From positions 24,939-88,938 of the IMG/VR virus record IMGVR_UViG_3300030419_004440: 64,000 bases of DNA; one strand, given 5' to 3'. Every line of letters begins with the position of its first letter. The first letter of the stretch is position 1. The stretch is from a virus. The notes below the pieces were generated by a model, which was not told the origin of the DNA, did not search any database, and saw only the letters and a list, made by a program, of their open reading frames with translations. Positions 1 to 64,000 of this stretch are shown piece after piece. A program made the position numbers and the translations under genes.

Positions 1-2
1 AT

Positions 3-2840
3 CCCGTAAACAATAACCCTGATGACAAAGATGGGTCACTGGGCGGCGGAAATACTGCTTATCTGAAGTTGCCAAAAACCTCTGCAAGATCTAAGATTTC
101 CCAACACGTAGATTTTGTAGCAAAAGAAGATTCTATAACGGTAGACTTTACTTCAAAGCATCTACGTATAGATCCGGACAAAGAGCAGGAGCTAGGAAGA
201 GGGCTTCCTCCTTTAACTACTAGAGTGCTTTCAGTTTCTGGATGCCCGCTCCCGATAGAAACAATAATAGAGTCTAAAGAAAAAACAAAACGAGTCCCTT
301 GTGACCCACCTTTCACTATTAAATGTGAAAAATGGTTTGAGCCAGAAAAAAGAATTGTGATTCCGGGCGAATTTAGATCTATTAAACATGCTAGTGAGCC
401 GTACTGTAATCCACAAAGCGATTGTCCTCCAAGAGGTGAGATGTTAATAGAGGACGGTCCAGTGATCGTAGCCGAAGAATTTGAACATTTCTCCCCCGGC
501 TTAAATGGTGATTCGAGGTCTAAGATCGTTGTTGTGACCGACTCCACCATGATACAAGGTCAATGCCCGCAATATAGATCTGATGCATTAGCAGAAAATC
601 AAGCCTTTATACGAAGCCTGTACCCAAGTTCTCCCAATAGATCGGGACGAGGCGATGCGGGTGCTGGAGGTGTAGACGAGAGAGACCCCAACCTCTTATC
701 TGGAAGACAGTTTGAGTTTACCCAAAAGTTACGCGGTCCAGAGCGTGGAAGTCCAGCGAAATACTACGGGATTTCAGGTATAACTAACACAATTAGTCCA
801 CTGTATGACTTGGGCGGGGTTAGCAACAAGCTTTATCAGTATGTTGACAATGAAGACACTTACGATCCCTCAGACCCCGGATTCACCAGAGAGCCCGATC
901 CTGTACACCCAACGCAAATTGCCGAAGAGATTAAGAAATTCGGCAAAAATAGATTACCTGTATATGGCTTATATCCTCGATATAGTGGCGACTTCTTGAA
1001 TTTAGGTTCCTATGTTATAGAGGGTACTGAGCGAGACTATTTGGTGGACGCGGGAAGGGCTGGCGGTTTACCAGATTTAATGAAATTCAATGGTACCGAC
1101 TATTTGGACTTTGAACTTTACGATTCTGGATGCCCCGGTGATCTATTTGGATTCTCTGTTGATATAACCCAAAACAAACTTATTGTTGGAACACCGTTTA
1201 ACGCCTTCAGAACTCAGTACGCAGCGAGCGGAGTGAGCGGAATAGTTCAATGGCACGAAATAGAAAATGATCCAACACGATCTGGGGTAGAGATTTGTGA
1301 GAATGGTGGAGGAGGAGCCGCCTTCTACTTTGAAAGAACTGGTAGCGGTTCAAATGTTGTGAGCGAATTTTTGCCTTGGGAATTTAAGCAGAAAATTAAA
1401 CCAGACAGTGTTAATGCGGGACTTCTTGCGGCCAGCGTAGGTTGTTTGGCGTCACTTGGGGATCACAACCTAGACACAAGCTTTATACAGGACCACGGTA
1501 GGAAACCTGACCAGTTTGGACACTCGGTGGCTATTGATGCTGACGTAGCAGTCGTGGGATCACCCAATCATAACTTTGAGACGTTACATGATCACAGTAT
1601 TTATAACAGCGGAGAGTTTTTAAGAAAAGAATTTGACAGAGCGTTTGTTATACCACATCACGTTATGGATGATTTAGGCTCATCCGGAGTTAGAGGAGAC
1701 ACCTTCGCTAACAATAGCGGGACGATGGTTCTAAACAACGGTGCGGTTTACAGCTTTAAACACGCCATGGTGGATTGGACGACAAGAACTAAAGAATGGC
1801 AGTTTAGAGAAAAGCTTAATGCACAAGGCTTTAAAGATAGAACTGCTGCTAGCACAAAATTCGCCATAACAGCTAGCGGATGCGAAAATGACAACTTTGG
1901 CTGGTCTGTTGCTCTAAACAGAGCCAAGCGGGGAGACAGTGATTACACACTTGTTGTTGGTGCTCCTTTCCATGACTTTGCAACAAGCGGTAGTCACCCA
2001 ATAAGCTCCGGAGTCATTGGCTTGTCTCATGACCATAGCGGAGTTTTAACACCTGAATCAGGGAATGGTCTGACCGATGCTGGATCTGTCTACACCTTTG
2101 ACGGTATGCTTAGAGGACAAATTCCGTCCGTACCTAACTCAGGGGGTTGGATAGAGGTTGAAACGTTTGGAAATAAAGGCACTTCAGACAGGGTGGTAAC
2201 CAGAGTTGTTCAGCCGACTGTGGGGTTACCTCAAAGAACACTGGTTAGCGGACTTATTTTTGCTAATGAAAATGGAGACATATTCCTTGAGGCTTCTGGT
2301 TTTGACGCTTCACCAAAAGGCTTTGTATCCCATAGACCGTATGTAGAGTCAATTGTGGGAACGTTATTAACAGGAACCTCCAATTCAGGCTCTATGAATT
2401 TAAACATATTTGGCAAGCCAAATTGGATAGATAACGCTTGGCCTGTATTAGTTGGCGATGAGCACTTTAGTGCAGATTTCTCTAATGATTTGAACTCCAT
2501 GATTCACAGACCGTCTGGAATGAGCCTCTTTATTCCGGGTCCATCCAGCGTAAATGTGTATAATAATGGGGTAGGACACCAAACTTTAAACGATTATAGG
2601 GGTGTTACACTATTCTCAGAGAGTGGTGGCGTATTAACCCCATTCACCCTTAATATTGAGGGGGTTGCTGGACATGCTTATGCGTATCCTGCAATTACCA
2701 GTGGTATCCCATCTGGGCTATCCTTGACGTTGTGGGTGCCATCTGGCACAACTTACGGTAGCGGATTAAACTTAAATATAGGCTCTGAATTTCCGAATAA
2801 CTCAGGTAACCCACTTAATATGAATATTAGAGGTCGATAA
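3..2840 (+). CDS. FG-GAP beta-propeller virion-type protein (5' partial)
   Basis: The reading frame is open from the left edge, so the true start lies outside the window; a TTG at 69 is the first possible internal start. Three repeats of the form D-x-FG-x-SV followed by VVG-x-P are visible: DLFGFSVD (near nt 1139), DQFGHSVA (near 1510) and DNFGWSVA (near 1888). About 125 residues separate them. They match FG-GAP/integrin-alpha-type propeller blades, which often bind calcium and act in adhesion. The C-terminal 160 residues carry short repeats such as MNLNI, LNIEG, LNLNI and MNIRG, like a beta-rich fibre. The stop overlaps the next ATG. A tail or adsorption role is inferred from the repeats and the large structural neighbours. 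Confidence 0.75.
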   Translation, partial: PVNNNPDDKDGSLGGGNTAYLKLPKTSARSKISQHVDFVAKEDSITVDFTSKHLRIDPDKEQELGRGLPPLTTRVLSVSGCPLPIETIIESKEKTKRVPCDPPFTIKCEKWFEPEKRIVIPGEFRSIKHASEPYCNPQSDCPPRGEMLIEDGPVIVAEEFEHFSPGLNGDSRSKIVVVTDSTMIQGQCPQYRSDALAENQAFIRSLYPSSPNRSGRGDAGAGGVDERDPNLLSGRQFEFTQKLRGPERGSPAKYYGISGITNTISPLYDLGGVSNKLYQYVDNEDTYDPSDPGFTREPDPVHPTQIAEEIKKFGKNRLPVYGLYPRYSGDFLNLGSYVIEGTERDYLVDAGRAGGLPDLMKFNGTDYLDFELYDSGCPGDLFGFSVDITQNKLIVGTPFNAFRTQYAASGVSGIVQWHEIENDPTRSGVEICENGGGGAAFYFERTGSGSNVVSEFLPWEFKQKIKPDSVNAGLLAASVGCLASLGDHNLDTSFIQDHGRKPDQFGHSVAIDADVAVVGSPNHNFETLHDHSIYNSGEFLRKEFDRAFVIPHHVMDDLGSSGVRGDTFANNSGTMVLNNGAVYSFKHAMVDWTTRTKEWQFREKLNAQGFKDRTAASTKFAITASGCENDNFGWSVALNRAKRGDSDYTLVVGAPFHDFATSGSHPISSGVIGLSHDHSGVLTPESGNGLTDAGSVYTFDGMLRGQIPSVPNSGGWIEVETFGNKGTSDRVVTRVVQPTVGLPQRTLVSGLIFANENGDIFLEASGFDASPKGFVSHRPYVESIVGTLLTGTSNSGSMNLNIFGKPNWIDNAWPVLVGDEHFSADFSNDLNSMIHRPSGMSLFIPGPSSVNVYNNGVGHQTLNDYRGVTLFSESGGVLTPFTLNIEGVAGHAYAYPAITSGIPSGLSLTLWVPSGTTYGSGLNLNIGSEFPNNSGNPLNMNIRGR

Positions 2841-4687
2841 TGCCAATTAGAGTAAGATATAAAAACCTAGTAAATCAAGAGTGTACCATAAGGCCTACAC
2901 CTTTGGTGTCTATCAGCTCACAGCTAAACAAGACGGAATCTGGAGATATATTAGGTGTTACTTATGATATAACGCTGAAAGGAACGTTGTTACCGGATCA
3001 GGGGACTCCGTATGGACTTTCTAATATCACTCAATCCCTTTTTCCATTTCATGGGGACGGCACGCTAGATAATTTGAATTTGGTCGGCCCATATAACACA
3101 TTTGACAATAATCAAAGCCATTTTGGAAAGAACAAACCGCCCGCACAAGCTGTTTCTCAACAGCAACTAGCTCAATCCATCTTTATGAAGCAAAGATCTC
3201 TAAGAGAGCTTTTTGCAAATCATGGTCAAAGAATGGAGATTAGCGATGTTGAGTTTGATACCGCTAGTATTGTTTGTTACCCAAGGATTGTTGGTATTTC
3301 CTTTTCAGAAGGGACACTCGTTGACAAGTGTGAGTACACAATAACCCTACAGGCAGACACGTTATTTTCTGTTGCCGGTCAAAGCAGTGTAGACGCGGAT
3401 GGAAACAGAAATCAGTCTGAATGGCATGATCACCCGGCTGGCAACAGCATCCCCCTTCAAGATGAACAGGCATTTATTGATCATTACGGCAACGCATTTG
3501 TCAGAGATTTTAAAGAAGACTGGTCTATTGAGGTAGATGAAGAACAAGCCGAAACAATAAGTCTAAGCGATGAAAGTATTGATAGAACCTATAGAATTAC
3601 ACACAATATCTCTGCTGTTGGTAAAGACCACTATAAACCAAAGGAAGACGGCACAACAGAGAGATTAGTAGCTTGGATTCAAGCCAAGAAATTTGTTCAA
3701 ACCAGACTTGTCGACGACCCGCAAACCGACTACCCGAACATGAGTGGTGTTTTACCATTTATGACTGAAACTACGGGGTCGCCACTTCCTAACTTTTTGG
3801 GTAGGATAGGTGCTGGCACAATAGATTTACTTGATGATTATGGTGGTTACAACCATGTAAGAACAGAAAACATAGACGAAACCGGGGGTAGTTATAGTGT
3901 AACCGAGACTTGGCTACTAGCTAGGGGTACTGCTTACGAGAATTATAACCTTAGCATAAGCAGTAATACAGGCTCCCCGTTCACAAACGTAAAGATAGAT
4001 GGAAACATAAAGGGGTTGTCAGCTTTAGACCCGAACGCAAGAGAGTATGGGGGTAAAAATAATACAGATAGAGATAGCATAGGTACTTATACAGGTACCG
4101 CATATGAAAACGCACTAACTCACTACAACAAAATTACACAAAGTCAAGAATTTGGCATAGGTAGCTTAGTATACAAAAGAGCTAACAATCAAACACAGGT
4201 TGCGTTGAACTCTGAACCGCTTTCAGTTTCCTTGGGGGCAACTAAAAGCACAGGAGAGTTAACTTATTCATTGGAATTTGACAATAGGCCGACTAATATA
4301 ATATCAAACGTGGTTAGTGAAACTATCAATGTAAATGATACCTATCCGGGCGATGTTTTTTCAGTTATCCCCGTTATAGGGAGAGCCACAGGCCCGGTAC
4401 TACAGTATATAGGAGGAAGAAGTGAATATAAGAGAGATATATCTATAAATTTAGTTATGGACCAAACGAAAATACCTTACGGTGCGACTAGGCAATCTTT
4501 ATTACTATTAAAACCTAGCGTAAACGAGCCCACCGCAACAGAGATAGCCAAGCTCCTTGACGCATTAAGCCCCGCAGGAGAGCCGGGAGTTAGAAAGTAT
4601 TTTATAGGCCCGCCCTCAGAAAGCTGGGAGCCAAAAACTGGAACTTATAGTCTTAATTTGTCGATCACATATGAGCTTAATAGGTAA
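2840..4687 (+). CDS. Putative virion structural protein, 615 aa
   Basis: I do not recognise a named family. The start ATG overlaps the upstream stop (TAATG), which indicates translational coupling with the FG-GAP protein. The protein has no signal peptide, no membrane segment and no enzymatic motif. It is rich in beta-forming, Thr/Ser/Asn-rich segments, such as the N-terminal VTYDITLKGTLL stretch and the C-terminal SLNLSITYELNR end. Its size, composition and place among very large structural genes suggest a baseplate or tail component. That role is inferred from context only. Confidence 0.6.
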   Translation: MPIRVRYKNLVNQECTIRPTPLVSISSQLNKTESGDILGVTYDITLKGTLLPDQGTPYGLSNITQSLFPFHGDGTLDNLNLVGPYNTFDNNQSHFGKNKPPAQAVSQQQLAQSIFMKQRSLRELFANHGQRMEISDVEFDTASIVCYPRIVGISFSEGTLVDKCEYTITLQADTLFSVAGQSSVDADGNRNQSEWHDHPAGNSIPLQDEQAFIDHYGNAFVRDFKEDWSIEVDEEQAETISLSDESIDRTYRITHNISAVGKDHYKPKEDGTTERLVAWIQAKKFVQTRLVDDPQTDYPNMSGVLPFMTETTGSPLPNFLGRIGAGTIDLLDDYGGYNHVRTENIDETGGSYSVTETWLLARGTAYENYNLSISSNTGSPFTNVKIDGNIKGLSALDPNAREYGGKNNTDRDSIGTYTGTAYENALTHYNKITQSQEFGIGSLVYKRANNQTQVALNSEPLSVSLGATKSTGELTYSLEFDNRPTNIISNVVSETINVNDTYPGDVFSVIPVIGRATGPVLQYIGGRSEYKRDISINLVMDQTKIPYGATRQSLLLLKPSVNEPTATEIAKLLDALSPAGEPGVRKYFIGPPSESWEPKTGTYSLNLSITYELNR

Positions 4688-4695
4688 GGATACTA

Positions 4696-5424
4696 ATGGG
4701 ATTTGATATATCGGAATATCCGGAAAAAAGCGGAATACTGATCGGTACGCCTAACCATATGGCTGCTTCTGGTATGCTTGACGCTACCGGCATTGTAGGT
4801 TGGGAAGACTACACTGTTAAATACTATGCACTAACTAGCAGTACAGGTGTTTTTACCGGAAACATATTTGATTATAGACAAGATCGAGATTTTGTTCATA
4901 CCACGGGGGTTCCGGGGAAGCTGATACAAGGCTTTGAGGGTCGTGGAATAAACAGGTTTTATGTCTCGCCAACGGGCTATAAATATGGAAATACTTCATA
5001 CGCATTTACTGGAACCCTTTACGGCACTTCCGGGATTATAATTACGTATCCACCCAGCGTGGCAAGAAAGTCTAAATGGGGATATGCGGGAAATCACCCA
5101 GAGTACGCATCCTATGATGGCAGTAAAGGCACAGGGGTTTTTAATTTTGCGGGATTCCTAAGCAATTTTTCAAATGCCGTCGTTTCAAAACTGGTTGCCG
5201 GTGCGGTGGGAATAGATGACTTTAACATATTTGGCGACTACATTCACTATTTATCATTTAATTCCAAGTCAACCGAGAAAGACGCCCGTGAAGTAAGAAT
5301 ACGCTTTGTATCAGATATGGTTCCAGAGGAAGATGTGCACGATCCGTATAGCTCTAAAGCGTTTCTTAGAGAAAGAGAAACCCACTTCCGGTCTGACCCT
5401 GATTATTCTAACGAAGGGGTATAA
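4696..5424 (+). CDS. Putative virion structural protein, 242 aa
   Basis: This gene is in the same transcriptional direction as the genes around it, 8 nt after one and 18 nt before the next. The ATG follows a GGAT-containing spacer. The protein is rich in Gly, Tyr and Ser (for example the YNYGNTSYAFTG-like middle part) with a more charged C-terminus (residues about 195-242). There is no signal peptide or recognisable catalytic motif. I cannot assign a family; a minor tail or baseplate part is a guess from position. Confidence 0.55.
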   Translation: MGFDISEYPEKSGILIGTPNHMAASGMLDATGIVGWEDYTVKYYALTSSTGVFTGNIFDYRQDRDFVHTTGVPGKLIQGFEGRGINRFYVSPTGYKYGNTSYAFTGTLYGTSGIIITYPPSVARKSKWGYAGNHPEYASYDGSKGTGVFNFAGFLSNFSNAVVSKLVAGAVGIDDFNIFGDYIHYLSFNSKSTEKDAREVRIRFVSDMVPEEDVHDPYSSKAFLRERETHFRSDPDYSNEGV

Positions 5425-5442
5425 GAAGGACAATAAGATAAC

Positions 5443-8400
5443 ATGGTTAATTTACATAATTACAGTATAGTACCGCCAAGTGCGGTGTTCCAAGACAACT
5501 GGCCCCTGACCGGTGTGCTTCCGCAGGGGTACAGAGGAGCACTTTCCGTAGCTGGCTGGACTTTAGGCAACGAAGGTTATCCGCAGCAATCCTTTTTAGG
5601 TGCTTCCATAAGATCGTTTAATGTTAATGCCGGGTTCGGGGATTCTAGTTCTACCATGGGTATAGAACTTGTCAATGACGAGTTTAATCAGTCTGATAGC
5701 ACAGAACTTGGCAATGGCGATGATGTATATCACAACGGGGTGCATGACAAGTTCAACCCTCCGGTGGTTGGTGCACCGGTATTCTTTAAATTTGGTAAAA
5801 ACTTCGCCACCGTAGAGCAGGCTTTTAGAAGGGATTTCGATGATATATATGACGAGGAGACTCTAAACGTACCCGACAACCCATTTCCAATGGTTCAAGT
5901 TCCATACCCAATTGAGACTCACCCCGCCGGTTATTACCTTGTAGATAGCAATCCCGACGCTAAAACAAGCAGGTGGATAGACAAGTCGGTTTTACTAGAT
6001 CCAGAAACAGATTGGCGTGGGTTCGCCCATTTTACTTTCGGTGGCATACTGCAAAGCTATACAGAAAATAGAAGTACTGGCGGCAACCCCCTTTATAGCG
6101 TAAAACTCACTGACCCAAGGGAGATACTCTCTAACGCTGAATTAATCCTCAATAATTATCAAGGCACCACTTTCAACAATAAGAATCTGTATAATATATA
6201 CGGCTTCTTGGAACATGACCTATCAGATAACCTTTTAGAGCAATTCAACGAAAAGAAACTTGCTAAGAAAGTAATAACTAGAAAGATTAGCGATTTTTTT
6301 GACGAATGGAGTCTTGAGGGTGATGATATGTGGCATTTCCCCCCGGAAACAATTATTGAGTCTGAAGGTGTAGAAACTACACTTAATGGAAACACCTTCC
6401 TGTTGACCGAATCGGGAGTCATATGGACCTCAGCGTTCCCAATTACGGGACAGGGGTTTTCAAGACGTAGCGATAACGGCATACCTTGGTACAGGGTAGA
6501 GAAAGCGATGAACGCCCTGTTTTCTTATGATAATGACTTGCCAGAAGAGTATAAAAAAGCGGGGTTTGGGGGAGTGATTGATTTTCGTGGCTACAATTAC
6601 GTTGTTGATTGGGGAGGGATACCTACTGATGATATTCCCGAAAGCTATTATCTTGATTTTGATAATATCAATATGTTAGATTTGGCACAAGAGTTATGCG
6701 ATGTATTGAGTAGAGAGCTATATGTCTCACTATTGCCGGTAATAGATCATCCATCGTGCGAGAACTTGTATAAAAAAAATAAAAAGGTATTATCAGAGGC
6801 GAAAGCGTTCCCAGAAGGGTCTCAAGAGAGACACGCGTTTCTTGGTAGTGGGTTGGTCGCCGGAATAATAAGAATTGACACCATAGACAGGTCCAAACAG
6901 CCTCGGTATGGTTCTGTTAAGAGGTATCTAGATTCACTGGAGCTAAATGATATATTCGTTGAGAATAGAGATGTAGGCTTTGAGGTATCCAATGTCGTTA
7001 CGGATAAGTTCGTTGTTGGGGCTCAAGAAGTAGACATGTATTATTTTAATAATCTTAGAGATAGAGATAATTATTTTGAAAGATCAATTGAATCCCAAGA
7101 TGATGGGACACTGGAAGCGTCGCGGTCACGTCAAAGAATGCAACAACTAAATCACGACAAATGGACGTTGGATACAAACTTAAAGCAGCAAATACTACCA
7201 TTCTATGGATTTATAGGTGATAAAGCGGTAACCATCCCTAGAGGTTTTGGCTCTTATCAGCAAATATTGCTAGATGCTAGACACTTAGATGCTCACGGTG
7301 TTGGGTCTTATTATATCGCTACAGAAATGGAACTTCGTGCCGCTACTGTTTCGTATGAGGCTTGGCAGAACTTCTTACTGACTTATTCCGAAATATATAT
7401 ACAAGAACTCAGTAATAATCAAGCCTTCTTTTCATCATTAGGCTTAAACATGACCGAAGAAGTAGCAGGAATAAATGACCAACTTGAAGAAGGCAGCCCC
7501 ATAAAAGAGCAGTTGTCAATTTTAACTGAGGCTGGAAGAAGGTTTGGGGTAAGCGTACCTAGATGCGTCTGGAATAGTGATAAGTCTCCGGAGAAAGGGT
7601 CTGAGTTCGTTAGAATTGATGAAGATACTGGCGAAGATGTTGAAAAGGAAACCGGGGGAGTGTTTGTAGGCCAAATGGGTGATGATGGCTATCCAGCCAG
7701 CCCCTGTAGTCCACCGTTTGGATATCCCCTTTATTATAAGCGAGCAGAGAAGATAGGCATACCTCAAGCCGGTTTAGTAAAAATTACAGGTGCCCTGCAA
7801 ACGGTCATGACCAATATACAAAACCTTGAAGATATGACAAGATCAGACAAGCAAAGGTTGAGATTTTCAAAACACATGGCCGAAAAGGGCATCAGAAGAC
7901 TTGAAGCGTTAATAGTAGAGAAGAAAAAACAGCAGCAGCAATTGGGTGCCGGTGCCCCAAATAGAAAGGTTCACAGGCTGCTCGTTGATATAAAGATTCT
8001 GGAAGATAGAATTAAGGAGATTAGAAAGAATTTAGTAAAAGAACGTGAAGAGCTAGAGGTGCTGCAAGAGGATAGAAAAGTTCAATTGAAGGCATTGAAA
8101 GAGAATGTTAAAAATTCAGCCGCTTTAATAAAAAATATCTCTAGGTATCAAAGAGATAGTCTTAAAAACGCGAAGAAAGTTTATGAGTTTGTAAAGAAGG
8201 TTGCTGATGACAATTTGGGCAAGAAGTTCTTGGTGAAGATACCTAGAGCTTGTAATGTAAATTGGTCTCCAGATATTCTACTTGGTGGTGCGACTAACAA
8301 CCAATCACGCCCATGGGATGTTATTAGGGGGCCGTTTGGTTTTAGACCTCACCCCGTTAACGCTGAAATTGGATTCCGTGAATCAGAGCAGTGGGATTTA

Positions 8401-10725
8401 GACCTAACAGAATTTAAAAGAATTGCTCAGAAAGCGGAAAGAAGTGGGCCAACTACAACCTTACTCGATGGAGCGATTTGGCCGACTAAATCTAAGGTAC
8501 ACTGGCACTACCTAGACGTTCAAGCTATGGGGGAGGCGGCGGCAGAACTCGCCTCGACACATAAGGATATGGTTTGGTATGGCTCTGGTTATACCGAAGG
8601 TGCTTTAAAATGTAACTTTAATCCTTTCGACTCCAAGTGGGAATTTAACTATAAACCAGAACCGCAGGGTGGGTTTTATAACTACGCACTGAGTAAACCG
8701 CTTGGTGAACTTGACTTTAAGGCGGAATATTTCAACAACCAGCCTCCGCCAAGTGTAGGCAACGAACTGGCTAGAAAACAGCTTCTTGCACCTCAACTGA
8801 TGGACAAACTTGTTGCAGATTCAAACAGAATACAGTGCTACGCAAGGTATGATCATAGCCAACACTTAGATTTTGCGAAGGTAAGTTCTGACAAGATTGA
8901 ACAACAGGGCATAGAGGTCAAGGAAGGAGGAGAAACGATATTTATCCCTGATGTAATGGAGACCTTGCCAAATCTTGACCCGGATAAGAGGGAGGCCCTA
9001 AATAGCATTCAGGCAAGGCTAGAAGACGATAAAGATCTTGAAAGACAAAAAAAATCAGTTGCTTTTGTTAGGTGTGAACTTGATAAGGAGTTCTATATGG
9101 CACCCAAACATGTGGGTGGCGATGCTGTAGTTTGGGCTGAAGATTTTACTGTTAATTTAGCACCAACTCCTTATGAAATTGTTTATGTTCCTAGTGGAGA
9201 TAAAGGTTGCCGAATTCCAAAAGAAGTTAAAAGAAGACCTATACCATCATTTGGTGTTAAAGATGGCGGACTGTTAAATGCAGACGGTAACTCAGTTGAC
9301 ACTGAGGAGGTAGAAGGTCTTGACGGAACTACTGAAACTGTTACCACTCCCGTAACCGCAGAAACTGCCCACAGGGTTCGTTGGGACGGTTTTGATCGTG
9401 AGTGGAACGAAACCTACAAGGCTTGGATAATAAAAACAAAGGCCGAAGATCTCGACCCAGAACACGTCTACGCATTGATAACTGTGCCCGGCAGGATCAC
9501 CCCAACGGTCGATAAAAGATATGTAGATGGTCCACTTAGGGCTGTAAACGGGGTGTCTATAGCTAACTCGCTAACCGAAGATGTCGTAAAAATAGACGAG
9601 TTTTCAAAACCGGGAATCAAACATCCAGATGAAGACCCGGAAGTTCAATGTGACAACCTTCCTAGCGGAGTTGACTTTACTTTTGATGATCTATCAAGAG
9701 CAGTTCAGGCACAGAAAGATGCGGCAAAGGGTATTAGCCTTTCTAGCAATGGTGATACCAGCATATTGGCGTTTACATCCCCTTCCCCCATATACCCTGA
9801 TATGGTTGCTATACCACTAATGTCTATGGAGCGGTGCTATGGCCCTTGGCTGTCCAGTGCCAATACACATGACAGACTCGACAATGATGGCCGTGTGAAA
9901 GAGTTGAAATTTTCTGAGATCGGAGGTAAGGTTGAGTTTGTTAAAGAAGAAGAATTAGCACCTTGGAATTATGCGGGTTATAGGTTGATGGATGACGCCG
10001 CAAGACTGAAGACTAAATTTTCAAACAGCTTGCTGCTATTTTCCGAGAGAGGTTCGTTTTCTTACCCGTCTGCACCAATAGATGTTTCGCTGGCCAAAGC
10101 GTTAGAGGACAGAGGACCGTTGGTTACATCTATAAGCGTAAACGTTTCTAATAATTCAATAAAGACCTCTGTTAAATTAGACTTGTATACTTCTCAGTTC
10201 GGAAAACTACAGAAGCAAAAGGAGAAAGCTATAGCACAAATAAGTAGAGAGCGGCAGAAGTTGTTAGACCAAAGAAACAGCCTAGAGAGACGTGGTCTAG
10301 GAAAAGGTGCCGCGAACATGAACATGATGCAAGATCTTCTTAGAAAAGGGGGTCAAGGTCTGATAGATGCTGCCAAACAGTCTAACGAGATCTTTACCCT
10401 GCTAGAAAAGGGCGAAGAAAAGAAAGCGTCCATGATTACCATCAGTGCTGTAAATAGACAAGACCAGTATGACAATCCAAGCGAAGGGCTTTCTTTCAAG
10501 ATAAAATCTGAAGATTCACACGGAGCCTTCCAGTCTGAAGGACAAGTCAGTGAATTAGCTTCTAACATAGCCGACCCGTTAGCGTATCAAAATGCCATGG
10601 ATCAAACTGCTGGTGCCCATGTAACAGACATATATACTGGAACATCAGATTCCCCTTATAACCCTTATTTTGCCAGCAGACGGATGAACAACCAAGTACA
10701 GGTTAATACTAGGACATTAGGATAG
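5443..10725 (+). CDS. Giant virion-type protein with central coiled coil, 1760 aa
   Basis: The frame is open for 1760 codons, and the ATG is preceded by AGAAGGAC. The N-terminal third has beta-rich segments (GAPVFFKFG near residue 110, HFTFGGILQSYT near 200) that loosely recall tail-hub proteins of the gp27/gpD type; that resemblance is weak. Residues about 789-925 are a long Lys/Glu/Arg-rich coiled coil. A second charged helical stretch lies near residues 1585-1660. Some segments are Cys- and Trp-containing (near 1000-1060). There is no enzyme motif. It lies between other structural genes and may be a tail-tip, hub or tape-like scaffold protein. The exact role is unknown. Confidence 0.65.
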   Translation: MVNLHNYSIVPPSAVFQDNWPLTGVLPQGYRGALSVAGWTLGNEGYPQQSFLGASIRSFNVNAGFGDSSSTMGIELVNDEFNQSDSTELGNGDDVYHNGVHDKFNPPVVGAPVFFKFGKNFATVEQAFRRDFDDIYDEETLNVPDNPFPMVQVPYPIETHPAGYYLVDSNPDAKTSRWIDKSVLLDPETDWRGFAHFTFGGILQSYTENRSTGGNPLYSVKLTDPREILSNAELILNNYQGTTFNNKNLYNIYGFLEHDLSDNLLEQFNEKKLAKKVITRKISDFFDEWSLEGDDMWHFPPETIIESEGVETTLNGNTFLLTESGVIWTSAFPITGQGFSRRSDNGIPWYRVEKAMNALFSYDNDLPEEYKKAGFGGVIDFRGYNYVVDWGGIPTDDIPESYYLDFDNINMLDLAQELCDVLSRELYVSLLPVIDHPSCENLYKKNKKVLSEAKAFPEGSQERHAFLGSGLVAGIIRIDTIDRSKQPRYGSVKRYLDSLELNDIFVENRDVGFEVSNVVTDKFVVGAQEVDMYYFNNLRDRDNYFERSIESQDDGTLEASRSRQRMQQLNHDKWTLDTNLKQQILPFYGFIGDKAVTIPRGFGSYQQILLDARHLDAHGVGSYYIATEMELRAATVSYEAWQNFLLTYSEIYIQELSNNQAFFSSLGLNMTEEVAGINDQLEEGSPIKEQLSILTEAGRRFGVSVPRCVWNSDKSPEKGSEFVRIDEDTGEDVEKETGGVFVGQMGDDGYPASPCSPPFGYPLYYKRAEKIGIPQAGLVKITGALQTVMTNIQNLEDMTRSDKQRLRFSKHMAEKGIRRLEALIVEKKKQQQQLGAGAPNRKVHRLLVDIKILEDRIKEIRKNLVKEREELEVLQEDRKVQLKALKENVKNSAALIKNISRYQRDSLKNAKKVYEFVKKVADDNLGKKFLVKIPRACNVNWSPDILLGGATNNQSRPWDVIRGPFGFRPHPVNAEIGFRESEQWDLDLTEFKRIAQKAERSGPTTTLLDGAIWPTKSKVHWHYLDVQAMGEAAAELASTHKDMVWYGSGYTEGALKCNFNPFDSKWEFNYKPEPQGGFYNYALSKPLGELDFKAEYFNNQPPPSVGNELARKQLLAPQLMDKLVADSNRIQCYARYDHSQHLDFAKVSSDKIEQQGIEVKEGGETIFIPDVMETLPNLDPDKREALNSIQARLEDDKDLERQKKSVAFVRCELDKEFYMAPKHVGGDAVVWAEDFTVNLAPTPYEIVYVPSGDKGCRIPKEVKRRPIPSFGVKDGGLLNADGNSVDTEEVEGLDGTTETVTTPVTAETAHRVRWDGFDREWNETYKAWIIKTKAEDLDPEHVYALITVPGRITPTVDKRYVDGPLRAVNGVSIANSLTEDVVKIDEFSKPGIKHPDEDPEVQCDNLPSGVDFTFDDLSRAVQAQKDAAKGISLSSNGDTSILAFTSPSPIYPDMVAIPLMSMERCYGPWLSSANTHDRLDNDGRVKELKFSEIGGKVEFVKEEELAPWNYAGYRLMDDAARLKTKFSNSLLLFSERGSFSYPSAPIDVSLAKALEDRGPLVTSISVNVSNNSIKTSVKLDLYTSQFGKLQKQKEKAIAQISRERQKLLDQRNSLERRGLGKGAANMNMMQDLLRKGGQGLIDAAKQSNEIFTLLEKGEEKKASMITISAVNRQDQYDNPSEGLSFKIKSEDSHGAFQSEGQVSELASNIADPLAYQNAMDQTAGAHVTDIYTGTSDSPYNPYFASRRMNNQVQVNTRTLG

Positions 10726-10734
10726 GAGAATAAT

Positions 10735-13700
10735 GTGACTACAAATACAACGAATAATATGATGGATTCTATCTTCGATAGCGATCCAACAGATTTTCAG
10801 GAAACCCCATATCACCTTATAACCACGGACCATCCGTGGATGTTTCAGCTTGGGCTATCAACCTTTACAACGGGGACATTGTATAGGTGGTGGCACAAAC
10901 GTGACGGAAATGGTAAATATGAGAATAGAAAGTATTTTATTGAGAATGAAGAAGTCGCAGCTCAGCATGAAGTTCCTTGCGTTGTTCTTGGCGGCGATGA
11001 CACCGAGGGGTATTCCTGCGAGGCCTTTGATAGCTTTAAGGATAAGACGGGTGAATTTAAGGGTCAATTCTCTTTTCAGGGATGGAGAAAAGAGAACGAT
11101 GCTGGTGCGGGACAATATCATCGTATGTATATTGACGGTGGCCACACTGACAAGTGGGCCTTCTCTCAGCCCGGAAAAAACGAAGCTGGAGACCCAAGAA
11201 GTTACAGCTACGAAGATTTAAAAGTTACGGATTTTGATAATGCTTATATAAGAGAAGACGGCGAACTCATGGACGGTTCGGATGACGAACATAAAGCAAG
11301 GTGGTGGCAATCGGACGGTCGAGGTGCTCAGGATCTTTTGATTTTTTTTGGTATGCAGCCTATAACCAACGTCATTGCCATGAATGACTATGTAAACAAT
11401 AAAATATTAAACACGATAGATAGAGGTGCAAAAAAAGAAGACGGAACCCCTGCGGAAGGTGCTTGGACTAAGACAGACTTCGCACGATCAGAGTTTACAC
11501 TAGACATTCAATCTAGTAAAGAGGGGTATGTGGAGTGGAGTGGTTATGTTCCATTTCAGATTAGCCTAGGATCTGGTGACGCTGGAGATGTATTCAAATG
11601 TACAAAATCTGACTGGGTAACTTTTAGACTTCATCTATTTCCTGAAACAGCACCAAAATCTACCCGTCGTGGCATAGCAATGTCCAAACCTTCCTTTGCT
11701 GCACCACCAGTAGACTCACTGGGAAGATCGTACCAAAAAAGGGAGGATGGTAGATTCTCACCTTTTCCTGAAGGTTCTCAGGCCGCAGAAGTTGTTGGCG
11801 ACCTAGACATGAACTTCAATGAGTATACCGGAAAATGGGAGGCCGGTAGCCCGCAAATGGTTGGTATTGTTACACAGAAGATTAGTGCCGCACAAACCAT
11901 TCCTAGCGACAGGCTAAGAAGGGTGACTCCAGAAGATATGCTTAGGAACCCAAACGACCCAAATAGTCACATTATATGGGGTTCGGGTGAAGCAATGTCT
12001 ATACACATGCAAAACAGTAACCCTATGCAATGGACTCCAAATTATCTACAACCATCAAATCTTGATGAAAATGGCAAGTTTGCAGAGATATGCCCAGAAG
12101 ATAGCGAAGAGAGAGCGACGGTAAGAGTCTTCAACGCTAGTTCAAAGCCACTAGAGGTTGACCAGATGTGTTTACTAAACAGAATAGATGGTTTATGGTT
12201 CGCTATAGATTTTCCCTCTGGCGTTGTCGGTGAGGACACAGTGTCTGTTGGTTTTGATGGAAAATGGGAATTCCAGTATTACGCTACCAATGTAGTGCAC
12301 TTCTTTAAAAATAAAGATTTTACTCGTATTCAACCCGCCGCTATAGAGAAAGGGTTTCACAAGGAGTATTATGCGTCAAAATCGTGGGCTGATCGGAATC
12401 ATAACGTATATCAAGGAGCTACAAGAATCTCAGATTTTTTGTATCACGGGGGTTTCCATCAGTTTTCATCTTTTGACTTTATGGATCACTTGATCGCTGG
12501 AACTAGAGATACAAACGCATATTCTCTCACCAGCCCTTTACTGGCACCAAATGGGGACACAATAGAAGGCGATACGGACGGTTTACACACTGGCCCGTTT
12601 TTTGGCTGCTGTTTTCCAGACGGTTATAGCACTGAGGATACGGCTAAATATTTGTCGGACAGAACCTTTATCGCAAAACCGACCATTAATGTAAGCGGTA
12701 AAGTTGATGGTAAGTGGACGCCGACGCACACCCACTTCTCCTCAACGGTAACCGGCGGAGAGACCGAATACAAATATTTTCTGGAAGACGGTATAGCAAA
12801 GGATGGCAGGCCGTTTGCTGAGTATGCAAACCCGGCTGAAAAAACCGGCCCCCGAAACGATTGGAATAAGTGCTATAAGGATCAGCAAAATATTGAACAG
12901 CACCTGTTTGTGACGGATGGGACGAATCTTCTAGACGCTTCACTTAGCCATTTGCCTGCTGACATAGCCCTGAATGCATCCCCTTCCGGATATGTAAATG
13001 GTCAGCCGCTTACTAATATACATAAACTGAACGATGCCTATCACCGAAGCAACGACTCAAGTTTCAGATCCATGGACCTGCTATGTAAGCAATTCTTTAT
13101 GCAAGGAAAAAATTGGCTATATAAAAAATATGACGATGATGATGATAGTGTTGGTATAAAGGATTTTACTGAAAGTAACGCTTTTGATTTTAAGCCAAAT
13201 AGACCAAACAGGATCATGTTTAGACCACTTAAGGCCGAAGCGTATTCACAGTTCATGAGGAGAAATTCGGATGGGAATTATGTTGATCCAAACGCAGAAC
13301 TTGGAACCAGAAGCTATTTTAATCAGAGCCTAGGTAGAGACATGAAGTCTCAAGGGAGGCCATCTTCGGATTCATCTCTATCTCGGGAGCTTGATAATGA
13401 TATAGCACAAATGCGAGACACGAGCGATGCAGCACAAGGAGGGTTTTCAGTTCCGAATATGGCGGGAAACATATACTCTATTTATAATTCTTTTTGGGGG
13501 CTACAGCATCAAGTAGATATACCTACCAGCAAATCAAGCGATTATTTACTTTCCCCCAACGCTAACCTAAAATCCATTCAGGAAATAGATTTTTCTACAC
13601 TATTCCCTCGCCTTCCGGTTACTTGTTGGGGTTTTGCGGGTGGTAACCGTTGGTGTCACTCATCAACCGACATTGATAAGGATAAATACTATGCGAGTCT

Positions 13701-15267
13701 TGACCCCCCTTGGAGGGCTTACAAGATGGGTGACGACGACGATCAACACCGATCTGGTGGTGTAGGAATCATTGCTGCGGCGGCCACATGCACATTACAG
13801 GACAGGGTAAAGTTTGAAAGTACATGTAGACTTGGCTGCTGGTCTTATAGTCATAACAATTCGCCGCCATATAAAGCTTCATGGGGCAAAGGTGACAATC
13901 ACGATAGTTTTTCAACTACAAACCTGTTTGTAAGAGTCTATGCAGCTTGGCCAAAAGAGCAGACAATCTATGATGGTAGATATTTTGCCGTTCACCATTT
14001 TAATGCTGGAATATTAAGCGAAACGTTTGAACATGATGGCGATGAGTGGTACAGGCTGGAGTCGGCGACCGAAGACATTACGCAAAAAGACCCTACCGAT
14101 CCGGCGGGAGGCTTTAAAAGTTACAAATACAAAATCCAAAAGCCGGGCTATGACATAGATTTACTCGGCCCCTCCACAAAGGTGCTTACACCTTCTGAGG
14201 ATGAAGTAAACACTCCTCGTGTTGCAGCTAGCTACTCTAGATTTTACGGGCTAACCACTGTTGAGGTGGCTAATGGGGCATCTACAGTTTACGAGTCCTT
14301 ACCTAGATCGAAGTGGCAGGTTAACAACAGAGTTGTCGCCTCAAGAAGAGGAAAGCTGTTGCCCTTTGAATACAGTTATTGGTCTGTTCAAATTCCTAAG
14401 TTTAAAATTCAGCTTCCGTGGTTTGGCGAGGGCATTGAAGACGGTGAAGAGAAAATTTATAAGAATGGCGGATACGCAATTGTGTTAACAGGAGGGTCAG
14501 ATAACGACGGTTTCTTGAACGCTGAAGCTCGCCCATTTTACGATTTAACAAAAGCAGAAGCCGACAGAGAACAGCAGTTTGATCCAATAAAAAACCCGGA
14601 TTCTGAAGATGTAGTTATGGTTGTTAGAAACCCCGGAGATGGCGGCGATGATGGTAGCTATAAAAAAGGAGACACATTTGTCACCCCTGTAAATATAGGA
14701 GGGGGAACACAGGCCATAATCAAAGTTGCTGATGTTGTAGATGTTGGTGAATACAAAGGAAAAATCTCAACACTTGAGGTTAGCTTTGAGGGTACCGATT
14801 TTGAGAATACTGGTTTCACAGACGTGGATAAAGACAAGCCCATCACAAAGTCATCAATAGGGATGGATCTAAGCCCCGGAGGGTCACAACCAGCGGGCGG
14901 TAGAGGTTTTAATGCTTTTCTAGTAAGAGGCGAAAATCGCCCCACAGTTAAAACTGACCTGAAACCTGAAATAGCCACCTCTGCGGATTTGAATAGATTA
15001 TCTATTAAATCTGAGAAAATATCGGAGCAGGGCGGCGGTATAGGCGGAGGGGGGCACTTTGGCCTTCTTAGTGATAATTTTGAGGCTGATATAGAAATTA
15101 CCAACAAGTCCCCAGACAATAAATATGACCTATTTTTCTTTTTCCATAACGATATTACGCATACTTTCGCATACGGTAACACAAATGTTGGAAATCACTG
15201 GCAAAGAACTGGGGATATGGGTAAGGGGCAAGAACAGTATATAGACCTAACAATAACTACAAATTAA
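10735..15267 (+). CDS. Giant virion-type protein, 1510 aa
   Basis: GTG start with a good ribosome binding site (GGAGA about 8 nt upstream); the ATG two bases earlier runs straight into a stop codon. The protein is rich in Trp, Tyr, Phe, Asn and Asp, as large secreted or virion beta-proteins often are. It has two acidic patches, YDDDDDSVG near residue 798 and GDDDDQH near residue 998, which could bind metal. A Gly-rich stretch (GGGIGGGGHFG) lies near residue 1438. No signal peptide, membrane helix or known catalytic motif is seen. It is the last gene of the structural run before a separate promoter. I infer a tail-fibre or host-interaction role. Confidence 0.65.
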   Translation: MTTNTTNNMMDSIFDSDPTDFQETPYHLITTDHPWMFQLGLSTFTTGTLYRWWHKRDGNGKYENRKYFIENEEVAAQHEVPCVVLGGDDTEGYSCEAFDSFKDKTGEFKGQFSFQGWRKENDAGAGQYHRMYIDGGHTDKWAFSQPGKNEAGDPRSYSYEDLKVTDFDNAYIREDGELMDGSDDEHKARWWQSDGRGAQDLLIFFGMQPITNVIAMNDYVNNKILNTIDRGAKKEDGTPAEGAWTKTDFARSEFTLDIQSSKEGYVEWSGYVPFQISLGSGDAGDVFKCTKSDWVTFRLHLFPETAPKSTRRGIAMSKPSFAAPPVDSLGRSYQKREDGRFSPFPEGSQAAEVVGDLDMNFNEYTGKWEAGSPQMVGIVTQKISAAQTIPSDRLRRVTPEDMLRNPNDPNSHIIWGSGEAMSIHMQNSNPMQWTPNYLQPSNLDENGKFAEICPEDSEERATVRVFNASSKPLEVDQMCLLNRIDGLWFAIDFPSGVVGEDTVSVGFDGKWEFQYYATNVVHFFKNKDFTRIQPAAIEKGFHKEYYASKSWADRNHNVYQGATRISDFLYHGGFHQFSSFDFMDHLIAGTRDTNAYSLTSPLLAPNGDTIEGDTDGLHTGPFFGCCFPDGYSTEDTAKYLSDRTFIAKPTINVSGKVDGKWTPTHTHFSSTVTGGETEYKYFLEDGIAKDGRPFAEYANPAEKTGPRNDWNKCYKDQQNIEQHLFVTDGTNLLDASLSHLPADIALNASPSGYVNGQPLTNIHKLNDAYHRSNDSSFRSMDLLCKQFFMQGKNWLYKKYDDDDDSVGIKDFTESNAFDFKPNRPNRIMFRPLKAEAYSQFMRRNSDGNYVDPNAELGTRSYFNQSLGRDMKSQGRPSSDSSLSRELDNDIAQMRDTSDAAQGGFSVPNMAGNIYSIYNSFWGLQHQVDIPTSKSSDYLLSPNANLKSIQEIDFSTLFPRLPVTCWGFAGGNRWCHSSTDIDKDKYYASLDPPWRAYKMGDDDDQHRSGGVGIIAAAATCTLQDRVKFESTCRLGCWSYSHNNSPPYKASWGKGDNHDSFSTTNLFVRVYAAWPKEQTIYDGRYFAVHHFNAGILSETFEHDGDEWYRLESATEDITQKDPTDPAGGFKSYKYKIQKPGYDIDLLGPSTKVLTPSEDEVNTPRVAASYSRFYGLTTVEVANGASTVYESLPRSKWQVNNRVVASRRGKLLPFEYSYWSVQIPKFKIQLPWFGEGIEDGEEKIYKNGGYAIVLTGGSDNDGFLNAEARPFYDLTKAEADREQQFDPIKNPDSEDVVMVVRNPGDGGDDGSYKKGDTFVTPVNIGGGTQAIIKVADVVDVGEYKGKISTLEVSFEGTDFENTGFTDVDKDKPITKSSIGMDLSPGGSQPAGGRGFNAFLVRGENRPTVKTDLKPEIATSADLNRLSIKSEKISEQGGGIGGGGHFGLLSDNFEADIEITNKSPDNKYDLFFFFHNDITHTFAYGNTNVGNHWQRTGDMGKGQEQYIDLTITTN

Positions 15268-15268
15268 T

Positions 15269-15297
15269 TTCAAATTTAACTACTTTTCGTGTATAAT
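15269..15297 (+). promoter_or_regulatory. Sigma70-like promoter for the 248-aa virion gene
   Basis: TATAAT is present exactly at 15292-15297. A four-of-six -35 match (TTCAAA) lies at 15269-15274, with a 17-nt spacer. It sits in the only sizeable gap of the structural run, directly upstream of a very strong ribosome binding site (AAGGAGGG, 15311-15318). The match to the bacterial consensus is seen directly; promoter activity is inferred. Confidence 0.6.
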
Positions 15298-15325
15298 ACT
15301 ATGACTCTATAAGGAGGGTTTTATA

Positions 15326-16072
15326 ATGGCAGAAATTAAATTCTATGCTAACGAGACTAGCATAGCGGGTGGGACTGATTCCACCCTAATTGATCATACG
15401 TCTGGCTCTGGCATGGGGTTTTTTGGCGGAGGCTTTGGCATTTCCGTACCAGTTGGCCAGTATCAGGATACTACTTTCGTTACCAACTCTGACGGTACGT
15501 CTAGTGGCATTCGTGTTAAAAATACAAAATATGTAGCTAGCACCACTATTCCAAACAGTGGTGTTTCTGCAAATGGCGGGGCTACCATTGGCCTATCCGG
15601 TATGCCAAATTACTACGCACCTCTAAATATTAGATTTGAGCATAGTGAAAAGGTAAGAGTACAAAATTGCAAACTTAGAATATTTGATCGTAATGATATT
15701 TCCAAGCAGGCGAGCGGAGTAACAACTAAGGTGTATGAATGTCGTCATCCACAACCAAATGAGGCATTTAATGGCCAAAGTGGAACTCTAGCAATGCGAG
15801 GCATTAGTAATTATGGATGGACGGAATTTGATCCAACAGAAACTATGGCCGATCTAGCTTTTACGGCTTCGCCCGGCATGAGTGGATTGAACACGTCGGC
15901 TGCTGACACCCTTCCTTCTGGTTTGGCTGACGGAAGTATAAACTGGCTTACTAATGAAGGTACTGCACACGAAAGCACGAGGCATGATTGGTTTGTGGCT
16001 ATGAGTGCTTCACCAGATAGTATAGGAAGTAAAACTCAGTATGGTCTCTACTTCACACTAGAGTACCTGTAA
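15326..16072 (+). CDS. Probably highly expressed virion protein, 248 aa
   Basis: The gene has its own promoter, a near-perfect Shine-Dalgarno sequence (AAGGAGGG, 7 nt before the ATG) and a strong rho-independent terminator just after it. It is therefore likely to be a separate, abundant transcript. The protein has no signal peptide or Cys-rich motif. It contains a Gly-rich N-terminal segment (MGFFGGGFGISVPVG, residues about 29-43), is rich in Ser/Thr/Asn and ends in a beta-type segment (YGLYFTLEYL). These traits fit an abundant structural protein such as a capsid, decoration, tail-tube or fibre subunit. I recognise no family, so the exact role is open. Confidence 0.65.
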   Translation: MAEIKFYANETSIAGGTDSTLIDHTSGSGMGFFGGGFGISVPVGQYQDTTFVTNSDGTSSGIRVKNTKYVASTTIPNSGVSANGGATIGLSGMPNYYAPLNIRFEHSEKVRVQNCKLRIFDRNDISKQASGVTTKVYECRHPQPNEAFNGQSGTLAMRGISNYGWTEFDPTETMADLAFTASPGMSGLNTSAADTLPSGLADGSINWLTNEGTAHESTRHDWFVAMSASPDSIGSKTQYGLYFTLEYL

Positions 16073-16096
16073 ACCGACAATTTAGCGATCAAAGGA

Positions 16097-16126
16097 GGGG
16101 GTGGCGTAGAGCCGCCCCCTTTTTTT
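16097..16126 (+). terminator. Strong rho-independent terminator
   Basis: A 9-bp stem (GGGGGTGGC at 16097-16105 pairing with GCCGCCCCC at 16111-16119, one G-U wobble) encloses a 5-nt loop. Seven T residues follow (16120-16126). It lies 25 nt after the stop of the 248-aa gene and isolates that unit from the radical SAM gene. Confidence 0.9.
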
Positions 16127-16144
16127 ATAGAAGGAAAGAGAAAA

Positions 16145-16915
16145 ATGGACATACTTCATTATATTGAAGTGCACAGCGTAGACCACTGCACCCTATCTTG
16201 CAACTATTGTTCTCATGATGCAGAAAACGCGGATGTCAAATCATATTCACCAGAAGACTATGACAGATGGTTAGATAAATTCTCTGAGAAAGAGATTTTG
16301 TTTGACAATATATCTATTGCCGGTGGAGAACCATTAATAAATAAAAAGCTACCTGACCTGATCTCAATGTGTAAAAAATACACCAATGATATAGTCAGCA
16401 CCATGACGAATGGCTGGTGGCTTAGTAGCAACGAGTCTGTGAAAAAACAAGCAGATAGATTGACTGAGCTAGACGCTCTGAGTGTCACCGTTTATAGGCC
16501 TTATGTTGAGAAGTTTGGAGGGCTAGACGCAGTTCAGGACAGGCTAGAATACTTGCAAGAATTACTTCCCGAACTAAACATAATAAGATGGGGGCAAAGG
16601 ATAGTCAGGGATTTTGGTAAAATAGAATTTACAGATGAAAAAAGGGATACTGTTCCGGACTTTTACTGTGCCTTTATGGGTTGCAAACAACTGCTTCATA
16701 CAGGTCTATTACTGGGGTGTTGTGCTTCTAGGCGTGTTATTTCCATGCCAGCCGTAGACAAGTTTAGCATACAAAACGACTTTGACAGAGACGAATTCAT
16801 TTCGTGGTACTATAAGTACCCCCTCAACCTATGCAACTATTGCTCCATAGCCACAGAGGGGGCTACATATGTACCGTGGACTCAAAAGACAAAGGATGAC
16901 ACCGTGTCGTTCTAA
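16145..16915 (+). CDS. Radical SAM enzyme
   Basis: The N-terminus holds the radical SAM cluster motif C15-x3-C19-x2-C22 (CTLSCNYC), followed by AGGEPLI near residue 60, the usual SAM-binding GGE motif. Further cysteines toward the C-terminus (YCAFMGC, GCC, LCNYC) could carry an auxiliary Fe-S cluster, as in SPASM/twitch proteins. Such enzymes make a 5'-deoxyadenosyl radical to modify peptides, sugars or cofactors. The substrate cannot be told from sequence. Neighbours are an abundant virion protein upstream and a beta-helix protein downstream, so a role in modifying a virion protein or a glycan is possible. Ribosome binding site GAAGGAAAG lies before the ATG. Confidence 0.85.
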   Translation: MDILHYIEVHSVDHCTLSCNYCSHDAENADVKSYSPEDYDRWLDKFSEKEILFDNISIAGGEPLINKKLPDLISMCKKYTNDIVSTMTNGWWLSSNESVKKQADRLTELDALSVTVYRPYVEKFGGLDAVQDRLEYLQELLPELNIIRWGQRIVRDFGKIEFTDEKRDTVPDFYCAFMGCKQLLHTGLLLGCCASRRVISMPAVDKFSIQNDFDRDEFISWYYKYPLNLCNYCSIATEGATYVPWTQKTKDDTVSF

Positions 16916-16946
16916 TTCCCTTCGACCTACAATATAAGGGGTAGGT

Positions 16947-17813
16947 ATGAACATACAAGAAGAGATAGATTTACTAAGCGAAAAGGCTAGACAGCAAAAT
17001 AAAAACAAAACACTGGTAATTCCTGATGGAACTTATCGGCTAAGTAAACCTCTAGTAATAACCGGAGGCGTGAGTGTTGTCAGCGAGGGAAAAGGCAGAC
17101 GTTCAGTCAGGCTTATCTTTATTGGGATGAAAGATGGAGATACTCTAGTCACCGTTAAGGGAAACAATGGGGGCATAATTGACGGGCTCAATATAAAATG
17201 CTTTGATGACGTAGATAACATAACCGGTCTACTTAGCGAAAACTGCTCATCAGCAACATTCTCCAATCTAGACATAGAACTACAATGTGGTTATGACTGT
17301 CTTGGAATTAAACACTTACGCAATGGCAAGCTAGGAGAGTCCTGCATCTACGAAAAGTTTGACATAAGGTCAGACGGAGGTTGTGTAGAAATACAAGGGG
17401 GCGACAATAATGTATTTAGAGATTTTGATTGTCGTGCAGGGACTAAAGTAAAGAATAGCATATCAGCTATATTTAGATTTGCGGAAAACTCTGTTCCGCA
17501 CCATGTCAGGATTGGCCCCGGATCAGGACAAAAAGGCAAACACGCATACTACTGCAACTCTGTGTCAGACTCTGTTTCTGGCGGCGGTATTTTGTTTGAC
17601 TCTTATAGGTGGGAACAACCATCAACCAAGGAAACCACAGCCTTTGTGCACACTCCAAAAAGAAAAGGCGGCAAACTTGGACACGTTACAGAAAGACTCA
17701 CGTTCATTGCGTGTCGATCTTCTAGGGTAAAGACAGCTATCAAAGTGACAAACACTCTTCAGGCGAGGTTTATTGGTAGTTTTTTAGACGGTAAAAAAGA
17801 TATAGAAAGGTGA
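16947..17813 (+). CDS. Right-handed beta-helix (pectate-lyase-like) protein
   Basis: The sequence starts with an IPDGTYRLSKPLVITGGV-type segment typical of pectate-lyase-like and tailspike folds, where a first strand precedes the helix. Short repeating turns with N, G and D follow (GGIIDGLNI, CSSATFSNLDIE, VEIQGGDNNVFRDFD), consistent with beta-helix coils over residues about 20-200. There is no signal peptide. In phages this fold is common in tailspikes and depolymerases that bind or cut polysaccharide. At 288 aa this one is short for a complete tailspike. No catalytic residues can be assigned. Confidence 0.7.
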   Translation: MNIQEEIDLLSEKARQQNKNKTLVIPDGTYRLSKPLVITGGVSVVSEGKGRRSVRLIFIGMKDGDTLVTVKGNNGGIIDGLNIKCFDDVDNITGLLSENCSSATFSNLDIELQCGYDCLGIKHLRNGKLGESCIYEKFDIRSDGGCVEIQGGDNNVFRDFDCRAGTKVKNSISAIFRFAENSVPHHVRIGPGSGQKGKHAYYCNSVSDSVSGGGILFDSYRWEQPSTKETTAFVHTPKRKGGKLGHVTERLTFIACRSSRVKTAIKVTNTLQARFIGSFLDGKKDIER

Positions 17814-17817
17814 TAAA

Positions 17818-18105
17818 ATGAATCCATTCCCAACCCCCTCTGGATCACCAGAACCCTCTGGTCAGCTTCAGTTCCCGTATAATGTATTAGCATTATTAAG
17901 AGAGGAGAGAGATAAGCTTATTAAAGATAGGAACACCCAAAAGGGAAGAATTAAAATTTGTGAGAAGGAAGAGGCTAGATGGAAACAAAACCGGATGGCT
18001 TATAGGAACAATTTAAAGAATATCAACATCAATATCATAGAGGCAAACAGCAAGATAAAAGAAGAACTAGACAGAATGGACGATCTAGCAGAGGAAGATA
18101 TATAA
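17818..18105 (+). CDS. Small coiled-coil protein, 95 aa
   Basis: The first 20 residues are rich in Pro, Ser and Gly (PTPSGSPEPSG). Residues about 28-92 form a strongly charged Lys/Glu/Arg helix with Asn-Ile repeats, very likely a coiled coil. No signal peptide or membrane segment is seen. The start is 5 nt after the beta-helix gene stop, so the two are probably co-translated. It could be a trimerisation or assembly partner of the beta-helix protein; that is speculation from position. Confidence 0.65.
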   Translation: MNPFPTPSGSPEPSGQLQFPYNVLALLREERDKLIKDRNTQKGRIKICEKEEARWKQNRMAYRNNLKNININIIEANSKIKEELDRMDDLAEEDI

Positions 18106-18110
18106 TAAAA

Positions 18111-18141
18111 AAAGGGGGCAGCTTTCACTACCCCCTCTTCT
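18111..18141. terminator. Bidirectional terminator between convergent operons
   Basis: An 8-bp stem with one mismatch (GGGGGCAG 18114-18121 with CTACCCCC 18128-18135) is flanked by an A-run on the left and a T-rich run on the right. It can therefore end both the plus-strand structural unit and the minus-strand unit arriving from the right. It fills the only gap between the convergent genes. Confidence 0.85.
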
Positions 18142-18165
18142 TTTAGGTTAGTCGGATGACTAAAC

Positions 18166-18501
18166 CTATTCATTCTTCTCTGTCTTGGGGTTCCATTTAA
18201 CCCAACCGCGATCAGGCAGCCAGTTTCCTTCGCTGTCTTTACGTTTCGGGAAAAGGCCTCCGCCCTTTTTCATAGATCCGAATGATAACCTTGCCCCACA
18301 ATCTGCACATCGCAGTTCGTAGTATAGGTTGTCGTCCACGTTTCTAACAACGAATTTAATGTTATCAGAACCGCACTTTCCACAGACATCCTCCTCGAAA
18401 ACCTCTTGGAATTTGGCTATCTCGCCAAATATGTCTCTCTGTGAATCTCCTTCAAGCTCAACTTTGAGCTTCCCATTTTTTGTTTGATAAGTAACTTTCA
18501 T
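18166..18501 (-). CDS. Zinc-ribbon protein, 111 aa
   Basis: Two CxxC knuckles are visible (C40-x2-C43 and C65-x2-C68), forming a treble-clef or zinc-ribbon centre after an N-terminal beta segment. I chose the ATG at 18501 because it overlaps the upstream stop (TAATG); four further residues upstream are possible. The gene directly follows the Rad52-like candidate and is probably translationally coupled to it. A DNA- or single-strand-binding partner role is plausible. The name of the family is not known to me. Confidence 0.75.
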   Translation of the reverse strand: MKVTYQTKNGKLKVELEGDSQRDIFGEIAKFQEVFEEDVCGKCGSDNIKFVVRNVDDNLYYELRCADCGARLSFGSMKKGGGLFPKRKDSEGNWLPDRGWVKWNPKTEKNE

Positions 18502-19274
18502 TAACTTCTCCAATCTGCTACATAAGCGGTGATAGAATCAGGGATTAACTTTTTGTCCTGTTGATAGTCGTTAAGCTTTTTAATAGCATCGCTAGCTTGA
18601 CGTTTATCAATCTTTCTTTTTACATTTAAATCAAATACCTCATTGAAAAATTCTGCTACATTTAAATTTAACTGGTTACATTTAGCGTCAATGAAGTTAG
18701 CTTGTGCATCACTCATCCTATAAGAATCGTCATACTCACCCTCTGTCTCCACTCGCTGCGTTTGACTGATACTTTTAACAATACTAGCCGTGTCTTTCTT
18801 TGTCATCTCTTCAGCGGCCACGGTTCGCAACCTAAGAGCCTTTCTTAAAGCCCTGCCCTCTGCACGGGTAGCTGCGGTAGCGGTGTTAAACACGCAGAAC
18901 ATGTCGTCTGTGTTGCCCTCCCAGCTATCTGCTACGTCAGAGAATACAGAGCCATCTGAGAATACGACCTCCCAGATAACAGTAGCTCTTCCAACTTCAC
19001 CGCCAGTGGTTGGCGGAAACACCTGCGTTGGCTTACTGGAAACAATCTGTCCTAAAACTAACTCAGATACTCTTCTCAGCCCTGCACATGTTGGCCTGCC
19101 GTCAAAAAGCTCGTTGTCAGCAAAGAGTCCTAAGATATAATCATTCCACTCTGGAGATGTTATACTAGGTGCTGATTCGTCCATAATTATATCCTTTACT
19201 TTGGTGTCCGTGTTTGACGGTGTTTGTAATTCAATGTCTGCAAACAAATCATCTTTTTCTTCCAATTCAATCAT
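18501..19274 (-). CDS. Possible Rad52-like single-strand annealing protein
   Basis: The core (residues about 40-165) ends in the motif TRAEGRALRKALRLR, which resembles the conserved helix of phage annealing proteins of the Rad52/Sak type. A C-terminal helical domain (from MSDAQANFIDAKC, residues about 195-245) looks like the small C-terminal module found in such proteins. These proteins bind single strands and promote annealing during phage recombination. The assignment rests on motif memory, not an alignment. A generic phage DNA-binding protein is the alternative. The neighbours, a zinc ribbon and a nuclease, fit a DNA role. Confidence 0.4.
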   Translation of the reverse strand: MIELEEKDDLFADIELQTPSNTDTKVKDIIMDESAPSITSPEWNDYILGLFADNELFDGRPTCAGLRRVSELVLGQIVSSKPTQVFPPTTGGEVGRATVIWEVVFSDGSVFSDVADSWEGNTDDMFCVFNTATAATRAEGRALRKALRLRTVAAEEMTKKDTASIVKSISQTQRVETEGEYDDSYRMSDAQANFIDAKCNQLNLNVAEFFNEVFDLNVKRKIDKRQASDAIKKLNDYQQDKKLIPDSITAYVADWRS

Positions 19275-20038
19275 TATTCAACCTCTATAAAACGTTTTGA
19301 TCTTGGTGGGAACTTCTTTTTAATGCTTTCTAAATGATCAATAACACGAATCACTAGGCTCTCTTTTTTTGCAAGAGATTCCTGTCCCAGTGATTTGATC
19401 CTAATAACAACGTAGCCCTTACTAAGCAAAGCACCGCTTTTCCTCAAGTCAGCGTTTATTTGCTTTTGCAACTTATCTTCACCCCAAATGGGATAAAAAT
19501 GAGAAGGGCCATCTACCTCTATTATAGTCTTTAGTTCTGGAATGTACAAATCTATTTCCAAATTTTCTGCCGGAATTATAATTTGATGAGCGTTACAGAA
19601 AAACCCAGCCTTCTCTAGCCTGCTTTGAAAAAACTGTTCAAGCTTAGACCCTTGAGTAGCAGCTAATTGAATCGCCGCTATACCTTTTGAACGCATTGTT
19701 TCCTTTTGCTCGTTGGTCATATTTTTCCAATTTTTCTTAGCAATTCTAGATCTACGCTTTCTTTCCTTGTCGGTCATGTCATTCCAGTAATCAACGAGAC
19801 TACTGCTAATTTTTATTCTCTCCTTGCTGGATCTTTTTCTACCCTTTGTCGGATGAGAGCTTCGCCCCTCAGCAAGTGCGGTTTTTTGTGCCTCACTCTT
19901 ATCCTTTAATTGGTAGCCATTTTTAATCAATGTACGACGTATTTTGTTTGGGTATGTGTTAAGATGCTTTGCTATTTCATACGTGCTTTTGTTCTGTACG
20001 TTGTACATCTTTATTACTTGTTTTTCAAAATCGTTCAT
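19274..20038 (-). CDS. HTH-NUMOD PD-(D/E)XK nuclease, homing-endonuclease-like
   Basis: Residues 1-42 form a helix-turn-helix of the kind that reads DNA (STYEIAKHLNTYPNKIRRTL). Residues about 63-82 (GRKRSSKERIKISSSL) match a NUMOD3-type nuclease-associated module. Residues about 160-230 hold a Vsr/DUF559-type nuclease core (EIDLYIPELKTIIEVDG, then DGPSHF and a later VIRIKS strand), with acidic residues placed as in PD-(D/E)XK enzymes. This layout is typical of free-standing homing endonucleases in phages. It sits next to the annealing-protein candidate, which may be a past insertion site. Confidence 0.7.
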   Translation of the reverse strand: MNDFEKQVIKMYNVQNKSTYEIAKHLNTYPNKIRRTLIKNGYQLKDKSEAQKTALAEGRSSHPTKGRKRSSKERIKISSSLVDYWNDMTDKERKRRSRIAKKNWKNMTNEQKETMRSKGIAAIQLAATQGSKLEQFFQSRLEKAGFFCNAHQIIIPAENLEIDLYIPELKTIIEVDGPSHFYPIWGEDKLQKQINADLRKSGALLSKGYVVIRIKSLGQESLAKKESLVIRVIDHLESIKKKFPPRSKRFIEVE

Positions 20039-20039
20039 G

Positions 20040-20486
20040 TTACACCTTTAAAATTTCCCTTGCACTAAATTCTTTAAGAACAGGTATTCTTTGTTTTGTT
20101 AGTCTGTAAAATTCTTTTTCGTCTTCTTCGCTTTTAGCTATAACCGGCATTTTGCTGGGCAGACTTATAATTTCCATAAGTTGTCCTATGTTGCCCTTTT
20201 GAAGGTCGCCTTTTGTATATAAGTAAATCAGTTTGATTTTGTTGACCACCTTATTGGCTAAAGGTACTGAGGGTAGCGTAGCCACGACTAACGTTCCGTT
20301 GAACGACCATAACTCTGTTGAATTGAAAGTTCCAAACTTTTTTTCAGTCGCATTAAAGTCAACCTCGTTGTAAAACAGGCTTGCGTCATCCACGACCCCC
20401 TCTTCTATCCCGTCGTTAAGAAGTTTATATATTTCCCTATTAAGAGGTGTGTCCGTAGTAGCGTGGACATAAAATCCTAGGTTCAT
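20040..20486 (-). CDS. Unknown protein at the end of the glycan cluster
   Basis: I chose the ATG at 20486 because it overlaps the fcl stop (ATGA) and has an AGGAGAAC ribosome binding site; the longer frame would add seven residues. The protein starts MNLGFYVHATTDTP, has a Rossmann-like hydrophobic strand (LVVATLPSVPLANKVV) and no Cys motif or membrane segment. Its coupling with fcl suggests a part in the same sugar pathway, but I recognise no family. Confidence 0.6.
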   Translation of the reverse strand: MNLGFYVHATTDTPLNREIYKLLNDGIEEGVVDDASLFYNEVDFNATEKKFGTFNSTELWSFNGTLVVATLPSVPLANKVVNKIKLIYLYTKGDLQKGNIGQLMEIISLPSKMPVIAKSEEDEKEFYRLTKQRIPVLKEFSAREILKV

Positions 20487-21403
20487 TTCTGTTCTCCTAA
20501 AAACCATTCTATGGTTTGCTTTAAACCTGTTTGTAAATCAGTTTTAGACTCGAAACCTAGCCTTGCTTTTGCTCTAGTGGTATCAAGACATCTGCGAGGC
20601 TGACCGTCCGGCTTAGATGTGTCATAGACGATATCCCCTTCAAAGCCCATTTGTTCTGAAATTTCAGTAACGAGATCTTTAATCTTTATTTCCGAGCCGG
20701 TACCAATGTTTATTGGGTACGGCTCAACATCTTGTTCGATAGCCAACTCAATGGCTTCAGCACAGTCTGGAGCGTATAGAAATTCTCTAGATGCTTCCCC
20801 GGTTCCCCATATAGTAACCTGACGCTCCCCCTTTTTCATCGCATTATAAAACTTTAAAATAAGTGCAGGTATAACATGACTGCTAGTCAAATTAAAATGA
20901 TCATGAGGGCCATACATGTTGACCGGTATCAAATTAACACAGTTCATGCCGTACTGTTCATGATATGTTTCCAAGAGCTTCATTAAAGCCTTCTTTGCAA
21001 TGCCATAGGGGGCGTTTGTTTCCTCCGGATAACCATTCCAAATTTGTTCTTCTTTAAACGGGATCGGCGTAAACTTTGGGTATGCACAAACCGTCCCTAG
21101 AAGAATAAACTTTTCAATGTTATGCATTCTAGATGTCTCAATCATGTTTGCACCCATAATCAAGTTCTCATACATAAACTTTCCGGGATTTTCCTGATTA
21201 GCACCAATGCCCCCAACGCTACCAGCTGCGTGAATTACAACATCTGGCTTGGACTGGGATACAAGCGTATCGCATAGGTTTTGATTTCTCAGATCCCAGT
21301 TGCTTGACCCAATAGAAACAACACTATAATCTTTGTCTACTAGATGTTTTGTTAGGCTCTTTCCTAAAAATCCCGTACCGCCAGTTACTAATACTTTTTT
21401 CAT
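20483..21403 (-). CDS. fcl: GDP-L-fucose synthase-like SDR epimerase/reductase
   Basis: The extended SDR fold begins with TGGTGFLG (residues 7-14, NAD(P) binding). The motif GSVGGIGAN (61-69) and NMYGPHDHF (162-170) are characteristic of GDP-L-fucose synthase. Catalytic Tyr133 and Lys137 (YGIAK) are present, with Cys106 and His167 at the places of the family's epimerisation residues. The enzyme turns GDP-4-keto-6-deoxymannose into GDP-L-fucose. No GDP-mannose dehydratase is in this window, so the substrate must come from elsewhere in the phage or from the host. Start: ATG at 21403, just after the upstream stop. Confidence 0.85.
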   Translation of the reverse strand: MKKVLVTGGTGFLGKSLTKHLVDKDYSVVSIGSSNWDLRNQNLCDTLVSQSKPDVVIHAAGSVGGIGANQENPGKFMYENLIMGANMIETSRMHNIEKFILLGTVCAYPKFTPIPFKEEQIWNGYPEETNAPYGIAKKALMKLLETYHEQYGMNCVNLIPVNMYGPHDHFNLTSSHVIPALILKFYNAMKKGERQVTIWGTGEASREFLYAPDCAEAIELAIEQDVEPYPINIGTGSEIKIKDLVTEISEQMGFEGDIVYDTSKPDGQPRRCLDTTRAKARLGFESKTDLQTGLKQTIEWFLGEQK

Positions 21404-21405
21404 TC

Positions 21406-21924
21406 TTACCAAGTCCTTGTACTCGGGGTTTCTGGTTCTTCGTTATCGTCTTGGTCATCTTTGGGCTCTGAACCCTCAATAGAAAAAGGCATTCCGGGGC
21501 TATCAGGAGGTAGTGTCGTTTGACTCTCGTCAACCCATGGCTCCTGATCAATTTCGTCATCCAAAACTGGAACGTCGTCCACTACCGGCTCTGGATATAC
21601 ACTTTCAAGGTAGTTATCTGGCAACGACGTATAAACACAGATTGCCTTGTTCTTAATCACCTCTTTATGCTTATGGGCTTGATTCATTGCTTCTCCAGCG
21701 TCTGGATTAGATGAAACCAGCACCATAGTTTCCGTATTCTCTGCGATCTCACAAGAAATCCCTGTGTCGTTTACGATATAAACATCGGCGTCATTCCAGT
21801 CTTTAACGATGGTCACACCGCGAAATGATGACTCTAGAGGCTTACCTTCTACAAATGCTTTCACCGGTCCGACCACAGTAACGTGATCTTCCAAAAAATC
21901 CTTTAAAGTTTCTGGGTTTCTCAT
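21406..21924 (-). CDS. Unknown protein with acidic C-terminal tail, 172 aa
   Basis: The first 110 residues look like an alternating alpha/beta domain (VTVVGPVKAFVEG, DADVYIVNDTG, TMVLVSSNPDAGEA). The last 60 are rich in Asp, Glu, Pro and Ser and are probably disordered. No family is recognised. It lies inside the glycan cluster between a CgeB-like glycosyltransferase and fcl, one base from the former. Confidence 0.6.
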   Translation of the reverse strand: MRNPETLKDFLEDHVTVVGPVKAFVEGKPLESSFRGVTIVKDWNDADVYIVNDTGISCEIAENTETMVLVSSNPDAGEAMNQAHKHKEVIKNKAICVYTSLPDNYLESVYPEPVVDDVPVLDDEIDQEPWVDESQTTLPPDSPGMPFSIEGSEPKDDQDDNEEPETPSTRTW

Positions 21925-22788
21925 TTAGTTCTCCTTCATTGATTTGATTAAGGTCTCGATTCTTTTTTTGTACGTGTGTTCTTGGGCTAAGACATAACCG
22001 TTATTACTTATACTAGTACGGAAGTCTCCATTCTCCAATGCAAATCTTGCTTTTTCTACCATTTCATCCATATTTCTATAGGTTAGGCAGTTCTTGCCAT
22101 CCACCATTCCAAGTTCCTCGTAATGCTGATTATAACTGGTTAAAAGACATGTTTTACAACCCATAGTTTCGAAATTTCTATAGTTTATATCAATAGATAT
22201 ATTTGCATTGAAATGTATCTTGTAGCTATTGATTGCCTCAACCATTTCTTCTCCGATAACAAACTCGTCGAGTTTAAAATTGCTAAAATTATCTTTCAGT
22301 ATTTGAATTATACCTCCCCTATTGACTATGTTGCCGCAAAAACCTATTGGCCATCTCTCATCTCTTTTGGCGTCGGCTTTTGGTGGAATGTGATAGATTA
22401 CAGAATCATCGTAGCAGTTCGGGAACCATACAGAGTTTTCAACCACAAACTCAGGAGTGGCTTGAAGTATAAGGTCATAGTTTCCTTCATTTGCTGTTTT
22501 CAGATACGACTGTATACCTTTAACGTGTGCGTCTATTGACCACAAAAACTTCTTTGCCTGCACTTTGGCTAGATTTGGAACCCATCCGGTTTCGTCGTAG
22601 TTCTCAAGATTTATGATTAGGTCGTATGACTCGTAGTCGGGTTCGCCCTCGGTGTAAGAAATGTGTCCCAAACCCCAGATATCCGCCTCGTGTCCGTGGT
22701 GTATGAACGCACGTTGAGCACAAAAACATTCTCTAAAATTCCGATTTCCTTCGTGTCTTCCGTTTTCTTGTATTATTAAAGTTTTCAT
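21925..22788 (-). CDS. CgeB-like glycosyltransferase, 287 aa
   Basis: The fold reads as a short GT-B protein. A C-terminal motif (NYRNFETMGCKTCLL, near residue 205) corresponds to the RxFE-G segment of CgeB-type glycosyltransferases, where donor-binding residues lie. An expected C-terminal helix region follows (VEKARFALENGDFR). The N-terminal domain lacks the usual glycine-rich loop. The enzyme would transfer a sugar from a nucleotide donor. It overlaps the deacetylase gene by 4 nt (ATGA). Confidence 0.7.
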   Translation of the reverse strand: MKTLIIQENGRHEGNRNFRECFCAQRAFIHHGHEADIWGLGHISYTEGEPDYESYDLIINLENYDETGWVPNLAKVQAKKFLWSIDAHVKGIQSYLKTANEGNYDLILQATPEFVVENSVWFPNCYDDSVIYHIPPKADAKRDERWPIGFCGNIVNRGGIIQILKDNFSNFKLDEFVIGEEMVEAINSYKIHFNANISIDINYRNFETMGCKTCLLTSYNQHYEELGMVDGKNCLTYRNMDEMVEKARFALENGDFRTSISNNGYVLAQEHTYKKRIETLIKSMKEN

Positions 22789-23339
22789 ATAAACTTACTT
22801 ATCCTTTCTTCCCATCCTTGAGTTGTGTTCCAGCCGTGAATCCACTGTCTTGGATGGTCTGGAGGTAAATTTGTTTCGTCGTCATAAGTGGCCTCGAATA
22901 GTTTTCGTTTAGATTCAGTTAGTTTATCTATCTTGTCGTGTTTAATTGGGTCAAATACATAAAGCTTGTTTATCTTTCCGCACTCTCTACATGCCGCCAC
23001 TACATTGTTGTGGACTTGAATATGGTGGGGGTGACCGTATTCACCGGTTGGCCCGTGCGTGAGTATCTCGTCCCAGTCTCTGCTTTCTATTATACTTTTA
23101 ATGGGGGAGAATATATCTCCGATTATGGGGGAATGGAACCCTCTGTCCTCAAACTCCATAAGCTCTACTTTTACATCTAAGTAAGAGCTAACTTTCTCTA
23201 AAAGCATAGGTATCCTGAACTTGCTTTGGGCGTCAGGTGTAACCATACACATTATAGTCCATTCGCCCTTTTCTTTTAGTAGCTTTTCGCCAGCGAATAT
23301 TACTTCGTCGTCGGCGTGTGCGGTAATCATTAACTTCAT
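22785..23339 (-). CDS. PIG-L/LmbE-family deacetylase
   Basis: The N-terminal motif AHADDE (residues 7-12) matches the AHPDDE zinc motif of PIG-L deacetylases with Ala replacing Pro. A second zinc/catalytic segment, GEYGHPHHIQVH (99-110), matches the usual GHPDH segment with His for Asp. Family members remove N-acetyl groups from GlcNAc-type sugars. The length of 184 aa is somewhat short. Within this cluster it likely deacetylates a sugar or an intermediate of the glycan. Both motif substitutions are unusual and could affect the substrate. Confidence 0.8.
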   Translation of the reverse strand: MKLMITAHADDEVIFAGEKLLKEKGEWTIMCMVTPDAQSKFRIPMLLEKVSSYLDVKVELMEFEDRGFHSPIIGDIFSPIKSIIESRDWDEILTHGPTGEYGHPHHIQVHNNVVAACRECGKINKLYVFDPIKHDKIDKLTESKRKLFEATYDDETNLPPDHPRQWIHGWNTTQGWEERISKFI

Positions 23340-23890
23340 TATTTTTTCCTCAAGAATCTAATGTCCCAAACGGTGCCGTGAGTAGGGCACTCAATGGTCT
23401 CTATTTTTTTATAACCCATAAAATCAACAAGTTCAAAGTGTGGATATATGCTTTCTTCAAAATTAATAATGTATTCTGGATCGTCCTCTATTCTGTCTCC
23501 GTGTAGTACCCATATGCCTTCCCTTTTCAATAAAGATAGGATATTATTGACATATACCTTTTGATCGTCTTGTGAGAATTTTGTTCCATTCCAGCAGAAA
23601 ACCCCAATGTCAAAAATTAAGTCGAATGAGCCCTCTTGTTTGGGGTATTTAAGCATCACATCCTGTATACCGCAATGTAAAAACCCATCGTTTGCTCCAT
23701 AGTTTTTAGTAGGATCTAGCTGCCAGTATTCCACATTCCCGTTGTTTATAAGTTCTTTACAAACCGAGTTGTATCTTTCGACCCCTATGTCTAAAACTCT
23801 ACCAAAGTCTAGGTACCTACCAACATCTTTATAGACTTCCTTAAGAAAAATCCTGTCTGTTATTTTTTCCCACCATTGTCTAGATTCCAT
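23339..23890 (-). CDS. SAM-dependent methyltransferase-like protein
   Basis: The protein shows a class I methyltransferase pattern: GRVLDIGVERYN near residue 30 (motif I with LDIG), EYWQLDP at about 54-60 (end of strand 2) and FDLIFDIGVFCWNG near residue 89 (motif IV). Helices and strands then follow as in the Rossmann-like fold. The methyl acceptor is unknown; a sugar or glycan is likely from the neighbourhood. It overlaps its upstream glycosyltransferase by 11 nt. Confidence 0.65.
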   Translation of the reverse strand: MESRQWWEKITDRIFLKEVYKDVGRYLDFGRVLDIGVERYNSVCKELINNGNVEYWQLDPTKNYGANDGFLHCGIQDVMLKYPKQEGSFDLIFDIGVFCWNGTKFSQDDQKVYVNNILSLLKREGIWVLHGDRIEDDPEYIINFEESIYPHFELVDFMGYKKIETIECPTHGTVWDIRFLRKK

Positions 23891-24626
23891 TATACCACTC
23901 CATGTTTCCAGTTTTGTTGTACCATATAAGGGGTGCGTCTGTTAGGGCAGACTTGTTGAAGTAAAACAGTGTGTCCATACAGAAATCATAGTCATACGAA
24001 ACATCCATGTCCCACTCCCAGTTTATAACATCCGTGACGCTTTTTAGTATGCACAGAGATCCTCCAGTAATCTTCATGTTAAACCCTGAGCCGTACGGCA
24101 GGGAGTTGCCTGACCTGTCATATACTTTTCTTGGTCTTTTAGCCCTTGTTCTTTCTTCCTGTGGCACCTCCAACAGGTCAGGAAAATATAAATGGAACAT
24201 TTCGCTGGACTCTAACACCTCTGCTTGTTGTATTGTCTCAAACCGTTCTTCAAAAGAGTAACCATGATTTAAATGATTGATGCCAAGGTCTTGAAACAAT
24301 TGGGTTACTACCTGTACCCTTTGAGGGTGAGCTAGATCGTCTGAATCATTATAAAGTATTAGTTCATTACTGGCCACTTTAGTTCCCTCGCCTCTGTTTG
24401 GACCTTCAGGAACTACTCTGTCGTGAGTAATTATTTCTATGTTTTCAAAAGATTCCTTGTACTTGCTCTTTAGCTGCTCTATGTCGGACGGGTCTACCAA
24501 GTGACCGTTTGCAACAGAAATTACAACCTCGTTTGGTTTAAGAGTTTGCCTTACATAGCTAGTTAACACTTTGTCCAAGTATTTAAAATGATTATTTGTG
24601 GATGGTATTACTATTGATGTTTTCAT
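23880..24626 (-). CDS. GT2-family glycosyltransferase
   Basis: The true start is probably the ATG at 24626, which overlaps the upstream stop (ATGA) and begins MKTSIVIPST, the typical first strand of GT-A family 2 enzymes. A longer frame with 33 more residues runs through the neighbouring gene and is unlikely. A DXD-like NDSDD motif lies near residue 92, where the nucleotide-sugar metal is bound. At 248 aa it is a complete single-domain enzyme. Donor and acceptor are unknown. Confidence 0.8.
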   Translation of the reverse strand: MKTSIVIPSTNNHFKYLDKVLTSYVRQTLKPNEVVISVANGHLVDPSDIEQLKSKYKESFENIEIITHDRVVPEGPNRGEGTKVASNELILYNDSDDLAHPQRVQVVTQLFQDLGINHLNHGYSFEERFETIQQAEVLESSEMFHLYFPDLLEVPQEERTRAKRPRKVYDRSGNSLPYGSGFNMKITGGSLCILKSVTDVINWEWDMDVSYDYDFCMDTLFYFNKSALTDAPLIWYNKTGNMEWYNGI

Positions 24627-25375
24627 AGATAATTCACGCAATCTGGATATGGAAGATCTTTGTCTATTTTGTCTGTATACTTTAGTGTGAGTGGGTGTAA
24701 GATGTTTCCACATATGACAGCCCAAGGTATCGGATACTTTGATTTTTCACCTGTCTCTGGAATTACGTGTCCATACGCATCTCTTGCCCATTGGCCCGGA
24801 TGCTTCTTAAGCTCAGGTAGGTAGCCGTCCATTTTTTCTTTTAAGCCATTCCACCAGTCAAGCGTTAGGTCTGTGTTTGGCCTAAAAATAAATCCGCCAT
24901 TTCCTATGAGCTTGTACCAGTTATCTCTTACATGAAACGATGACCATCTACCCTCTTCGTCCAGTGTAAAATCCCTACAAAAAACAGAGTCGTTTGGATC
25001 TAGACGGCAGTTTTCTATTCTTGCAACACCGTCAACTGACGCTTCAGCATATCCTATACCAATTAAGCCTTCGTTGTCAATCATCCTCTGCAAAAAAGGA
25101 CTCCAAGATACTGATGTGTCTTTCACGTCTGCATAGCCGCCTCCAAAATGGTGCATGTAGTAACCCTTGAGGTAGTCCCCCTTTTGAATTGGTGATAGAT
25201 ACTCGTACCCTTCGTGCAATTCTTCTAAAGACTCAATCTCATCGTTGCGAACTAGCCTAACTGAGCAGTCACTATTCTTTTCACAAAAGCCGTCGAAGGC
25301 TCTTTTTCTGGTGTCAGACATGTCATTTTCACCAGTCCAGAACATCCAGATTGTTTTTTCCTTTAAATAGTCCAC
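24623..25375 (-). CDS. GT32-like (capsule-type) glycosyltransferase
   Basis: The start MDYLKEKTIWMFWTG resembles the first strand of DXD-sugar-binding glycosyltransferases. KGDYLKGYYMHHFGGGYADV (residues about 65-84) is the typical helix followed by a DXD site, here as ADVKD. The C-terminal half (NGGFIFRPNTD, about 160-170) resembles the usual acceptor-side region. Family members add hexoses in capsule and lipopolysaccharide synthesis. It overlaps its downstream GT2 gene by 4 nt. Confidence 0.75.
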   Translation of the reverse strand: MDYLKEKTIWMFWTGENDMSDTRKRAFDGFCEKNSDCSVRLVRNDEIESLEELHEGYEYLSPIQKGDYLKGYYMHHFGGGYADVKDTSVSWSPFLQRMIDNEGLIGIGYAEASVDGVARIENCRLDPNDSVFCRDFTLDEEGRWSSFHVRDNWYKLIGNGGFIFRPNTDLTLDWWNGLKEKMDGYLPELKKHPGQWARDAYGHVIPETGEKSKYPIPWAVICGNILHPLTLKYTDKIDKDLPYPDCVNYL

Positions 25376-26283
25376 TATAGAATCCCTTTCTCTTTTAGTA
25401 GCTTATCCGTTCTTTTTCTGAGCAAATCAAATTTTGAACCCTCTTGGATGTCTCTGTGTTTATTGGAGCTATTGTGCCAATGCCAAGCAAAAGCGTCTAA
25501 GAAAAGAAAATCCCTATCGGATTCTACTTTATCAAATCCGTGACCTACGATAGATCTGAATTCTGGATCTGTTTGGTTCATTAGCCACTCCGTGTTAAAG
25601 ATTGTAGACGGGAAGATTGTGAAGTTAGGCCACTCCCGCCACAGTTTTGCAAACGTATCTTTTCCCCAAATCGTGGTGTCACCTACGGTTGGCATCGTCT
25701 TTAATGTCTCTATCAGCCTGTAAGAAAACTCGCTTTGCTTTTTCAACGCAAGCACAGTTGCACAAGCACCTTGCACCCCATAGTTGGTCTCAGAACCCCA
25801 CTGGTACATATACTCTTGATCCAAAATAGCTTTGAAGTCTCTTAAAAATACAATATCCATATCTGCCCAAACTCCTCCGTACTTGTGCAGGATTAATATT
25901 CTAAACAAGTCTGATTTTAGATAGTACTTGCTGTCAGATGCGTCTAGTTTTGCGTGTTCGTGTTCTAGTGGAGTTCCTATCGCTTCCGCTCTTGCGTCGT
26001 ACAGCTTGAGTTCTACGTAATCCATGTAAGGTTTTAAAAGCTCATTGTCGGAAATGTCGTAATCTGACCACAGTATTAGCTTTGTCTTTTCAAGATTCTG
26101 TGTAGCCAAAAAAGACTTCACACATTCAAGCTCCTTGTCGGTTTTAATTTCCGTATATATGTGGAAGGGGACGACTTCTTCTGGGTAGTCATATTCTTCG
26201 TCCTTCACATTCGAGAAAAACTCTAGACCTTTTGCGTAGTCAACGTATAGTTCAGGATTTTTTTCATACGATAGATTAATCAT
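25375..26283 (-). CDS. GT32-like DXD glycosyltransferase
   Basis: The motif SDLFRILILHKYGGVWADMD (near residues 123-142) is the textbook DXD-sugar-binding signature, with the metal-binding Asp residues in ADMD. Upstream is a Rossmann-like first half (TKLILWSDYD). The C-terminal AWHWHNSS segment (about residues 270-277) is also family-like. Such enzymes use UDP- or GDP-sugars as donors. It is coupled to the preceding GT gene by an 8-nt overlap. The donor sugar cannot be told from the sequence. Confidence 0.8.
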   Translation of the reverse strand: MINLSYEKNPELYVDYAKGLEFFSNVKDEEYDYPEEVVPFHIYTEIKTDKELECVKSFLATQNLEKTKLILWSDYDISDNELLKPYMDYVELKLYDARAEAIGTPLEHEHAKLDASDSKYYLKSDLFRILILHKYGGVWADMDIVFLRDFKAILDQEYMYQWGSETNYGVQGACATVLALKKQSEFSYRLIETLKTMPTVGDTTIWGKDTFAKLWREWPNFTIFPSTIFNTEWLMNQTDPEFRSIVGHGFDKVESDRDFLFLDAFAWHWHNSSNKHRDIQEGSKFDLLRKRTDKLLKEKGIL

Positions 26284-27061
26284 TTATTATCTCCATTGTT
26301 GTTTTGAAAGAACCGTCTACTGAACAATTTTTCTCAAACCATTCTATACAGGCCTCTGACATTTGTTTTATTTTTTCTGGCGATGAGTTTATAGCTTCTA
26401 CCATTTCTTCAGCGTCTTTAACGTAGAAATAGTGCTCGTCTTGAGCTGGCGGATTGGCGTAAAATCTTACGGCATCCTTATTAATTACAATCGGAATAAC
26501 TCCCAACCCCATGTATTCCACGTCTCTTAGGCATTTAGGACCAACACCGGGAAGGCAAAGTCCAAACTTAGCTGACGCACAAGCTCTCAAATACTCAACG
26601 TGAGGCAATCCACCCCTAAAGCTCCACAGGTCGCAGTGGGCTAACCAGTATGGTGCTGCTTCATTTCTTTCTCTGTTTGTTGGCGTTCCGATAAATACGC
26701 AGTGATAATCTTTCTTGGCCTGCCTAAGATCTAGTTTCAGTTCATCAAATACTCTTGAATGTTTAGGCCAAAAAATCCACTTCTTGCTACCTTCACCTTC
26801 TTTGTACGTATTAGAAAAAAGACACTGCTTGTACTCGTTTTTTAACCTATCTAAGATCGGAAAGTCGTACAGCAGCACATTACCCTGTTCTTCTACCCAA
26901 CACTTTGCCTCCGGAGAGTCGGGGTCTTCCATGTATCCTTCAGATCGTTTATTTGGCCCCTGTTCGATGGTGCAGAAACCTCTCTCAGACCACATATCCA
27001 ACAACTCTCTGAAAGAGGAGCCGTCATGACCACCGATTGATGGCTTAATTATCTTAACCAT
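26276..27061 (-). CDS. Exostosin-like glycosyltransferase
   Basis: The ATG at 27061 (MVKIIKPS) is preferred because it overlaps the upstream stop; the longer frame needs a TTG. A segment FGLCLPGVGPKCLRDVEYM (near residues 168-186) resembles the exostosin/GT47 C-terminal motif, in which a Gly-rich loop and an Arg/Glu pair bind the donor. It is followed by LGVIPIVI, as in that family. There is no signal peptide. The family is inferred from one motif block; other GT-B families remain possible. Confidence 0.65.
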   Translation of the reverse strand: MVKIIKPSIGGHDGSSFRELLDMWSERGFCTIEQGPNKRSEGYMEDPDSPEAKCWVEEQGNVLLYDFPILDRLKNEYKQCLFSNTYKEGEGSKKWIFWPKHSRVFDELKLDLRQAKKDYHCVFIGTPTNRERNEAAPYWLAHCDLWSFRGGLPHVEYLRACASAKFGLCLPGVGPKCLRDVEYMGLGVIPIVINKDAVRFYANPPAQDEHYFYVKDAEEMVEAINSSPEKIKQMSEACIEWFEKNCSVDGSFKTTMEIIND

Positions 27062-27740
27062 AGCTAACAACCTCCCAGTTATTTTTTAAGGAGAACCCCA
27101 TGCCGTGAGACGCCTTAATGTCATGAAAATACAGTTTATTTTTAAGTTTCATGCTGTCTATTAGATGAGTAAAAGAAGAGCTTATACCGTGTATCTCTTT
27201 TGCGTTTTCTATAACGCCCATCCAGTCGAAGATGCTCTTTTCAGATTTCAACCTATCCGGTTTTACCTGTCTGAGACCACTGTTGATGTTAAGATTATAG
27301 TTTCCAACGCTAGACTTGTCGTGAACAAAAATGTACTCCCCGTCCAAGTTTAGCTCACTAATTAGTCTCTGTTCTTGCTCAATATCTCTTTCTAGACACC
27401 AAGAATCCCAACGCTCTTTAAATGGAACGTTAACGGATTCATAAAATGACCTATCAAATTCATGATTTCTACACCTTTCAAACCCCACCCTTAGAAGCGG
27501 TGTTGATTTTAAGTTTGAGTTATATTCTTCAATAAACTCTTTGTCCTCTTCGACAACAAAAAAACTGACCTGTGGAAGATCAGAAAACATTCGTTTAACA
27601 TTATTTAAATTGGACTTCTTTACAACTAAAGATACACTGTTGAAAGCATAAGCTTTGACTACATATCTAACTATACCGTTGCATATGATGTGATCCCCCA
27701 ATCCCAAGTGGTGGTGGATAAAACATTCAATAGGCTTCAT
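27054..27740 (-). CDS. Glycosyltransferase-like protein (GT9-like N-terminus)
   Basis: The ATG at 27740 (MKPIECFIHHH) has a GGAAA ribosome binding site and overlaps the DUF6165 stop by 14 nt; the longer start is less likely. The N-terminus HHHLGLGDHIICNGIVRYV recalls the G-x-GD segment of GT9 (ADP-heptose) glycosyltransferases. The C-terminal part (HGISSSFTHLIDSMKL, near residues 188-203) fits the GT9 pattern in which a Ser/Thr-rich loop binds the donor. At 228 aa it is short for a GT9, so it may be a compact or diverged form. Confidence 0.55.
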   Translation of the reverse strand: MKPIECFIHHHLGLGDHIICNGIVRYVVKAYAFNSVSLVVKKSNLNNVKRMFSDLPQVSFFVVEEDKEFIEEYNSNLKSTPLLRVGFERCRNHEFDRSFYESVNVPFKERWDSWCLERDIEQEQRLISELNLDGEYIFVHDKSSVGNYNLNINSGLRQVKPDRLKSEKSIFDWMGVIENAKEIHGISSSFTHLIDSMKLKNKLYFHDIKASHGMGFSLKNNWEVVSYG

Positions 27741-28098
27741 ACGACTTTTCCTCAAAGATATTAGATCCAGACAATTCGTTTATAACCCTCTTCGCTTTAA
27801 AACGTTCATCATTGGTAAAATAAACGGATCGTGCTAGCTGAATAAACTCGTCATCAAACTGCCTGTTTCTTTCCTTTTCCCTTATTTGATCTTCTATTCC
27901 CCACAACGTCCTGTTTATGTTATGCAATCTAACAAACTCTTTGCTGTCTCTGGCGACTATGCCATCTGCAATATGGCCTATTTCATCAATTTCTTTCTGT
28001 ACATTCTGTAACTTGTCTTCATTTTTAATAGCTTCTTTTTTTATCAGTAAAATGGTCAGCTTATCGACTATCTCCCCGTTGGATACTTCTATTTTCAT
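27727..28098 (-). CDS. DUF6165 family protein
   Basis: The sequence closely follows the DUF6165 pattern: a start with VSNGEIVDKLTILLIKKEAI, a central helical part with LWGIEDQIREKERNR (near residues 65-79), then FIQLARSVYFTNDERF and a C-terminal EKSYEAY. The 123-aa length fits the family. DUF6165 is typically found next to glycosyltransferases in bacterial surface-polysaccharide loci and its function is unknown. Here too it lies between two glycosyltransferase-like genes, with TAATG coupling upstream. Confidence 0.85.
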   Translation of the reverse strand: MKIEVSNGEIVDKLTILLIKKEAIKNEDKLQNVQKEIDEIGHIADGIVARDSKEFVRLHNINRTLWGIEDQIREKERNRQFDDEFIQLARSVYFTNDERFKAKRVINELSGSNIFEEKSYEAY

Positions 28099-28730
28099 TA
28101 TTGAAACTCCGGCTCGTCAAACTGATTATAAACTTGACCAACGAAATTCATATTAGTCCTAGCGGGCGAATTAGAGGGAAAAGGTTTTTTCTCGAAAAAC
28201 TCGTCGTGTACAAGTGCCTCTTCTTTTACTACTGGGTATATAACTTCTCTTAGAAAGTTTTGGTCTACCTGATATTTGTCATCAAACGCCTTTTTGTCGT
28301 ATTCATATATCATTTCTTTGATGCCCTTAAGTATCCCGTTTCTAGCACCCCACATTCCGCCCAAGATTTCTGTCGCGTGATATGGGTGGTCTCGTATTAT
28401 ATGAAAGTCTTTGTCGCTTTTTAGCCAGTCGTCTATGGCCGCCTTTTCCCTTTCCCCAAGTCTGGAGTCTGTGTCTCTAGATATAACCACGTCGTGAGAG
28501 TCGGCAGCAAAGAACCTCCAAAACATGCCGTTCCAACCGGATTCGGACATGATCAAGCATTCGGCGTCTAGATCGCAGAGTGTTTTTATTATATACTCTG
28601 GAACATCTGGGCCTATATAAAACCTACAAACCCAGTCCGGAAACATGTCCTTTGCTATTTGAACGTTTTTTACGGCACCCATTGTGTACTTTGGGTCGTC
28701 ACCCCAAAGACTGAATGATATTATCTTCAT
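28098..28730 (-). CDS. Glycosyltransferase-like protein, GT-A type
   Basis: The ATG at 28730 overlaps the FkbM stop (TAATG) and has an AGGAGA ribosome binding site; it begins MKIISFSLWG. The segment VVISRDTDSRLGEREKAAID (near residues 82-101) has a DTD motif like the metal site of GT-A enzymes. A conserved-looking DHPYHATEILGGMWGARNG segment follows (about residues 114-132). It resembles a recurrent group of uncharacterised proteins in polysaccharide loci. The exact sugar is unknown. Confidence 0.65.
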   Translation of the reverse strand: MKIISFSLWGDDPKYTMGAVKNVQIAKDMFPDWVCRFYIGPDVPEYIIKTLCDLDAECLIMSESGWNGMFWRFFAADSHDVVISRDTDSRLGEREKAAIDDWLKSDKDFHIIRDHPYHATEILGGMWGARNGILKGIKEMIYEYDKKAFDDKYQVDQNFLREVIYPVVKEEALVHDEFFEKKPFPSNSPARTNMNFVGQVYNQFDEPEFQ

Positions 28731-29350
28731 TAATATCTCCTGCAAAGGCATTGGTAAGGCCTTTCGCTTTCCATGGTTACAACTTCGTCTCTTTCTACAT
28801 TATAGCAGGAGAAACCGTTATCCTCAATCAAAATTTTTCTAATTTCTGGCCAAAGCTCGTTCGAGTGATTTTCAATAAGAATTGTTTTTGTTTTTTTGAT
28901 GGATTGCTCCATGCCGTGCAACACCTTTAATTCAGCACCTTCGACATCTATTTTTATAAAAGATATCTCATCTTCATCTTTAAGTAATTCGTCAAGAGTC
29001 ATAGACTTTATTTCGCCCACCTTGACGTTTGGAACATTTGATGTGCTGTATCCAATTATATTGTGTACCTCACTACTGTCCCCAAGATAAACGTCTTCTG
29101 TTCCGTTTTTATCTGAAATTGCAGCGTTCACAAATTCAATATTATTGCAGTGACCGAAACGCATTTCTAGGCTTGAAAATGTCTGGGGAAAAAGCTCTAC
29201 GCAATAAATCTTGCCAGTGTTACCTAGAATCCTAGAAAAAAACGAGGTGTACGAACCGTGGCAAGCACCTACGTCTACAACAACGTCGCCTAAACTTATC
29301 AGGGATTCTTTACTTATTAAGTCGAAATTTTTTACGTCGTGATTATCCAT
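28730..29350 (-). CDS. FkbM-family methyltransferase
   Basis: The class I methyltransferase motif I is VVDVGACHGSYTSFF (near residues 25-39). ISFIKIDVEGAELKVLHGM (near 128-146) is the FkbM signature with the DVEG-E segment. The C-terminus retains the typical ENH and YxLxRR-type end. FkbM enzymes O-methylate sugars or other hydroxyls. At 206 aa this is a complete domain. The ribosome binding site AGGAA precedes the ATG. It probably methylates a sugar of the glycan built by this cluster. Confidence 0.85.
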   Translation of the reverse strand: MDNHDVKNFDLISKESLISLGDVVVDVGACHGSYTSFFSRILGNTGKIYCVELFPQTFSSLEMRFGHCNNIEFVNAAISDKNGTEDVYLGDSSEVHNIIGYSTSNVPNVKVGEIKSMTLDELLKDEDEISFIKIDVEGAELKVLHGMEQSIKKTKTILIENHSNELWPEIRKILIEDNGFSCYNVERDEVVTMESERPYQCLCRRY

Positions 29351-29358
29351 TATTATTC

Positions 29359-30069
29359 CTAGTCTACTGTTATTTTGTTTTTGGGAAAGCCCATTTCTTT
29401 TCGTTTAATGAACACGTAGTGATCTCTTCCTGAGTAGTGGAGAGTTTTTTGAGCGGCAAGATCGAGATCACCCTCGTTTTGCGTCCCCTTAACGCTGTAG
29501 TGCTCGTGCGTTATGATTATTTTGTCTATGTATTGCTCTCTCCCCATGTCTCTCACGACTTCGGTAAATTCATCGTCACAATATAGACTCTTGTAGTCTG
29601 GGTGATAGATATAACCGAAACGTTCGTAGAGCTTTCTTCCAAGTATGGAAAAAGTTATTAATTTACCGTGAGTGTTTCCGTCATCGAAGTGAACGCAGCC
29701 GTCTAGGTCTGGAAAGTGTTCATCCATAGCTTCGGATATTTCCTTGTCCCAGCCGTCAACTTTGGGCACCATGTCGTCAGAAGCACAAACTAAGACATCA
29801 AATTCCAGCCCATCTATGTGATTGTTTATGGCACTAATTTTTTCTGTCCCGTAGTCATACCAAAGGTTGTACTTAACGTTCGGTTTCTTAGAAAAAATGT
29901 AGTCTACCCTTTGTTGTACATAAGGGTCTTTCATGGTCTCATCTTCTGAGTCACAGTTTATGTTGAATTCCAATTCGTTAGAGTCGCTAGACATCATTAC
30001 GTATTGATTTAAAACTTCTAAAAACTTGTTGGCTCTTGCAAAGGTGGGAAATTGAACTAATAACTTCAT
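29359..30069 (-). CDS. GT-A glycosyltransferase-like protein
   Basis: The ATG at 30069 overlaps the epimerase stop (ATGA); the longer frame begins with TTG. The protein begins MKLLVQFPTFARANKF, as in GT2-like enzymes. VLVCASDDMVPKVDGWD (near residues 92-108) has an SDD metal site typical of GT-A folds. SLYCDDEFTEVVRD near residue 160 lies where the catalytic Asp of the family is expected. Donor and acceptor are not known. Confidence 0.7.
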   Translation of the reverse strand: MKLLVQFPTFARANKFLEVLNQYVMMSSDSNELEFNINCDSEDETMKDPYVQQRVDYIFSKKPNVKYNLWYDYGTEKISAINNHIDGLEFDVLVCASDDMVPKVDGWDKEISEAMDEHFPDLDGCVHFDDGNTHGKLITFSILGRKLYERFGYIYHPDYKSLYCDDEFTEVVRDMGREQYIDKIIITHEHYSVKGTQNEGDLDLAAQKTLHYSGRDHYVFIKRKEMGFPKNKITVD

Positions 30070-30962
30070 TTTAGCCAATCCCCCAGCTTAACCTTTGCTT
30101 CCCACTTCAATATGTCGTTTGCCTTGCTTGTATCTGCTAGGCTATCCCTTGCCTCACCTAGTCTTTCTGGCAAATTTACATATGTTACATCTTCTCCGCC
30201 TACCATTTTCGCTAAATCCATTATCGTGTGATTTTTCCCCGCACCAATGTTAAAAATATTTCCAAAGGCACGTTTATCATCTGTAAAAGCTGCTTTCATG
30301 TTGGCTTCAACCACGTCGGAAACATGGGTAAAATCTCTTGACTGAAGCCCATCGCCCACTATTGTGAGGGGTACACCTTCATTAAGCTGTTTTTGAAATA
30401 AACCTACGACCGGTGCGTATTGACCGCTGGTAGGCTGCCGGTCTCCATAAACATTGAAGTATCTAAATATAACTGTCTCTAAACCATAAAGTTTATAAAA
30501 CATTTTGCACAACTCTTCTCCTGAAACCTTCGTTACAGAATATGCGTTTAGGCAGTCGTTTTTCATGTCTTCGTTTAGCGGGATTGGGTGGGCAACTCCG
30601 TACGCAGCAGAAGTTGATGAATACATAACCCTTTTAACTCCGGCTTCTTTGGCCGCTTGTAGTACGCTGCAAGTTCCGACAGAGTTGGTCAAAGTTGCCG
30701 CGACAGGATTATTTATGCATGGCTGAATTCTAGATTCGGCAGCTAAATGGAAAACTAAATCAACGCCTTCAAAATGATGCTTTATATTGTAGTAGTCTTC
30801 TACGGAATAGAAGGAGTACTCAGCGTCATCGTTGAAGTAAAAATTCTCGTGGCTATCTGCTGACAAGTCATCAATTACCAAGACCTTATGACCATCATCC
30901 ACTAGACGATCAACTATATGAGATCCTATAAATCCGGCACCACCTGTAACTATTACGTTCAT
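30066..30962 (-). CDS. NAD-dependent sugar-nucleotide epimerase/dehydratase
   Basis: The extended SDR motif GGAGFIGSH (residues 7-15) starts the NAD-binding fold. HLAAES (about 72-77) fits the family. SSTSAAYG (about 114-121) and YSVTK (about 140-144) contain the catalytic Ser/Thr and the Tyr-x3-Lys pair. The closest types are UDP-glucose/GlcNAc 4-epimerase-like enzymes, but SDR specificity cannot be read from these motifs. It would supply a sugar nucleotide for the neighbouring transferases. It overlaps the next gene upstream by 4 nt. Confidence 0.85.
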   Translation of the reverse strand: MNVIVTGGAGFIGSHIVDRLVDDGHKVLVIDDLSADSHENFYFNDDAEYSFYSVEDYYNIKHHFEGVDLVFHLAAESRIQPCINNPVAATLTNSVGTCSVLQAAKEAGVKRVMYSSTSAAYGVAHPIPLNEDMKNDCLNAYSVTKVSGEELCKMFYKLYGLETVIFRYFNVYGDRQPTSGQYAPVVGLFQKQLNEGVPLTIVGDGLQSRDFTHVSDVVEANMKAAFTDDKRAFGNIFNIGAGKNHTIMDLAKMVGGEDVTYVNLPERLGEARDSLADTSKANDILKWEAKVKLGDWLK

Positions 30963-31840
30963 AATTTTTCACTAGTCCTTTCCAATTTACCTGAAATTTC
31001 CGAGGATTTTAACAGCCTGAACAGTCTAGCTGCACGCCTAAAGCAGTTATGGCGAGACTTGACTTGTTTTTTCAGAATCTGACCTATATCGCCTTCTTCC
31101 GAAGTCTCTATAAATAGAGTTGACAGTATGTTGTCCAGTGTGGACTGTTGGCTTTCATCTACTTTGATTTTTATATTGTTGCACCTAAGAAGAGAATCAA
31201 AAAGCAGTTGCGATGTCACGATATTTACGTCGTCGGCCAACACCACCGTGTCGTACTTTTCGTAAAAAGACACCGCTGACGTTATATCTAAAAACATGTC
31301 GGCATATCCGCTTTGATCCTGCTGATTGAAAGAAACGACGTGACAGGAATCTTGATTGGCTACCGACTCCTGAACCATGCTGTTATTGGTAATGGAGAAG
31401 ACACACGTATCAAGCCTGTAGTCTGGGGTTGGCATTCTTGGTATAAAGACATCTGCGGCAGGGTATATGCCCTCTATCTTTACCCCCTTTTGAGAGACAT
31501 TGCTTGTATTTTTATACATATTAGTGAAAAGGAATGGAACGTTTATTTTGGTGTCCTTTATAATACCTTCAATCGTTTCTATCTCTGATTGCTGGGCACC
31601 GGACACATTTAATATCATGCTAATATTTTTATTGCCTGATAAGTATTTAATTATGTCGTTCGTTAAAAATTTAAAGTGGGAAATAAAAACATCTGGCTTT
31701 GTAAAATCGAAGGTGTCAAAAGCACTCTTGCTTGGATCACTCCACAAAACTGACTCCTCCCCAACTTCCGCGAGGCACTGTTGGAGATACATGGGTTCTG
31801 TAGATAAAGCAGAGGTGTAATTTTGAATTAGGGTTTTCAT
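30959..31840 (-). CDS. Unknown, possible GT-B glycosyltransferase-like protein
   Basis: No clear motif is seen. The N-terminal half has strands like those of a GT-B N-domain (KPDVFISHFKFL, ISMILNVSG, VPFLFTN). The middle has an IEGIYPAADVFIPRM segment. The C-terminus is a charged helix with many Arg and Lys (RHNCFRRAARLFRLL). A GT-B enzyme that has lost typical donor residues is a possible reading. It is coupled by 4-nt overlaps on both sides inside the glycan cluster. Confidence 0.5.
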   Translation of the reverse strand: MKTLIQNYTSALSTEPMYLQQCLAEVGEESVLWSDPSKSAFDTFDFTKPDVFISHFKFLTNDIIKYLSGNKNISMILNVSGAQQSEIETIEGIIKDTKINVPFLFTNMYKNTSNVSQKGVKIEGIYPAADVFIPRMPTPDYRLDTCVFSITNNSMVQESVANQDSCHVVSFNQQDQSGYADMFLDITSAVSFYEKYDTVVLADDVNIVTSQLLFDSLLRCNNIKIKVDESQQSTLDNILSTLFIETSEEGDIGQILKKQVKSRHNCFRRAARLFRLLKSSEISGKLERTSEKL

Positions 31841-32583
31841 ATTCTTGTGATCCTCTTTAGGGTTTTTATGTTTTGTATTTTTACGGTTGATGTGTTTAAG
31901 ATATCGGTTACAATTACTCTGTTATCCTTTAAGATTACATTAATGGCTTCAAACAAAAATCTATTTTTGTACTCTGGGTTAGATACGGTTGAATATAAAT
32001 TACTGATAATTTTTCTGCCACACAGATAAGCAACTTCATTCCATAGCTTAGTTTTAACCCCCACGGCCATAGACTGTAGTACTGATTCGTTTTCTATCAG
32101 CCCCACGTCAAAGTTTTTGTATTCGTCCTTTTCTTGGCACAGTACGCCGGATTGACTATAGTCTATACTACTCAGCATATCTGGAGTTAAGAGTAGTGCC
32201 CCGTTACACAGTAATATTCTACTGTTATTTATGTTGTGGAGGCACAGTCTAGCACTCTCGCAGCAGTTTGAATTGAAATGCATCTGATTTTCTACAACTC
32301 GTATATTTATATCTGCGAAGTTGTTTTTGACAAATTCCACCGTTTTCTGTGTTTCAAAACCAGAGCATAGTATAATTTCAAAGTTTTTAAAGGTGGCTTT
32401 TATCGCATCAACCTGTCTCTGTATTAAAGTTTTTCCCTCTATTTTCATTAACGAAATAGGCCCATAGGACTTCATCCTATAGCCATGATTCTCGCTAAAC
32501 AAAACTACCGAGATAAACGATTCCTGAGACCCCTTGGGTTCACCCGAAACGGGACTGGTTATAAATCTAGATTTTCTTCTCAT
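31837..32583 (-). CDS. Nucleotidyltransferase-like (GT-A fold) protein
   Basis: The fold resembles sugar-phosphate nucleotidyltransferases or MobA-like enzymes: MKIEGKTLIQRQVDAIKATF (near residues 46-65) corresponds to the strand-helix of that fold, and FEIILCSGFE and SRILLCNGALLLTPD (about 120-134) follow in the expected order. The usual glycine-rich N-terminal signature is not clear; instead the protein starts with ISVVLFSENHGYRM. A role making an NDP-activated sugar or choline-like donor is possible. Confidence is limited by the missing signature. Confidence 0.55.
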   Translation of the reverse strand: MRRKSRFITSPVSGEPKGSQESFISVVLFSENHGYRMKSYGPISLMKIEGKTLIQRQVDAIKATFKNFEIILCSGFETQKTVEFVKNNFADINIRVVENQMHFNSNCCESARLCLHNINNSRILLCNGALLLTPDMLSSIDYSQSGVLCQEKDEYKNFDVGLIENESVLQSMAVGVKTKLWNEVAYLCGRKIISNLYSTVSNPEYKNRFLFEAINVILKDNRVIVTDILNTSTVKIQNIKTLKRITRI

Positions 32584-33391
32584 ATTTCCTATAATTTTTT
32601 TGATTTATAGCAAGTTCTTTAATTTCTTTGACCATTAAATCGTAATCTAGGAAGTCGAGATAGTTTGAGTTTATGACGCCGTACGCTAGTGCAGACACGT
32701 CACTATCGGTGTCTTCAAAAAAAGCGGTTCTATTTAAAAGCTCATTGACTTCCTTGTCTATGAAGTTGAAGAAGTTACTGTCTATTAGTTGTCCGGCCTG
32801 AATTTTTACTATGAAATTACAGCCGATACCAACTGTTCTTTTAAACGCGTCCGTGTCTATCTGATACTTGTCAGCAAACGGGCCACTTGTCAGTGAATCC
32901 GCATGTATGACTAGATCTGCTTTAATGTCTTGTTCAAGAAGTTTGTGCACGCCGTTTACTAATACCTGCGTGTGAACCCCTTTTTGTATTGCAGAAATCG
33001 ACGCTATGATCTTGCCTCTTTCATAGTCGCTATCAATTATTGATTTAATACTTTTGTTTAACTCGTCTTCCGTTTGTTCAGAAATCTCTATAACTACTCC
33101 AAAGCTAGTTTTAGTTTCTTCTTTTGCCTTATCCTGAAGCTCGACTTCGTTCGTTATTTTTAAAGCTCTTTTCCACTTAGATGATCTGTACATATTACAG
33201 AACCTATCTAATCTATAATATTGGTGCAGCTCATCATTTTCAAGACAGTCGTCGACAGGTTGCAAATTGGCTTCGCCTCGTTCTACAAGCTTCTCTAGTC
33301 TACCCACCTTGCATCCGTCTTGCCACAATCCGAACGGACCTCCGCTAGACGGGGGAGCTGAGGTAGCGAATATACATTTTGAACAATCCAT
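32567..33391 (-). CDS. Unknown protein with N-terminal cysteine cluster
   Basis: The first 70 residues hold a CxxC (C3, C6) and further cysteines (C27, C49, C65), suggesting a metal or Fe-S site. A following segment (FGVVIEISEQTEDELNKSIK) resembles the first strand and helix of a GT2-like fold, but the DXD site is not clear. It overlaps the nucleotidyltransferase-like gene by 17 nt. It may be a diverged glycosyltransferase or a scaffold protein. No family is recognised. Confidence 0.5.
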   Translation of the reverse strand: MDCSKCIFATSAPPSSGGPFGLWQDGCKVGRLEKLVERGEANLQPVDDCLENDELHQYYRLDRFCNMYRSSKWKRALKITNEVELQDKAKEETKTSFGVVIEISEQTEDELNKSIKSIIDSDYERGKIIASISAIQKGVHTQVLVNGVHKLLEQDIKADLVIHADSLTSGPFADKYQIDTDAFKRTVGIGCNFIVKIQAGQLIDSNFFNFIDKEVNELLNRTAFFEDTDSDVSALAYGVINSNYLDFLDYDLMVKEIKELAINQKNYRKYEKKI

Positions 33392-33392
33392 T

Positions 33393-33809
33393 TTAAGCCC
33401 TTTGTGCCACTATTTCAAAATGAATTCCAGCGAGTTGTGTATTTAATACTTTCAACCCGAGAGACTCTATGAATGGTTTTATTTCATTTAAAGAAGACAT
33501 AGAATTAATACTTTGAATAAGCTGTGCTCCATCTGCTTCTTCTATTGCACCGTTGATTACGCTCTTGCAAAATAGCCGCAAGTCTTTTCCTCCAATGATA
33601 AGCTTTCCGCCTAAGCGGAGCTTGCTAACCAAGGAGACAATGCAATCCCTGATGTTGCTAAGATAAAAAGAGTCTAAGACATCGTTTGCTAATATCTCAG
33701 TACACTCATTGTCGGATATATCCATAAAGTTTATATAGTTATCAGATACGAGAACTTTCTTGTATCCTTCAATTGCTTCTTGCTCCATTTTGATAACATG
33801 AATCTTCAT
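33393..33809 (-). CDS. Small methyltransferase-like protein
   Basis: At 138 aa this resembles the C-terminal half of a class I methyltransferase: NDVLDSFYLSNIRDCIVSLV and LRLGGKLIIGGKDLRLFCKS (near residues 65-84) match the post-motif LKPGG-L strand pattern, and a final EIVAQR strand is typical. The SAM-binding glycine motif is missing, so it may not be an active enzyme. Such partial methyltransferase proteins occur in other glycan clusters. Confidence 0.5.
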   Translation of the reverse strand: MKIHVIKMEQEAIEGYKKVLVSDNYINFMDISDNECTEILANDVLDSFYLSNIRDCIVSLVSKLRLGGKLIIGGKDLRLFCKSVINGAIEEADGAQLIQSINSMSSLNEIKPFIESLGLKVLNTQLAGIHFEIVAQRA

Positions 33810-34813
33810 TTTTTAACTCCGTATGCGATGTCGAATGTTTTGTTCCAGTTATTTATAAAACTCTCTTCTGAGAAATTCTCAATTACCGTCTTTCTCGCCT
33901 CTTGACCCATTGATTTTCTGAGGTGTTCGTCACCTAAAAGAGTATGTATGTATTTTTTTAGTTCTTCTTCGTCGTTTGACATAAATCCGTTAACTCCGTT
34001 TTCTATGATTTCGGGAATCATACAGGTGGCGGTAGAAACGACTGCACATCCGCAGGACATCGCCTCTAGCAACGAGGTTGGAACTGGACTAATTGTAGAT
34101 GTGTTGAGAAATACTTTTGCCGTATTGTACTCTAGAACTAGGTCTTCTATCGACTCAGCGGGCTTTGAGAGGCCTTCTGAGCAAGTCCCAAGTAGTCTGG
34201 CCTCAAAACCTTCGGTCACTCTTTTCCAACCGTTGTAGTTGCAGCAGTAGTCACGATTTTTAAAATCGTTTACCACACTAAGAATTTCTGCGTGCGTGGC
34301 AGGTTCACCTTTTCTCTCTTCGGTGGGGCTAAATAGCTCTGTGTCAACAGAGTGATGAATTACTCGTGGATCACAGTTCATTTTCCATTGGTCGATTGAG
34401 TACTCGGAAATAAATAAATTTATATCTCCGACCATACTTCTAAAGGCTTGAAGCTGTTCTTGGGGCCAGCTAGGTATGGGGAGTGTATGCTCCAGAGAGA
34501 TTATTGGGATGTTAAGAGTTTGATTTATTTGACTGGCTACTTGGAACTGACCAAATTTACTTTGAGTCAAAATAAAATCGAATTCAATGCCTGAGATTAG
34601 ACTATTCTTTGGAAGAATATAATAATTGCCGGGAAGTTCAGCGTAGGTATTATCCCACTCTTTACAGTTATCGTATCTAAACGAGTAAAAATTGTGTCCA
34701 GTTTTACACAGCTGGGTCTGGTATCTCTCGTGCGTATCGAAGGTAAGTATGTTATACTTATCTTTAGTGGCATTTAGAGATCTATTTATAATACTTGCTG
34801 TTCTATGACTCAT
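33806..34813 (-). CDS. GT4-family glycosyltransferase (GT-B)
   Basis: The C-terminal donor-binding domain is clear: SLLEAMSCGCAVVSTATC (near residues 245-262) followed by IPEIIENGVNGFM is the GT1/GT4 motif with the Glu-x7-Glu-type donor site. The N-terminal half has a Rossmann-like pattern. At 335 aa the length is normal for a GT4. It overlaps both neighbours by 4-11 nt. The sugar is unknown. Confidence 0.85.
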   Translation of the reverse strand: MSHRTASIINRSLNATKDKYNILTFDTHERYQTQLCKTGHNFYSFRYDNCKEWDNTYAELPGNYYILPKNSLISGIEFDFILTQSKFGQFQVASQINQTLNIPIISLEHTLPIPSWPQEQLQAFRSMVGDINLFISEYSIDQWKMNCDPRVIHHSVDTELFSPTEERKGEPATHAEILSVVNDFKNRDYCCNYNGWKRVTEGFEARLLGTCSEGLSKPAESIEDLVLEYNTAKVFLNTSTISPVPTSLLEAMSCGCAVVSTATCMIPEIIENGVNGFMSNDEEELKKYIHTLLGDEHLRKSMGQEARKTVIENFSEESFINNWNKTFDIAYGVKK

Positions 34814-35945
34814 TTAATACCTCCAACATTCTTTCTCCTATTTTTTGATAGGAAAAATTCTCTACCACGCTTAATCCAGCAGATTTAGCCCTTTGCCTGT
34901 GTGCAATAGGATTCTCTTTATAGGACTCGTAATAGCTTCTCATATTTTCCCTAATTGTTTTTTCGCATGGTTGAAACCAGTACTCTCTTCCAGTAAACAT
35001 GTCGGGAAAAGCCGCGTTAGAGCATTTGCAACAAGAAAACACTCCGTTTACTAGAGATCCGGTATTTTTGTCTTCTGGGTCTATAAATTCAGAAGGGCCA
35101 CCAAAATCACTGCAAATAGGGGTGTTGCCAAACCCAACAGCGTCCAGCGAGGGTATCGACCAAGCTTCTCCGTGAGAAGGTAAAACAAAGCAGTCGCAAT
35201 ATTGGTGAACGGAATAAAGTTCTTCTTCAGAGAGGCGAACTGAAAGCACTCCCTCCTTCTTGTATTTTTCAATAGAATTATATAGTCTAAGCAACTGCTT
35301 CTCTCTCGTTAATATTTGTTCTAGCTCCGCGTGTGTTTGCTCTGGCGTTTTACCAAACTTATTTACTTTTATAACAAGAGAAACGTCTTCCGCCCTATCA
35401 AACTCGGAATGAAAGCATGTAACTATAGATGCTATGTTTTTTCTATCGTTTAAGTCGCCCACATAATAAAATTTAAATGTGTCGTCGATATTTGGCAGGT
35501 GTATGTCTTTGTATTTCTTCTTGTACTTATTTACATCTGTTGCGTGATGCACAAGCCTCAAGGGTACACCTATACTGTCTTGCTCTAAGGATTTCATCAA
35601 TGTCTTGTTGGGAACCCAAATTTCATCCATCTGTTGCAGTTGTTCAAACCAACCGATTGTTTTTATGCTGTATGATTCCACCTCTAAAAATGCGATGTTC
35701 TTTTTAAAGGCCGATGTACCAACAAGGTGATGCGGTAGCACATGTTGTATGCAAAAGTCGCACTCGGATGAGTCTTTTTTCTCAAGTTCTAAAATTCTGG
35801 GGTGGACATCTGATTTATCTGATGTTAGTGTTACGTTTCGGCATACAACGTCTACACCCGCTTTATCTAGGGCTAGTATTTGATCTGTAGCGGCTTGTGA
35901 CCACCCTCCGAATTCCTTATAATGTCCTATATATAATACTCTCAT
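34803..35945 (-). CDS. GT4-family glycosyltransferase (GT-B)
   Basis: The ATG at 35945 (MRVLYIGHYKEFGGW) overlaps the upstream stop by ATGA; an extra 22-residue extension is unlikely. The N-domain has the GGW-SQA loop of GT4 enzymes. CDCFVLPSHGEAWSIPSLDA (near residues 253-272) and GNTPICSDFGGPSEFI carry the donor site. At 380 aa it is complete. A Cys-rich insert (FSCCKCSNAAF) after the donor site is unusual and could bind metal. Confidence 0.85.
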   Translation of the reverse strand: MRVLYIGHYKEFGGWSQAATDQILALDKAGVDVVCRNVTLTSDKSDVHPRILELEKKDSSECDFCIQHVLPHHLVGTSAFKKNIAFLEVESYSIKTIGWFEQLQQMDEIWVPNKTLMKSLEQDSIGVPLRLVHHATDVNKYKKKYKDIHLPNIDDTFKFYYVGDLNDRKNIASIVTCFHSEFDRAEDVSLVIKVNKFGKTPEQTHAELEQILTREKQLLRLYNSIEKYKKEGVLSVRLSEEELYSVHQYCDCFVLPSHGEAWSIPSLDAVGFGNTPICSDFGGPSEFIDPEDKNTGSLVNGVFSCCKCSNAAFPDMFTGREYWFQPCEKTIRENMRSYYESYKENPIAHRQRAKSAGLSVVENFSYQKIGERMLEVLNES

Positions 35946-37621
35946 TGAATAAGACCTCGCTGTTTCATCACTTCTACCCGTTTTTGTTCCCAGACATTCT
36001 TTCTTGTGCACATAGATACCATCTGATCGTACGCAGTGTCAAAATTGAATTCAATTCTATGGTTTATGCCATCAAAAGCCGCTGACGACTCGTTAAAATA
36101 CATACCTCCGGTAGATGAGGTGGCAGACCGATAAAGCAAATCTCTTGTCATCCTAGCTTCAAACCATGTGTTGAGTTTGCTTGGTTCTCCTAAAACATTT
36201 ACAATTAACCATTTTGCAAGATTATTTGTTGAAAGCTGATTAGCATCTTTTGGTTTATCTGCGGGATTGTGGATGCTTGGTGGCGAAGCCCAAGTTTTTT
36301 GAACGGGCTCAAGCTCGATACTGTCAAAATAATCTTCCCACTTTTTACCACTTAAGTGCCACTGAAAGTGTTTTTCAAAATTAGACCTTGTTTTTTTGCC
36401 TATGGATTCCCTTTCTTCTTCAGATAGATCAAAGAATTCTTTAAACATTCTGGAGGCTAAGTCATTATCTGGAACCGCACGCAGGCAGCCAGTCTCTAGT
36501 TCTTTATATAATGCAGCCGGTTTTATTGGGTACCCCTCAAGCTTTCTAACCTCGCTTTCCATGGCTGAATAGTCCGTGGCCATGACCGGAACTCCACAGG
36601 CGGCGGCTTCTACAATTGGAAGACCAAAGCCTTCGCAGTTAGCATATTGAACATAAAGATCAAATAGATTGATTATATCGGATAACTGTTCGTAAGAGGC
36701 TCCATTCTTGACGTTGCTTAAGGTTGATCCCCACTTTCCGGTGTAAGGCGACTGTGCGACCGGACCATTAAAGAGAGATGGAAAAGTTTGCTTAGTTTCT
36801 GGGCATATGTAGGTAAATAAGACGTGAGAGGATAGTCCGTGCTCTTGAATCAACTCTGGTATGTCCCACCCTAAATCTGGATAAGATGTGTGGCAGTAGA
36901 GATAGTATTTCTTATCCTCTGATTGGTCTAGAAATTTTTTAAATGCTTCGAATAAGTCCGGGTAAAGCTTGCGTCTTTGATTACGCATAACCGTTCCTAA
37001 TATTTTATACTCTGGGTCTATTCCTAGAGATTTTTTATGCAAGGCCTTATCTTCTACTGGTTGATATGCCGGGTGTGCTGACGGGGGTGCTGACCCTAGG
37101 TAATTGATTTTACCTCCAGACTGATCTTTGAGAACTTCTCCGGCCCAGTCGGAATAAGTGAGGCAGGCGTCGGCGGACTGATATGTTGCCACCCATTGTC
37201 TAGCTTGGGGTCTAGCGTCTACCGTTGGCATAACAGCCCACTTGAAATAGTCTCTATATGGAGATCTTTCTGCGAATTCAAGCATCCAAAAGTCTCGTAT
37301 ATCGCAAACAATATCCGGCATAAAATCTAAACAGACATGCTCAAATATCCACTCCCCAAATTGGGCAGAGCCGTTAGATTGATAGGCCTGCAACTCTTCT
37401 TCTGAAGCTTTGGGTTCGCATGACTGGTTTGGTACGACACCGTAGTAACCCCAAGGTATGTTGGCGGCTCTGGGGTCATTTCTTTCTCCATAGGAGGACA
37501 TTTCTGCTATTACATACTTGTCAGTACTATGAAGATAGTTCAATATTTCTCTGGTATAAGTAGCATAACCCGTATTTAGAAACGTAGCTTCGCTACAAAA
37601 TAAAATTCTTTTCTTCCTCAT
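35942..37621 (-). CDS. Large GT4-family glycosyltransferase
   Basis: The ATG at 37621 (MRKKRILFCSEATF) is chosen; a ten-residue longer frame would overlap ssb. The N-domain (FLNTGYATYTREIL) and C-domain (CEGFGLPIVEAAACGVPVMA, near residues 340-359) give the GT4 pattern, the latter holding the E-x7-E-like donor site. About 130 extra residues at the C-terminus (from WASPPSIHNPADKP) form a tail with no clear fold. It is the first glycan gene after ssb, so transcription may arrive from the replication operon. Confidence 0.85.
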   Translation of the reverse strand: MRKKRILFCSEATFLNTGYATYTREILNYLHSTDKYVIAEMSSYGERNDPRAANIPWGYYGVVPNQSCEPKASEEELQAYQSNGSAQFGEWIFEHVCLDFMPDIVCDIRDFWMLEFAERSPYRDYFKWAVMPTVDARPQARQWVATYQSADACLTYSDWAGEVLKDQSGGKINYLGSAPPSAHPAYQPVEDKALHKKSLGIDPEYKILGTVMRNQRRKLYPDLFEAFKKFLDQSEDKKYYLYCHTSYPDLGWDIPELIQEHGLSSHVLFTYICPETKQTFPSLFNGPVAQSPYTGKWGSTLSNVKNGASYEQLSDIINLFDLYVQYANCEGFGLPIVEAAACGVPVMATDYSAMESEVRKLEGYPIKPAALYKELETGCLRAVPDNDLASRMFKEFFDLSEEERESIGKKTRSNFEKHFQWHLSGKKWEDYFDSIELEPVQKTWASPPSIHNPADKPKDANQLSTNNLAKWLIVNVLGEPSKLNTWFEARMTRDLLYRSATSSTGGMYFNESSAAFDGINHRIEFNFDTAYDQMVSMCTRKNVWEQKRVEVMKQRGLIQ

Positions 37622-37622
37622 G

Positions 37623-37940
37623 TTATTCCTTATCCAGACATCCGAAGTCAAATTGGTTTACTCTAAACGTAATCAGCGTATCCTCTTCAGGCTCCATGTT
37701 CTTTGCTGAAGCGGTAACTGTCATCTTCATGCCAGACTTTCCTAGTTTGGCAATGGTTCTTCCCCCACTATCCCAAGCTCTAAGTCTGAGGAAGGTGGGA
37801 TATCTCTTCTTTTCACCCCTTTTGTTTCTGACGTATTCGTAAACGGTTAGGGTAAACTCGCAATATTCTGCACCGCTATCTTCATCTACGTCAATCTCTG
37901 GGTCACCATATAGGTATCCTGTAAACGTACAGTTGTTCAT
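37623..37940 (-). CDS. ssb: SSB-like OB-fold protein
   Basis: The sequence starts MNNCTFTGYLYGDPEI, matching the first strand of SSB OB folds, and continues with YCEFTLTVYEYVRN, an L-R-x-W strand (FLRLRAWDSGGRTI) and a C-terminal EED-T-x-I-x-FRVN-x-F segment. The 105-aa length is short; there is no acidic DDDIPF-type tail, which most cellular SSBs use to bind partners. It would coat single strands during phage replication. It lies directly after the polymerase genes. Confidence 0.75.
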   Translation of the reverse strand: MNNCTFTGYLYGDPEIDVDEDSGAEYCEFTLTVYEYVRNKRGEKKRYPTFLRLRAWDSGGRTIAKLGKSGMKMTVTASAKNMEPEEDTLITFRVNQFDFGCLDKE

Positions 37941-38021
37941 GTATCATTCCTCAAGTTATATTACATAGTAGTAGCTAAACTACAAAAATCCAAAATTTTT
38001 CTCATCTTTTACGAATAAAAA
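37941..38021 (-). promoter_or_regulatory. Possible weak promoter upstream of ssb
   Basis: This 81-nt gap contains on the minus strand a TTGTAG and a TAATAT hexamer about 16 nt apart, upstream of a GAGGAA ribosome binding site for ssb. The -35 match is weak, so it may be only an AT-rich spacer. I see no clear terminator for the polymerase gene here. Confidence 0.3.
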
Positions 38022-39587
38022 TTATATTTCGTGCACCTTACTTACAATGAATGAGTTATCCCTCTCGACCTCTCCGCAAAATAAAAGATTGTTTCCTTCG
38101 TATAGCACATATTGGTATTTTTCTCTTGCCTCTGGAAAAATTACGACGCTATCTAAAGAACAAGTTGTGTCCTCGATGGTAAGAAACGCCATTAGTTTTC
38201 CTTTAGTTTTCCCTCTCTTGACCTTGTATGTGTTCATCCTGTTTATATTGGCTGCTATACATATATCTTTACCTGTTTTGCCGTTAAGAACATCTTTGCA
38301 GTAGGTGTTCGCTGAAGACGTGTCCGAAGATTCTACTTTTGATAACGATATTGGGCAACCTAGGAACTTATTCTCCTGCTCAATGATCCAAGCTGGGTCA
38401 TCGGACAGGTCGTACGGTGGAGATCTAAGCATCTCAACTTCATTAAGTACAATCTGACTTCTATTTGTGTTACTTGTTCCTCCTCCAAGTTTTTTTGTTG
38501 GTGCCAAATCAGCAAAGCAATCTTGTAACGTTTTCCATTTCTTCTTCGGGTAGTTTGTCACAACCCATTTTAATTCAGCTTTTGTAAGCTCTCTGAATAT
38601 TAAGTATTCATACAGAGCCTTGTTTCTTGTTACCCCCGTAGATTTAGTGGAAAAAAAACCGATTGACGCAAGAGCCTTAAACGCTGTTAAGTTTATTTTT
38701 GTTGATAACGTCGTTAAAACATCCATCCAGCTAAACTTTGAAGGGTCTTTTCCGGTCTCTTCAGATGCTTCTAGGATAGCTTTTATAGCCTTGTCTCCGG
38801 TCACACCGGTTAAACCTTTAATGTCTTTAACACCAAAATAAATTCCATCATCTGCTATTCTAAATTTTTTACTATGAGAGGATAGCTTGGGGATTTTTAC
38901 GTCTATGCCAAACAATTTAGCTTCATTTACTAGTTCATAGACTTCTTGGTGTGGATCTTGTTTTTCATTCGAGAAGTATAGATAAGACAGAAAGAATTCC
39001 TTGACGTGATTTGCTTTGTACCAAGCAGACCAATACGAGTCGACGGCATAAGCAACTGCATGTGATTTGTTAAACGAGTATCTTGAGGATTTTTCGATCC
39101 AGCCAAATATCTCAAGGGCTGTATCCTCATCAACGGTTCCAACATTTTTGCAGCCCGCTATGAAATCCTCTTTAATCTTCGCCATAAGGTCTGCTTTTTT
39201 CTTTCCGATAGCCTTACGTAGATCGTCAGCCTTTTTAAGGTCAAACCCCGCTAGCTTTTGTGCTATACGCATGGATTGTTCTTGGTACACTAGAACGCCA
39301 TAGGTTGGCTTTAGTATATCCTCAAGAGACTCATGTAAATAAGAAACCTCTTCAATTTTATGCTTCCTGTCTACAAATCTTTTGGTCATTGATTTTCCAT
39401 CAATAATTGCCTTGAGGCATCCCGGCCTAATTAAGGCTATAAGTGCGGCCAGTTCTTCTATATTCTCTGGCTGTAATTTTTTAGACCAGCTTCTACCAAG
39501 GTTGCTTTCAAGCTGAAAGACCCCCTTAGTCTTCCCCTCTTTAAAAAGCTCCCAAGTTTTTTCATCTTTATAATCAATGTTAGACAT
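38022..39587 (-). CDS. dnaE: DNA polymerase III alpha, C-terminal part (split gene)
   Basis: The protein corresponds to DnaE from just after the third catalytic Asp to the C-terminus. KTKGVFQLES (near residue 20), LIRPGCLKAIIDGKSM, TYGVLVYQEQSMRIAQKLAG and DDLRKAIGKKK (about 110-160) are typical palm, fingers and thumb motifs. The end (CIAANINRMNTYKVKRGK onward, about 435-521) is the OB fold. The ATG at 39587 overlaps the exonuclease stop by 8 nt; longer starts lie inside the exonuclease gene. It must work together with the N-terminal piece at 40251-41873. Confidence 0.9.
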   Translation of the reverse strand: MSNIDYKDEKTWELFKEGKTKGVFQLESNLGRSWSKKLQPENIEELAALIALIRPGCLKAIIDGKSMTKRFVDRKHKIEEVSYLHESLEDILKPTYGVLVYQEQSMRIAQKLAGFDLKKADDLRKAIGKKKADLMAKIKEDFIAGCKNVGTVDEDTALEIFGWIEKSSRYSFNKSHAVAYAVDSYWSAWYKANHVKEFFLSYLYFSNEKQDPHQEVYELVNEAKLFGIDVKIPKLSSHSKKFRIADDGIYFGVKDIKGLTGVTGDKAIKAILEASEETGKDPSKFSWMDVLTTLSTKINLTAFKALASIGFFSTKSTGVTRNKALYEYLIFRELTKAELKWVVTNYPKKKWKTLQDCFADLAPTKKLGGGTSNTNRSQIVLNEVEMLRSPPYDLSDDPAWIIEQENKFLGCPISLSKVESSDTSSANTYCKDVLNGKTGKDICIAANINRMNTYKVKRGKTKGKLMAFLTIEDTTCSLDSVVIFPEAREKYQYVLYEGNNLLFCGEVERDNSFIVSKVHEI

Positions 39588-40254
39588 ATAGTTTTCCATC
39601 TGCGAAAGCTTTTTCAAATTTCATGTTGCGATAAACTGCCCGTCTGGACTTTTGTAGTTTGATAAAGATATTTGCCGTATCCTTTACGTCTTGCAACGCG
39701 TCGTGTGCGTTTTCTGAAGACAGACCCATACGCTCTCTTAATGAGTCCATACTAATTGATTTAACGGCTGGGTCGCCTTCTGTCCAAAGCCATACGTCGT
39801 CCATAACATCAATTTTATATATCTGGTGGAACAGCTTCTGGCATTGGCGTTTATCGTCCCAAGGGCCGTATTCGTTGCATAGACGGTTGACGATATGCAT
39901 ATCGTACCCTATGATATTAAAGCCTGCTGGGATGGGTGCGAAATAAGGTGTTCCCTTCCAGTTGTATTTGTTAACAAAAGTACAGAATTTTTTCCAAACA
40001 CCTTTTGGCAACGGTGCTTTGGCAAGCTTCGATCTCGTTTGACCAGTCACCTTTAAGGCCCCCTCCTCAATTGGATCGACACCCGCTGCGATTGCTTTAT
40101 CATCGTCTAGGATTGGACGCATCATACTATTGAACTCCCCTTTTAGCTTGAAGTTTCTTCCGTCTAGTGCTATCGCTGCAATCTGTGTCGGCTGACACCT
40201 CATGGGATTTCTGCCGCCTGTTTCAAAGTCAAATACTATGATATCACGATTCAT
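39580..40254 (-). CDS. DEDDh 3'-5' exonuclease between the polymerase halves
   Basis: The N-terminal motif DFETGGRNP (Exo I, with D-x-E), a middle FNIIGYDMHIVNRL (Exo II Asp) and HDALQD (Exo III, H-x4-D, near residue 194) define a DnaQ/DEDDh proofreading-type exonuclease. The gene overlaps the N-terminal polymerase stop by 4 nt (ATGA) and the C-terminal piece by 8 nt, so all three are translated together. It probably supplies proofreading to the split polymerase. Fold and motifs are seen; the partnership is inferred. Confidence 0.85.
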   Translation of the reverse strand: MNRDIIVFDFETGGRNPMRCQPTQIAAIALDGRNFKLKGEFNSMMRPILDDDKAIAAGVDPIEEGALKVTGQTRSKLAKAPLPKGVWKKFCTFVNKYNWKGTPYFAPIPAGFNIIGYDMHIVNRLCNEYGPWDDKRQCQKLFHQIYKIDVMDDVWLWTEGDPAVKSISMDSLRERMGLSSENAHDALQDVKDTANIFIKLQKSRRAVYRNMKFEKAFADGKLYV

Positions 40255-41873
40255 ACTAACTCCTTAATCATCATTAGTTTATCTAAAAGATTAATGCCTA
40301 AAACATCAAACTTCACATGTCCGAGAGCCTCTAGGTCGGCCATTTCAAGGCCAGCGATTTTTTCTGTTCCGCTTTTAGGGTTAACCATGGGGCAAACTTT
40401 GTACAATTCGTCCGCTGAAATAACTACCCCAGCAGCGTGCTTTCCTTGGGTTTTAAATGTTCCCTCTATATTAATGGCCTGCTTAAAAAATTCCGCATAG
40501 TCACCGTCCAGTTCACCATTGTCATTTATAAAACAATAGTCCCTGAGTTCATCCGCATTATTAATAAGAGACCATCTAATAATTGATCTATCTTCCTCGT
40601 CCATCTCTGCGAGCTGGTCAGATATTGAAGCTTCGTCTGGTATTGATTTGGTAATCTCGTTCATCTCACTAAATCCGCAGGCACCACTCACACGCAAAAC
40701 CTCTTTTAAGGCACTTCTACCCTGTAGCCTTCCGAAGGTTATCATCTGGCTAACATTATTGTTTCCGTATTTATCTTTGAGGTAAGTAATTATTTCGTCA
40801 CGTTTCCCACCCGGAACATCTAGATCAATATCTGGAAGAGATATGTGGTCCTCTGTATTTCTACCGGCATTGTAAAATCTTTCAAAGAGAAGGTCATATT
40901 CAATAGGGTCAATTTGGGTAATTCCGATAAGATATGATATCAGGCACCCAGCCGCAGACCCTCTACCCGGACCCACCATCCACCCTTGTGCGGTGGCATA
41001 TTTTATGATGTCTCTTACAATCAAGAAATATCCAAAGAGTTTGGCCTCTTCAATAACTTTAAACTCTTCCTCGAACCTTTCTCCATAGACCTTTTTCTCT
41101 TCTTGCTTTGTAATTTTGTCTGCAAGAAGTTTTCTCCACCCGTCTCTGGCTAATTCTCTAAGGTAGTTCTTTTGGGAATCTCCGTTAGGTGTTTCAAACC
41201 TCGGAAGTATAGGCTGGCTCAATATGTTGTAGCATTCGCACTTATCGTATATTTCCTTAAAAAGATGAAGTTTGTTGTCGTTGATTATGACTTCACCAAT
41301 TTCGGTTTTATTTTTTAGGTAAAAGTCGTTGGATTCAAAAAACACATGGTTGCTGACATCTTCCCCGTTTTTTATAGATTTGCTGAGTTTTGGCAATGTC
41401 GTTTTCATGCTCGAACACAAAATAATTCTGTGCAGCTCTGCGTCTTCTTTGTTTGTGTAGTAAGTGTCCATGAAAGCTTCGCTTTTTTCATAGAAGTCTT
41501 TCCCCTTGATTGGAGACTGGGATTCACTTGACGCAACTGAAATTAAATTACCAGACTTGGTTATGGCAAGCAATGTATTGGAATCTAAATTTCCGTCGCT
41601 GTCTATAGAAGAGACAAGCTCGATTAGATTAAGCCAGCCATCTTTGTTTTTAGCAAACAGAGAAAATTCGTCAAAAGAGCAGCCAATAATAGGCTTGATA
41701 TTGTTTGCCACACAAGCTTGATAAAAAGAAACGGCACCGGAGATTGACTTATAGTCCGCTATACCGCAAGCTGGGTAAAAATTTTCTGAGCATTTTTTGG
41801 CGAGCTGTTTTGGCTTAGAGAAGCCACGCTGTAATGAGTAATGTGTATAGTTGCAGATTGGGAACCAGTCCAT
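40251..41873 (-). CDS. dnaE: DNA polymerase III alpha, N-terminal part (split gene)
   Basis: This corresponds to DnaE PHP and catalytic palm. LPDIDLDVPGGKRDEI near residue 342 carries the first two catalytic Asp residues and HVKFDVLGI near residue 523 the third. WMVGPGRGSAAGCLISYLIG is a classical DnaE motif. The protein ends 15 residues after the third Asp, where E. coli DnaE has a linker. The N-terminal PHP motif reads CNYTHYSL in place of the HxH metal pair, so PHP exonuclease activity is probably lost. AAGGA precedes the ATG. Confidence 0.9.
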   Translation of the reverse strand: MDWFPICNYTHYSLQRGFSKPKQLAKKCSENFYPACGIADYKSISGAVSFYQACVANNIKPIIGCSFDEFSLFAKNKDGWLNLIELVSSIDSDGNLDSNTLLAITKSGNLISVASSESQSPIKGKDFYEKSEAFMDTYYTNKEDAELHRIILCSSMKTTLPKLSKSIKNGEDVSNHVFFESNDFYLKNKTEIGEVIINDNKLHLFKEIYDKCECYNILSQPILPRFETPNGDSQKNYLRELARDGWRKLLADKITKQEEKKVYGERFEEEFKVIEEAKLFGYFLIVRDIIKYATAQGWMVGPGRGSAAGCLISYLIGITQIDPIEYDLLFERFYNAGRNTEDHISLPDIDLDVPGGKRDEIITYLKDKYGNNNVSQMITFGRLQGRSALKEVLRVSGACGFSEMNEITKSIPDEASISDQLAEMDEEDRSIIRWSLINNADELRDYCFINDNGELDGDYAEFFKQAINIEGTFKTQGKHAAGVVISADELYKVCPMVNPKSGTEKIAGLEMADLEALGHVKFDVLGINLLDKLMMIKELV

Positions 41874-41910
41874 TTTCTATCCTTGTTCAACGCAATTAAA
41901 TTCAATGTTT

Positions 41911-41934
41911 AGGGGTTTTTATATGAGAACCCCT
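41911..41934 (-). promoter_or_regulatory. Hairpin in the polymerase mRNA leader
   Basis: A perfect 7-bp stem (AGGGGTT and AACCCCT) with a 10-nt loop lies between the proposed promoter and the polymerase start, with no T-run. It is therefore unlikely to be a terminator. A leader hairpin could act in translational control, as the T4 polymerase leader does; that comparison is an inference. Confidence 0.45.
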
Positions 41935-41957
41935 TAACTCAAATGTTTGTGTACTAT

Positions 41958-41985
41958 ATTATAGTCTAAATACTGTTAAAGCCAA
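41958..41985 (-). promoter_or_regulatory. Promoter for the polymerase genes
   Basis: On the minus strand TATAAT (41958-41963) is exact, with TTGGCT (41980-41985) 16 nt upstream as a four-of-six -35 match. The hexamers sit in the 120-nt gap between the PAP2 gene and the polymerase N-terminal gene. The gap is the largest but one on the minus strand, which supports a separate transcription start. Confidence 0.6.
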
Positions 41986-41993
41986 AGGGAAAT

Positions 41994-42662
41994 CTAGAAA
42001 TTTTTAAGCTCTGGGAACAGATCGTATCTAATATTTTCCCACACAGCAGCAGAAATTATCATAGAAGCCTCGTTATCAGAAGGATAATGCACGCCTTGAA
42101 GCATCCTAGCCATACCCGCAGCCGACACCTTAGAAAAAAACTCAGACGAATAATCTGGGTATTTCGCTGAGAGAATATAGGCACCAAGTGCGGCATACGC
42201 CGTATGACCAGAGGGGTAGGCTGGCGTGTGATGAGTACTGGTCTCAGTAACCCTTATTTTAATATCATATATAGGTGCCAACTGGTAAGGTCTAGGTCTA
42301 TTAAATTTATATTTCAAATTTTTAATAACCGGAGATATTATGTCCCAAGCCTTGCCAAACATTTTATAGGGAAACTCCAACCCGTGCTTCTTCAAAATTT
42401 TGTGGTAAAGAAGGTTTGGGTTGGCGTCTACTAGTTTAATTAGGTCTAGCTCAGAGCTGCTTAGATTGCTTGTTAGCTCAGATATGTAGGCTAACTCCTT
42501 TTTGGTGGTCTCGCTACTATTATCTGGAGGGTCAGCGAGAACTTCTTTCCAGCCTATGGTAACGCTTTCGGGTACTCTGAATTCCCTTTTCTCATCGCTA
42601 TATTTAAAGCTGTCTATTTTATCTAGGACAACCTTGTCTAGTTCTTCTATATATTTAGTCAT
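41994..42662 (-). CDS. PAP2-type acid phosphatase (vanadium-phosphatase family)
   Basis: All three motifs of the PAP2/haloperoxidase family are visible: K-x6-RP as KYKFNRPRP (near residue 120), PSGHTAYAALGAY (near 150) and a final ARMLQGVHYPSDNEA with the catalytic His and Asp. The Ser that normally precedes Arg in the third motif is Ala. There is no signal peptide or membrane helix, so it resembles soluble class A acid phosphatases. It would release phosphate from lipid or small-molecule phosphates. It ends the DUF1501 island. Confidence 0.8.
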   Translation of the reverse strand: MTKYIEELDKVVLDKIDSFKYSDEKREFRVPESVTIGWKEVLADPPDNSSETTKKELAYISELTSNLSSSELDLIKLVDANPNLLYHKILKKHGLEFPYKMFGKAWDIISPVIKNLKYKFNRPRPYQLAPIYDIKIRVTETSTHHTPAYPSGHTAYAALGAYILSAKYPDYSSEFFSKVSAAGMARMLQGVHYPSDNEASMIISAAVWENIRYDLFPELKNF

Positions 42663-42957
42663 TGTCTACCAACGCGGGGTTTTGGATTGTTTTTGTTCTG
42701 TCATTCATTTGTTCACATATGGGACACATGGGTTGCTCTCCCGGCTTGTGAAGTCCAATCTGATGATGTGTCATCAGGATGCCTTCCATCATTTTCGTAT
42801 CTCGCATCATTGTTTGTTCCTGTAGAATTTTTATTTCTGGGTGTGGGGCAACAATAACGTTGGGTTTTTTTAGTTCATTAAACATATAAGCACTAAAGCC
42901 CAAGTTACACATACTAAGGGCGAACAGTACATATACTGCACATTTAAAAAATTTCAT
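42655..42957 (-). CDS. Small membrane-anchored protein with CPIC motif, 100 aa
   Basis: Residues about 5-26 form a hydrophobic signal anchor. The rest is soluble, with Met-rich (TMMRDTKMMEGILM) and His-containing parts and a C-terminal CPIC (C78-x2-C81). That looks like a metal or redox site exposed outside the membrane. It lies between a DUF1501 gene and the phosphatase. No family is recognised. Confidence 0.6.
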   Translation of the reverse strand: MKFFKCAVYVLFALSMCNLGFSAYMFNELKKPNVIVAPHPEIKILQEQTMMRDTKMMEGILMTHHQIGLHKPGEQPMCPICEQMNDRTKTIQNPALVDND

Positions 42958-42968
42958 CTTGACACCTG

Positions 42969-44183
42969 TTAGGAAAATAGTTCGGAAATTACTTTTCCTG
43001 AATTAGCTATTTTCATAGGTCGTCCGCTATTACTTGAGAAAGTAGTGCTTAACGAAATGCCGAGTGCCTTACAAATCGAGGCCATGACATCTTGGGAGGA
43101 ATAAGGTTCTGTCTCCACTCTGGTGCCATCTTCGTTTGTTGCACCAACGGCGATACCGCCATTCATACCAGCACCACCAACGACAACGCTCCAACTTCGT
43201 GCCCAGTGGTCACGACCGGCGTTTTGGTTGATACGTGGAGTTCGACTAAATTCACCCATCCATATGATAGCTGTGTCCTCCAATAACCCTCTTTGCTCTA
43301 AGTCCTCTACTAACGCACTCATACCTTGATCTAGCATGGGTAACTTTGTATCTCTTAAGGTTGGGAAGATGTTCTGGTGATTGTCCCAGCCCCCTAGTCC
43401 AACTTCTATAAACGGAACACCGACCTCTACTAAACGTCTAGCCATTAGGCACCCCTTACCAAAGCTGTTGTCTCCGTATCTTTCTCTTACATCTTCTGGT
43501 TCGTTTGCTACCTTCATCGCGTCCATCTCTTTACTAGTAAGAACGTTGAAGGTCTTTCTCAATACTTTTTGGTGTTCTTTGGCCAGCGATCCCCTATTAC
43601 TGTTTATAAAATTGGTTTCCATCATATCTAGAACATGTGCCCTTTGATAAAATCTTTGATCTATTTTCATATCTAGATTTCTAATTCTACCGTCGCTATT
43701 GACAGAGAAGGGGTTGTATTGAGCACCTAAAAATCCAGCACCTTGGCTGGGTCCGTTTACGGATACAAATTGTGGAATTAAAAGATCTTGTTTTTCTAGC
43801 TGCTTAGAAATAACCGAGCCATAGCTTGGATGAACCATGCTTGGATTAGGTACATATCCGGTGTGCATATAGTAGCGTCCACGCATATGGTCTGCTTCAC
43901 GGGTGCTCATGCTGCGAATGATTGCCATGTTGTGCATTTGCTTTGCCATTAGTGGCATATGTTCGCAAATCTCTACGTCGCCAGTAGTGCTTATAGGCTT
44001 AAATGGACCTCCGGTTGGGGCGTCTGGTTTTAAATCCCAGATATCCATAGTAGAAGGGCCACCTCCCATCCATAAGAGAATGGCCGACTTCCCATTTTTC
44101 TTTAGCTCTTGTTGGTTGGCTTTTAGCGTTTGCGTCAAAGCAGCAATTCCAGCTAGTGATGATAAAAACTCTCTCCTTTTCAT
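42969..44183 (-). CDS. DUF1501 protein 1, Tat-exported
   Basis: The N-terminus MKRREFLSSLAGIAAL is a twin-arginine-type signal. MGGGPSTMDIWDLKP, GGWDNHQN and GEFSRTPRINQNAGRDHW follow in order, the characteristic DUF1501 motifs. The family is related to alkaline-phosphatase/sulfatase-like proteins and is abundant in Planctomycetes, with unknown biochemical function. The length of 404 aa is normal. The catalytic-type His and Asp residues in the GWDNH and RDHW segments are retained. It is one of three paralogues here, an unusual cargo for a phage. Confidence 0.9.
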   Translation of the reverse strand: MKRREFLSSLAGIAALTQTLKANQQELKKNGKSAILLWMGGGPSTMDIWDLKPDAPTGGPFKPISTTGDVEICEHMPLMAKQMHNMAIIRSMSTREADHMRGRYYMHTGYVPNPSMVHPSYGSVISKQLEKQDLLIPQFVSVNGPSQGAGFLGAQYNPFSVNSDGRIRNLDMKIDQRFYQRAHVLDMMETNFINSNRGSLAKEHQKVLRKTFNVLTSKEMDAMKVANEPEDVRERYGDNSFGKGCLMARRLVEVGVPFIEVGLGGWDNHQNIFPTLRDTKLPMLDQGMSALVEDLEQRGLLEDTAIIWMGEFSRTPRINQNAGRDHWARSWSVVVGGAGMNGGIAVGATNEDGTRVETEPYSSQDVMASICKALGISLSTTFSSNSGRPMKIANSGKVISELFS

Positions 44184-44485
44184 TCTTCTGTAGCCTTTCC
44201 TATGTAATTTAGGAATACCCCGTCTTTTTTGTAGACACCTTTTCTCCTGTATGTAAATATCTCGCCGGTTTTAGGGTTTTCATACCTGTACCCGCCCTGC
44301 TCTTTTTCCCAAGATAGTTGCAGGTCAGCAGACTCCACATAACTTAATCCTTCAGATGCTTTGCTCATACAGACAGCAGTTCTTTGCTTCTGATCTGGAT
44401 ATTCAGACTTCATTTTATCGCTGCTCATGCAGCGAGACATAAAGTCCTTTGGGTTTTCATTCTTATCCTTAGATGGTAAAGGCAT
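44180..44485 (-). CDS. Small protein with FMSRCM / QR-AVC motif, 101 aa
   Basis: Residues 14-42 contain FMSRCMSSDKMKSEYPDQKQ followed by RTAVC, matching a short module seen in other phage and prophage proteins, sometimes at the ends of larger virion-related proteins. The C-terminal half is Tyr/Lys-rich (YRYENPKTGEIFTYRRKG). There is no signal peptide, unlike its neighbours. Its start and stop are close to the flanking genes. Function unknown; a virion-associated role is a guess. Confidence 0.65.
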   Translation of the reverse strand: MPLPSKDKNENPKDFMSRCMSSDKMKSEYPDQKQRTAVCMSKASEGLSYVESADLQLSWEKEQGGYRYENPKTGEIFTYRRKGVYKKDGVFLNYIGKATEE

Positions 44486-44494
44486 TGCTTCTCC

Positions 44495-44887
44495 TTAAAA
44501 TCTGAAGTGAAAAAAGAATCCGCTAAACGGCGTGGGGTATACGGGTACAGGTTGGGGTTGAACAATAACCGGAGGTCCGTAATAATTATAGATCATTGGC
44601 GATCTATACACCCTGTAATAATATGGATGTATGTAATATTGATTGCCAATAATTATTCTATTTTGCCTATGGTTGGGCTGGACCTGCGGCTGTTGCATTT
44701 GTGGCTTTTGCCAATCCTGCTTACCCGGAATCTGAGGTCTTTGCGGAACGCGTTTCTGTCCAGCTAAATTAACCGGAGGTTTAATAACTTTTCTTTGCTG
44801 TGCCACTTGTGCCTGTGCATCACAGGGCTGTGCTAAAACAGCCCCGCAAAGCACTACACAAAAGACTAATGATAAAATTGATTTCAT
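44495..44887 (-). CDS. Secreted Gln/Pro/Tyr-rich protein, 130 aa
   Basis: The first 19-20 residues (MKSILSLVFCVVLCGAVLAQ) form a signal peptide with a likely cleavage after VLA. The mature part is rich in Gln, Pro and Arg and then Tyr/Pro (YIHPYYYRVYRSP, YNYYGPP). Such a composition fits an extracellular or cell-surface protein with little fixed fold. It overlaps the upstream Cys-rich gene by 4 nt. No family is recognised. Confidence 0.65.
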   Translation of the reverse strand: MKSILSLVFCVVLCGAVLAQPCDAQAQVAQQRKVIKPPVNLAGQKRVPQRPQIPGKQDWQKPQMQQPQVQPNHRQNRIIIGNQYYIHPYYYRVYRSPMIYNYYGPPVIVQPQPVPVYPTPFSGFFFHFRF

Positions 44888-45270
44888 CGTCTTGGTCCTC
44901 TATGCTCAGGTTTTTTACACTGAGGACATGCTCCGCCTCTTTTAGGATGCATGTGTGGCCCCCTTCTGTGATGAGGATGCTTTCCTCGTGGGTCATGATT
45001 AGGTCTACCTTCTGGCCTACCTTCTGGTCTACCTTGAGGTCTACCTTGAGGTCTACCTTGAGGGGGTCGTTTTGAATCAGCCCACGGCGGTTTGCCTTCG
45101 GGTCTGCGGCGTGAAGATCCACCATAACGACACCCTCTGCATCGTTCTGGCTTGCAGCATTTGCAACCGCAATCGTGTTGAGGTTTTCTCTTATCGGGAC
45201 CGTCTGCAAGCAAAGATGCGGGAGCCGCCAAACATGAGCCTAACATAAATAATACACTTCTTCTATTCAT
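44884..45270 (-). CDS. Exported Cys-rich protein with GRP repeats, 128 aa
   Basis: The N-terminus MNRRSVLFMLGSC is twin-arginine-like and ends in a possible lipobox Cys13, so a Tat-exported lipoprotein is possible. Residues 34-47 hold a cluster of six Cys (CGCKCCKPERCRGC), and C115-x2-C118 closes the protein. Residues about 71-90 contain five tandem G-R-P-(Q/E)-type repeats. The Cys cluster suggests metal binding outside the membrane. An alternative frame on the same strand (44820-45209) is discarded because it lacks a signal and overlaps more. Confidence 0.7.
   Translation of the reverse strand: MNRRSVLFMLGSCLAAPASLLADGPDKRKPQHDCGCKCCKPERCRGCRYGGSSRRRPEGKPPWADSKRPPQGRPQGRPQGRPEGRPEGRPNHDPRGKHPHHRRGPHMHPKRGGACPQCKKPEHRGPRR
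45001..45063 (-). repeat. 12-bp tandem repeat inside the GRP-repeat gene
   Basis: About five copies of a 12-nt unit (GGTCTACCTTNN on the plus strand) stand in tandem and encode the G-R-P-(Q/E)-G-R-P repeats. Unit length is divisible by three, so copy number can change without a frameshift. It is not a CRISPR array. Confidence 0.8.
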
Positions 45271-45285
45271 AATATTTCCCTTTCG

Positions 45286-46542
45286 TTAAATAATTAAATC
45301 TTGAATGACTTGTCCACCGTCAACAATTTCAATTGGACGATCACCGGGAGCCATTAGCTCTTTATCAGCAACAATACCCAATCTGTTATAGATGGTAGCT
45401 GCCCAGTCCTCTATGCTGACTGGGTTTTGGTCGGGGTCACTAGCGGTTGCGTTGGACGTACCGTAGGTAATACCCCTTTTGATCCCACCGCCAGCCATAA
45501 CAGTACTAAATACCTTTGGCCAGTGGTCTCTTCCTGCGTTAGCGTTGATTTTTGGAGTTCTGCCAAACTCTGAGACGACGCAAACCAATGTGGAATCTAA
45601 TAATCCGCGATCATCCAAGTCTTCGATAAGGGTTGCAAAGCCTTGATCAAAAGCCGGTAGCTGACTTTTCATGCCATTAGATATGTTATCGTGCATATCC
45701 CAGCCGCCGTAGGTGAGTGTTACGAATCTTGTTCCAAACTCTACTAGTCTGCGGGCCAGCAGCATTCTAGCTCCCGCAGTATTTCTTCCATACCTGTCTC
45801 TTAAGGCCGCTGGTTCTTTTTCTATATCAAATGCTTCTCTTGCATTTTGATCTCCTATGAGACTATACGCCCTCTGATAAAAAGAGTTCATAGCGACTAA
45901 AGAATCTGCATCTTCTTTCTTGTTAAATTCAGTGTTCACTATATCTAGAACACGTTGCCTTCTGCTAAATCTTGCGTCTGGAACTGGAACCTTTAAGTCT
46001 CTGACTTCAAAATTTTCGCTAGCGGGGTCGGAGCCTAGTCCGAACCCAGAATATGAACTGCTTAGATATCCAGTACCTGCAAATTCATTAGGCTGGTTTG
46101 GGATGCAGACATACGGAGGAAGGTTTTTACGCGGTCCGAACTCATGTGCAACCACTGAACCCATAGATGGGTATTGAAGGGCTGGGCTAGGTCTATAGCC
46201 AGTAAACATATTGTGTGTACCACGCTCATGGGCTGCTTCTCCGTGTGTCATGCTACGGATAATAGCAATCTTGTCTGTTATCTTCGCAGTTTTACCTAGT
46301 AGCTCTCCAAGACGAATGCCCGGAACATTGGTTTCAATACTACCAAGTGGCCCACGATATTCTAAAGGGGCGAATGGCTTAGGATCAAATGTTTCCTGAT
46401 GAGCCATTCCCCCCGGAAGGTAAATGAAAATAATGCTCTTAGCTGGCCCCTCCTTGCTATCATAATGTTTTTGATCTGCTCTAGCAAGAGACACACCAAG
46501 ACTACCTAAGATTCCAGCTTGTAAAAAAGACCTTCTTTTCAT
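45286..46542 (-). CDS. DUF1501 protein 2, Tat-exported
   Basis: The ATG at 46542 (MKRRSFLQAGILGSLGVSLA) gives a twin-arginine signal and has AAGGAAC upstream; a 13-residue longer frame is unlikely. IYLPGGMAHQETFDPKP replaces the usual GGP-S segment, followed by GGWDMHDN and GEFGRTPKINANAGRDHW-type motifs. At 418 aa the protein is complete. Compared with the other two copies, the first motif reads PGGMAH, so the residue at the possible nucleophile site may differ. Function of the family is unknown. Confidence 0.9.
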   Translation of the reverse strand: MKRRSFLQAGILGSLGVSLARADQKHYDSKEGPAKSIIFIYLPGGMAHQETFDPKPFAPLEYRGPLGSIETNVPGIRLGELLGKTAKITDKIAIIRSMTHGEAAHERGTHNMFTGYRPSPALQYPSMGSVVAHEFGPRKNLPPYVCIPNQPNEFAGTGYLSSSYSGFGLGSDPASENFEVRDLKVPVPDARFSRRQRVLDIVNTEFNKKEDADSLVAMNSFYQRAYSLIGDQNAREAFDIEKEPAALRDRYGRNTAGARMLLARRLVEFGTRFVTLTYGGWDMHDNISNGMKSQLPAFDQGFATLIEDLDDRGLLDSTLVCVVSEFGRTPKINANAGRDHWPKVFSTVMAGGGIKRGITYGTSNATASDPDQNPVSIEDWAATIYNRLGIVADKELMAPGDRPIEIVDGGQVIQDLII

Positions 46543-46556
46543 TATTTGTTCCTTGT

Positions 46557-46697
46557 TTAGAATAAAAATCTCGACCACCACCCTTGGGATGCCCCCAAGA
46601 AGTAGAGTCCCACTAAAATACCTCCAACTAAGGCGGTTCGTCTAACCAGCCTATTTTCTCTCACAAAATTAGCAATCGGACCATTAAATAATGGCAT
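46557..46697 (-). CDS. Small membrane protein, 46 aa
   Basis: This short gene lies between two DUF1501 genes. It starts ATG at 46697 with a good GGAGG ribosome binding site 6 nt upstream and ends at TAA 46557. The protein reads MPLFNGPIANFVRENR then a hydrophobic stretch (ALVGGILVGLYFLGAS, about residues 22-37) and a Trp-rich end. A single transmembrane segment is likely. Its coupling to the DUF1501 genes suggests a membrane partner, which is inference. Confidence 0.65.
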   Translation of the reverse strand: MPLFNGPIANFVRENRLVRRTALVGGILVGLYFLGASQGWWSRFLF

Positions 46698-46714
46698 AGT
46701 TACCTCCATTAAAA

Positions 46715-47977
46715 TTAAAGAATTACTTTCGCTTCACCCTCCAACAAATATCTGGGACGACCAGACATGTCGGTACGTTGAATTGCTCCGTCAATTCCAA
46801 AATGGTCAAACAGCGTTGCTTGCAAATCAAGTGGCCCCACTGGGTTTTCTATGGGGCTGTATGATCTATCTGCCTCACCAATCGTTCTTCCTGATTGATA
46901 TCTTCCGCCAGCCATCATCATCGGCGTAATTGCGGGCCAATGGTCACGTCCAGCGTTTGCGTTTATTTTAGTTCTACCAAATTCTCCCGTAACGACCAAG
47001 AGGACTTTTTCATTTAATCCACGATCCCATAAGTCTTGTAGAAACCCCCCTATTGCTTTATCAATGGGTGCGACCCTTTTCTTTAGTGCATCTGAAATAT
47101 TGCTATGCATATCCCATCCGCCATAATGCAGGGTCACAAACTTGGTTCCATGTTCTACCAACCTTCTCGCCAACATCATCTGTTCGCCAATGTCGTTAGC
47201 TTTTTCAGATCCGTAAAGAGCTTTAGTTGCTTCTGACTCTTTATCTGTAGCAAAGGCGTCTTTAGCAGAGCCTAGAATAACATCGTAGGCCTGACCTTTA
47301 TAAAAACCAACTGACTCAGCACTTTTGCCAGATATATCACTAGCGGCTGAACCTAAAGCACTCAGAAGTTGCTTTCTATTGTTGAATCTATCGAGTTGGA
47401 TTCTTGGTGTTAGGTTGTCTTTGTTAGAGGGGTCAAATGGCTTATATGCCCCGCCTAACCAAGCCCCTTCATCTCCCTCAATCTTTCCTTGCTTTACATA
47501 AGATGGCACCCCGTTTTGAGGGTGGTTAGTTCCGTAAACAGCAGATATCAGAGAACCAAAAGAGGGGTATTTGGCAGTAGACGTAGTAGTCCTTTCTGGA
47601 TTATAGTGTCCAGTCATCATAAAGTGAGTGCCCTGCCTGTGAGATGAGTCCTTATGACTAAAGGAATTTACAACATTTAGCTTTGAAGTATGTTTAGAGA
47701 GTTCGTACCAATCTTCCCCTAGCGTAATATTTGTTTTGGGGTCGTGCTTGGCACCATTTACTGGTTGCCACTCTGTTGGGACAGTGTCTTTTGGGGCATG
47801 AAAAGTTTCAAATTGTGTTGGACCTCCCCCAAGCCACACCCAAACAACTGATTTATCGCCGTAACTTTGTACTGTATTTGCAGCGAAAGCGGCGTCAGAC
47901 AGACCAGCGGCGGTCATTCCTGCTCCAATAGATCCAATCCTAAGAAAATCCCTTCTGTTAAAGTAAAAATCTAACAA
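46715..47977 (-). CDS. DUF1501 protein 3, Tat-exported
   Basis: The start is TTG with a GGAG ribosome binding site; the upstream ATGs are out of frame. The N-terminus FNRRDFLRIGSIGAGM is a strong twin-arginine signal, close to the S/T-RR-x-FLK rule. VWLGGGPTQFETFHAPKD, YGGWDMHSN and GEFGRTKINANAGRDHW are the family motifs; the third lacks the usual Pro after Thr. At 420 aa it is complete. Three diverged copies in one place suggest old duplication or repeated acquisition. Confidence 0.9.
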   Translation of the reverse strand: MLDFYFNRRDFLRIGSIGAGMTAAGLSDAAFAANTVQSYGDKSVVWVWLGGGPTQFETFHAPKDTVPTEWQPVNGAKHDPKTNITLGEDWYELSKHTSKLNVVNSFSHKDSSHRQGTHFMMTGHYNPERTTTSTAKYPSFGSLISAVYGTNHPQNGVPSYVKQGKIEGDEGAWLGGAYKPFDPSNKDNLTPRIQLDRFNNRKQLLSALGSAASDISGKSAESVGFYKGQAYDVILGSAKDAFATDKESEATKALYGSEKANDIGEQMMLARRLVEHGTKFVTLHYGGWDMHSNISDALKKRVAPIDKAIGGFLQDLWDRGLNEKVLLVVTGEFGRTKINANAGRDHWPAITPMMMAGGRYQSGRTIGEADRSYSPIENPVGPLDLQATLFDHFGIDGAIQRTDMSGRPRYLLEGEAKVIL

Positions 47978-47995
47978 TTTTTCATCTCCATATGC

Positions 47996-49033
47996 TTACC
48001 CCGGAGCTTCATAAAAGCCTATATTGAAGCCCGGACGCGTGCATTCTTCTAAAGTTTTTTCCATACCATGTTCTTTTAAGTGCTTCTCTATATATATACA
48101 CATTTTTTCGTCTGTGCCCTCCCAATTGTTTTTGCAAAAATGGCACAGATATTTGCATTTCCAGTGATTTCTCGTAGGATCTAGGAGTTTAGGGCTATTA
48201 TTTTGTCTAATTTCTTCGACTCTAATTCTCAACATCTCCAAGAATCTAGCCTCATCGCTTTTGTCAAACATCAATGAAAATGGTCTTGGATCTGGGTCTC
48301 CATCTTTATCCTTATAAAAGAAGATGCTCATAATTCTATTTGGGTATTCTGGATATAGTTTGGATATAGCGTAGAAGTATAATAAAAGCTGTGCATCGTT
48401 CTCTAGCTTCTCATAATCTTTTACTTCTCCTGTTGCCCAGTCCATACGTCTGCCGGTTTTCCAGTCAATCACCTCTATGGTGTCGTCGTTTAGCTTTGTT
48501 ACAAGGTCAATTGTACCTTTAATTGCTAGCTGGCCTTCAACCTTTTCTCCATTTATTTCGTATTCAAATTTAGCCCAATCTTCTTCAATGGGGATGTCAA
48601 AGTGGGGTTCGGGGTGGTGAATATTTCTAAGTCTGGGGTCGAACTGACCGTCGCTATGTCTTAGAAATGTCCATACAGTCTCCGATATATCTCGTCTATC
48701 TTTTGGCCCAAATTTATGTTTAGAATTTTTTGCATAACAATCAATAGCAATATTGCACAGTTCATCAACGAAGTCGTCTGTATACAGACTATCCTTATGG
48801 ATTCTAATTTTTCCAGCAGCATCGTCTTCTACAACGAGGTACTTTTTTCTTGAGTTATCCTGCTGAAACTTTTTTAATCCTGCTAGAATTTCCATAACTT
48901 TGTGAGCCATAGTACCCATGTCCGCCTTTTTCCCACTGTCGGACTGGTGGCCTAATACATATGTTATGAAATATTGCATCTGGCAAAACGCGTAGTTGTT
49001 ATAGCTTGAGCTTCTAACGTAAGTGACTAACAT
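47996..49033 (-). CDS. RecB/Cas4-like PD-(D/E)XK nuclease
   Basis: The motif order is that of RecB-type nucleases: CQMQYFITY near the N-terminus, GTMAHKVMEIL (about 40-50), GTIDLVTKLNDDTIEVIDWK (near residues 183-202, with D...D-x-K) and QLLLYFYA (motif with Q and Y). C-terminal Cys residues (CKYLCHFC, then C) together with the early Cys suggest a Cas4/AddB-type Fe-S cluster. Phage relatives act in recombination or host DNA degradation. It has a GGAG ribosome binding site and overlaps the dNMP kinase gene by 7 nt. Confidence 0.8.
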   Translation of the reverse strand: MLVTYVRSSSYNNYAFCQMQYFITYVLGHQSDSGKKADMGTMAHKVMEILAGLKKFQQDNSRKKYLVVEDDAAGKIRIHKDSLYTDDFVDELCNIAIDCYAKNSKHKFGPKDRRDISETVWTFLRHSDGQFDPRLRNIHHPEPHFDIPIEEDWAKFEYEINGEKVEGQLAIKGTIDLVTKLNDDTIEVIDWKTGRRMDWATGEVKDYEKLENDAQLLLYFYAISKLYPEYPNRIMSIFFYKDKDGDPDPRPFSLMFDKSDEARFLEMLRIRVEEIRQNNSPKLLDPTRNHWKCKYLCHFCKNNWEGTDEKMCIYIEKHLKEHGMEKTLEECTRPGFNIGFYEAPG

Positions 49034-49779
49034 TTGGTCTCCTGTAGACTAGAGTAAAAGTTACTAACCTTCACCATCATGCCGTCTATACTGTTTTCGC
49101 TATTGTCTATAATATCTGTGAAGGGATATTTATCAAGAGCTATCTCGCTAGAGTGGTTGTCTTCAAAGACTCTTCTAGTAAGCCTTACTAGGTTTCCACC
49201 AACCTCTTGGATGGCTTTTGCTTCGTTTGGAAATCGCACATCTGCTATAATGGCTAATTCCGATTTTTCATCTTGTATAGTTGCTAGGCAGCTTTTCACC
49301 CATACCGGTTCGTACATTTTACGCATAACATCTGTGCCAAAGAATTGCATAAATTCGCGGGATGTCATGGCCCCCTTCCTTTTTGGGTTATTAAACATCT
49401 CTAAACAGGGCATGTTTTCCCATCTTAAGTGGTCTTGTTTAAGATTTTTTTCTTCGTCTGTTCCCCAGAGGCATTCTCTTGGAATGTCAAATAGTTTAAG
49501 GCATATAAGTTTTAAGTGATCTGCAAAGCTATAGAGCTTAACATATGGCCACATGTTGTGCTCTGCGTACTGCACAAAGCTTTCGTCTCTCCTTGACACA
49601 TCAAACTCACCCCAGCCCTCTTTCCCGTCTTTGTTTTCAGTAAGGATCATAAGCCCCCCGTTTTGGCTAATATTCCAGTCCTTAATGAGACCATTATTCT
49701 TTAGCGATATACCATGTAGTATATTAGCTGTTGTATTTTTACCCGACTGTTTTCTTCCGGATATCCCCAGTATCTTCAT
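49027..49779 (-). CDS. Deoxynucleoside monophosphate kinase-like protein
   Basis: The P-loop GRKQSGKNT (residues 8-16) and SREFMQFFGTDVMRKM (near 141-156), followed by IIADVRFPNEAKAIQEVGG (near 176-194), match T4 gp1-type dNMP kinases. These phosphorylate dNMPs such as dTMP and dGMP to feed phage DNA synthesis. The ATG at 49779 is chosen because it overlaps the primase stop (TAATG) and has a GGAGG site at proper distance; the upstream ATG is directly against that site. Confidence 0.8.
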   Translation of the reverse strand: MKILGISGRKQSGKNTTANILHGISLKNNGLIKDWNISQNGGLMILTENKDGKEGWGEFDVSRRDESFVQYAEHNMWPYVKLYSFADHLKLICLKLFDIPRECLWGTDEEKNLKQDHLRWENMPCLEMFNNPKRKGAMTSREFMQFFGTDVMRKMYEPVWVKSCLATIQDEKSELAIIADVRFPNEAKAIQEVGGNLVRLTRRVFEDNHSSEIALDKYPFTDIIDNSENSIDGMMVKVSNFYSSLQETKC

Positions 49780-50828
49780 TAGAAGCATCCTCCAAGATTT
49801 ATCAAAATTTCATTTTTAATTTTTTCGATTGACATATTCCCTAAGTCCTTAGTGTGCATTTTTGGAAAAACCAATTTAAACAACCTAGCCAAATCTCTCT
49901 TTATCTTTATTTTAGCTTCTCTTCCAGCCTGATCGTTATCTGTTAGAATTATTAATTTTGTAACTCCGCTGCTTAGTAGGGTTGCACGCTGTTTTCTGGA
50001 TATATCTTTACCAAAAAGACCAACAGCGTTTTGGACTCCCGACTCGTGCAGCCTCCATACGTCGCCCTGCCCCTCAACTAAGAAGATGCACTTGGTTTTA
50101 CGTGCCGTTTTAATCGCGTTGTCGTAATTATATAAATGGTCTGTTTTTTTAAAGCCATCAGAGAATAGGTATTTAGGCTGTACCCATTCTTTGGTCGCTC
50201 TAGCAATAAATCCAACGGTTTTGCTTTCATGTGTTACTGGAATGATCGACCTGTTTCTCATGACTAATGAGTCACTATCACGAACACCAAAATGCTTCAA
50301 TGTTTCACTTTTAAACCCTCTGCTTTCAAAATACGGGGAGCCCTCTAGCATTTTTTGGGGGAATGGGCCTATCAAAACTTCGCTAGACGACTTGTTTGCA
50401 AAAGCTTTTCGTTTCCCCTGTTTAAACTGATTTACTAAATCTCTAAACTCTTTGCTGTCGTTGTCATTTTTTATTTCATTTGTTCTTGTTGTCTGGGCGT
50501 TATCGACATCGTATAAGTTGCAAATATATCTTAGTGCTTCTGAAAAAGATTCTGTATCCAGCACACCTTTTACAAATCCGAATATATCTGTATTGTATTC
50601 TTCATGGCACCCGCGAGTCCAGCACCTCCAAGCTTTTCTGCTTGTGGATATTGATAGCCCCTGTGGGTTATCGCTCCCTTCGTGAATCGGACAGCACATA
50701 AATATGTTATCGTCTACTTGGTTATATTCCAACCCAAGATCATCCAAAAGAACTTCTATATTGTTAAATATGATATCTTTTACTTTATTTAAGTCTAGTG
50801 TCTTACTCTTTGTTTTTTGTGAGTTCAT
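49779..50828 (-). CDS. DnaG-type primase
   Basis: The N-terminal CHC2 zinc site is visible (C46, H49, C69, C74). The TOPRIM domain has FLVEGQGDVWRL (near residue 252, catalytic Glu) and LIILTDNDQAGREAK (near 296, DxD). At 349 aa it lacks the C-terminal helicase-binding domain of full-length DnaG, as many phage primases do. It makes primers for the polymerase and the helicase encoded nearby. The start region overlaps the 53-aa gene by 26 nt. Confidence 0.9.
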   Translation of the reverse strand: MNSQKTKSKTLDLNKVKDIIFNNIEVLLDDLGLEYNQVDDNIFMCCPIHEGSDNPQGLSISTSRKAWRCWTRGCHEEYNTDIFGFVKGVLDTESFSEALRYICNLYDVDNAQTTRTNEIKNDNDSKEFRDLVNQFKQGKRKAFANKSSSEVLIGPFPQKMLEGSPYFESRGFKSETLKHFGVRDSDSLVMRNRSIIPVTHESKTVGFIARATKEWVQPKYLFSDGFKKTDHLYNYDNAIKTARKTKCIFLVEGQGDVWRLHESGVQNAVGLFGKDISRKQRATLLSSGVTKLIILTDNDQAGREAKIKIKRDLARLFKLVFPKMHTKDLGNMSIEKIKNEILINLGGCF

Positions 50829-50964
50829 ACCATAGGAATCCTATATTTGCTGTTGCGTATGCAAACCATATAAGTGCGTGAGGAAAATCTCTTTGTCTCA
50901 GGTTGTCTACACCACAAGCGAAGTAGCATAGCGTACAAATAATTATTGCGTATATTGCTAACAT
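50803..50964 (-). CDS. Small membrane protein, 53 aa
   Basis: This gene starts ATG at 50964 (overlapping the stop of the 68-aa gene, TAATG) and ends TAA at 50803 inside the start of the primase gene. Two hydrophobic stretches (AIYAIIICTLCYFACG and ALIWFAYATANIGFLW) suggest a two-helix membrane hairpin. The overlaps argue for a real gene; a competing frame (50825-51034) has no such features. Function is unknown. Confidence 0.6.
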   Translation of the reverse strand: MLAIYAIIICTLCYFACGVDNLRQRDFPHALIWFAYATANIGFLWYELTKNKE

Positions 50965-51170
50965 TACTTTTTCTCTTTTTTTGGGGGCATGTATCCAAAA
51001 ATATGCCCACAGGTAAACCCAGTAGCAAAAGCAATAAATGGTGCTTCTAGGGCAGAGTTTTGCATAAACCTACTAACACTTAGTGGTATCCCGCCGTGGA
51101 ATACCGCCAATAGATCATACATACCTAAAGCGATAACTGAGAACGTTACTATTTTTGCTGTTAATGACAT
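50964..51170 (-). CDS. Small membrane protein, 68 aa
   Basis: The start ATG overlaps the guaC stop. Two hydrophobic segments are visible (KIVTFSVIALGMYDLLAVF and APFIAFATGFTCGHIFGY), ending in a Lys-rich tail (PPKKEKK). That fits a small integral membrane protein with a cytoplasmic basic tail. It is coupled to the 53-aa gene. A role in lysis or superinfection exclusion is possible but not supported beyond its type. Confidence 0.65.
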   Translation of the reverse strand: MSLTAKIVTFSVIALGMYDLLAVFHGGIPLSVSRFMQNSALEAPFIAFATGFTCGHIFGYMPPKKEKK

Positions 51171-52234
51171 TACAATTTCTCCACTGTTTTATCATGATGA
51201 ACTCTGTTTACTCGCACGAATCGTGCGGTTTTGTTAAAATCTTTTAACGACGTAGCACCGGTATAAGCACAGGCACTACGCACACCTCCAAGGATGTCAT
51301 TCACTACGACCTCTGCCTTTCCTTTGTAACAAATTTTTTGCACTCTACCCTCACTAGATCGGTAATTTCTTAGTCCGTCTCCATGTTTTTCCTGAGCTTT
51401 TTTAGAGGACATGCCATAAAATGTCATATATTTAGTACCGGCGTGGTCCACCCATTCACCCTCGCACTCCTTAGTGCCCGCCAACATACCTCCAAGCATA
51501 ACAAAGTCAGCACCGGCTGCATAGGCTTTGGCTACATCTGCTGGAAAGCGACAGCCCCCATCTGCACAAATCAACCCCAACCTACCAGAATCAGAGCGTA
51601 GTCCATGAGCAACGTGGGAACATTCAGCAATAGCAGAAAGCTGTGGATAACCAACGCCAGCTTTGAGTCTTGTTGTGCAGGCAGAGCCGGGGCCAATACC
51701 AACTTTAACAATGTCAACCTCTCCATGAATAATTAATTCCGAAACCATTTCTGGTGTAGCTACGTTGCCAGCCATAATTATGGAGTCTGGAAACTCTAGC
51801 CTAACCTCGCTACACCAATCGACAAATTTTGCGGTATAGCCATTTGCAATATCAATACATATGTTAGGCGAGAAGTTTAAGTTTCTTTCAATTTCAAACA
51901 GTTTATCTAAGTCTCGATCCCAGTCCATGCCAATGCTAATCCACACATTGGGCTCCACGTTATAGTGCTTAAAGTATGCCTCTATCTCCTCTGCGTCGTA
52001 ATGCTTATGGAGACAGGTAATCGCTTGGTGTTTATTTAATGCTGACCCCATTTTAAATGTGCCGGTTGTATCCATGTTTGCGGCCATCAGGGGCATACCA
52101 CGCCACTCCTTGGGAGAATGGTAAAACTTAAAAGCTCTTTTTAATTCTACCTGCTTCCGACTCGCAGCCACCGACCTTTGTGGTACGAGTAAGACATCGT
52201 CAAAGTCCAACTTAATTTCATTATCAATCTTCAT
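51170..52234 (-). CDS. guaC: GMP reductase
   Basis: The sequence follows bacterial GMP reductase along its length: LDFDDVLLVPQRS at the start, AANMDTTGTF, GIGPGSACTTR with the catalytic Cys (near residue 184), SDGG-like ICADGGC, ADFVMLGGMLAG and TFYGMSS. No CBS domains are present, which separates it from IMP dehydrogenase. It converts GMP to IMP and so can move purines from G to A nucleotides. The ATG at 52234 has the better-spaced GAGG site; one six-nt-longer start is possible. A phage copy is unusual. Confidence 0.9.
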   Translation of the reverse strand: MKIDNEIKLDFDDVLLVPQRSVAASRKQVELKRAFKFYHSPKEWRGMPLMAANMDTTGTFKMGSALNKHQAITCLHKHYDAEEIEAYFKHYNVEPNVWISIGMDWDRDLDKLFEIERNLNFSPNICIDIANGYTAKFVDWCSEVRLEFPDSIIMAGNVATPEMVSELIIHGEVDIVKVGIGPGSACTTRLKAGVGYPQLSAIAECSHVAHGLRSDSGRLGLICADGGCRFPADVAKAYAAGADFVMLGGMLAGTKECEGEWVDHAGTKYMTFYGMSSKKAQEKHGDGLRNYRSSEGRVQKICYKGKAEVVVNDILGGVRSACAYTGATSLKDFNKTARFVRVNRVHHDKTVEKL

Positions 52235-53672
52235 CTGCATCTACCTCGAATGGGAGTTCTGAACCTTCAATAGCCCCGTCCTGTGGGGTTGCACGAAATT
52301 CATCTCTAGTTCTTAACTCGTTCAATTGTGAGTGGCTTCCGATCATATCCATGTTGATGTAGTTGCCGTCCATTAATCCTGCACCGTGCCTAGCTTTTAG
52401 GGTTACGAGTTTTCTATTTCCTGCGTTTGGGCCGTCCTCAGCAAGCTCCTCCGCTGATTTTAATTTAAATATGGAGAATGAGGTGCACAGCCAAATAAGC
52501 CTGTCAGATCCGCTCACAGCGTCTGTAGACTCCTTAGTGATCCCATCTCTATTAAGTTGTACGAAGGACAAGCAGGGAAAATCAAGCTTAACCGCCAAGT
52601 TATGCAAGTTCGTAATTTGAAATCCGAGTGCTTGATACTCTTGGATATTATTGGTTATAGATGTGGAGGACATTAGCTTGAGATAGTCGTAGACAACTAG
52701 GCAGTCGTTTGTCTTTCCGTATTCGTCTTGCCCAACATCTTGGATAATCCAACGCTTAATGGTGTTCATGATAGTCTCAAACGGAGCACCTGCAACACTT
52801 ACGTATGTGTAGGGTATGTCTCTAATTTCTTCTATAGCCGCTTGAACTCTAATGATCTTCTCGTCGTCTTCGGCAAACTGTCCAGTAGCCACTTCACTAA
52901 TAGGAACGCCACTAATATTAGAAATGATTCTATTAAGATGGTCGTCTTTGGACATTTCAGTGTCCAGCATTAAAACTGGTATACCTTTACGTGCATTGTG
53001 CAATGCTACATTGTCAGCGAAAACAGACTTACCCACACCGGGGCGAGCAGAAACGAGATCCACACACTTTCTACGAAGCCCACCGCCAACTACCGTATCA
53101 AATCTTGGAAAGCCACTTGACAATCCTATCTGATCACATTTATTTTCAATAAGGAATTCCAAGTACTCGTCGATATCGTCCCCGAGTTTTTCGGGTTTTT
53201 GACCAACGTCATCTTCCCTCAGAAACTCAGTTATTGGAGCCTCTATAAGATTAACAATCTCGTCAATAGTCTCGTCGCCATTGATTTCTTCAATATCTTT
53301 GCTTATCTTATTGGCTATGCGTTTAGCTTTTCTGGCCAACTCAAACTTTTTTATCTGAGCCGCAAAGTGCGGGACGTTTTCCTTCTTGACGGGGTATTCC
53401 ATCAAGTCCCGTATGTATTCAAGCTCTTGGTTTGTCTGAACTATTTCGGACAAGTTGAGCTGCTCCGAGGCAGACAAAATAGCCGGTAAATCTACCTGTG
53501 CTTCACTCTGTAGAATCTTCTCTACGCACTTATAAATCACCTGATTGTTTCTGTGGGAAAAACTGTTGTGGGTTAGGAAATCTGATATCTCTACGTATGA
53601 TTCTAATCCATACGCAAACAAACCTGCCAACACCGCACGTTCCGAACCTACGTCCGAAAGGTTTGAATTCAT
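52224..53672 (-). CDS. dnaB: DnaB-type replicative helicase
   Basis: The N-terminal domain begins DVGSERAVLAGLF, as in DnaB. ARPGVGKSVFADN (near residue 214) is Walker A, VPVLMLDTEMS follows and the Walker B/arginine region continues with CLVVYDYLKLM and LSFVQLNRDG. The ATG at 53672 has an AGGAAG site; a 13-residue longer frame overlaps the upstream gene. It is the replication fork helicase, acting with the primase downstream. Confidence 0.9.
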   Translation of the reverse strand: MNSNLSDVGSERAVLAGLFAYGLESYVEISDFLTHNSFSHRNNQVIYKCVEKILQSEAQVDLPAILSASEQLNLSEIVQTNQELEYIRDLMEYPVKKENVPHFAAQIKKFELARKAKRIANKISKDIEEINGDETIDEIVNLIEAPITEFLREDDVGQKPEKLGDDIDEYLEFLIENKCDQIGLSSGFPRFDTVVGGGLRRKCVDLVSARPGVGKSVFADNVALHNARKGIPVLMLDTEMSKDDHLNRIISNISGVPISEVATGQFAEDDEKIIRVQAAIEEIRDIPYTYVSVAGAPFETIMNTIKRWIIQDVGQDEYGKTNDCLVVYDYLKLMSSTSITNNIQEYQALGFQITNLHNLAVKLDFPCLSFVQLNRDGITKESTDAVSGSDRLIWLCTSFSIFKLKSAEELAEDGPNAGNRKLVTLKARHGAGLMDGNYINMDMIGSHSQLNELRTRDEFRATPQDGAIEGSELPFEVDADED

Positions 53673-53673
53673 A

Positions 53674-54087
53674 TTATCTTCCTGTGCAACGATTACATCT
53701 GATGTATTCACCGTAAATTAGATTCTCATTCATGGCAAATGTTTTGCCGCAAATGTGACATTCAACTTTTTTCTTGTTGGGTTTACCCCTTCTTCTAGGG
53801 GTTCGGGTTTTTTCAAGTTTCTCAAAATTAGCAGAATCGTCTTTCATTTCACCGCTATCAACCCATTCGTTTTTTCTAAATTTAACCACCTTTTTATTAC
53901 TTTCTTTTTTATTTCTAGTGACAGAAAAATCCTCGTTAACAACGTTTTCAGGAGGAGAGGAAACCGCTTCCTCTTTAACTGTAGATGCGTCACTCTTTAC
54001 ATTACTATTCAGTATTCCTTGAATAAGCTCTTGTTTTTGTTCTGGTGTAAGGGACTCTAAAAGTGTTTTTACAATGTCATCACTCAT
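53674..54087 (-). CDS. Small zinc-finger protein, 137 aa
   Basis: The first 30 residues look like a helical domain (TPEQKQELIQGILN). A long Lys/Ser/Glu-rich linker follows. The C-terminus carries CHICGKTF and CNRC, a four-Cys zinc site (near residues 112-134). It overlaps its upstream neighbour by 4 nt. It may act as a DNA-binding or adapter protein for the helicase gene immediately downstream, but this is inferred from position. Confidence 0.6.
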   Translation of the reverse strand: MSDDIVKTLLESLTPEQKQELIQGILNSNVKSDASTVKEEAVSSPPENVVNEDFSVTRNKKESNKKVVKFRKNEWVDSGEMKDDSANFEKLEKTRTPRRRGKPNKKKVECHICGKTFAMNENLIYGEYIRCNRCTGR

Positions 54088-54545
54088 TTTCTTCTACCTT
54101 TTTCGATTAAGATATCTGCCTTCCTTCTTATATTATATTCCCGACTTACAGTTTTTGCAAGTCTGGCTTTTGCGACATCCTGCCATTCTTTAATTTTCCT
54201 TGCTAATTCGTGACTTCTAAGTATAGTAGCCACCTTTATGTCGTGTTTTAAGTATTCACCGGCCATGTCTTGAATTTCACTAGCGATTATACTGTTGAGG
54301 CTTCCTTCGCACCAATTAATTACCATCTCCTGACTAGCTTTTTCGGATGCCACATGGTCAGCATATTGGTATAGCATGTAGGCAAAATTGAAGCAATCAT
54401 CTCTAGTCAATTTATCCATTTGCCCAAGAGACAGCGTTTCTGCTAAGGCAAATTCTTCGGAAAATTTGGTGGGTGCTAAATTCCTGCATGATATGTAGGT
54501 TTCTATTCCGTCCAAAAAATCTTTTAGTCTATCAGCGGCGTTCAA
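54084..54545 (-). CDS. Helical protein of unknown function, 153 aa
   Basis: A TTG at 54545 has a properly spaced GGAG site and gives a 14-nt overlap with the previous gene; the longer TTG start at 54578 has no spaced ribosome site and would overlap by 47 nt. The protein is almost all helix (FAYMLYQYADHVASEK, ARKIKEWQDVAKARLAKT). There is no Cys cluster. Position between a nuclease and the zinc-finger gene suggests a replication or recombination role. Confidence 0.55.
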   Translation of the reverse strand: MNAADRLKDFLDGIETYISCRNLAPTKFSEEFALAETLSLGQMDKLTRDDCFNFAYMLYQYADHVASEKASQEMVINWCEGSLNSIIASEIQDMAGEYLKHDIKVATILRSHELARKIKEWQDVAKARLAKTVSREYNIRRKADILIEKGRRK

Positions 54546-54948
54546 GTTTTTCTCTCCAGTATTCCTCTGAGTCGTCAAACCTCAGAACAATTAATTCAAT
54601 ATTGTTGATTCTACACCATTCGGCCTTGTCTTTGTCTCTGGCTTTTGCTTTAAGGAAGCCAGCTTTGCTTTTGTGGAAAAACGGCGTGTACTTAAAATGT
54701 TGCTGCCCGTGAACCTCTACCCCTATTCTAACATTTGGAATGAGAAAGTCAAGGTATAGTACTGATTTTTTTGAAGGTTTTACCGTACCCGGAAGCTTTA
54801 CTTCTTCTAAGATGGTATATCCACGAAAAATATCTTTTATTAATCCTCTGGCCTGTATGTGGTAGAACGACCTTTTAGATCTATCATTGTTTAAGTATTT
54901 TTTAAGATCCAAATTGTACTCTCGGCCATTCAAGCCAACTACCTTCAT
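54532..54948 (-). CDS. Vsr/DUF559-like PD-(D/E)XK nuclease, 138 aa
   Basis: The core is VLYLDFLIPNVRIGVEVHGQ (about residues 63-82), with an Asp and then the E-x-H pattern of the EDxHD and Vsr-like PD-(D/E)XK enzymes, followed by a Lys-rich helix and IELIVLRFDD. It has no DNA-binding module. The gene overlaps recA by 4 nt, so it is translated with it. It could act in recombination-linked DNA processing or be a homing nuclease that has become fixed. Confidence 0.7.
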   Translation of the reverse strand: MKVVGLNGREYNLDLKKYLNNDRSKRSFYHIQARGLIKDIFRGYTILEEVKLPGTVKPSKKSVLYLDFLIPNVRIGVEVHGQQHFKYTPFFHKSKAGFLKAKARDKDKAEWCRINNIELIVLRFDDSEEYWREKLERR

Positions 54949-56060
54949 AGAAATACTTCCCTTATTTGGTCATAGATAAACTGTGTGATCTCTTCATTTT
55001 CTTCTAAAAAATTAGTAACCCTCTCCATACCTTGGAACTTGAAGGCTTTATTGATAGCTTCCTCGTTTTCTGGATCAATTTGGTTCTGAACAAGCCAGTT
55101 CTTAATAACTGGATCATCTTTATTTTCTATGGCACAGGAGATTGTATACCAAGCACCGCTTCTGTCTATCATCGCAAACTCACTAGCAATTTGTGCCACT
55201 TCTTGACACTCATCTATTCCTATCCCGTATCTAATCCAGCTCTCGGTTGTCTTTAAGGGGGTGCCTCCCGCCGCAGAAGTTTTGATTACCCAGTTTGCGA
55301 TTTGCCCAACGTGATTACCTGAATCCTTGGGGACTTCCCATTTGCCGCGATGAGTAATTACCATGTTGGTTCCCGCTTGATATTGTAGCATATTGCCGCA
55401 GTCGGCCATTTTGCTGGGTGCGTATCTGCTGCCGCCGGTGTTTGCGATATTGTGTGTTATGAATATGCAGATAGCTTTCATTCTGCCGACATCTCCGCTT
55501 ATACGCTTGAAGAACATAGATAAGAGTCTAGGTAAAGCGTTGCGTACCCCAGTCCTGATTTCTCCGTCTAACTCATCTTGGGGAACCATGCTAGATGTAG
55601 AATCTACTATAGCTACTAAGTCTGGAGTATTTTTGATATAAGTTTCGAGAGTGTTCAGGTACTTCTCAGCAGAGACTAGAGGTTCTTTATCTGTAGCCTG
55701 TACAATTTTAATAGCGTCAACATCTAAACCTTTAATGCCTCTAAAGTTTTCCTTTGTTAGTCTACCCTCGGTATTAAAGTAGATTACGTTTTTCCCTTCC
55801 TTCTGGGCTTTTGCAGCAAAGTAAAGTGCTGTAGTTGTTTTGCCTGTTTTTGGGTCTCCTGTCATTACAACGCAGCTACCCTCCCTAAGACCTCCACCTA
55901 GTGCTATGTCCAACGCTGGCGAAATACCAATTGTTTTAAAGTTTTCTAAGGTTGCCAAAACCTGACTACCGGACTCAACTATAGCCCCGTATTTCTTATT
56001 AATCTGATTACTAATTGGGTCATTATCAAACTCAACAGTTTTAGGCTTCTTCTTCGCCAT
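54945..56060 (-). CDS. recA: RecA-type recombinase
   Basis: Walker A GDPKTGKTT is at 68-76 and the Walker B region is VAIVDSTSSM (near 153-162). Loop region residues and FITHNIANTGG (near 199-209) resemble RecA/UvsX-type recombinases. The length of 371 aa is near the usual 350. The N-terminal ISPALDIALGGGLREG matches the family. It would mediate strand exchange for repair and recombination-dependent replication. The start overlaps the previous gene by 20 nt. Confidence 0.85.
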   Translation of the reverse strand: MAKKKPKTVEFDNDPISNQINKKYGAIVESGSQVLATLENFKTIGISPALDIALGGGLREGSCVVMTGDPKTGKTTTALYFAAKAQKEGKNVIYFNTEGRLTKENFRGIKGLDVDAIKIVQATDKEPLVSAEKYLNTLETYIKNTPDLVAIVDSTSSMVPQDELDGEIRTGVRNALPRLLSMFFKRISGDVGRMKAICIFITHNIANTGGSRYAPSKMADCGNMLQYQAGTNMVITHRGKWEVPKDSGNHVGQIANWVIKTSAAGGTPLKTTESWIRYGIGIDECQEVAQIASEFAMIDRSGAWYTISCAIENKDDPVIKNWLVQNQIDPENEEAINKAFKFQGMERVTNFLEENEEITQFIYDQIREVFL

Positions 56061-56508
56061 TTTCTAGTTTCCTTAATGTGTCCAGTACGTTTTTCTTTCC
56101 GAACCTTGCTCTACGGTGCTGGGCGTTCTTTTTTACTTCTACACTTTGTTTCGGTTCGGTTTCATTATCTAATAATAGCTGATACCTTCTAATAATCCCA
56201 ATCGCTTTTGGGTGTTTTAATGAAAAAATATTAGCTCTTTTGAAATCGTCTGAATTTACAGCCTTTACTAAAGCACGTTCGGTTATTTTTTTATCCTTTA
56301 ATATTTGAGTAGCGAGCCTCATTTGGAATTGGAAGATTCTTTTCCAAGGTTCATTATTCCAGAATTTAAATGATAGAGATCCTTGGTTGTTATACTCGGC
56401 TCTTTTTTTGCACATTATTTCTGCTACATAAGCAGCACACGTACAGTAGTCTCCAGTGCTCTCATGCTTATATTTACTCTTGTTCGTCCTTTTTCTTTTT
56501 TTCTGCAT
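56041..56508 (-). CDS. Conserved-type basic protein, 155 aa
   Basis: The ATG at 56508 (MQKKRKRTNKSKYK) is preferred over a 15-residue longer frame. The N-terminus is Lys-rich. A CTCAAYVAEIMCKKRAEY segment (near residues 22-39) and NEPWKRIFQFQMRLATQI (near 53-70) have the character of a folded helical domain. No catalytic motif is seen. It immediately precedes recA in transcription order and may assist it. I recognise no family. Confidence 0.55.
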   Translation of the reverse strand: MQKKRKRTNKSKYKHESTGDYCTCAAYVAEIMCKKRAEYNNQGSLSFKFWNNEPWKRIFQFQMRLATQILKDKKITERALVKAVNSDDFKRANIFSLKHPKAIGIIRRYQLLLDNETEPKQSVEVKKNAQHRRARFGKKNVLDTLRKLENGEEEA

Positions 56509-56902
56509 TGTAAATAATTCCCTCCTCAAAGCAGGAGTAGATGTCATCTTCATATTCTTTTTCCTTTACTAGCTCTGGTATTATCCACATTTGCTTGTGG
56601 ACGATATCATCCTTCATGGTGCCTACGGTGTAGTAATTTTTAGTTGTGCCACCCATTTGCCCCAAGACGGATCTCACGAAATAAAGCCCGTCAATATCCG
56701 ATACATCTATTTTAATCTCATGAGATCTGAATTGAAGCCTGAAATCCTCAATGAAGATAGACCTCTTCTCGCAGTATTCTTTTATGTCATGCCACACCTT
56801 ATAATCATGAAAAAATGCTTCATGACCATCCGTAAGCTTGACCTTTACCCATACTACGGTTTTGTTTTGCCTGTATTTTTCTAGAAATTTTTCGTTATTC
56901 AT
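56474..56902 (-). CDS. Unknown protein, 142 aa
   Basis: The protein has a mixed alpha/beta pattern (VVWVKVKLTDGHEAFFHD at the start; FYFVR-like middle) and a Lys/Glu-rich tail (NAEKKKKDEQE). It has no Cys site, signal or membrane part. It overlaps the next gene by 35 nt. It belongs to the block of small replication-linked proteins between phoH and recA, but its function is not known. Confidence 0.5.
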   Translation of the reverse strand: MNNEKFLEKYRQNKTVVWVKVKLTDGHEAFFHDYKVWHDIKEYCEKRSIFIEDFRLQFRSHEIKIDVSDIDGLYFVRSVLGQMGGTTKNYYTVGTMKDDIVHKQMWIIPELVKEKEYEDDIYSCFEEGIIYNAEKKKKDEQE

Positions 56903-57218
56903 TTTTGATCTTTGTTACACATCTTCTTCTTTGTGATTTATTCTGATTAAATGTCGGTCTCATATCGTCTGCCATGATAGATGCGTTGGGTGTCATTACG
57001 ACTGACCCCTTTTCATTTTTTGCAAACTGTTGGGAAAGTAGAGTTTCACTTTTCTTTTCTTTTCCATTTTTCGATATGCCGTTTTTTTCTATGAAGTTTT
57101 TTATAGATTTTTTTGTTCTATCTAGCTCTTTGCATAGCTGATCTACATTCATCTCATCTGAGTATTTGTTTTCTATATAGAACTTCTCTGCTTTGCTTAG
57201 TGGTCCGGTTTTAGTCAT
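56895..57218 (-). CDS. HTH-type small protein, 107 aa
   Basis: Residues 7-45 (LSKAEKFYIENKYSDEMNVD followed by a helix and TKKSIKNFIEKNG) have the look of a sigma-like or resolvase-type helix-turn-helix used in several phage proteins. The C-terminus is Asn/Arg-rich and probably disordered. A role in transcription control is possible. The 8-nt overlap on each side is typical of this operon. Confidence 0.55.
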   Translation of the reverse strand: MTKTGPLSKAEKFYIENKYSDEMNVDQLCKELDRTKKSIKNFIEKNGISKNGKEKKSETLLSQQFAKNEKGSVVMTPNASIMADDMRPTFNQNKSQRRRCVTKIKNE

Positions 57219-57540
57219 TTAAAAATCCTCTCTGAGCTTTCGTTAAATAAATAGAGTTGTTTGTTTTAAGATACATCATGTAAAAATCAAAGGTATTTTT
57301 GGAGACTTTTGTAAACATAGACTCTAAGTACCTCTTTCTGCTGGAATAGGTTCCCAAGGGGTCGTACAGATTGCTTTGTAGAACCCTTGCATGGTAACTC
57401 TTTTCTGAACCGTTAACGTAAACGATTTTACCGTAAATGTCTTTGGTTTTTTTGTTTTCCAGTATGGTGCCATTTCTATCGAATAAAACTTCATGTTTTT
57501 CCGGTTCTGAAATAGAATCTTTTATTTTGTGTAAGGCCAT
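57211..57540 (-). CDS. Unknown protein, 109 aa
   Basis: It begins MALHKIKDSISEPEKHE and contains a beta-rich part (GTILENKKTKDIYGKIVYVNG) followed by helices (MYLKTNNSIYLTKAQRGFLN). No motif is recognised. It is directly after the FmdB-like zinc-ribbon gene and 8 nt into the HTH gene; the context is small phage regulatory or accessory proteins. Confidence 0.5.
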   Translation of the reverse strand: MALHKIKDSISEPEKHEVLFDRNGTILENKKTKDIYGKIVYVNGSEKSYHARVLQSNLYDPLGTYSSRKRYLESMFTKVSKNTFDFYMMYLKTNNSIYLTKAQRGFLND

Positions 57541-57897
57541 TTATTTCTTCCCCTCCATTATATATCTATGTTTTTGTTGTTCAGTCATTTTTTGCACCTC
57601 TTTGTTCGTTGCCGTCCTATGCTCTTCATGCCAAGATTTTTTTTGTGTCGGTGTATTCTCGGCGGCCCTATGCTGATTTTCCTGAATTATAGACTTGTTG
57701 TTTCTAGTGTTCCTGTCGGCCAACTGACCTATCGTGTTTACATTTTTTACCGATACGTGAATTCCGCCAGTCACCACTCTGTAAAGTCTTGGCTCTTTAC
57801 ATTCTGGACAAAAGGATAACGGCTCATCTTTAAAAGATTGCTGAATATCTGTAAGTTTGTGTGAACAGTTTTCACATTCGTAGTCGTATAGTGGCAT
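57541..57897 (-). CDS. FmdB-like zinc-ribbon protein
   Basis: The start MPLYDYECENCSHKLTDIQQ and following FCPECKEPRLYRVVTGG match the FmdB zinc-ribbon family: a Cys pair at 9/12-like position and CPEC about 20 residues later. The rest (residues 45-118) is a polar, Gln/Lys/Asn-rich tail, probably disordered. FmdB-like proteins are small regulators of unknown partner. It is located between phoH and the small proteins. Confidence 0.8.
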   Translation of the reverse strand: MPLYDYECENCSHKLTDIQQSFKDEPLSFCPECKEPRLYRVVTGGIHVSVKNVNTIGQLADRNTRNNKSIIQENQHRAAENTPTQKKSWHEEHRTATNKEVQKMTEQQKHRYIMEGKK

Positions 57898-58560
57898 TTA
57901 AGTCTCCAGTGCGTGTAAAACTTTACCTATTATGTCGTTTCTCTGTATGTCTTCGTATCCCAGTTTACATATGGAAACACCTTCAATTCCATCAAGCTTA
58001 TTGATACAATAATCTAGACCGCTCTTCCCTCTTAAATCATCTTGGTTTACGTCGCCGTTTATAAGGACTTTGCTGTTTTTGCCCATTCTTGTTATAAACA
58101 TCTTAATTTGATCCACTGTACAGTTTTGAGCCTCATCCAAGATCATATATGAATTATGAAATGTAGACCCCCTCATTATCTCAAGAGGTTTGTAGTGGAT
58201 TTGTCCCTCATTATCATAGTGCCCATAGTAAGATTGACCAAGGAAAAATTTTAGATTCTCTTTCATTGGTAGTAAATATGGTGCTATTTTTTCTCCAAGC
58301 TCTCCGGGTAGAGAGCCTATTTCTTTACCCGTGCAAACTAACGGTCTTGTGACTATTATTTGTTCTATTTGTCCTCTATGTAAGTGCTCGGCTGCTATCC
58401 CCGCCGCCACAAAAGACTTGCCAGATCCCGATGGTCCCGAACAAAAAACTATGTCGTTTTCTATAATTGATCTAATATAATTTTTTTGGTTTTCAGTTTT
58501 TGCTTCTAGGTGTTGAATTTTAGGTTTAGCGTCTCTTCTGTTTCTTCTCGTTTTTGACAT
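57898..58560 (-). CDS. phoH: PhoH-family ATPase
   Basis: Walker A GPSGSGKS is at 42-49, ILDEAQNC (about 139-146) is Walker B and KVLINGDVNQDD (near 166-177) follows as in PhoH. The 220-aa length fits the phage form. PhoH proteins are common in marine phages; the biochemical role (RNA or nucleotide related) is not settled. The gene stands with the MazG-like gene and ribonucleotide reductase in a nucleotide block. Confidence 0.9.
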   Translation of the reverse strand: MSKTRRNRRDAKPKIQHLEAKTENQKNYIRSIIENDIVFCSGPSGSGKSFVAAGIAAEHLHRGQIEQIIVTRPLVCTGKEIGSLPGELGEKIAPYLLPMKENLKFFLGQSYYGHYDNEGQIHYKPLEIMRGSTFHNSYMILDEAQNCTVDQIKMFITRMGKNSKVLINGDVNQDDLRGKSGLDYCINKLDGIEGVSICKLGYEDIQRNDIIGKVLHALET

Positions 58561-58567
58561 TTAGTTA

Positions 58568-58984
58568 TTAGCTCTCGTTGTTTTTAAGATCAGTTTCTTT
58601 TACAAAAATTCCGTCTACCATCCGGCCTTTTCTATCCTTTATATCTTCCCACGCTTTCTCTAAACAATCCTTAAATGATAGTCCGTTACGCTCCATGATG
58701 TTTAGCATCACCACGAGCATGTCACCGAGGTCGTCTCTAATATCTCCCCCTTTGCATATACTATCGGATAGCTCTCCAAGCTCTTGTAATAGTTTAAGTG
58801 CCTGATCTTTATCCGTGCTGCCCTTTATAAGGTTTCTATCATAATGCCAATCTATAATAAGGCTAATTAGAATTTTTAAGGGGATAATGCTGTCCTTGTT
58901 AGGTTTTGGTAGCCCGTCTGATGAGGGGCGAACATTTTTGTGTAGCTGGTTCATCCTAGCGATATGGTCGTTATTTTCTGTCAT
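58568..58984 (-). CDS. MazG-like nucleotide pyrophosphohydrolase
   Basis: The sequence LLQELGELSDSICKGG (near residues 66-81) and DIRDDLGDMLVVMLN fit the E-x2-E...D-x2-D metal sites of the MazG/all-alpha NTP pyrophosphatase fold. The C-terminus (FKDCLEKAWEDIKDRKGRMV) has the helix with K and R typical of the family. It would hydrolyse (d)NTPs or (p)ppGpp-like nucleotides. It starts with an ATGA overlap on nrdB. Confidence 0.8.
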   Translation of the reverse strand: MTENNDHIARMNQLHKNVRPSSDGLPKPNKDSIIPLKILISLIIDWHYDRNLIKGSTDKDQALKLLQELGELSDSICKGGDIRDDLGDMLVVMLNIMERNGLSFKDCLEKAWEDIKDRKGRMVDGIFVKETDLKNNES

Positions 58985-60054
58985 AGTTTCATGTCTCCAA
59001 AGTCCATGTCCTCTAAGTCATTTTTACTCGCACCAATCTTGTAACTGGTAATTTCGTGTTCCTGTGGTGCAACCTGAACACTTTCGCTATGCATCCACGC
59101 CTGAGTCCATCCAGCTATTGGGTTTTTACCCACGCTTTCATACGGTAGCCCTATCATTTTTCTTCTGCTCATACATAACCAATCAATGTACTGATGGAGA
59201 ACCGTCTCATTCAGCCCAAGCATAGAGCCGTCTTTAAACAGGTATGATGCCCATTGCTTTTCTTCGTTAGCTGCACTCTCAAACATCTCAACTGCCTTAT
59301 CTTCACACTCTTTGGCTATTTTTACAAACCCCTCGCTTTCTTCGCTTTGTAAAATCTTAAGTATCTCCTTGGTGTTCGTGAGATGAAGTGCCTCGTCTCT
59401 TTTTATAAGCTTGATTATATCCGCATTGCCAGCCATTTTTTTGTTTTCGGCAAACGCAAAAGAGCAGATGAAGGATACATAAAATCTTACAGCCTCAAGG
59501 ATATTTATACTCATGACCGTCATGTATATCTGCTTCTTTATATCGGACAATTTATTTTTATCGCACGCCATTCCCATTAAGTTATTATAATCACGTATCG
59601 CACTGTTTGCCCGTTTCATTATCTGTTTGTCTTGATAGATGCCCTCGAAGACTTCTGAGCTATCTGCGTATACATTTTGAATGATATATGAGTATGATTG
59701 GCTATGAATCTTTTCAAAAAACTGCCACGTCATAAGGCAGGCTTCTAGCTCTGTGTTTGTGACAAACTCTAGCAAAGTTGGTACGCCACGACATATTACA
59801 CTGTCCAGCATGGTTTGATACTTTAGGTTTGATGTAAAGATAAACTTTTCATTGTCCGACATCTCCTTAAAGTCGCCACGGTCTTTCTTTAGCTCGATTT
59901 CTTCTGGCCTCCAGAAGTTCATCATCTGCTTGCTATCAAGATCCTTAAATATTGGGTACTTGAGAACATCGTAACGTTGAACACCTAAGTCCTTACCCAA
60001 AAACAAGGGTTGCGTCATTGGGTCTATATTTTTTGTATTAAAGATAGTTTTCAT
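58981..60054 (-). CDS. nrdB: Class Ia ribonucleotide reductase small subunit
   Basis: The iron and radical site is complete in sequence: MLDSV (Asp), ELEACLMTWQFFEKIHSQSY (Glu, Glu-x2-His and the radical Tyr), later SINILEAVRFYVSF and DEALHLTNT (Glu/His pairs). The length is as usual. It generates the tyrosyl radical used by NrdA. The ATG at 60054 overlaps the nrdA stop (ATGA) and is properly spaced from a GGAG; three residues upstream another ATG is too close to it. This makes it a tightly coupled pair. Confidence 0.95.
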   Translation of the reverse strand: MKTIFNTKNIDPMTQPLFLGKDLGVQRYDVLKYPIFKDLDSKQMMNFWRPEEIELKKDRGDFKEMSDNEKFIFTSNLKYQTMLDSVICRGVPTLLEFVTNTELEACLMTWQFFEKIHSQSYSYIIQNVYADSSEVFEGIYQDKQIMKRANSAIRDYNNLMGMACDKNKLSDIKKQIYMTVMSINILEAVRFYVSFICSFAFAENKKMAGNADIIKLIKRDEALHLTNTKEILKILQSEESEGFVKIAKECEDKAVEMFESAANEEKQWASYLFKDGSMLGLNETVLHQYIDWLCMSRRKMIGLPYESVGKNPIAGWTQAWMHSESVQVAPQEHEITSYKIGASKNDLEDMDFGDMKL

Positions 60055-62279
60055 ATTGCACATGCTCCAGAGTCGCAGTTCATGCCCTTCTCGGTATCGC
60101 CATCTCCGTCTGGCGTGTTGGCGTAATAAAAATTCTTTAGTCCGTATTTATACCCGTAAATTTGATCCTTGATCAGAGTGCTGAGAGGTATATTTCCATC
60201 GTCATAATGGTCATAGTTATAGTAAAGGTTTGTGCTCATGCTCATATCTACAAATTTCTGAATAACTGCCGCTATATTCATTATAGCGGTATTGCTGGGC
60301 ATATCCCAAGCCAAAGTATAATATTTTTTTCTCATATGGTAATTTGGCACCAGTTGTTTTAATATTCCGTTTTTCGCCTTCTTGTGTATTAATAGGCTTC
60401 TTACGGGTTCTATGCCGTTTGTACTGTTCTGAATTACACTAGAGGATTCGCAGGGCATAATAGCAGATAAAGTAGAATGTCTCAGGCCGTATTTCTTGAT
60501 CCTTTTTCTTAGCCCCTTCCAGTCCATATTATAATTTGGTTCTATTAATTCGTCAACAGTTTTTTTGTACCAATCAATTGGCAATAAACCTTGGGCGTAT
60601 TTAGTGTCCTCAAACTTTTCGCAAGCACCCTTTTCTTTTGCTAGATCGCAAGAGGCGTTAATTAGATTCCATTGTATCTGCTCCATCGTTTCGTGTACTA
60701 ATTCTAGTGCGGCTTCGTCTTCATACTTTAGTTTATTTTTGGCTAAAAAACCAGCTAGGTTGGTAATTCCTACGCCAAGAGATCTCCTGTTTTTTGTGAA
60801 GTTCTCACCAGCTAAAACTGGGTAGGACTGATAGTCAATGACCGCTTCTAATGTGCGAACAGCCATGCGGCACGCATCTTCTATGTCTTTTTCGTTTCCT
60901 AATTCTAGCAAATTAAGTGCGGAAAGGATACAAATTCCAATCTCTCCTTCTGGGTCATCAATTGATTTTATGGGTTTTGTTGGATGTATAATTTCTTGGC
61001 ATAGATTACTCATGTATGCTGGTATACTCCAAGATCCATTTTCATTCGCCGTGTCAATATTCATACTGTAAATACGACCCGTTTCAAGTCGTTCACGAGC
61101 AAAGATTTCAGCGAGTTTGCGTGCAGAAACTTTCTTTTTGAACTTTAAAGACCTAGCGTTTTCGTACTTAAGATAAAGTTCTTCAAATTTTTCGTTGTTC
61201 CCAAAAGCTTCATATAAACCCTTGGCTTCTTGCGGACTAAAAAGGGTTACATCTTCATTTTTAATTAGTCTGTCGTAAAAAAGTTTGCAGAATTGTATCG
61301 AATAATCTAGTTTGCGTACACGGTTATCGTCCGTTCCCGCATTATTCTTAAGAACCATCACATCTTCTATCTCGTAGTGCCAGAATGGGATGTGTACTGT
61401 AGCAGAGCCTCCACGTAGGCCGTTCTGAGATGTTGACTTAACGGCTGATTCAAAGTTTTTTAGATAGGGAATGAGTCCTGTGTGAATAACTTCACCCCCA
61501 CGGATAGGTGAATTGATCGGACGCATACGCCCTATGTTCAGACCAATACCTGCACGTCTTGCTGTATACTTACCAACCGCGTGAATAGAGGAGAAGATAC
61601 CGTCGAGGTTGTCATCAACATCAACCAAAACACAGCTTGCAAACTGTCTGATGTTGGTTCTAACTCCGGCCATGATAGGTGTCGGAAGATTAATTTTAAA
61701 AGTGGAATAACAATCATATGCCTTTTTCACTTCTTCTAAAGTACTAAACAGACACATAGCTATACTCATATACGCAAACTGGGGTGTTTCGTGTATTACT
61801 CCAGTGCTTCTGTTCTTGACTAAGTATTTGTCTATTAACTGTTGTAGGCCAGCATAAGTAAACAGGTCGTCCCTTTCATGGTTCATGTATTTTGAAAAGG
61901 TGTCTATATCCTCATCTGACCACTTCTCTAATATTATGGGGTCGTAGATTGCGTTATCTACATTTCTCTGCAAGAAGGTCAAAAAGTCTGTTGGCCTGTC
62001 TCCGTACCCCCAGACTTCTTTTCTGAGCTGCATGTTAAGGAGTCTAGCTGCCACATATTGGTAATTAGGACTGGCGGTGGAGATTAAGTCGTTTGCTGAT
62101 TTAATCAATATTTGATGTATTTCAACACTTGAAATTCCATCGTATAACGACAGATTCGCATTCATAACTATGTCAGAAAACGAAACACCATTTATATCTC
62201 TGGTTGCCCACTGCACTACCTTGTGAATTTTTTCGACTGAGAAATCTTCAGTTTCTCCATTTCTCTTGGAAACTTGCAT
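60051..62279 (-). CDS. nrdA: Class Ia ribonucleotide reductase large subunit
   Basis: The N-terminus (VSKRNGETEDFSVEKIHK) is an ATP-cone-type regulatory domain. The catalytic region contains NLCQEI (the Asn-x-Cys-x-Glu active-site triad) and FASCVLVDVDD (with the redox Cys). The C-terminus GMNCDSGACAI carries the C-x4-C reducing pair that thioredoxin or glutaredoxin recharges. At 742 aa it is complete. It has its own near-perfect promoter and would raise the dNTP supply during infection. Confidence 0.95.
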   Translation of the reverse strand: MQVSKRNGETEDFSVEKIHKVVQWATRDINGVSFSDIVMNANLSLYDGISSVEIHQILIKSANDLISTASPNYQYVAARLLNMQLRKEVWGYGDRPTDFLTFLQRNVDNAIYDPIILEKWSDEDIDTFSKYMNHERDDLFTYAGLQQLIDKYLVKNRSTGVIHETPQFAYMSIAMCLFSTLEEVKKAYDCYSTFKINLPTPIMAGVRTNIRQFASCVLVDVDDNLDGIFSSIHAVGKYTARRAGIGLNIGRMRPINSPIRGGEVIHTGLIPYLKNFESAVKSTSQNGLRGGSATVHIPFWHYEIEDVMVLKNNAGTDDNRVRKLDYSIQFCKLFYDRLIKNEDVTLFSPQEAKGLYEAFGNNEKFEELYLKYENARSLKFKKKVSARKLAEIFARERLETGRIYSMNIDTANENGSWSIPAYMSNLCQEIIHPTKPIKSIDDPEGEIGICILSALNLLELGNEKDIEDACRMAVRTLEAVIDYQSYPVLAGENFTKNRRSLGVGITNLAGFLAKNKLKYEDEAALELVHETMEQIQWNLINASCDLAKEKGACEKFEDTKYAQGLLPIDWYKKTVDELIEPNYNMDWKGLRKRIKKYGLRHSTLSAIMPCESSSVIQNSTNGIEPVRSLLIHKKAKNGILKQLVPNYHMRKKYYTLAWDMPSNTAIMNIAAVIQKFVDMSMSTNLYYNYDHYDDGNIPLSTLIKDQIYGYKYGLKNFYYANTPDGDGDTEKGMNCDSGACAI

Positions 62280-62324
62280 TAAATATAATCCCTTTATTTT
62301 TATATCACACGATGTATTTGTTTC

Positions 62325-62353
62325 ATTGTAGTATACCTAAGCTCGTTTGTCAA
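62325..62353 (-). promoter_or_regulatory. nrdA: Near-consensus sigma70 promoter for the nrd operon
   Basis: On the minus strand TTGACA (62348-62353) is exact, the spacer is 17 nt and the -10 is TACAAT (62325-62330, five of six). This is the best consensus match in the window. It stands in the 127-nt gap upstream of nrdA, downstream of a terminator. Confidence 0.85.
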
Positions 62354-62365
62354 GTGCTTAGATAC

Positions 62366-62398
62366 AAAAACCCCGTAAGAAATTTGATTCTTACAGGG
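62366..62398 (-). terminator. Rho-independent terminator before the nrd operon
   Basis: An 11-bp stem (62371-62381 with 62388-62398, one wobble pair) has a 6-nt loop and is followed on the minus strand by five T residues (62366-62370). It ends the transcript of the small-protein operon from the right and separates it from the nrd promoter. Confidence 0.85.
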
Positions 62399-62406
62399 TC
62401 GGGTGT

Positions 62407-62580
62407 TTATTTAGTTATTTTTATCTGGATGTTATCCCCTATTTGTACAAGGATTATATCTTTTCCATTCTCCTTTGTGAAAGTAACCATGTCTATAATT
62501 TCAGTAGCTTTCTCGACATGCTCCTTTTTTACATCCAGCTTGTCAAGAATTGTTCCGATAATAGTTTCAGTTATTCCCAT
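62407..62580 (-). CDS. Small unknown protein, 57 aa
   Basis: The ATG at 62580 overlaps the upstream stop (TAATG); a longer frame of 63 aa is unlikely. It begins MGITETIIGTILDKLDVKKE, then a helix and a small beta hairpin (DIILVQIGDNIQIKITK). No motif is recognised. It is the last gene before the terminator. Confidence 0.55.
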   Translation of the reverse strand: MGITETIIGTILDKLDVKKEHVEKATEIIDMVTFTKENGKDIILVQIGDNIQIKITK

Positions 62581-63050
62581 TACTGATGAACCCCCCAAGC
62601 GACGGCGTTTAAGCAGTCACGAAGGTTTTTTCTCTTTTCATCTGTTAGTTCGGAGTCTTCTAAACCTATAGTGTTTATCACTACTGTGTCTATTTCTTCT
62701 CCTAGAGATGGGTATTTATCTTTAAGCTCAAGACCGGCAAAGTTAAGGCCTCCAGATTTGATGTTAAACTCTCTAAACTTGCCTGTTGAGTCAAGGAAAC
62801 CCGGATCTGACCAGACAACATCAGCTAGCTCTAGAAAGAAGTCTGATATCTGTTTCGCATCTTCTTTTTGTATATCTATAGCTGTAATGTTTTTAACCAA
62901 GGTTTTATACTCTAATGCTGGCTCATCTACATTTACTGAAGGTACATTGACAATCTCCACGTTGTCCTTGATAACTTCTATGATCTGCTCCCCAAAAAGA
63001 GAAGCTCCAGCTAAAATAAGTGCGAGTATAAGTCTAATTGTTTTAGACAT
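62580..63050 (-). CDS. Exported unknown protein, 156 aa
   Basis: The first 20 residues (MSKTIRLILALILAGASLFG) are a signal peptide or membrane anchor. The remaining part is acidic and soluble, with a helical C-terminal end (LTDEKRKNLRDCLNAVAWG). No catalytic motif is seen. It follows a 106-aa membrane protein with an 8-nt overlap and could sit at or outside the inner membrane. Function is not known. Confidence 0.6.
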   Translation of the reverse strand: MSKTIRLILALILAGASLFGEQIIEVIKDNVEIVNVPSVNVDEPALEYKTLVKNITAIDIQKEDAKQISDFFLELADVVWSDPGFLDSTGKFREFNIKSGGLNFAGLELKDKYPSLGEEIDTVVINTIGLEDSELTDEKRKNLRDCLNAVAWGVHQ

Positions 63051-63363
63051 TCTTCACCCCCTTGGCGTCTTTCATAACAAACAGCGGAAATATTTTATCT
63101 AATTCATTGCAAGCCTCTTTTAGGTTTGCCTTGTCACACCCAACTTTAAGATGCTCCCAACACCTAATGATATCAACTAGAGTTGAGTCTTTGCTTGTTT
63201 TATAATCAACGCTAACTTCAACCAGTTGATCGTCAACGGGAGTAGGTGTGTAAGGTTTTGGTTCTGGCTTAAGGTTTGAAATGGCATCTCGGATTTTATC
63301 CCAGAAAACACTTATAGCCAACAAGGTGGCTATCCCAAGCGTAATGATTTGAAAAGAATTCAT
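63043..63363 (-). CDS. Small membrane-anchored protein, 106 aa
   Basis: Residues about 4-22 (FQIITLGIATLLAISVFW) form one membrane segment. A Pro-rich stretch (KPEPKPYTPTP) follows, and then a soluble C-terminal domain with two Cys (C69, C76 region and C84). It is coupled with the exported protein downstream. The two may form an envelope complex; this is inferred from coupling only. Confidence 0.55.
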   Translation of the reverse strand: MNSFQIITLGIATLLAISVFWDKIRDAISNLKPEPKPYTPTPVDDQLVEVSVDYKTSKDSTLVDIIRCWEHLKVGCDKANLKEACNELDKIFPLFVMKDAKGVKNV

Positions 63364-63366
63364 TTT

Positions 63367-63711
63367 TTACTCCTGTATACTTTCCATTAATTCAAACAGT
63401 TCCATCTCTGACAAGGAGGTTCCTACCTCCGAAAAACTTCTATACAAAATCTTTCTTTGTTTTTTGTCTTTAAAATTCTTCCTGACTTCTCTTTTCAGGA
63501 GAATGGTATGAAGATAACTCCTTTTTTTGATAGCAGAGGCTATGGCCTCTTTTGAGTAACACATATATAATAGCTTAATGACAGATATAATGCAATTACA
63601 AATTGCCATAATAGTAAAGGGATCAAAGGAAAAGTCTTCATCTTTTGCCTGAGCGTGAGCTAACACTCTCTGTGCAATTTTGTTTTGTATGTTTGGTATC
63701 TCATTGTTCAT
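63367..63711 (-). CDS. Unknown protein with one hydrophobic segment, 114 aa
   Basis: Residues about 32-53 (FTIMAICNCIISVIKLLYMC) are hydrophobic and Cys-rich, and the flanking parts are helical and Lys-rich (REVRKNFKDKKQRKI). It may be membrane-associated. It overlaps the thioredoxin-like gene by 11 nt. No family is recognised. Confidence 0.5.
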   Translation of the reverse strand: MNNEIPNIQNKIAQRVLAHAQAKDEDFSFDPFTIMAICNCIISVIKLLYMCYSKEAIASAIKKRSYLHTILLKREVRKNFKDKKQRKILYRSFSEVGTSLSEMELFELMESIQE

Positions 63712-64000
63712 CGTTTAACTTCTCTTTTATGGTTTCGGTCATCTTGGTTGCGTCAATAAACCCCGAAACACGGTGTATCGGGTTATTTAAATCGTCTTTA
63801 TCTACAAAAATTACGGTCGGATATCTTTTTACCTTATAATAAAAAAAGAACTTCTTATGTTCTGGGTTGGCTTCATCAAAGATAAAAAGCTTGGCTTCCG
63901 TATCTTCTATTGCTTTTTTGACCCTCGAACTGGCCCAAGTCTGTTTCTTCATCTGTTCGCAGGGGGCACACCATTTCGCCCCGAAGTGGTAGATGTTGTA
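63701..64000 (-). CDS. Thioredoxin-like protein (5' partial)
   Basis: The frame runs off the right edge, so the start lies outside the window. The first visible residues YNIYHFGAKWCAPCEQM contain a thioredoxin WCxxC active site (WCAPC). KVKRYPTVIFVD, with the cis-Pro typical of the fold, follows near residue 56, and a final FIDATKMTETI helix ends the domain. It could reduce NrdA, whose genes lie downstream behind a terminator. An ATG at 63952 is internal to the active-site region and cannot be the real start. Confidence 0.85.
   Translation of the reverse strand, partial: YNIYHFGAKWCAPCEQMKKQTWASSRVKKAIEDTEAKLFIFDEANPEHKKFFFYYKVKRYPTVIFVDKDDLNNPIHRVSGFIDATKMTETIKEKLNDEQ

What the first reader, a model, noticed from the sequence alone, without database searches (positions are those of the whole stretch)
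38022..41873. DNA polymerase III alpha split in two around an exonuclease gene
The DnaE chain is encoded as an N-terminal piece (PHP plus all three catalytic Asp) and a C-terminal piece (fingers, thumb, OB fold). A DEDDh exonuclease gene lies between them and overlaps both. The break falls at a natural linker just after the third Asp. I know of no described arrangement of this kind. The pieces must assemble as a three-part proofreading polymerase.
Basis: partly seen in the sequence, partly recalled or inferred. Interest (0 to 1): 0.8.

Follow-up and report, generated by a model that had tools for sequence, protein, structure and literature searches.

The report
Phage DNA polymerase encoded in pieces
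A large, uncultured group of bacterial viruses makes its only recognised DNA-copying enzyme as two separate proteins, with the gene for a probable error-correcting enzyme sitting exactly between the two halves, so a replicative enzyme that is normally one chain must here be put together from parts.

Summary
On the minus strand, DnaE-N (PHP, palm, thumb, three catalytic Asp), a DEDDh exonuclease and DnaE-C (fingers, HhH, OB) follow each other with overlapping ends. It is not an assembly error: the same N-exo-C order occurs in 205 viral contigs with distinct exonuclease sequences, with no intact version among the viral loci fetched. The three proteins are co-inherited and under purifying selection. 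In 20 contigs (own one included) this is the only recognisable DNA polymerase.

The break lies at the palm/fingers boundary (E. coli alpha about 572/588). No intein or intron lies there. By contrast, five relatives carry inteins elsewhere inside DnaE-C (four of them split inteins), which shows the check would have seen one. Both junctions are preferred sites of free-standing homing endonucleases, pointing to an ancient insertional split.

Best reading: a permanently split PolIII alpha, reassembled non-covalently, with its proofreading exonuclease co-translated from the middle. Assembly is inferred, not shown. Precedents exist: phage 25 43A/43B, Aeh1 NrdA, and the minimal split PolIII alpha of jumbo phages. 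The sole full-length PolIII alpha, fixed split, around its own exonuclease, appears undescribed in the papers searched.

The parts
40251..41873 (-). DnaE-N: 540-aa N-terminal part of PolIII alpha (degenerate PHP, palm, thumb; catalytic D348, D350, D523; C-terminus 17 aa after the third Asp)
   Evidence: AlphaFold pLDDT 90.8, matches E. coli alpha 2hnh with TMq 0.77
39580..40254 (-). DEDDh 3'-5' exonuclease (DnaQ-like), 224 aa, motif residues D9 E11 D118 H184 D189; conserved C-terminal tail KFEKAFADG
   Evidence: (phrog_192 DNA polymerase exonuclease subunit, 7e-27)
38022..39587 (-).
   Evidence: AlphaFold pLDDT 91.1, matches PolIII alpha 7pu7 TMq 0.68 and 3e0d 0.65
40251..40254 (-). ATGA overlap: start of exonuclease on stop of DnaE-N
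40260..40265 (-). Shine-Dalgarno AAGGAG for the exonuclease, embedded in the last codons of DnaE-N
   Evidence: SD-like sequence in 60 of 61 relatives with a tight N/exo junction
39580..39587 (-). ATGTCTAA overlap of exonuclease stop and DnaE-C start (8-nt overlap is the commonest among relatives)
41880..41884 (-). Shine-Dalgarno AAGGA upstream of DnaE-N
37623..37940 (-). SSB (OB-fold single-strand DNA-binding protein) gene directly downstream; a similar ORF (MNxCxFTGY start) lies at the same place in the seven relatives inspected

Best explanation
This is the replicative DNA polymerase operon of an uncultivated phage lineage in which C-family PolIII alpha (DnaE) is permanently encoded as two chains. 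The N chain holds PHP, palm and thumb with all three metal-binding Asp. The C chain holds fingers, HhH and OB fold. The two are translated separately (own Shine-Dalgarno and overlapping stop/start codons) and are thought to reassemble non-covalently at the palm/fingers interface. The DEDDh exonuclease made from the gene between them is the proofreading subunit, produced next to its partners by translational coupling. The split is a single ancient event at the base of the lineage, most probably left by insertion of a mobile homing-endonuclease cassette at a tolerated linker. The two junctions are still preferred homing sites today. Shown: gene structure, conservation, single origin, selection, lack of splicing elements, absence of another recognisable polymerase. 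Inferred: non-covalent assembly, polymerase activity, proofreading role, and the origin by a homing endonuclease.
For: Same N-exo-C order in 205 viral contigs with distinct exonuclease sequences, no intact copy among 450 viral loci. Pairwise identity goes down to 43/47/37% for N/exo/C. N-C distance correlation r=0.915, N-exo 0.834, exo-C 0.884, 0 of 999 permutations as high. Split clade monophyletic in both the N tree and the C tree, ultrafast bootstrap 100 and 96. Amino-acid change far below synonymous change in all three genes. Catalytic Asp invariant in 45 diverse N chains, and finger motifs in 45 C chains. Each chain folds confidently by itself and matches the corresponding part of PolIII alpha. 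The N chain stops 12-22 aa after the FDxLG motif and the C chain starts usually 16-27 aa before TKGVFQ in nearly all of the full-length cases, leaving no room for an intein. No Rfam intron in the window or 11 loci. Nineteen related contigs of 104-174 kb have exactly one PolIII palm domain and no PolA or PolB. EndoVII-type HNH genes: 23 of 24 sit at the exo/C junction; SLDRID-type HNH genes: 18 of 23 sit at the N/exo junction.
Against: No interaction, complex model or activity was tested, since only single chains can be folded here. The exonuclease could serve another process and be coupled only for expression. The related contigs' completeness is not known, so a second polymerase outside them or of an unrecognised kind is possible. 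No intact sister gene was found close to the clade, so the moment and agent of the split are inferred from present-day homing sites. No beta clamp was found in these contigs.
Confidence: 0.8

Rival explanations
1. The two pieces are rejoined by splicing: a split intein at protein level, or a group I/II intron at RNA level, with the exonuclease riding inside the element.
For: Inteins and introns in phage dnaE genes are common. In this very clade L029 has an intein in DnaE-C (RPG|C...HN|C), and L058, L277, L289 and L328 have a split intein at FNK|C...SN|SHA; in L058 a Vsr-like endonuclease gene lies between the intein halves. Enterococcus phage EF1 dnaE is broken around an annotated HNH gene while VRE9_1 is intact.
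Against: At the N|C break no intein motif is present, and the chains end within a few residues of the conserved motifs. Exo start and stop overlap both neighbours, leaving no intron sequence. Rfam gives no intron. The gap between N and C varies by up to 2.5 kb with unrelated genes.
Confidence: 0.04
2. The exonuclease is not the proofreading subunit but an unrelated DEDDh nuclease (for example RNase T-like, or one that degrades host DNA) that merely shares the operon; the polymerase is the two DnaE chains alone.
For: The exonuclease is only remotely similar to PolC-type exonuclease in solved structures (2p1j, 4.9e-4). Bacteroides phages carry a distant homologue near terminase and ligase genes, with no dnaE match in the neighbouring genes.
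Against: In all 205 contigs it lies between the polymerase halves, it is the best conserved of the three proteins, and it hits PHROG 192 'DNA polymerase exonuclease subunit'. In Pseudomonas phage F8 a 3'-5' exonuclease gene also overlaps the start of an intact dnaE. The PHP active site has decayed in the window lineage, which fits reliance on a separate exonuclease.
Confidence: 0.17
3. Assembly or sequencing artefact, or a broken and decaying gene backed by another polymerase.
For: The window is one metagenomic viral contig.
Against: The order recurs in 205 distinct contigs, all three genes are under purifying selection, and no other PolA, PolB or PolIII was found in 20 related records.
Confidence: 0.01
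4. N, exo and C are translated as one fused protein by programmed frameshifting or stop read-through at the overlaps.
For: The genes overlap by 4 and 8-20 nt in different frames.
Against: Exo has its own Shine-Dalgarno (60 of 61 tight junctions), and 126 of 188 relatives have 150 bp or more between N and exo, often with another gene there, so fusion cannot be general.
Confidence: 0.03
5. On the origin only: the split did not arise from a homing endonuclease. Recombination placed the exonuclease gene into dnaE directly, and the homing endonucleases came later to an already split site, as has been suggested for T4-like gene 43 of phage 25.
For: No member keeps a stage with an endonuclease but no exonuclease, and PMC2988022 describes the same ambiguity for phage 25 versus 44RR.
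Against: Two unrelated endonuclease families are each specific to one junction, with decayed remnants at N/exo, which shows that these sites attract such elements; but this does not date them before the split.
Confidence: 0.4

Closest known systems
Split PolIII alpha of group 2.2 jumbo phages (Iyer et al. 2021, PMC7824862)
   Same: C-family alpha in phages encoded as two standalone proteins thought to reconstitute one enzyme
   Different: There it is a minimal core without the other PolIII domains, split between NTP-binding and Mg/template-binding parts, encoded by distantly located genes, and accompanied by a family B polymerase. Here it has PHP to OB fold, is split at palm/fingers, is adjacent in one operon around an exonuclease, and is the only polymerase found
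Gene 43A/43B (family B polymerase) of Aeromonas phages 25 and 44RR (reviewed in PMC2988022)
   Same: Phage replicative polymerase split into two chains, with a homing endonuclease at the junction in phage 25; the products co-purify and are active
   Different: Other polymerase family; the intervening element is a parasite or untranslated sequence, not the polymerase's own proofreading-type exonuclease; described for a few phages
Split NrdA of phage Aeh1 (mobE insertion; PMC2988022)
   Same: Homing endonuclease insertion split an essential enzyme into two chains that form an active enzyme
   Different: Ribonucleotide reductase, one phage, endonuclease still in place
Cyanobacterial split-intein DnaE and 'fractured genes' with split inteins (Dassa et al. 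2009, known to me from memory and from citation in PMC6892783)
   Same: dnaE encoded as two genes; some members of the present clade (L058, L277, L289, L328) carry a split intein in DnaE-C very near the cyanobacterial insertion motif FNKSHS
   Different: Those halves are ligated by protein trans-splicing; the N|C break studied here has no intein and another position
Exonuclease-dnaE gene pair of Pbunavirus (Pseudomonas phage F8)
   Same: 3'-5' exonuclease gene overlapping the polymerase gene in one operon
   Different: dnaE is intact and the exonuclease lies upstream of it

Membership tests
C-family DNA polymerase III alpha (DnaE) | Palm with three catalytic Asp (PDxDxD and VKFDxLG) and PF07733/PF17657 domains | tested here: met
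   D348, D350, D523 invariant in 45 relatives
C-family DNA polymerase III alpha (DnaE) | Single polypeptide spanning palm and fingers | tested here: not met
   two ORFs in all 205 contigs; homologous by sequence and fold, so filed as a split variant of the family and not as an ordinary member
C-family DNA polymerase III alpha (DnaE) | Intact PHP metal-binding motif (HxH...DH), a feature of active PHP domains only | tested here: not met
   HLHxHSxYSLLDG/TDHG is replaced by CNYTHYSLQRG/ADYK in the window; intact in L228 and L240; PHP is inactive in many bacterial DnaE too, so not excluding
C-family DNA polymerase III alpha (DnaE) | Primer extension activity | not testable with these tools
   needs purified proteins
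DEDDh (DnaQ-like) proofreading exonuclease | Motifs DxE, D, HxxxxD | tested here: met
   D9, E11, D118, H184, D189; invariant in A2, checked in the divergent set A8
DEDDh (DnaQ-like) proofreading exonuclease | Binds and edits for the polymerase | not testable with these tools
   operon position and co-inheritance only
Split-intein dnaE / fractured gene | IntN at the end of the N piece and IntC at the start of the C piece | tested here: not met
   12-22 aa after FDxLG in nearly all cases and usually 16-27 aa before TKGVFQ, no intein motif; inteins are recognised elsewhere in the clade
Intron-interrupted dnaE (as suspected for Enterococcus phage EF1) | Group I/II intron RNA between the exons | tested here: not met
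   no Rfam match and no untranslated sequence between the ORFs in the window
Homing-endonuclease-split phage enzyme (Aeh1 NrdA, phage 25 gp43) | Homing endonuclease gene at the break | tested here: inconclusive
   absent in the window; present at one or other junction in a minority of relatives (about 32 of 210 at exo/C, about 15 of 210 at N/exo), with remnants
Homing-endonuclease-split phage enzyme (Aeh1 NrdA, phage 25 gp43) | Two chains co-purify and are active | not testable with these tools
   experiment proposed
Minimal split PolIII alpha of group 2.2 jumbo phages | Core-only alpha, unlinked genes, family B polymerase in the same phage | tested here: not met
   full PHP-to-OB set, linked genes, no PolB in 20 related records

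The most novel reading that the evidence does not exclude
The three gene products form an obligate ternary replicase in which the exonuclease, made between the two alpha halves on the same mRNA, is a structural bridge needed to assemble or hold the active site and not only a proofreader: a replicative polymerase whose catalytic centre comes from separately made chains joined through its own editing subunit.
Probability: 0.25. Interest if true: 0.85.

Novelty: new variant of a known kind. Interest (0 to 1): 0.63.

Why it matters
Bacterial replicative polymerases of family C are treated as indivisible catalytic chains, with split-intein DnaE as the exception that proves the need for ligation. 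Here a large and diverse phage lineage has apparently replicated for a long time with alpha permanently cut at the palm/fingers boundary and with no visible splicing. That gives a natural, testable split PolIII alpha, and it gives a case for asking how homing elements reshape essential enzymes and whether a proofreading subunit can become part of the scaffold. The same loci provide paired controls: N|C halves without inteins, and split inteins further down the same gene.

Tried and rejected
Assembly error: rejected, 205 distinct contigs. Second intact dnaE or another polymerase: none found in the own contig or 19 related records. Intron or intein at the junction: none. Isolated phages with the arrangement: none seen; best isolates 32% identical for N and intact where examined apart from the EF1 and Satyr breaks at another site, exonuclease only 8 distant hits. 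GTDB genomes: nothing above 39%, and 77 of 80 hits show an intact bacterial dnaE. Bacteroides phages with a distant exonuclease: neighbours are terminase and ligase, not DnaE. Searches for an intact viral sister with outlier members as query found only more of the same clade. Sliding clamp in related contigs: none with PF00712. Papers on the exonuclease-in-the-middle order: none found. A first profile (A6) contained a one-residue row by mistake and was replaced by A7. Locus L149 has stop codons inside the matched stretches and was left out of the alignments.
Full report
Observation. On the minus strand of the window three genes follow each other: DnaE-N 41873-40251, exonuclease 40254-39580, DnaE-C to 38022. 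DnaE-N matches PHP and the PolIII alpha catalytic domain, the middle gene RNase_T/DEDDh exonuclease, and DnaE-C the finger domain and HhH; PHROGs places both halves on one 1190-position polymerase family, N at 243-612 and C at 623-1055. The exonuclease start overlaps the DnaE-N stop (ATGA), with a Shine-Dalgarno AAGGAG coded in the last N residues (the only such string in the window, none in 100 shuffles). Its stop overlaps the DnaE-C start (ATGTCTAA from ATG 39587, or 20 nt from ATG 39599).

Where the break lies. Against E. coli alpha, DnaE-N aligns to residue 564 with eight more residues (about 572), and DnaE-C begins at about 588. From established knowledge of that structure (Lamers 2006: palm 271-432 and 511-560, thumb 433-510, fingers from 561) the cut is at the palm/fingers boundary. 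All three catalytic Asp are in the N chain and invariant in 45 diverse relatives. AlphaFold gives each chain alone a confident fold (N pLDDT 90.8, pTM 0.88; C pLDDT 91.1, pTM 0.81), and Foldseek matches each to PolIII alpha (N to 2hnh TMq 0.77; C to 7pu7 TMq 0.68). The C chain ends at the OB fold, without the tau-binding domain. The PHP active site is degenerate in the window and its near relatives but intact in the outlying members L228 and L240.

Not an artefact. A protein search in IMG/VR gave seven contigs with the same order; profile searches gave more. Counting distinct exonuclease sequences, 205 viral contigs have N-exo-C as separate ORFs, 25 are truncated, and none has N and C in one ORF, whereas 77 of 80 bacterial loci and 10 phage-database loci taken as controls show an intact gene with the same method. 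Limits: each scan keeps only the best 80 matches, so a more distant intact viral sister could be missed, and contigs from one population may differ by few bases.

Age and inheritance. Pairwise identity falls to 43, 47 and 37% for N, exonuclease and C. Distance matrices of the three correlate at 0.83-0.92 with no permutation as high, so the three travel together. In trees with bacterial and phage outgroups the split clade is monophyletic for N (support 100) and C (96), on long stems, and both have long-branched phage polymerases as sisters; the sister placement may be long-branch attraction. Amino-acid change is far below synonymous change for all three. The simplest history is one split at the root of the clade.

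It is the replicase, as far as can be seen. Nineteen related contigs of 104-174 kb and the own 88.9-kb contig each contain one PolIII palm domain and no family A or B polymerase. The window also encodes primase, DnaB-type helicase, UvsX-like recombinase and ribonucleotide reductase, and an SSB directly downstream of DnaE-C. No beta clamp was found.

No splicing at the break. The N chain ends 12-22 residues after FDxLG in nearly all cases, and the C chain starts usually 16-27 residues before TKGVFQ; together these roughly equal the intact linker, with no intein. Rfam finds no intron in the window or in 11 loci. The search can see such elements: L029 has an in-frame intein with HNH region in DnaE-C, and four contigs (L058, L277, L289, L328) have DnaE-C cut again by a split intein at FNK|C...SN|SHA, with a Vsr-like endonuclease gene between the intein halves in L058. 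In those phages alpha is encoded in three genes, two of which should be rejoined by trans-splicing while the N|C break should stay open.

Homing endonucleases at the joints. The N/exo and exo/C gaps range from overlaps to 2.5 kb. Among 210 contigs, exo/C holds EndoVII-type HNH genes in 22, other nucleases in about 10, and methyltransferases in some; N/exo holds SLDRID-type HNH genes in 11 plus other nucleases, and often a small conserved gene. Across these loci and their flanks (about 1.5 Mb, forward strand), 23 of 24 EndoVII-type genes sit at exo/C and 18 of 23 SLDRID-type genes at N/exo. Decayed remnants of the latter remain in L036, L044 and L076. So both joints are homing sites now. That the first split was made in this way is inference; the alternative, that the elements came to an already split gene, is open and is also discussed for T4-like gene 43 (PMC2988022).

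Mechanism. Most likely the two chains assemble at the palm/fingers boundary without a covalent bond, as 43A/43B of phage 25 and split NrdA of Aeh1 do (PMC2988022), and the exonuclease joins them as proofreader. Its gene position gives translational coupling and local co-production. The decay of the PHP site, the strong conservation of the exonuclease and the exonuclease-polymerase gene pair of phage F8 fit this. Whether the exonuclease also bridges the halves cannot be told.

Novelty. Split phage polymerases are a known kind: a minimal PolIII alpha in two unlinked genes beside a family B enzyme (PMC7824862), 43A/43B, and intein- or intron-split genes (PMC6892783; EF1; Satyr). New in what I could search is a PHP-to-OB PolIII alpha that is the only polymerase found, fixed in split form across a broad lineage, with its exonuclease gene in the break. 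Subscription papers were not searchable, so 'undescribed' is limited to the open library.

Noticed in passing
L058 (8241-11127), L277, L289, L328: DnaE-C: A split intein (FNK|CLxPxTVV... / ...SN|SHA) cuts DnaE-C into two further genes; in L058 a Vsr-like free-standing endonuclease gene lies between the intein halves. The site is only a few residues from the cyanobacterial DnaE split-intein site, as I recall it.
   Followed up: partly
L029 about 8510-9290: An in-frame intein with an HNH-like region is inserted in DnaE-C at RPG|C...HN|CLKS.
   Followed up: partly
window 42969-44183, 45286-46581, 46715-47977: Three DUF1501 paralogues in a phage genome; DUF1501 genes also occur in 9 of 19 related contigs. 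The first begins with a twin-arginine-like signal. Function in a phage unknown; perhaps a hint at hosts rich in DUF1501.
   Followed up: partly
L150-L165, between DnaE-N and the exonuclease (e.g. L150 5774-5995): A small gene of about 72-78 aa with no Pfam match sits between DnaE-N and the exonuclease in much of the clade (small ORFs at N/exo in 112 of 210 contigs); it might be a further polymerase-associated protein.
   Followed up: no
upstream flanks of the related loci; also L021, L060, L079 (N/exo) and L052, L106, L109 (exo/C): A PDDEXK-like family with the motif YDVKTKR has 89 hits upstream of dnaE among 210 loci and sometimes lies at either junction.
   Followed up: no
Enterococcus phage EF1 (L167 2763-6122); Lactobacillus phage Satyr (L168 3780-8686): dnaE broken just before the PDIDLD motif around an HNH gene (EF1) or a NUMOD3 gene (Satyr); probably introns, since VRE9_1 has an intact gene.
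   Followed up: partly
window 51170-52240, 52224-53711, 60051-62279: The phage carries IMPDH-like, DnaB-like and NrdA genes, the same gene kinds from which, as I recall, the environmental split inteins IMPDH-1, gp41-1 and NrdJ-1 were described; no intein was looked for here.
   Followed up: no
window 2840-17813: Very large + strand genes (1760 and 1510 aa among them); those tested (615, 1760, 1510 and 288 aa) have no PHROGs match, possibly virion proteins of a poorly described phage group.
   Followed up: no
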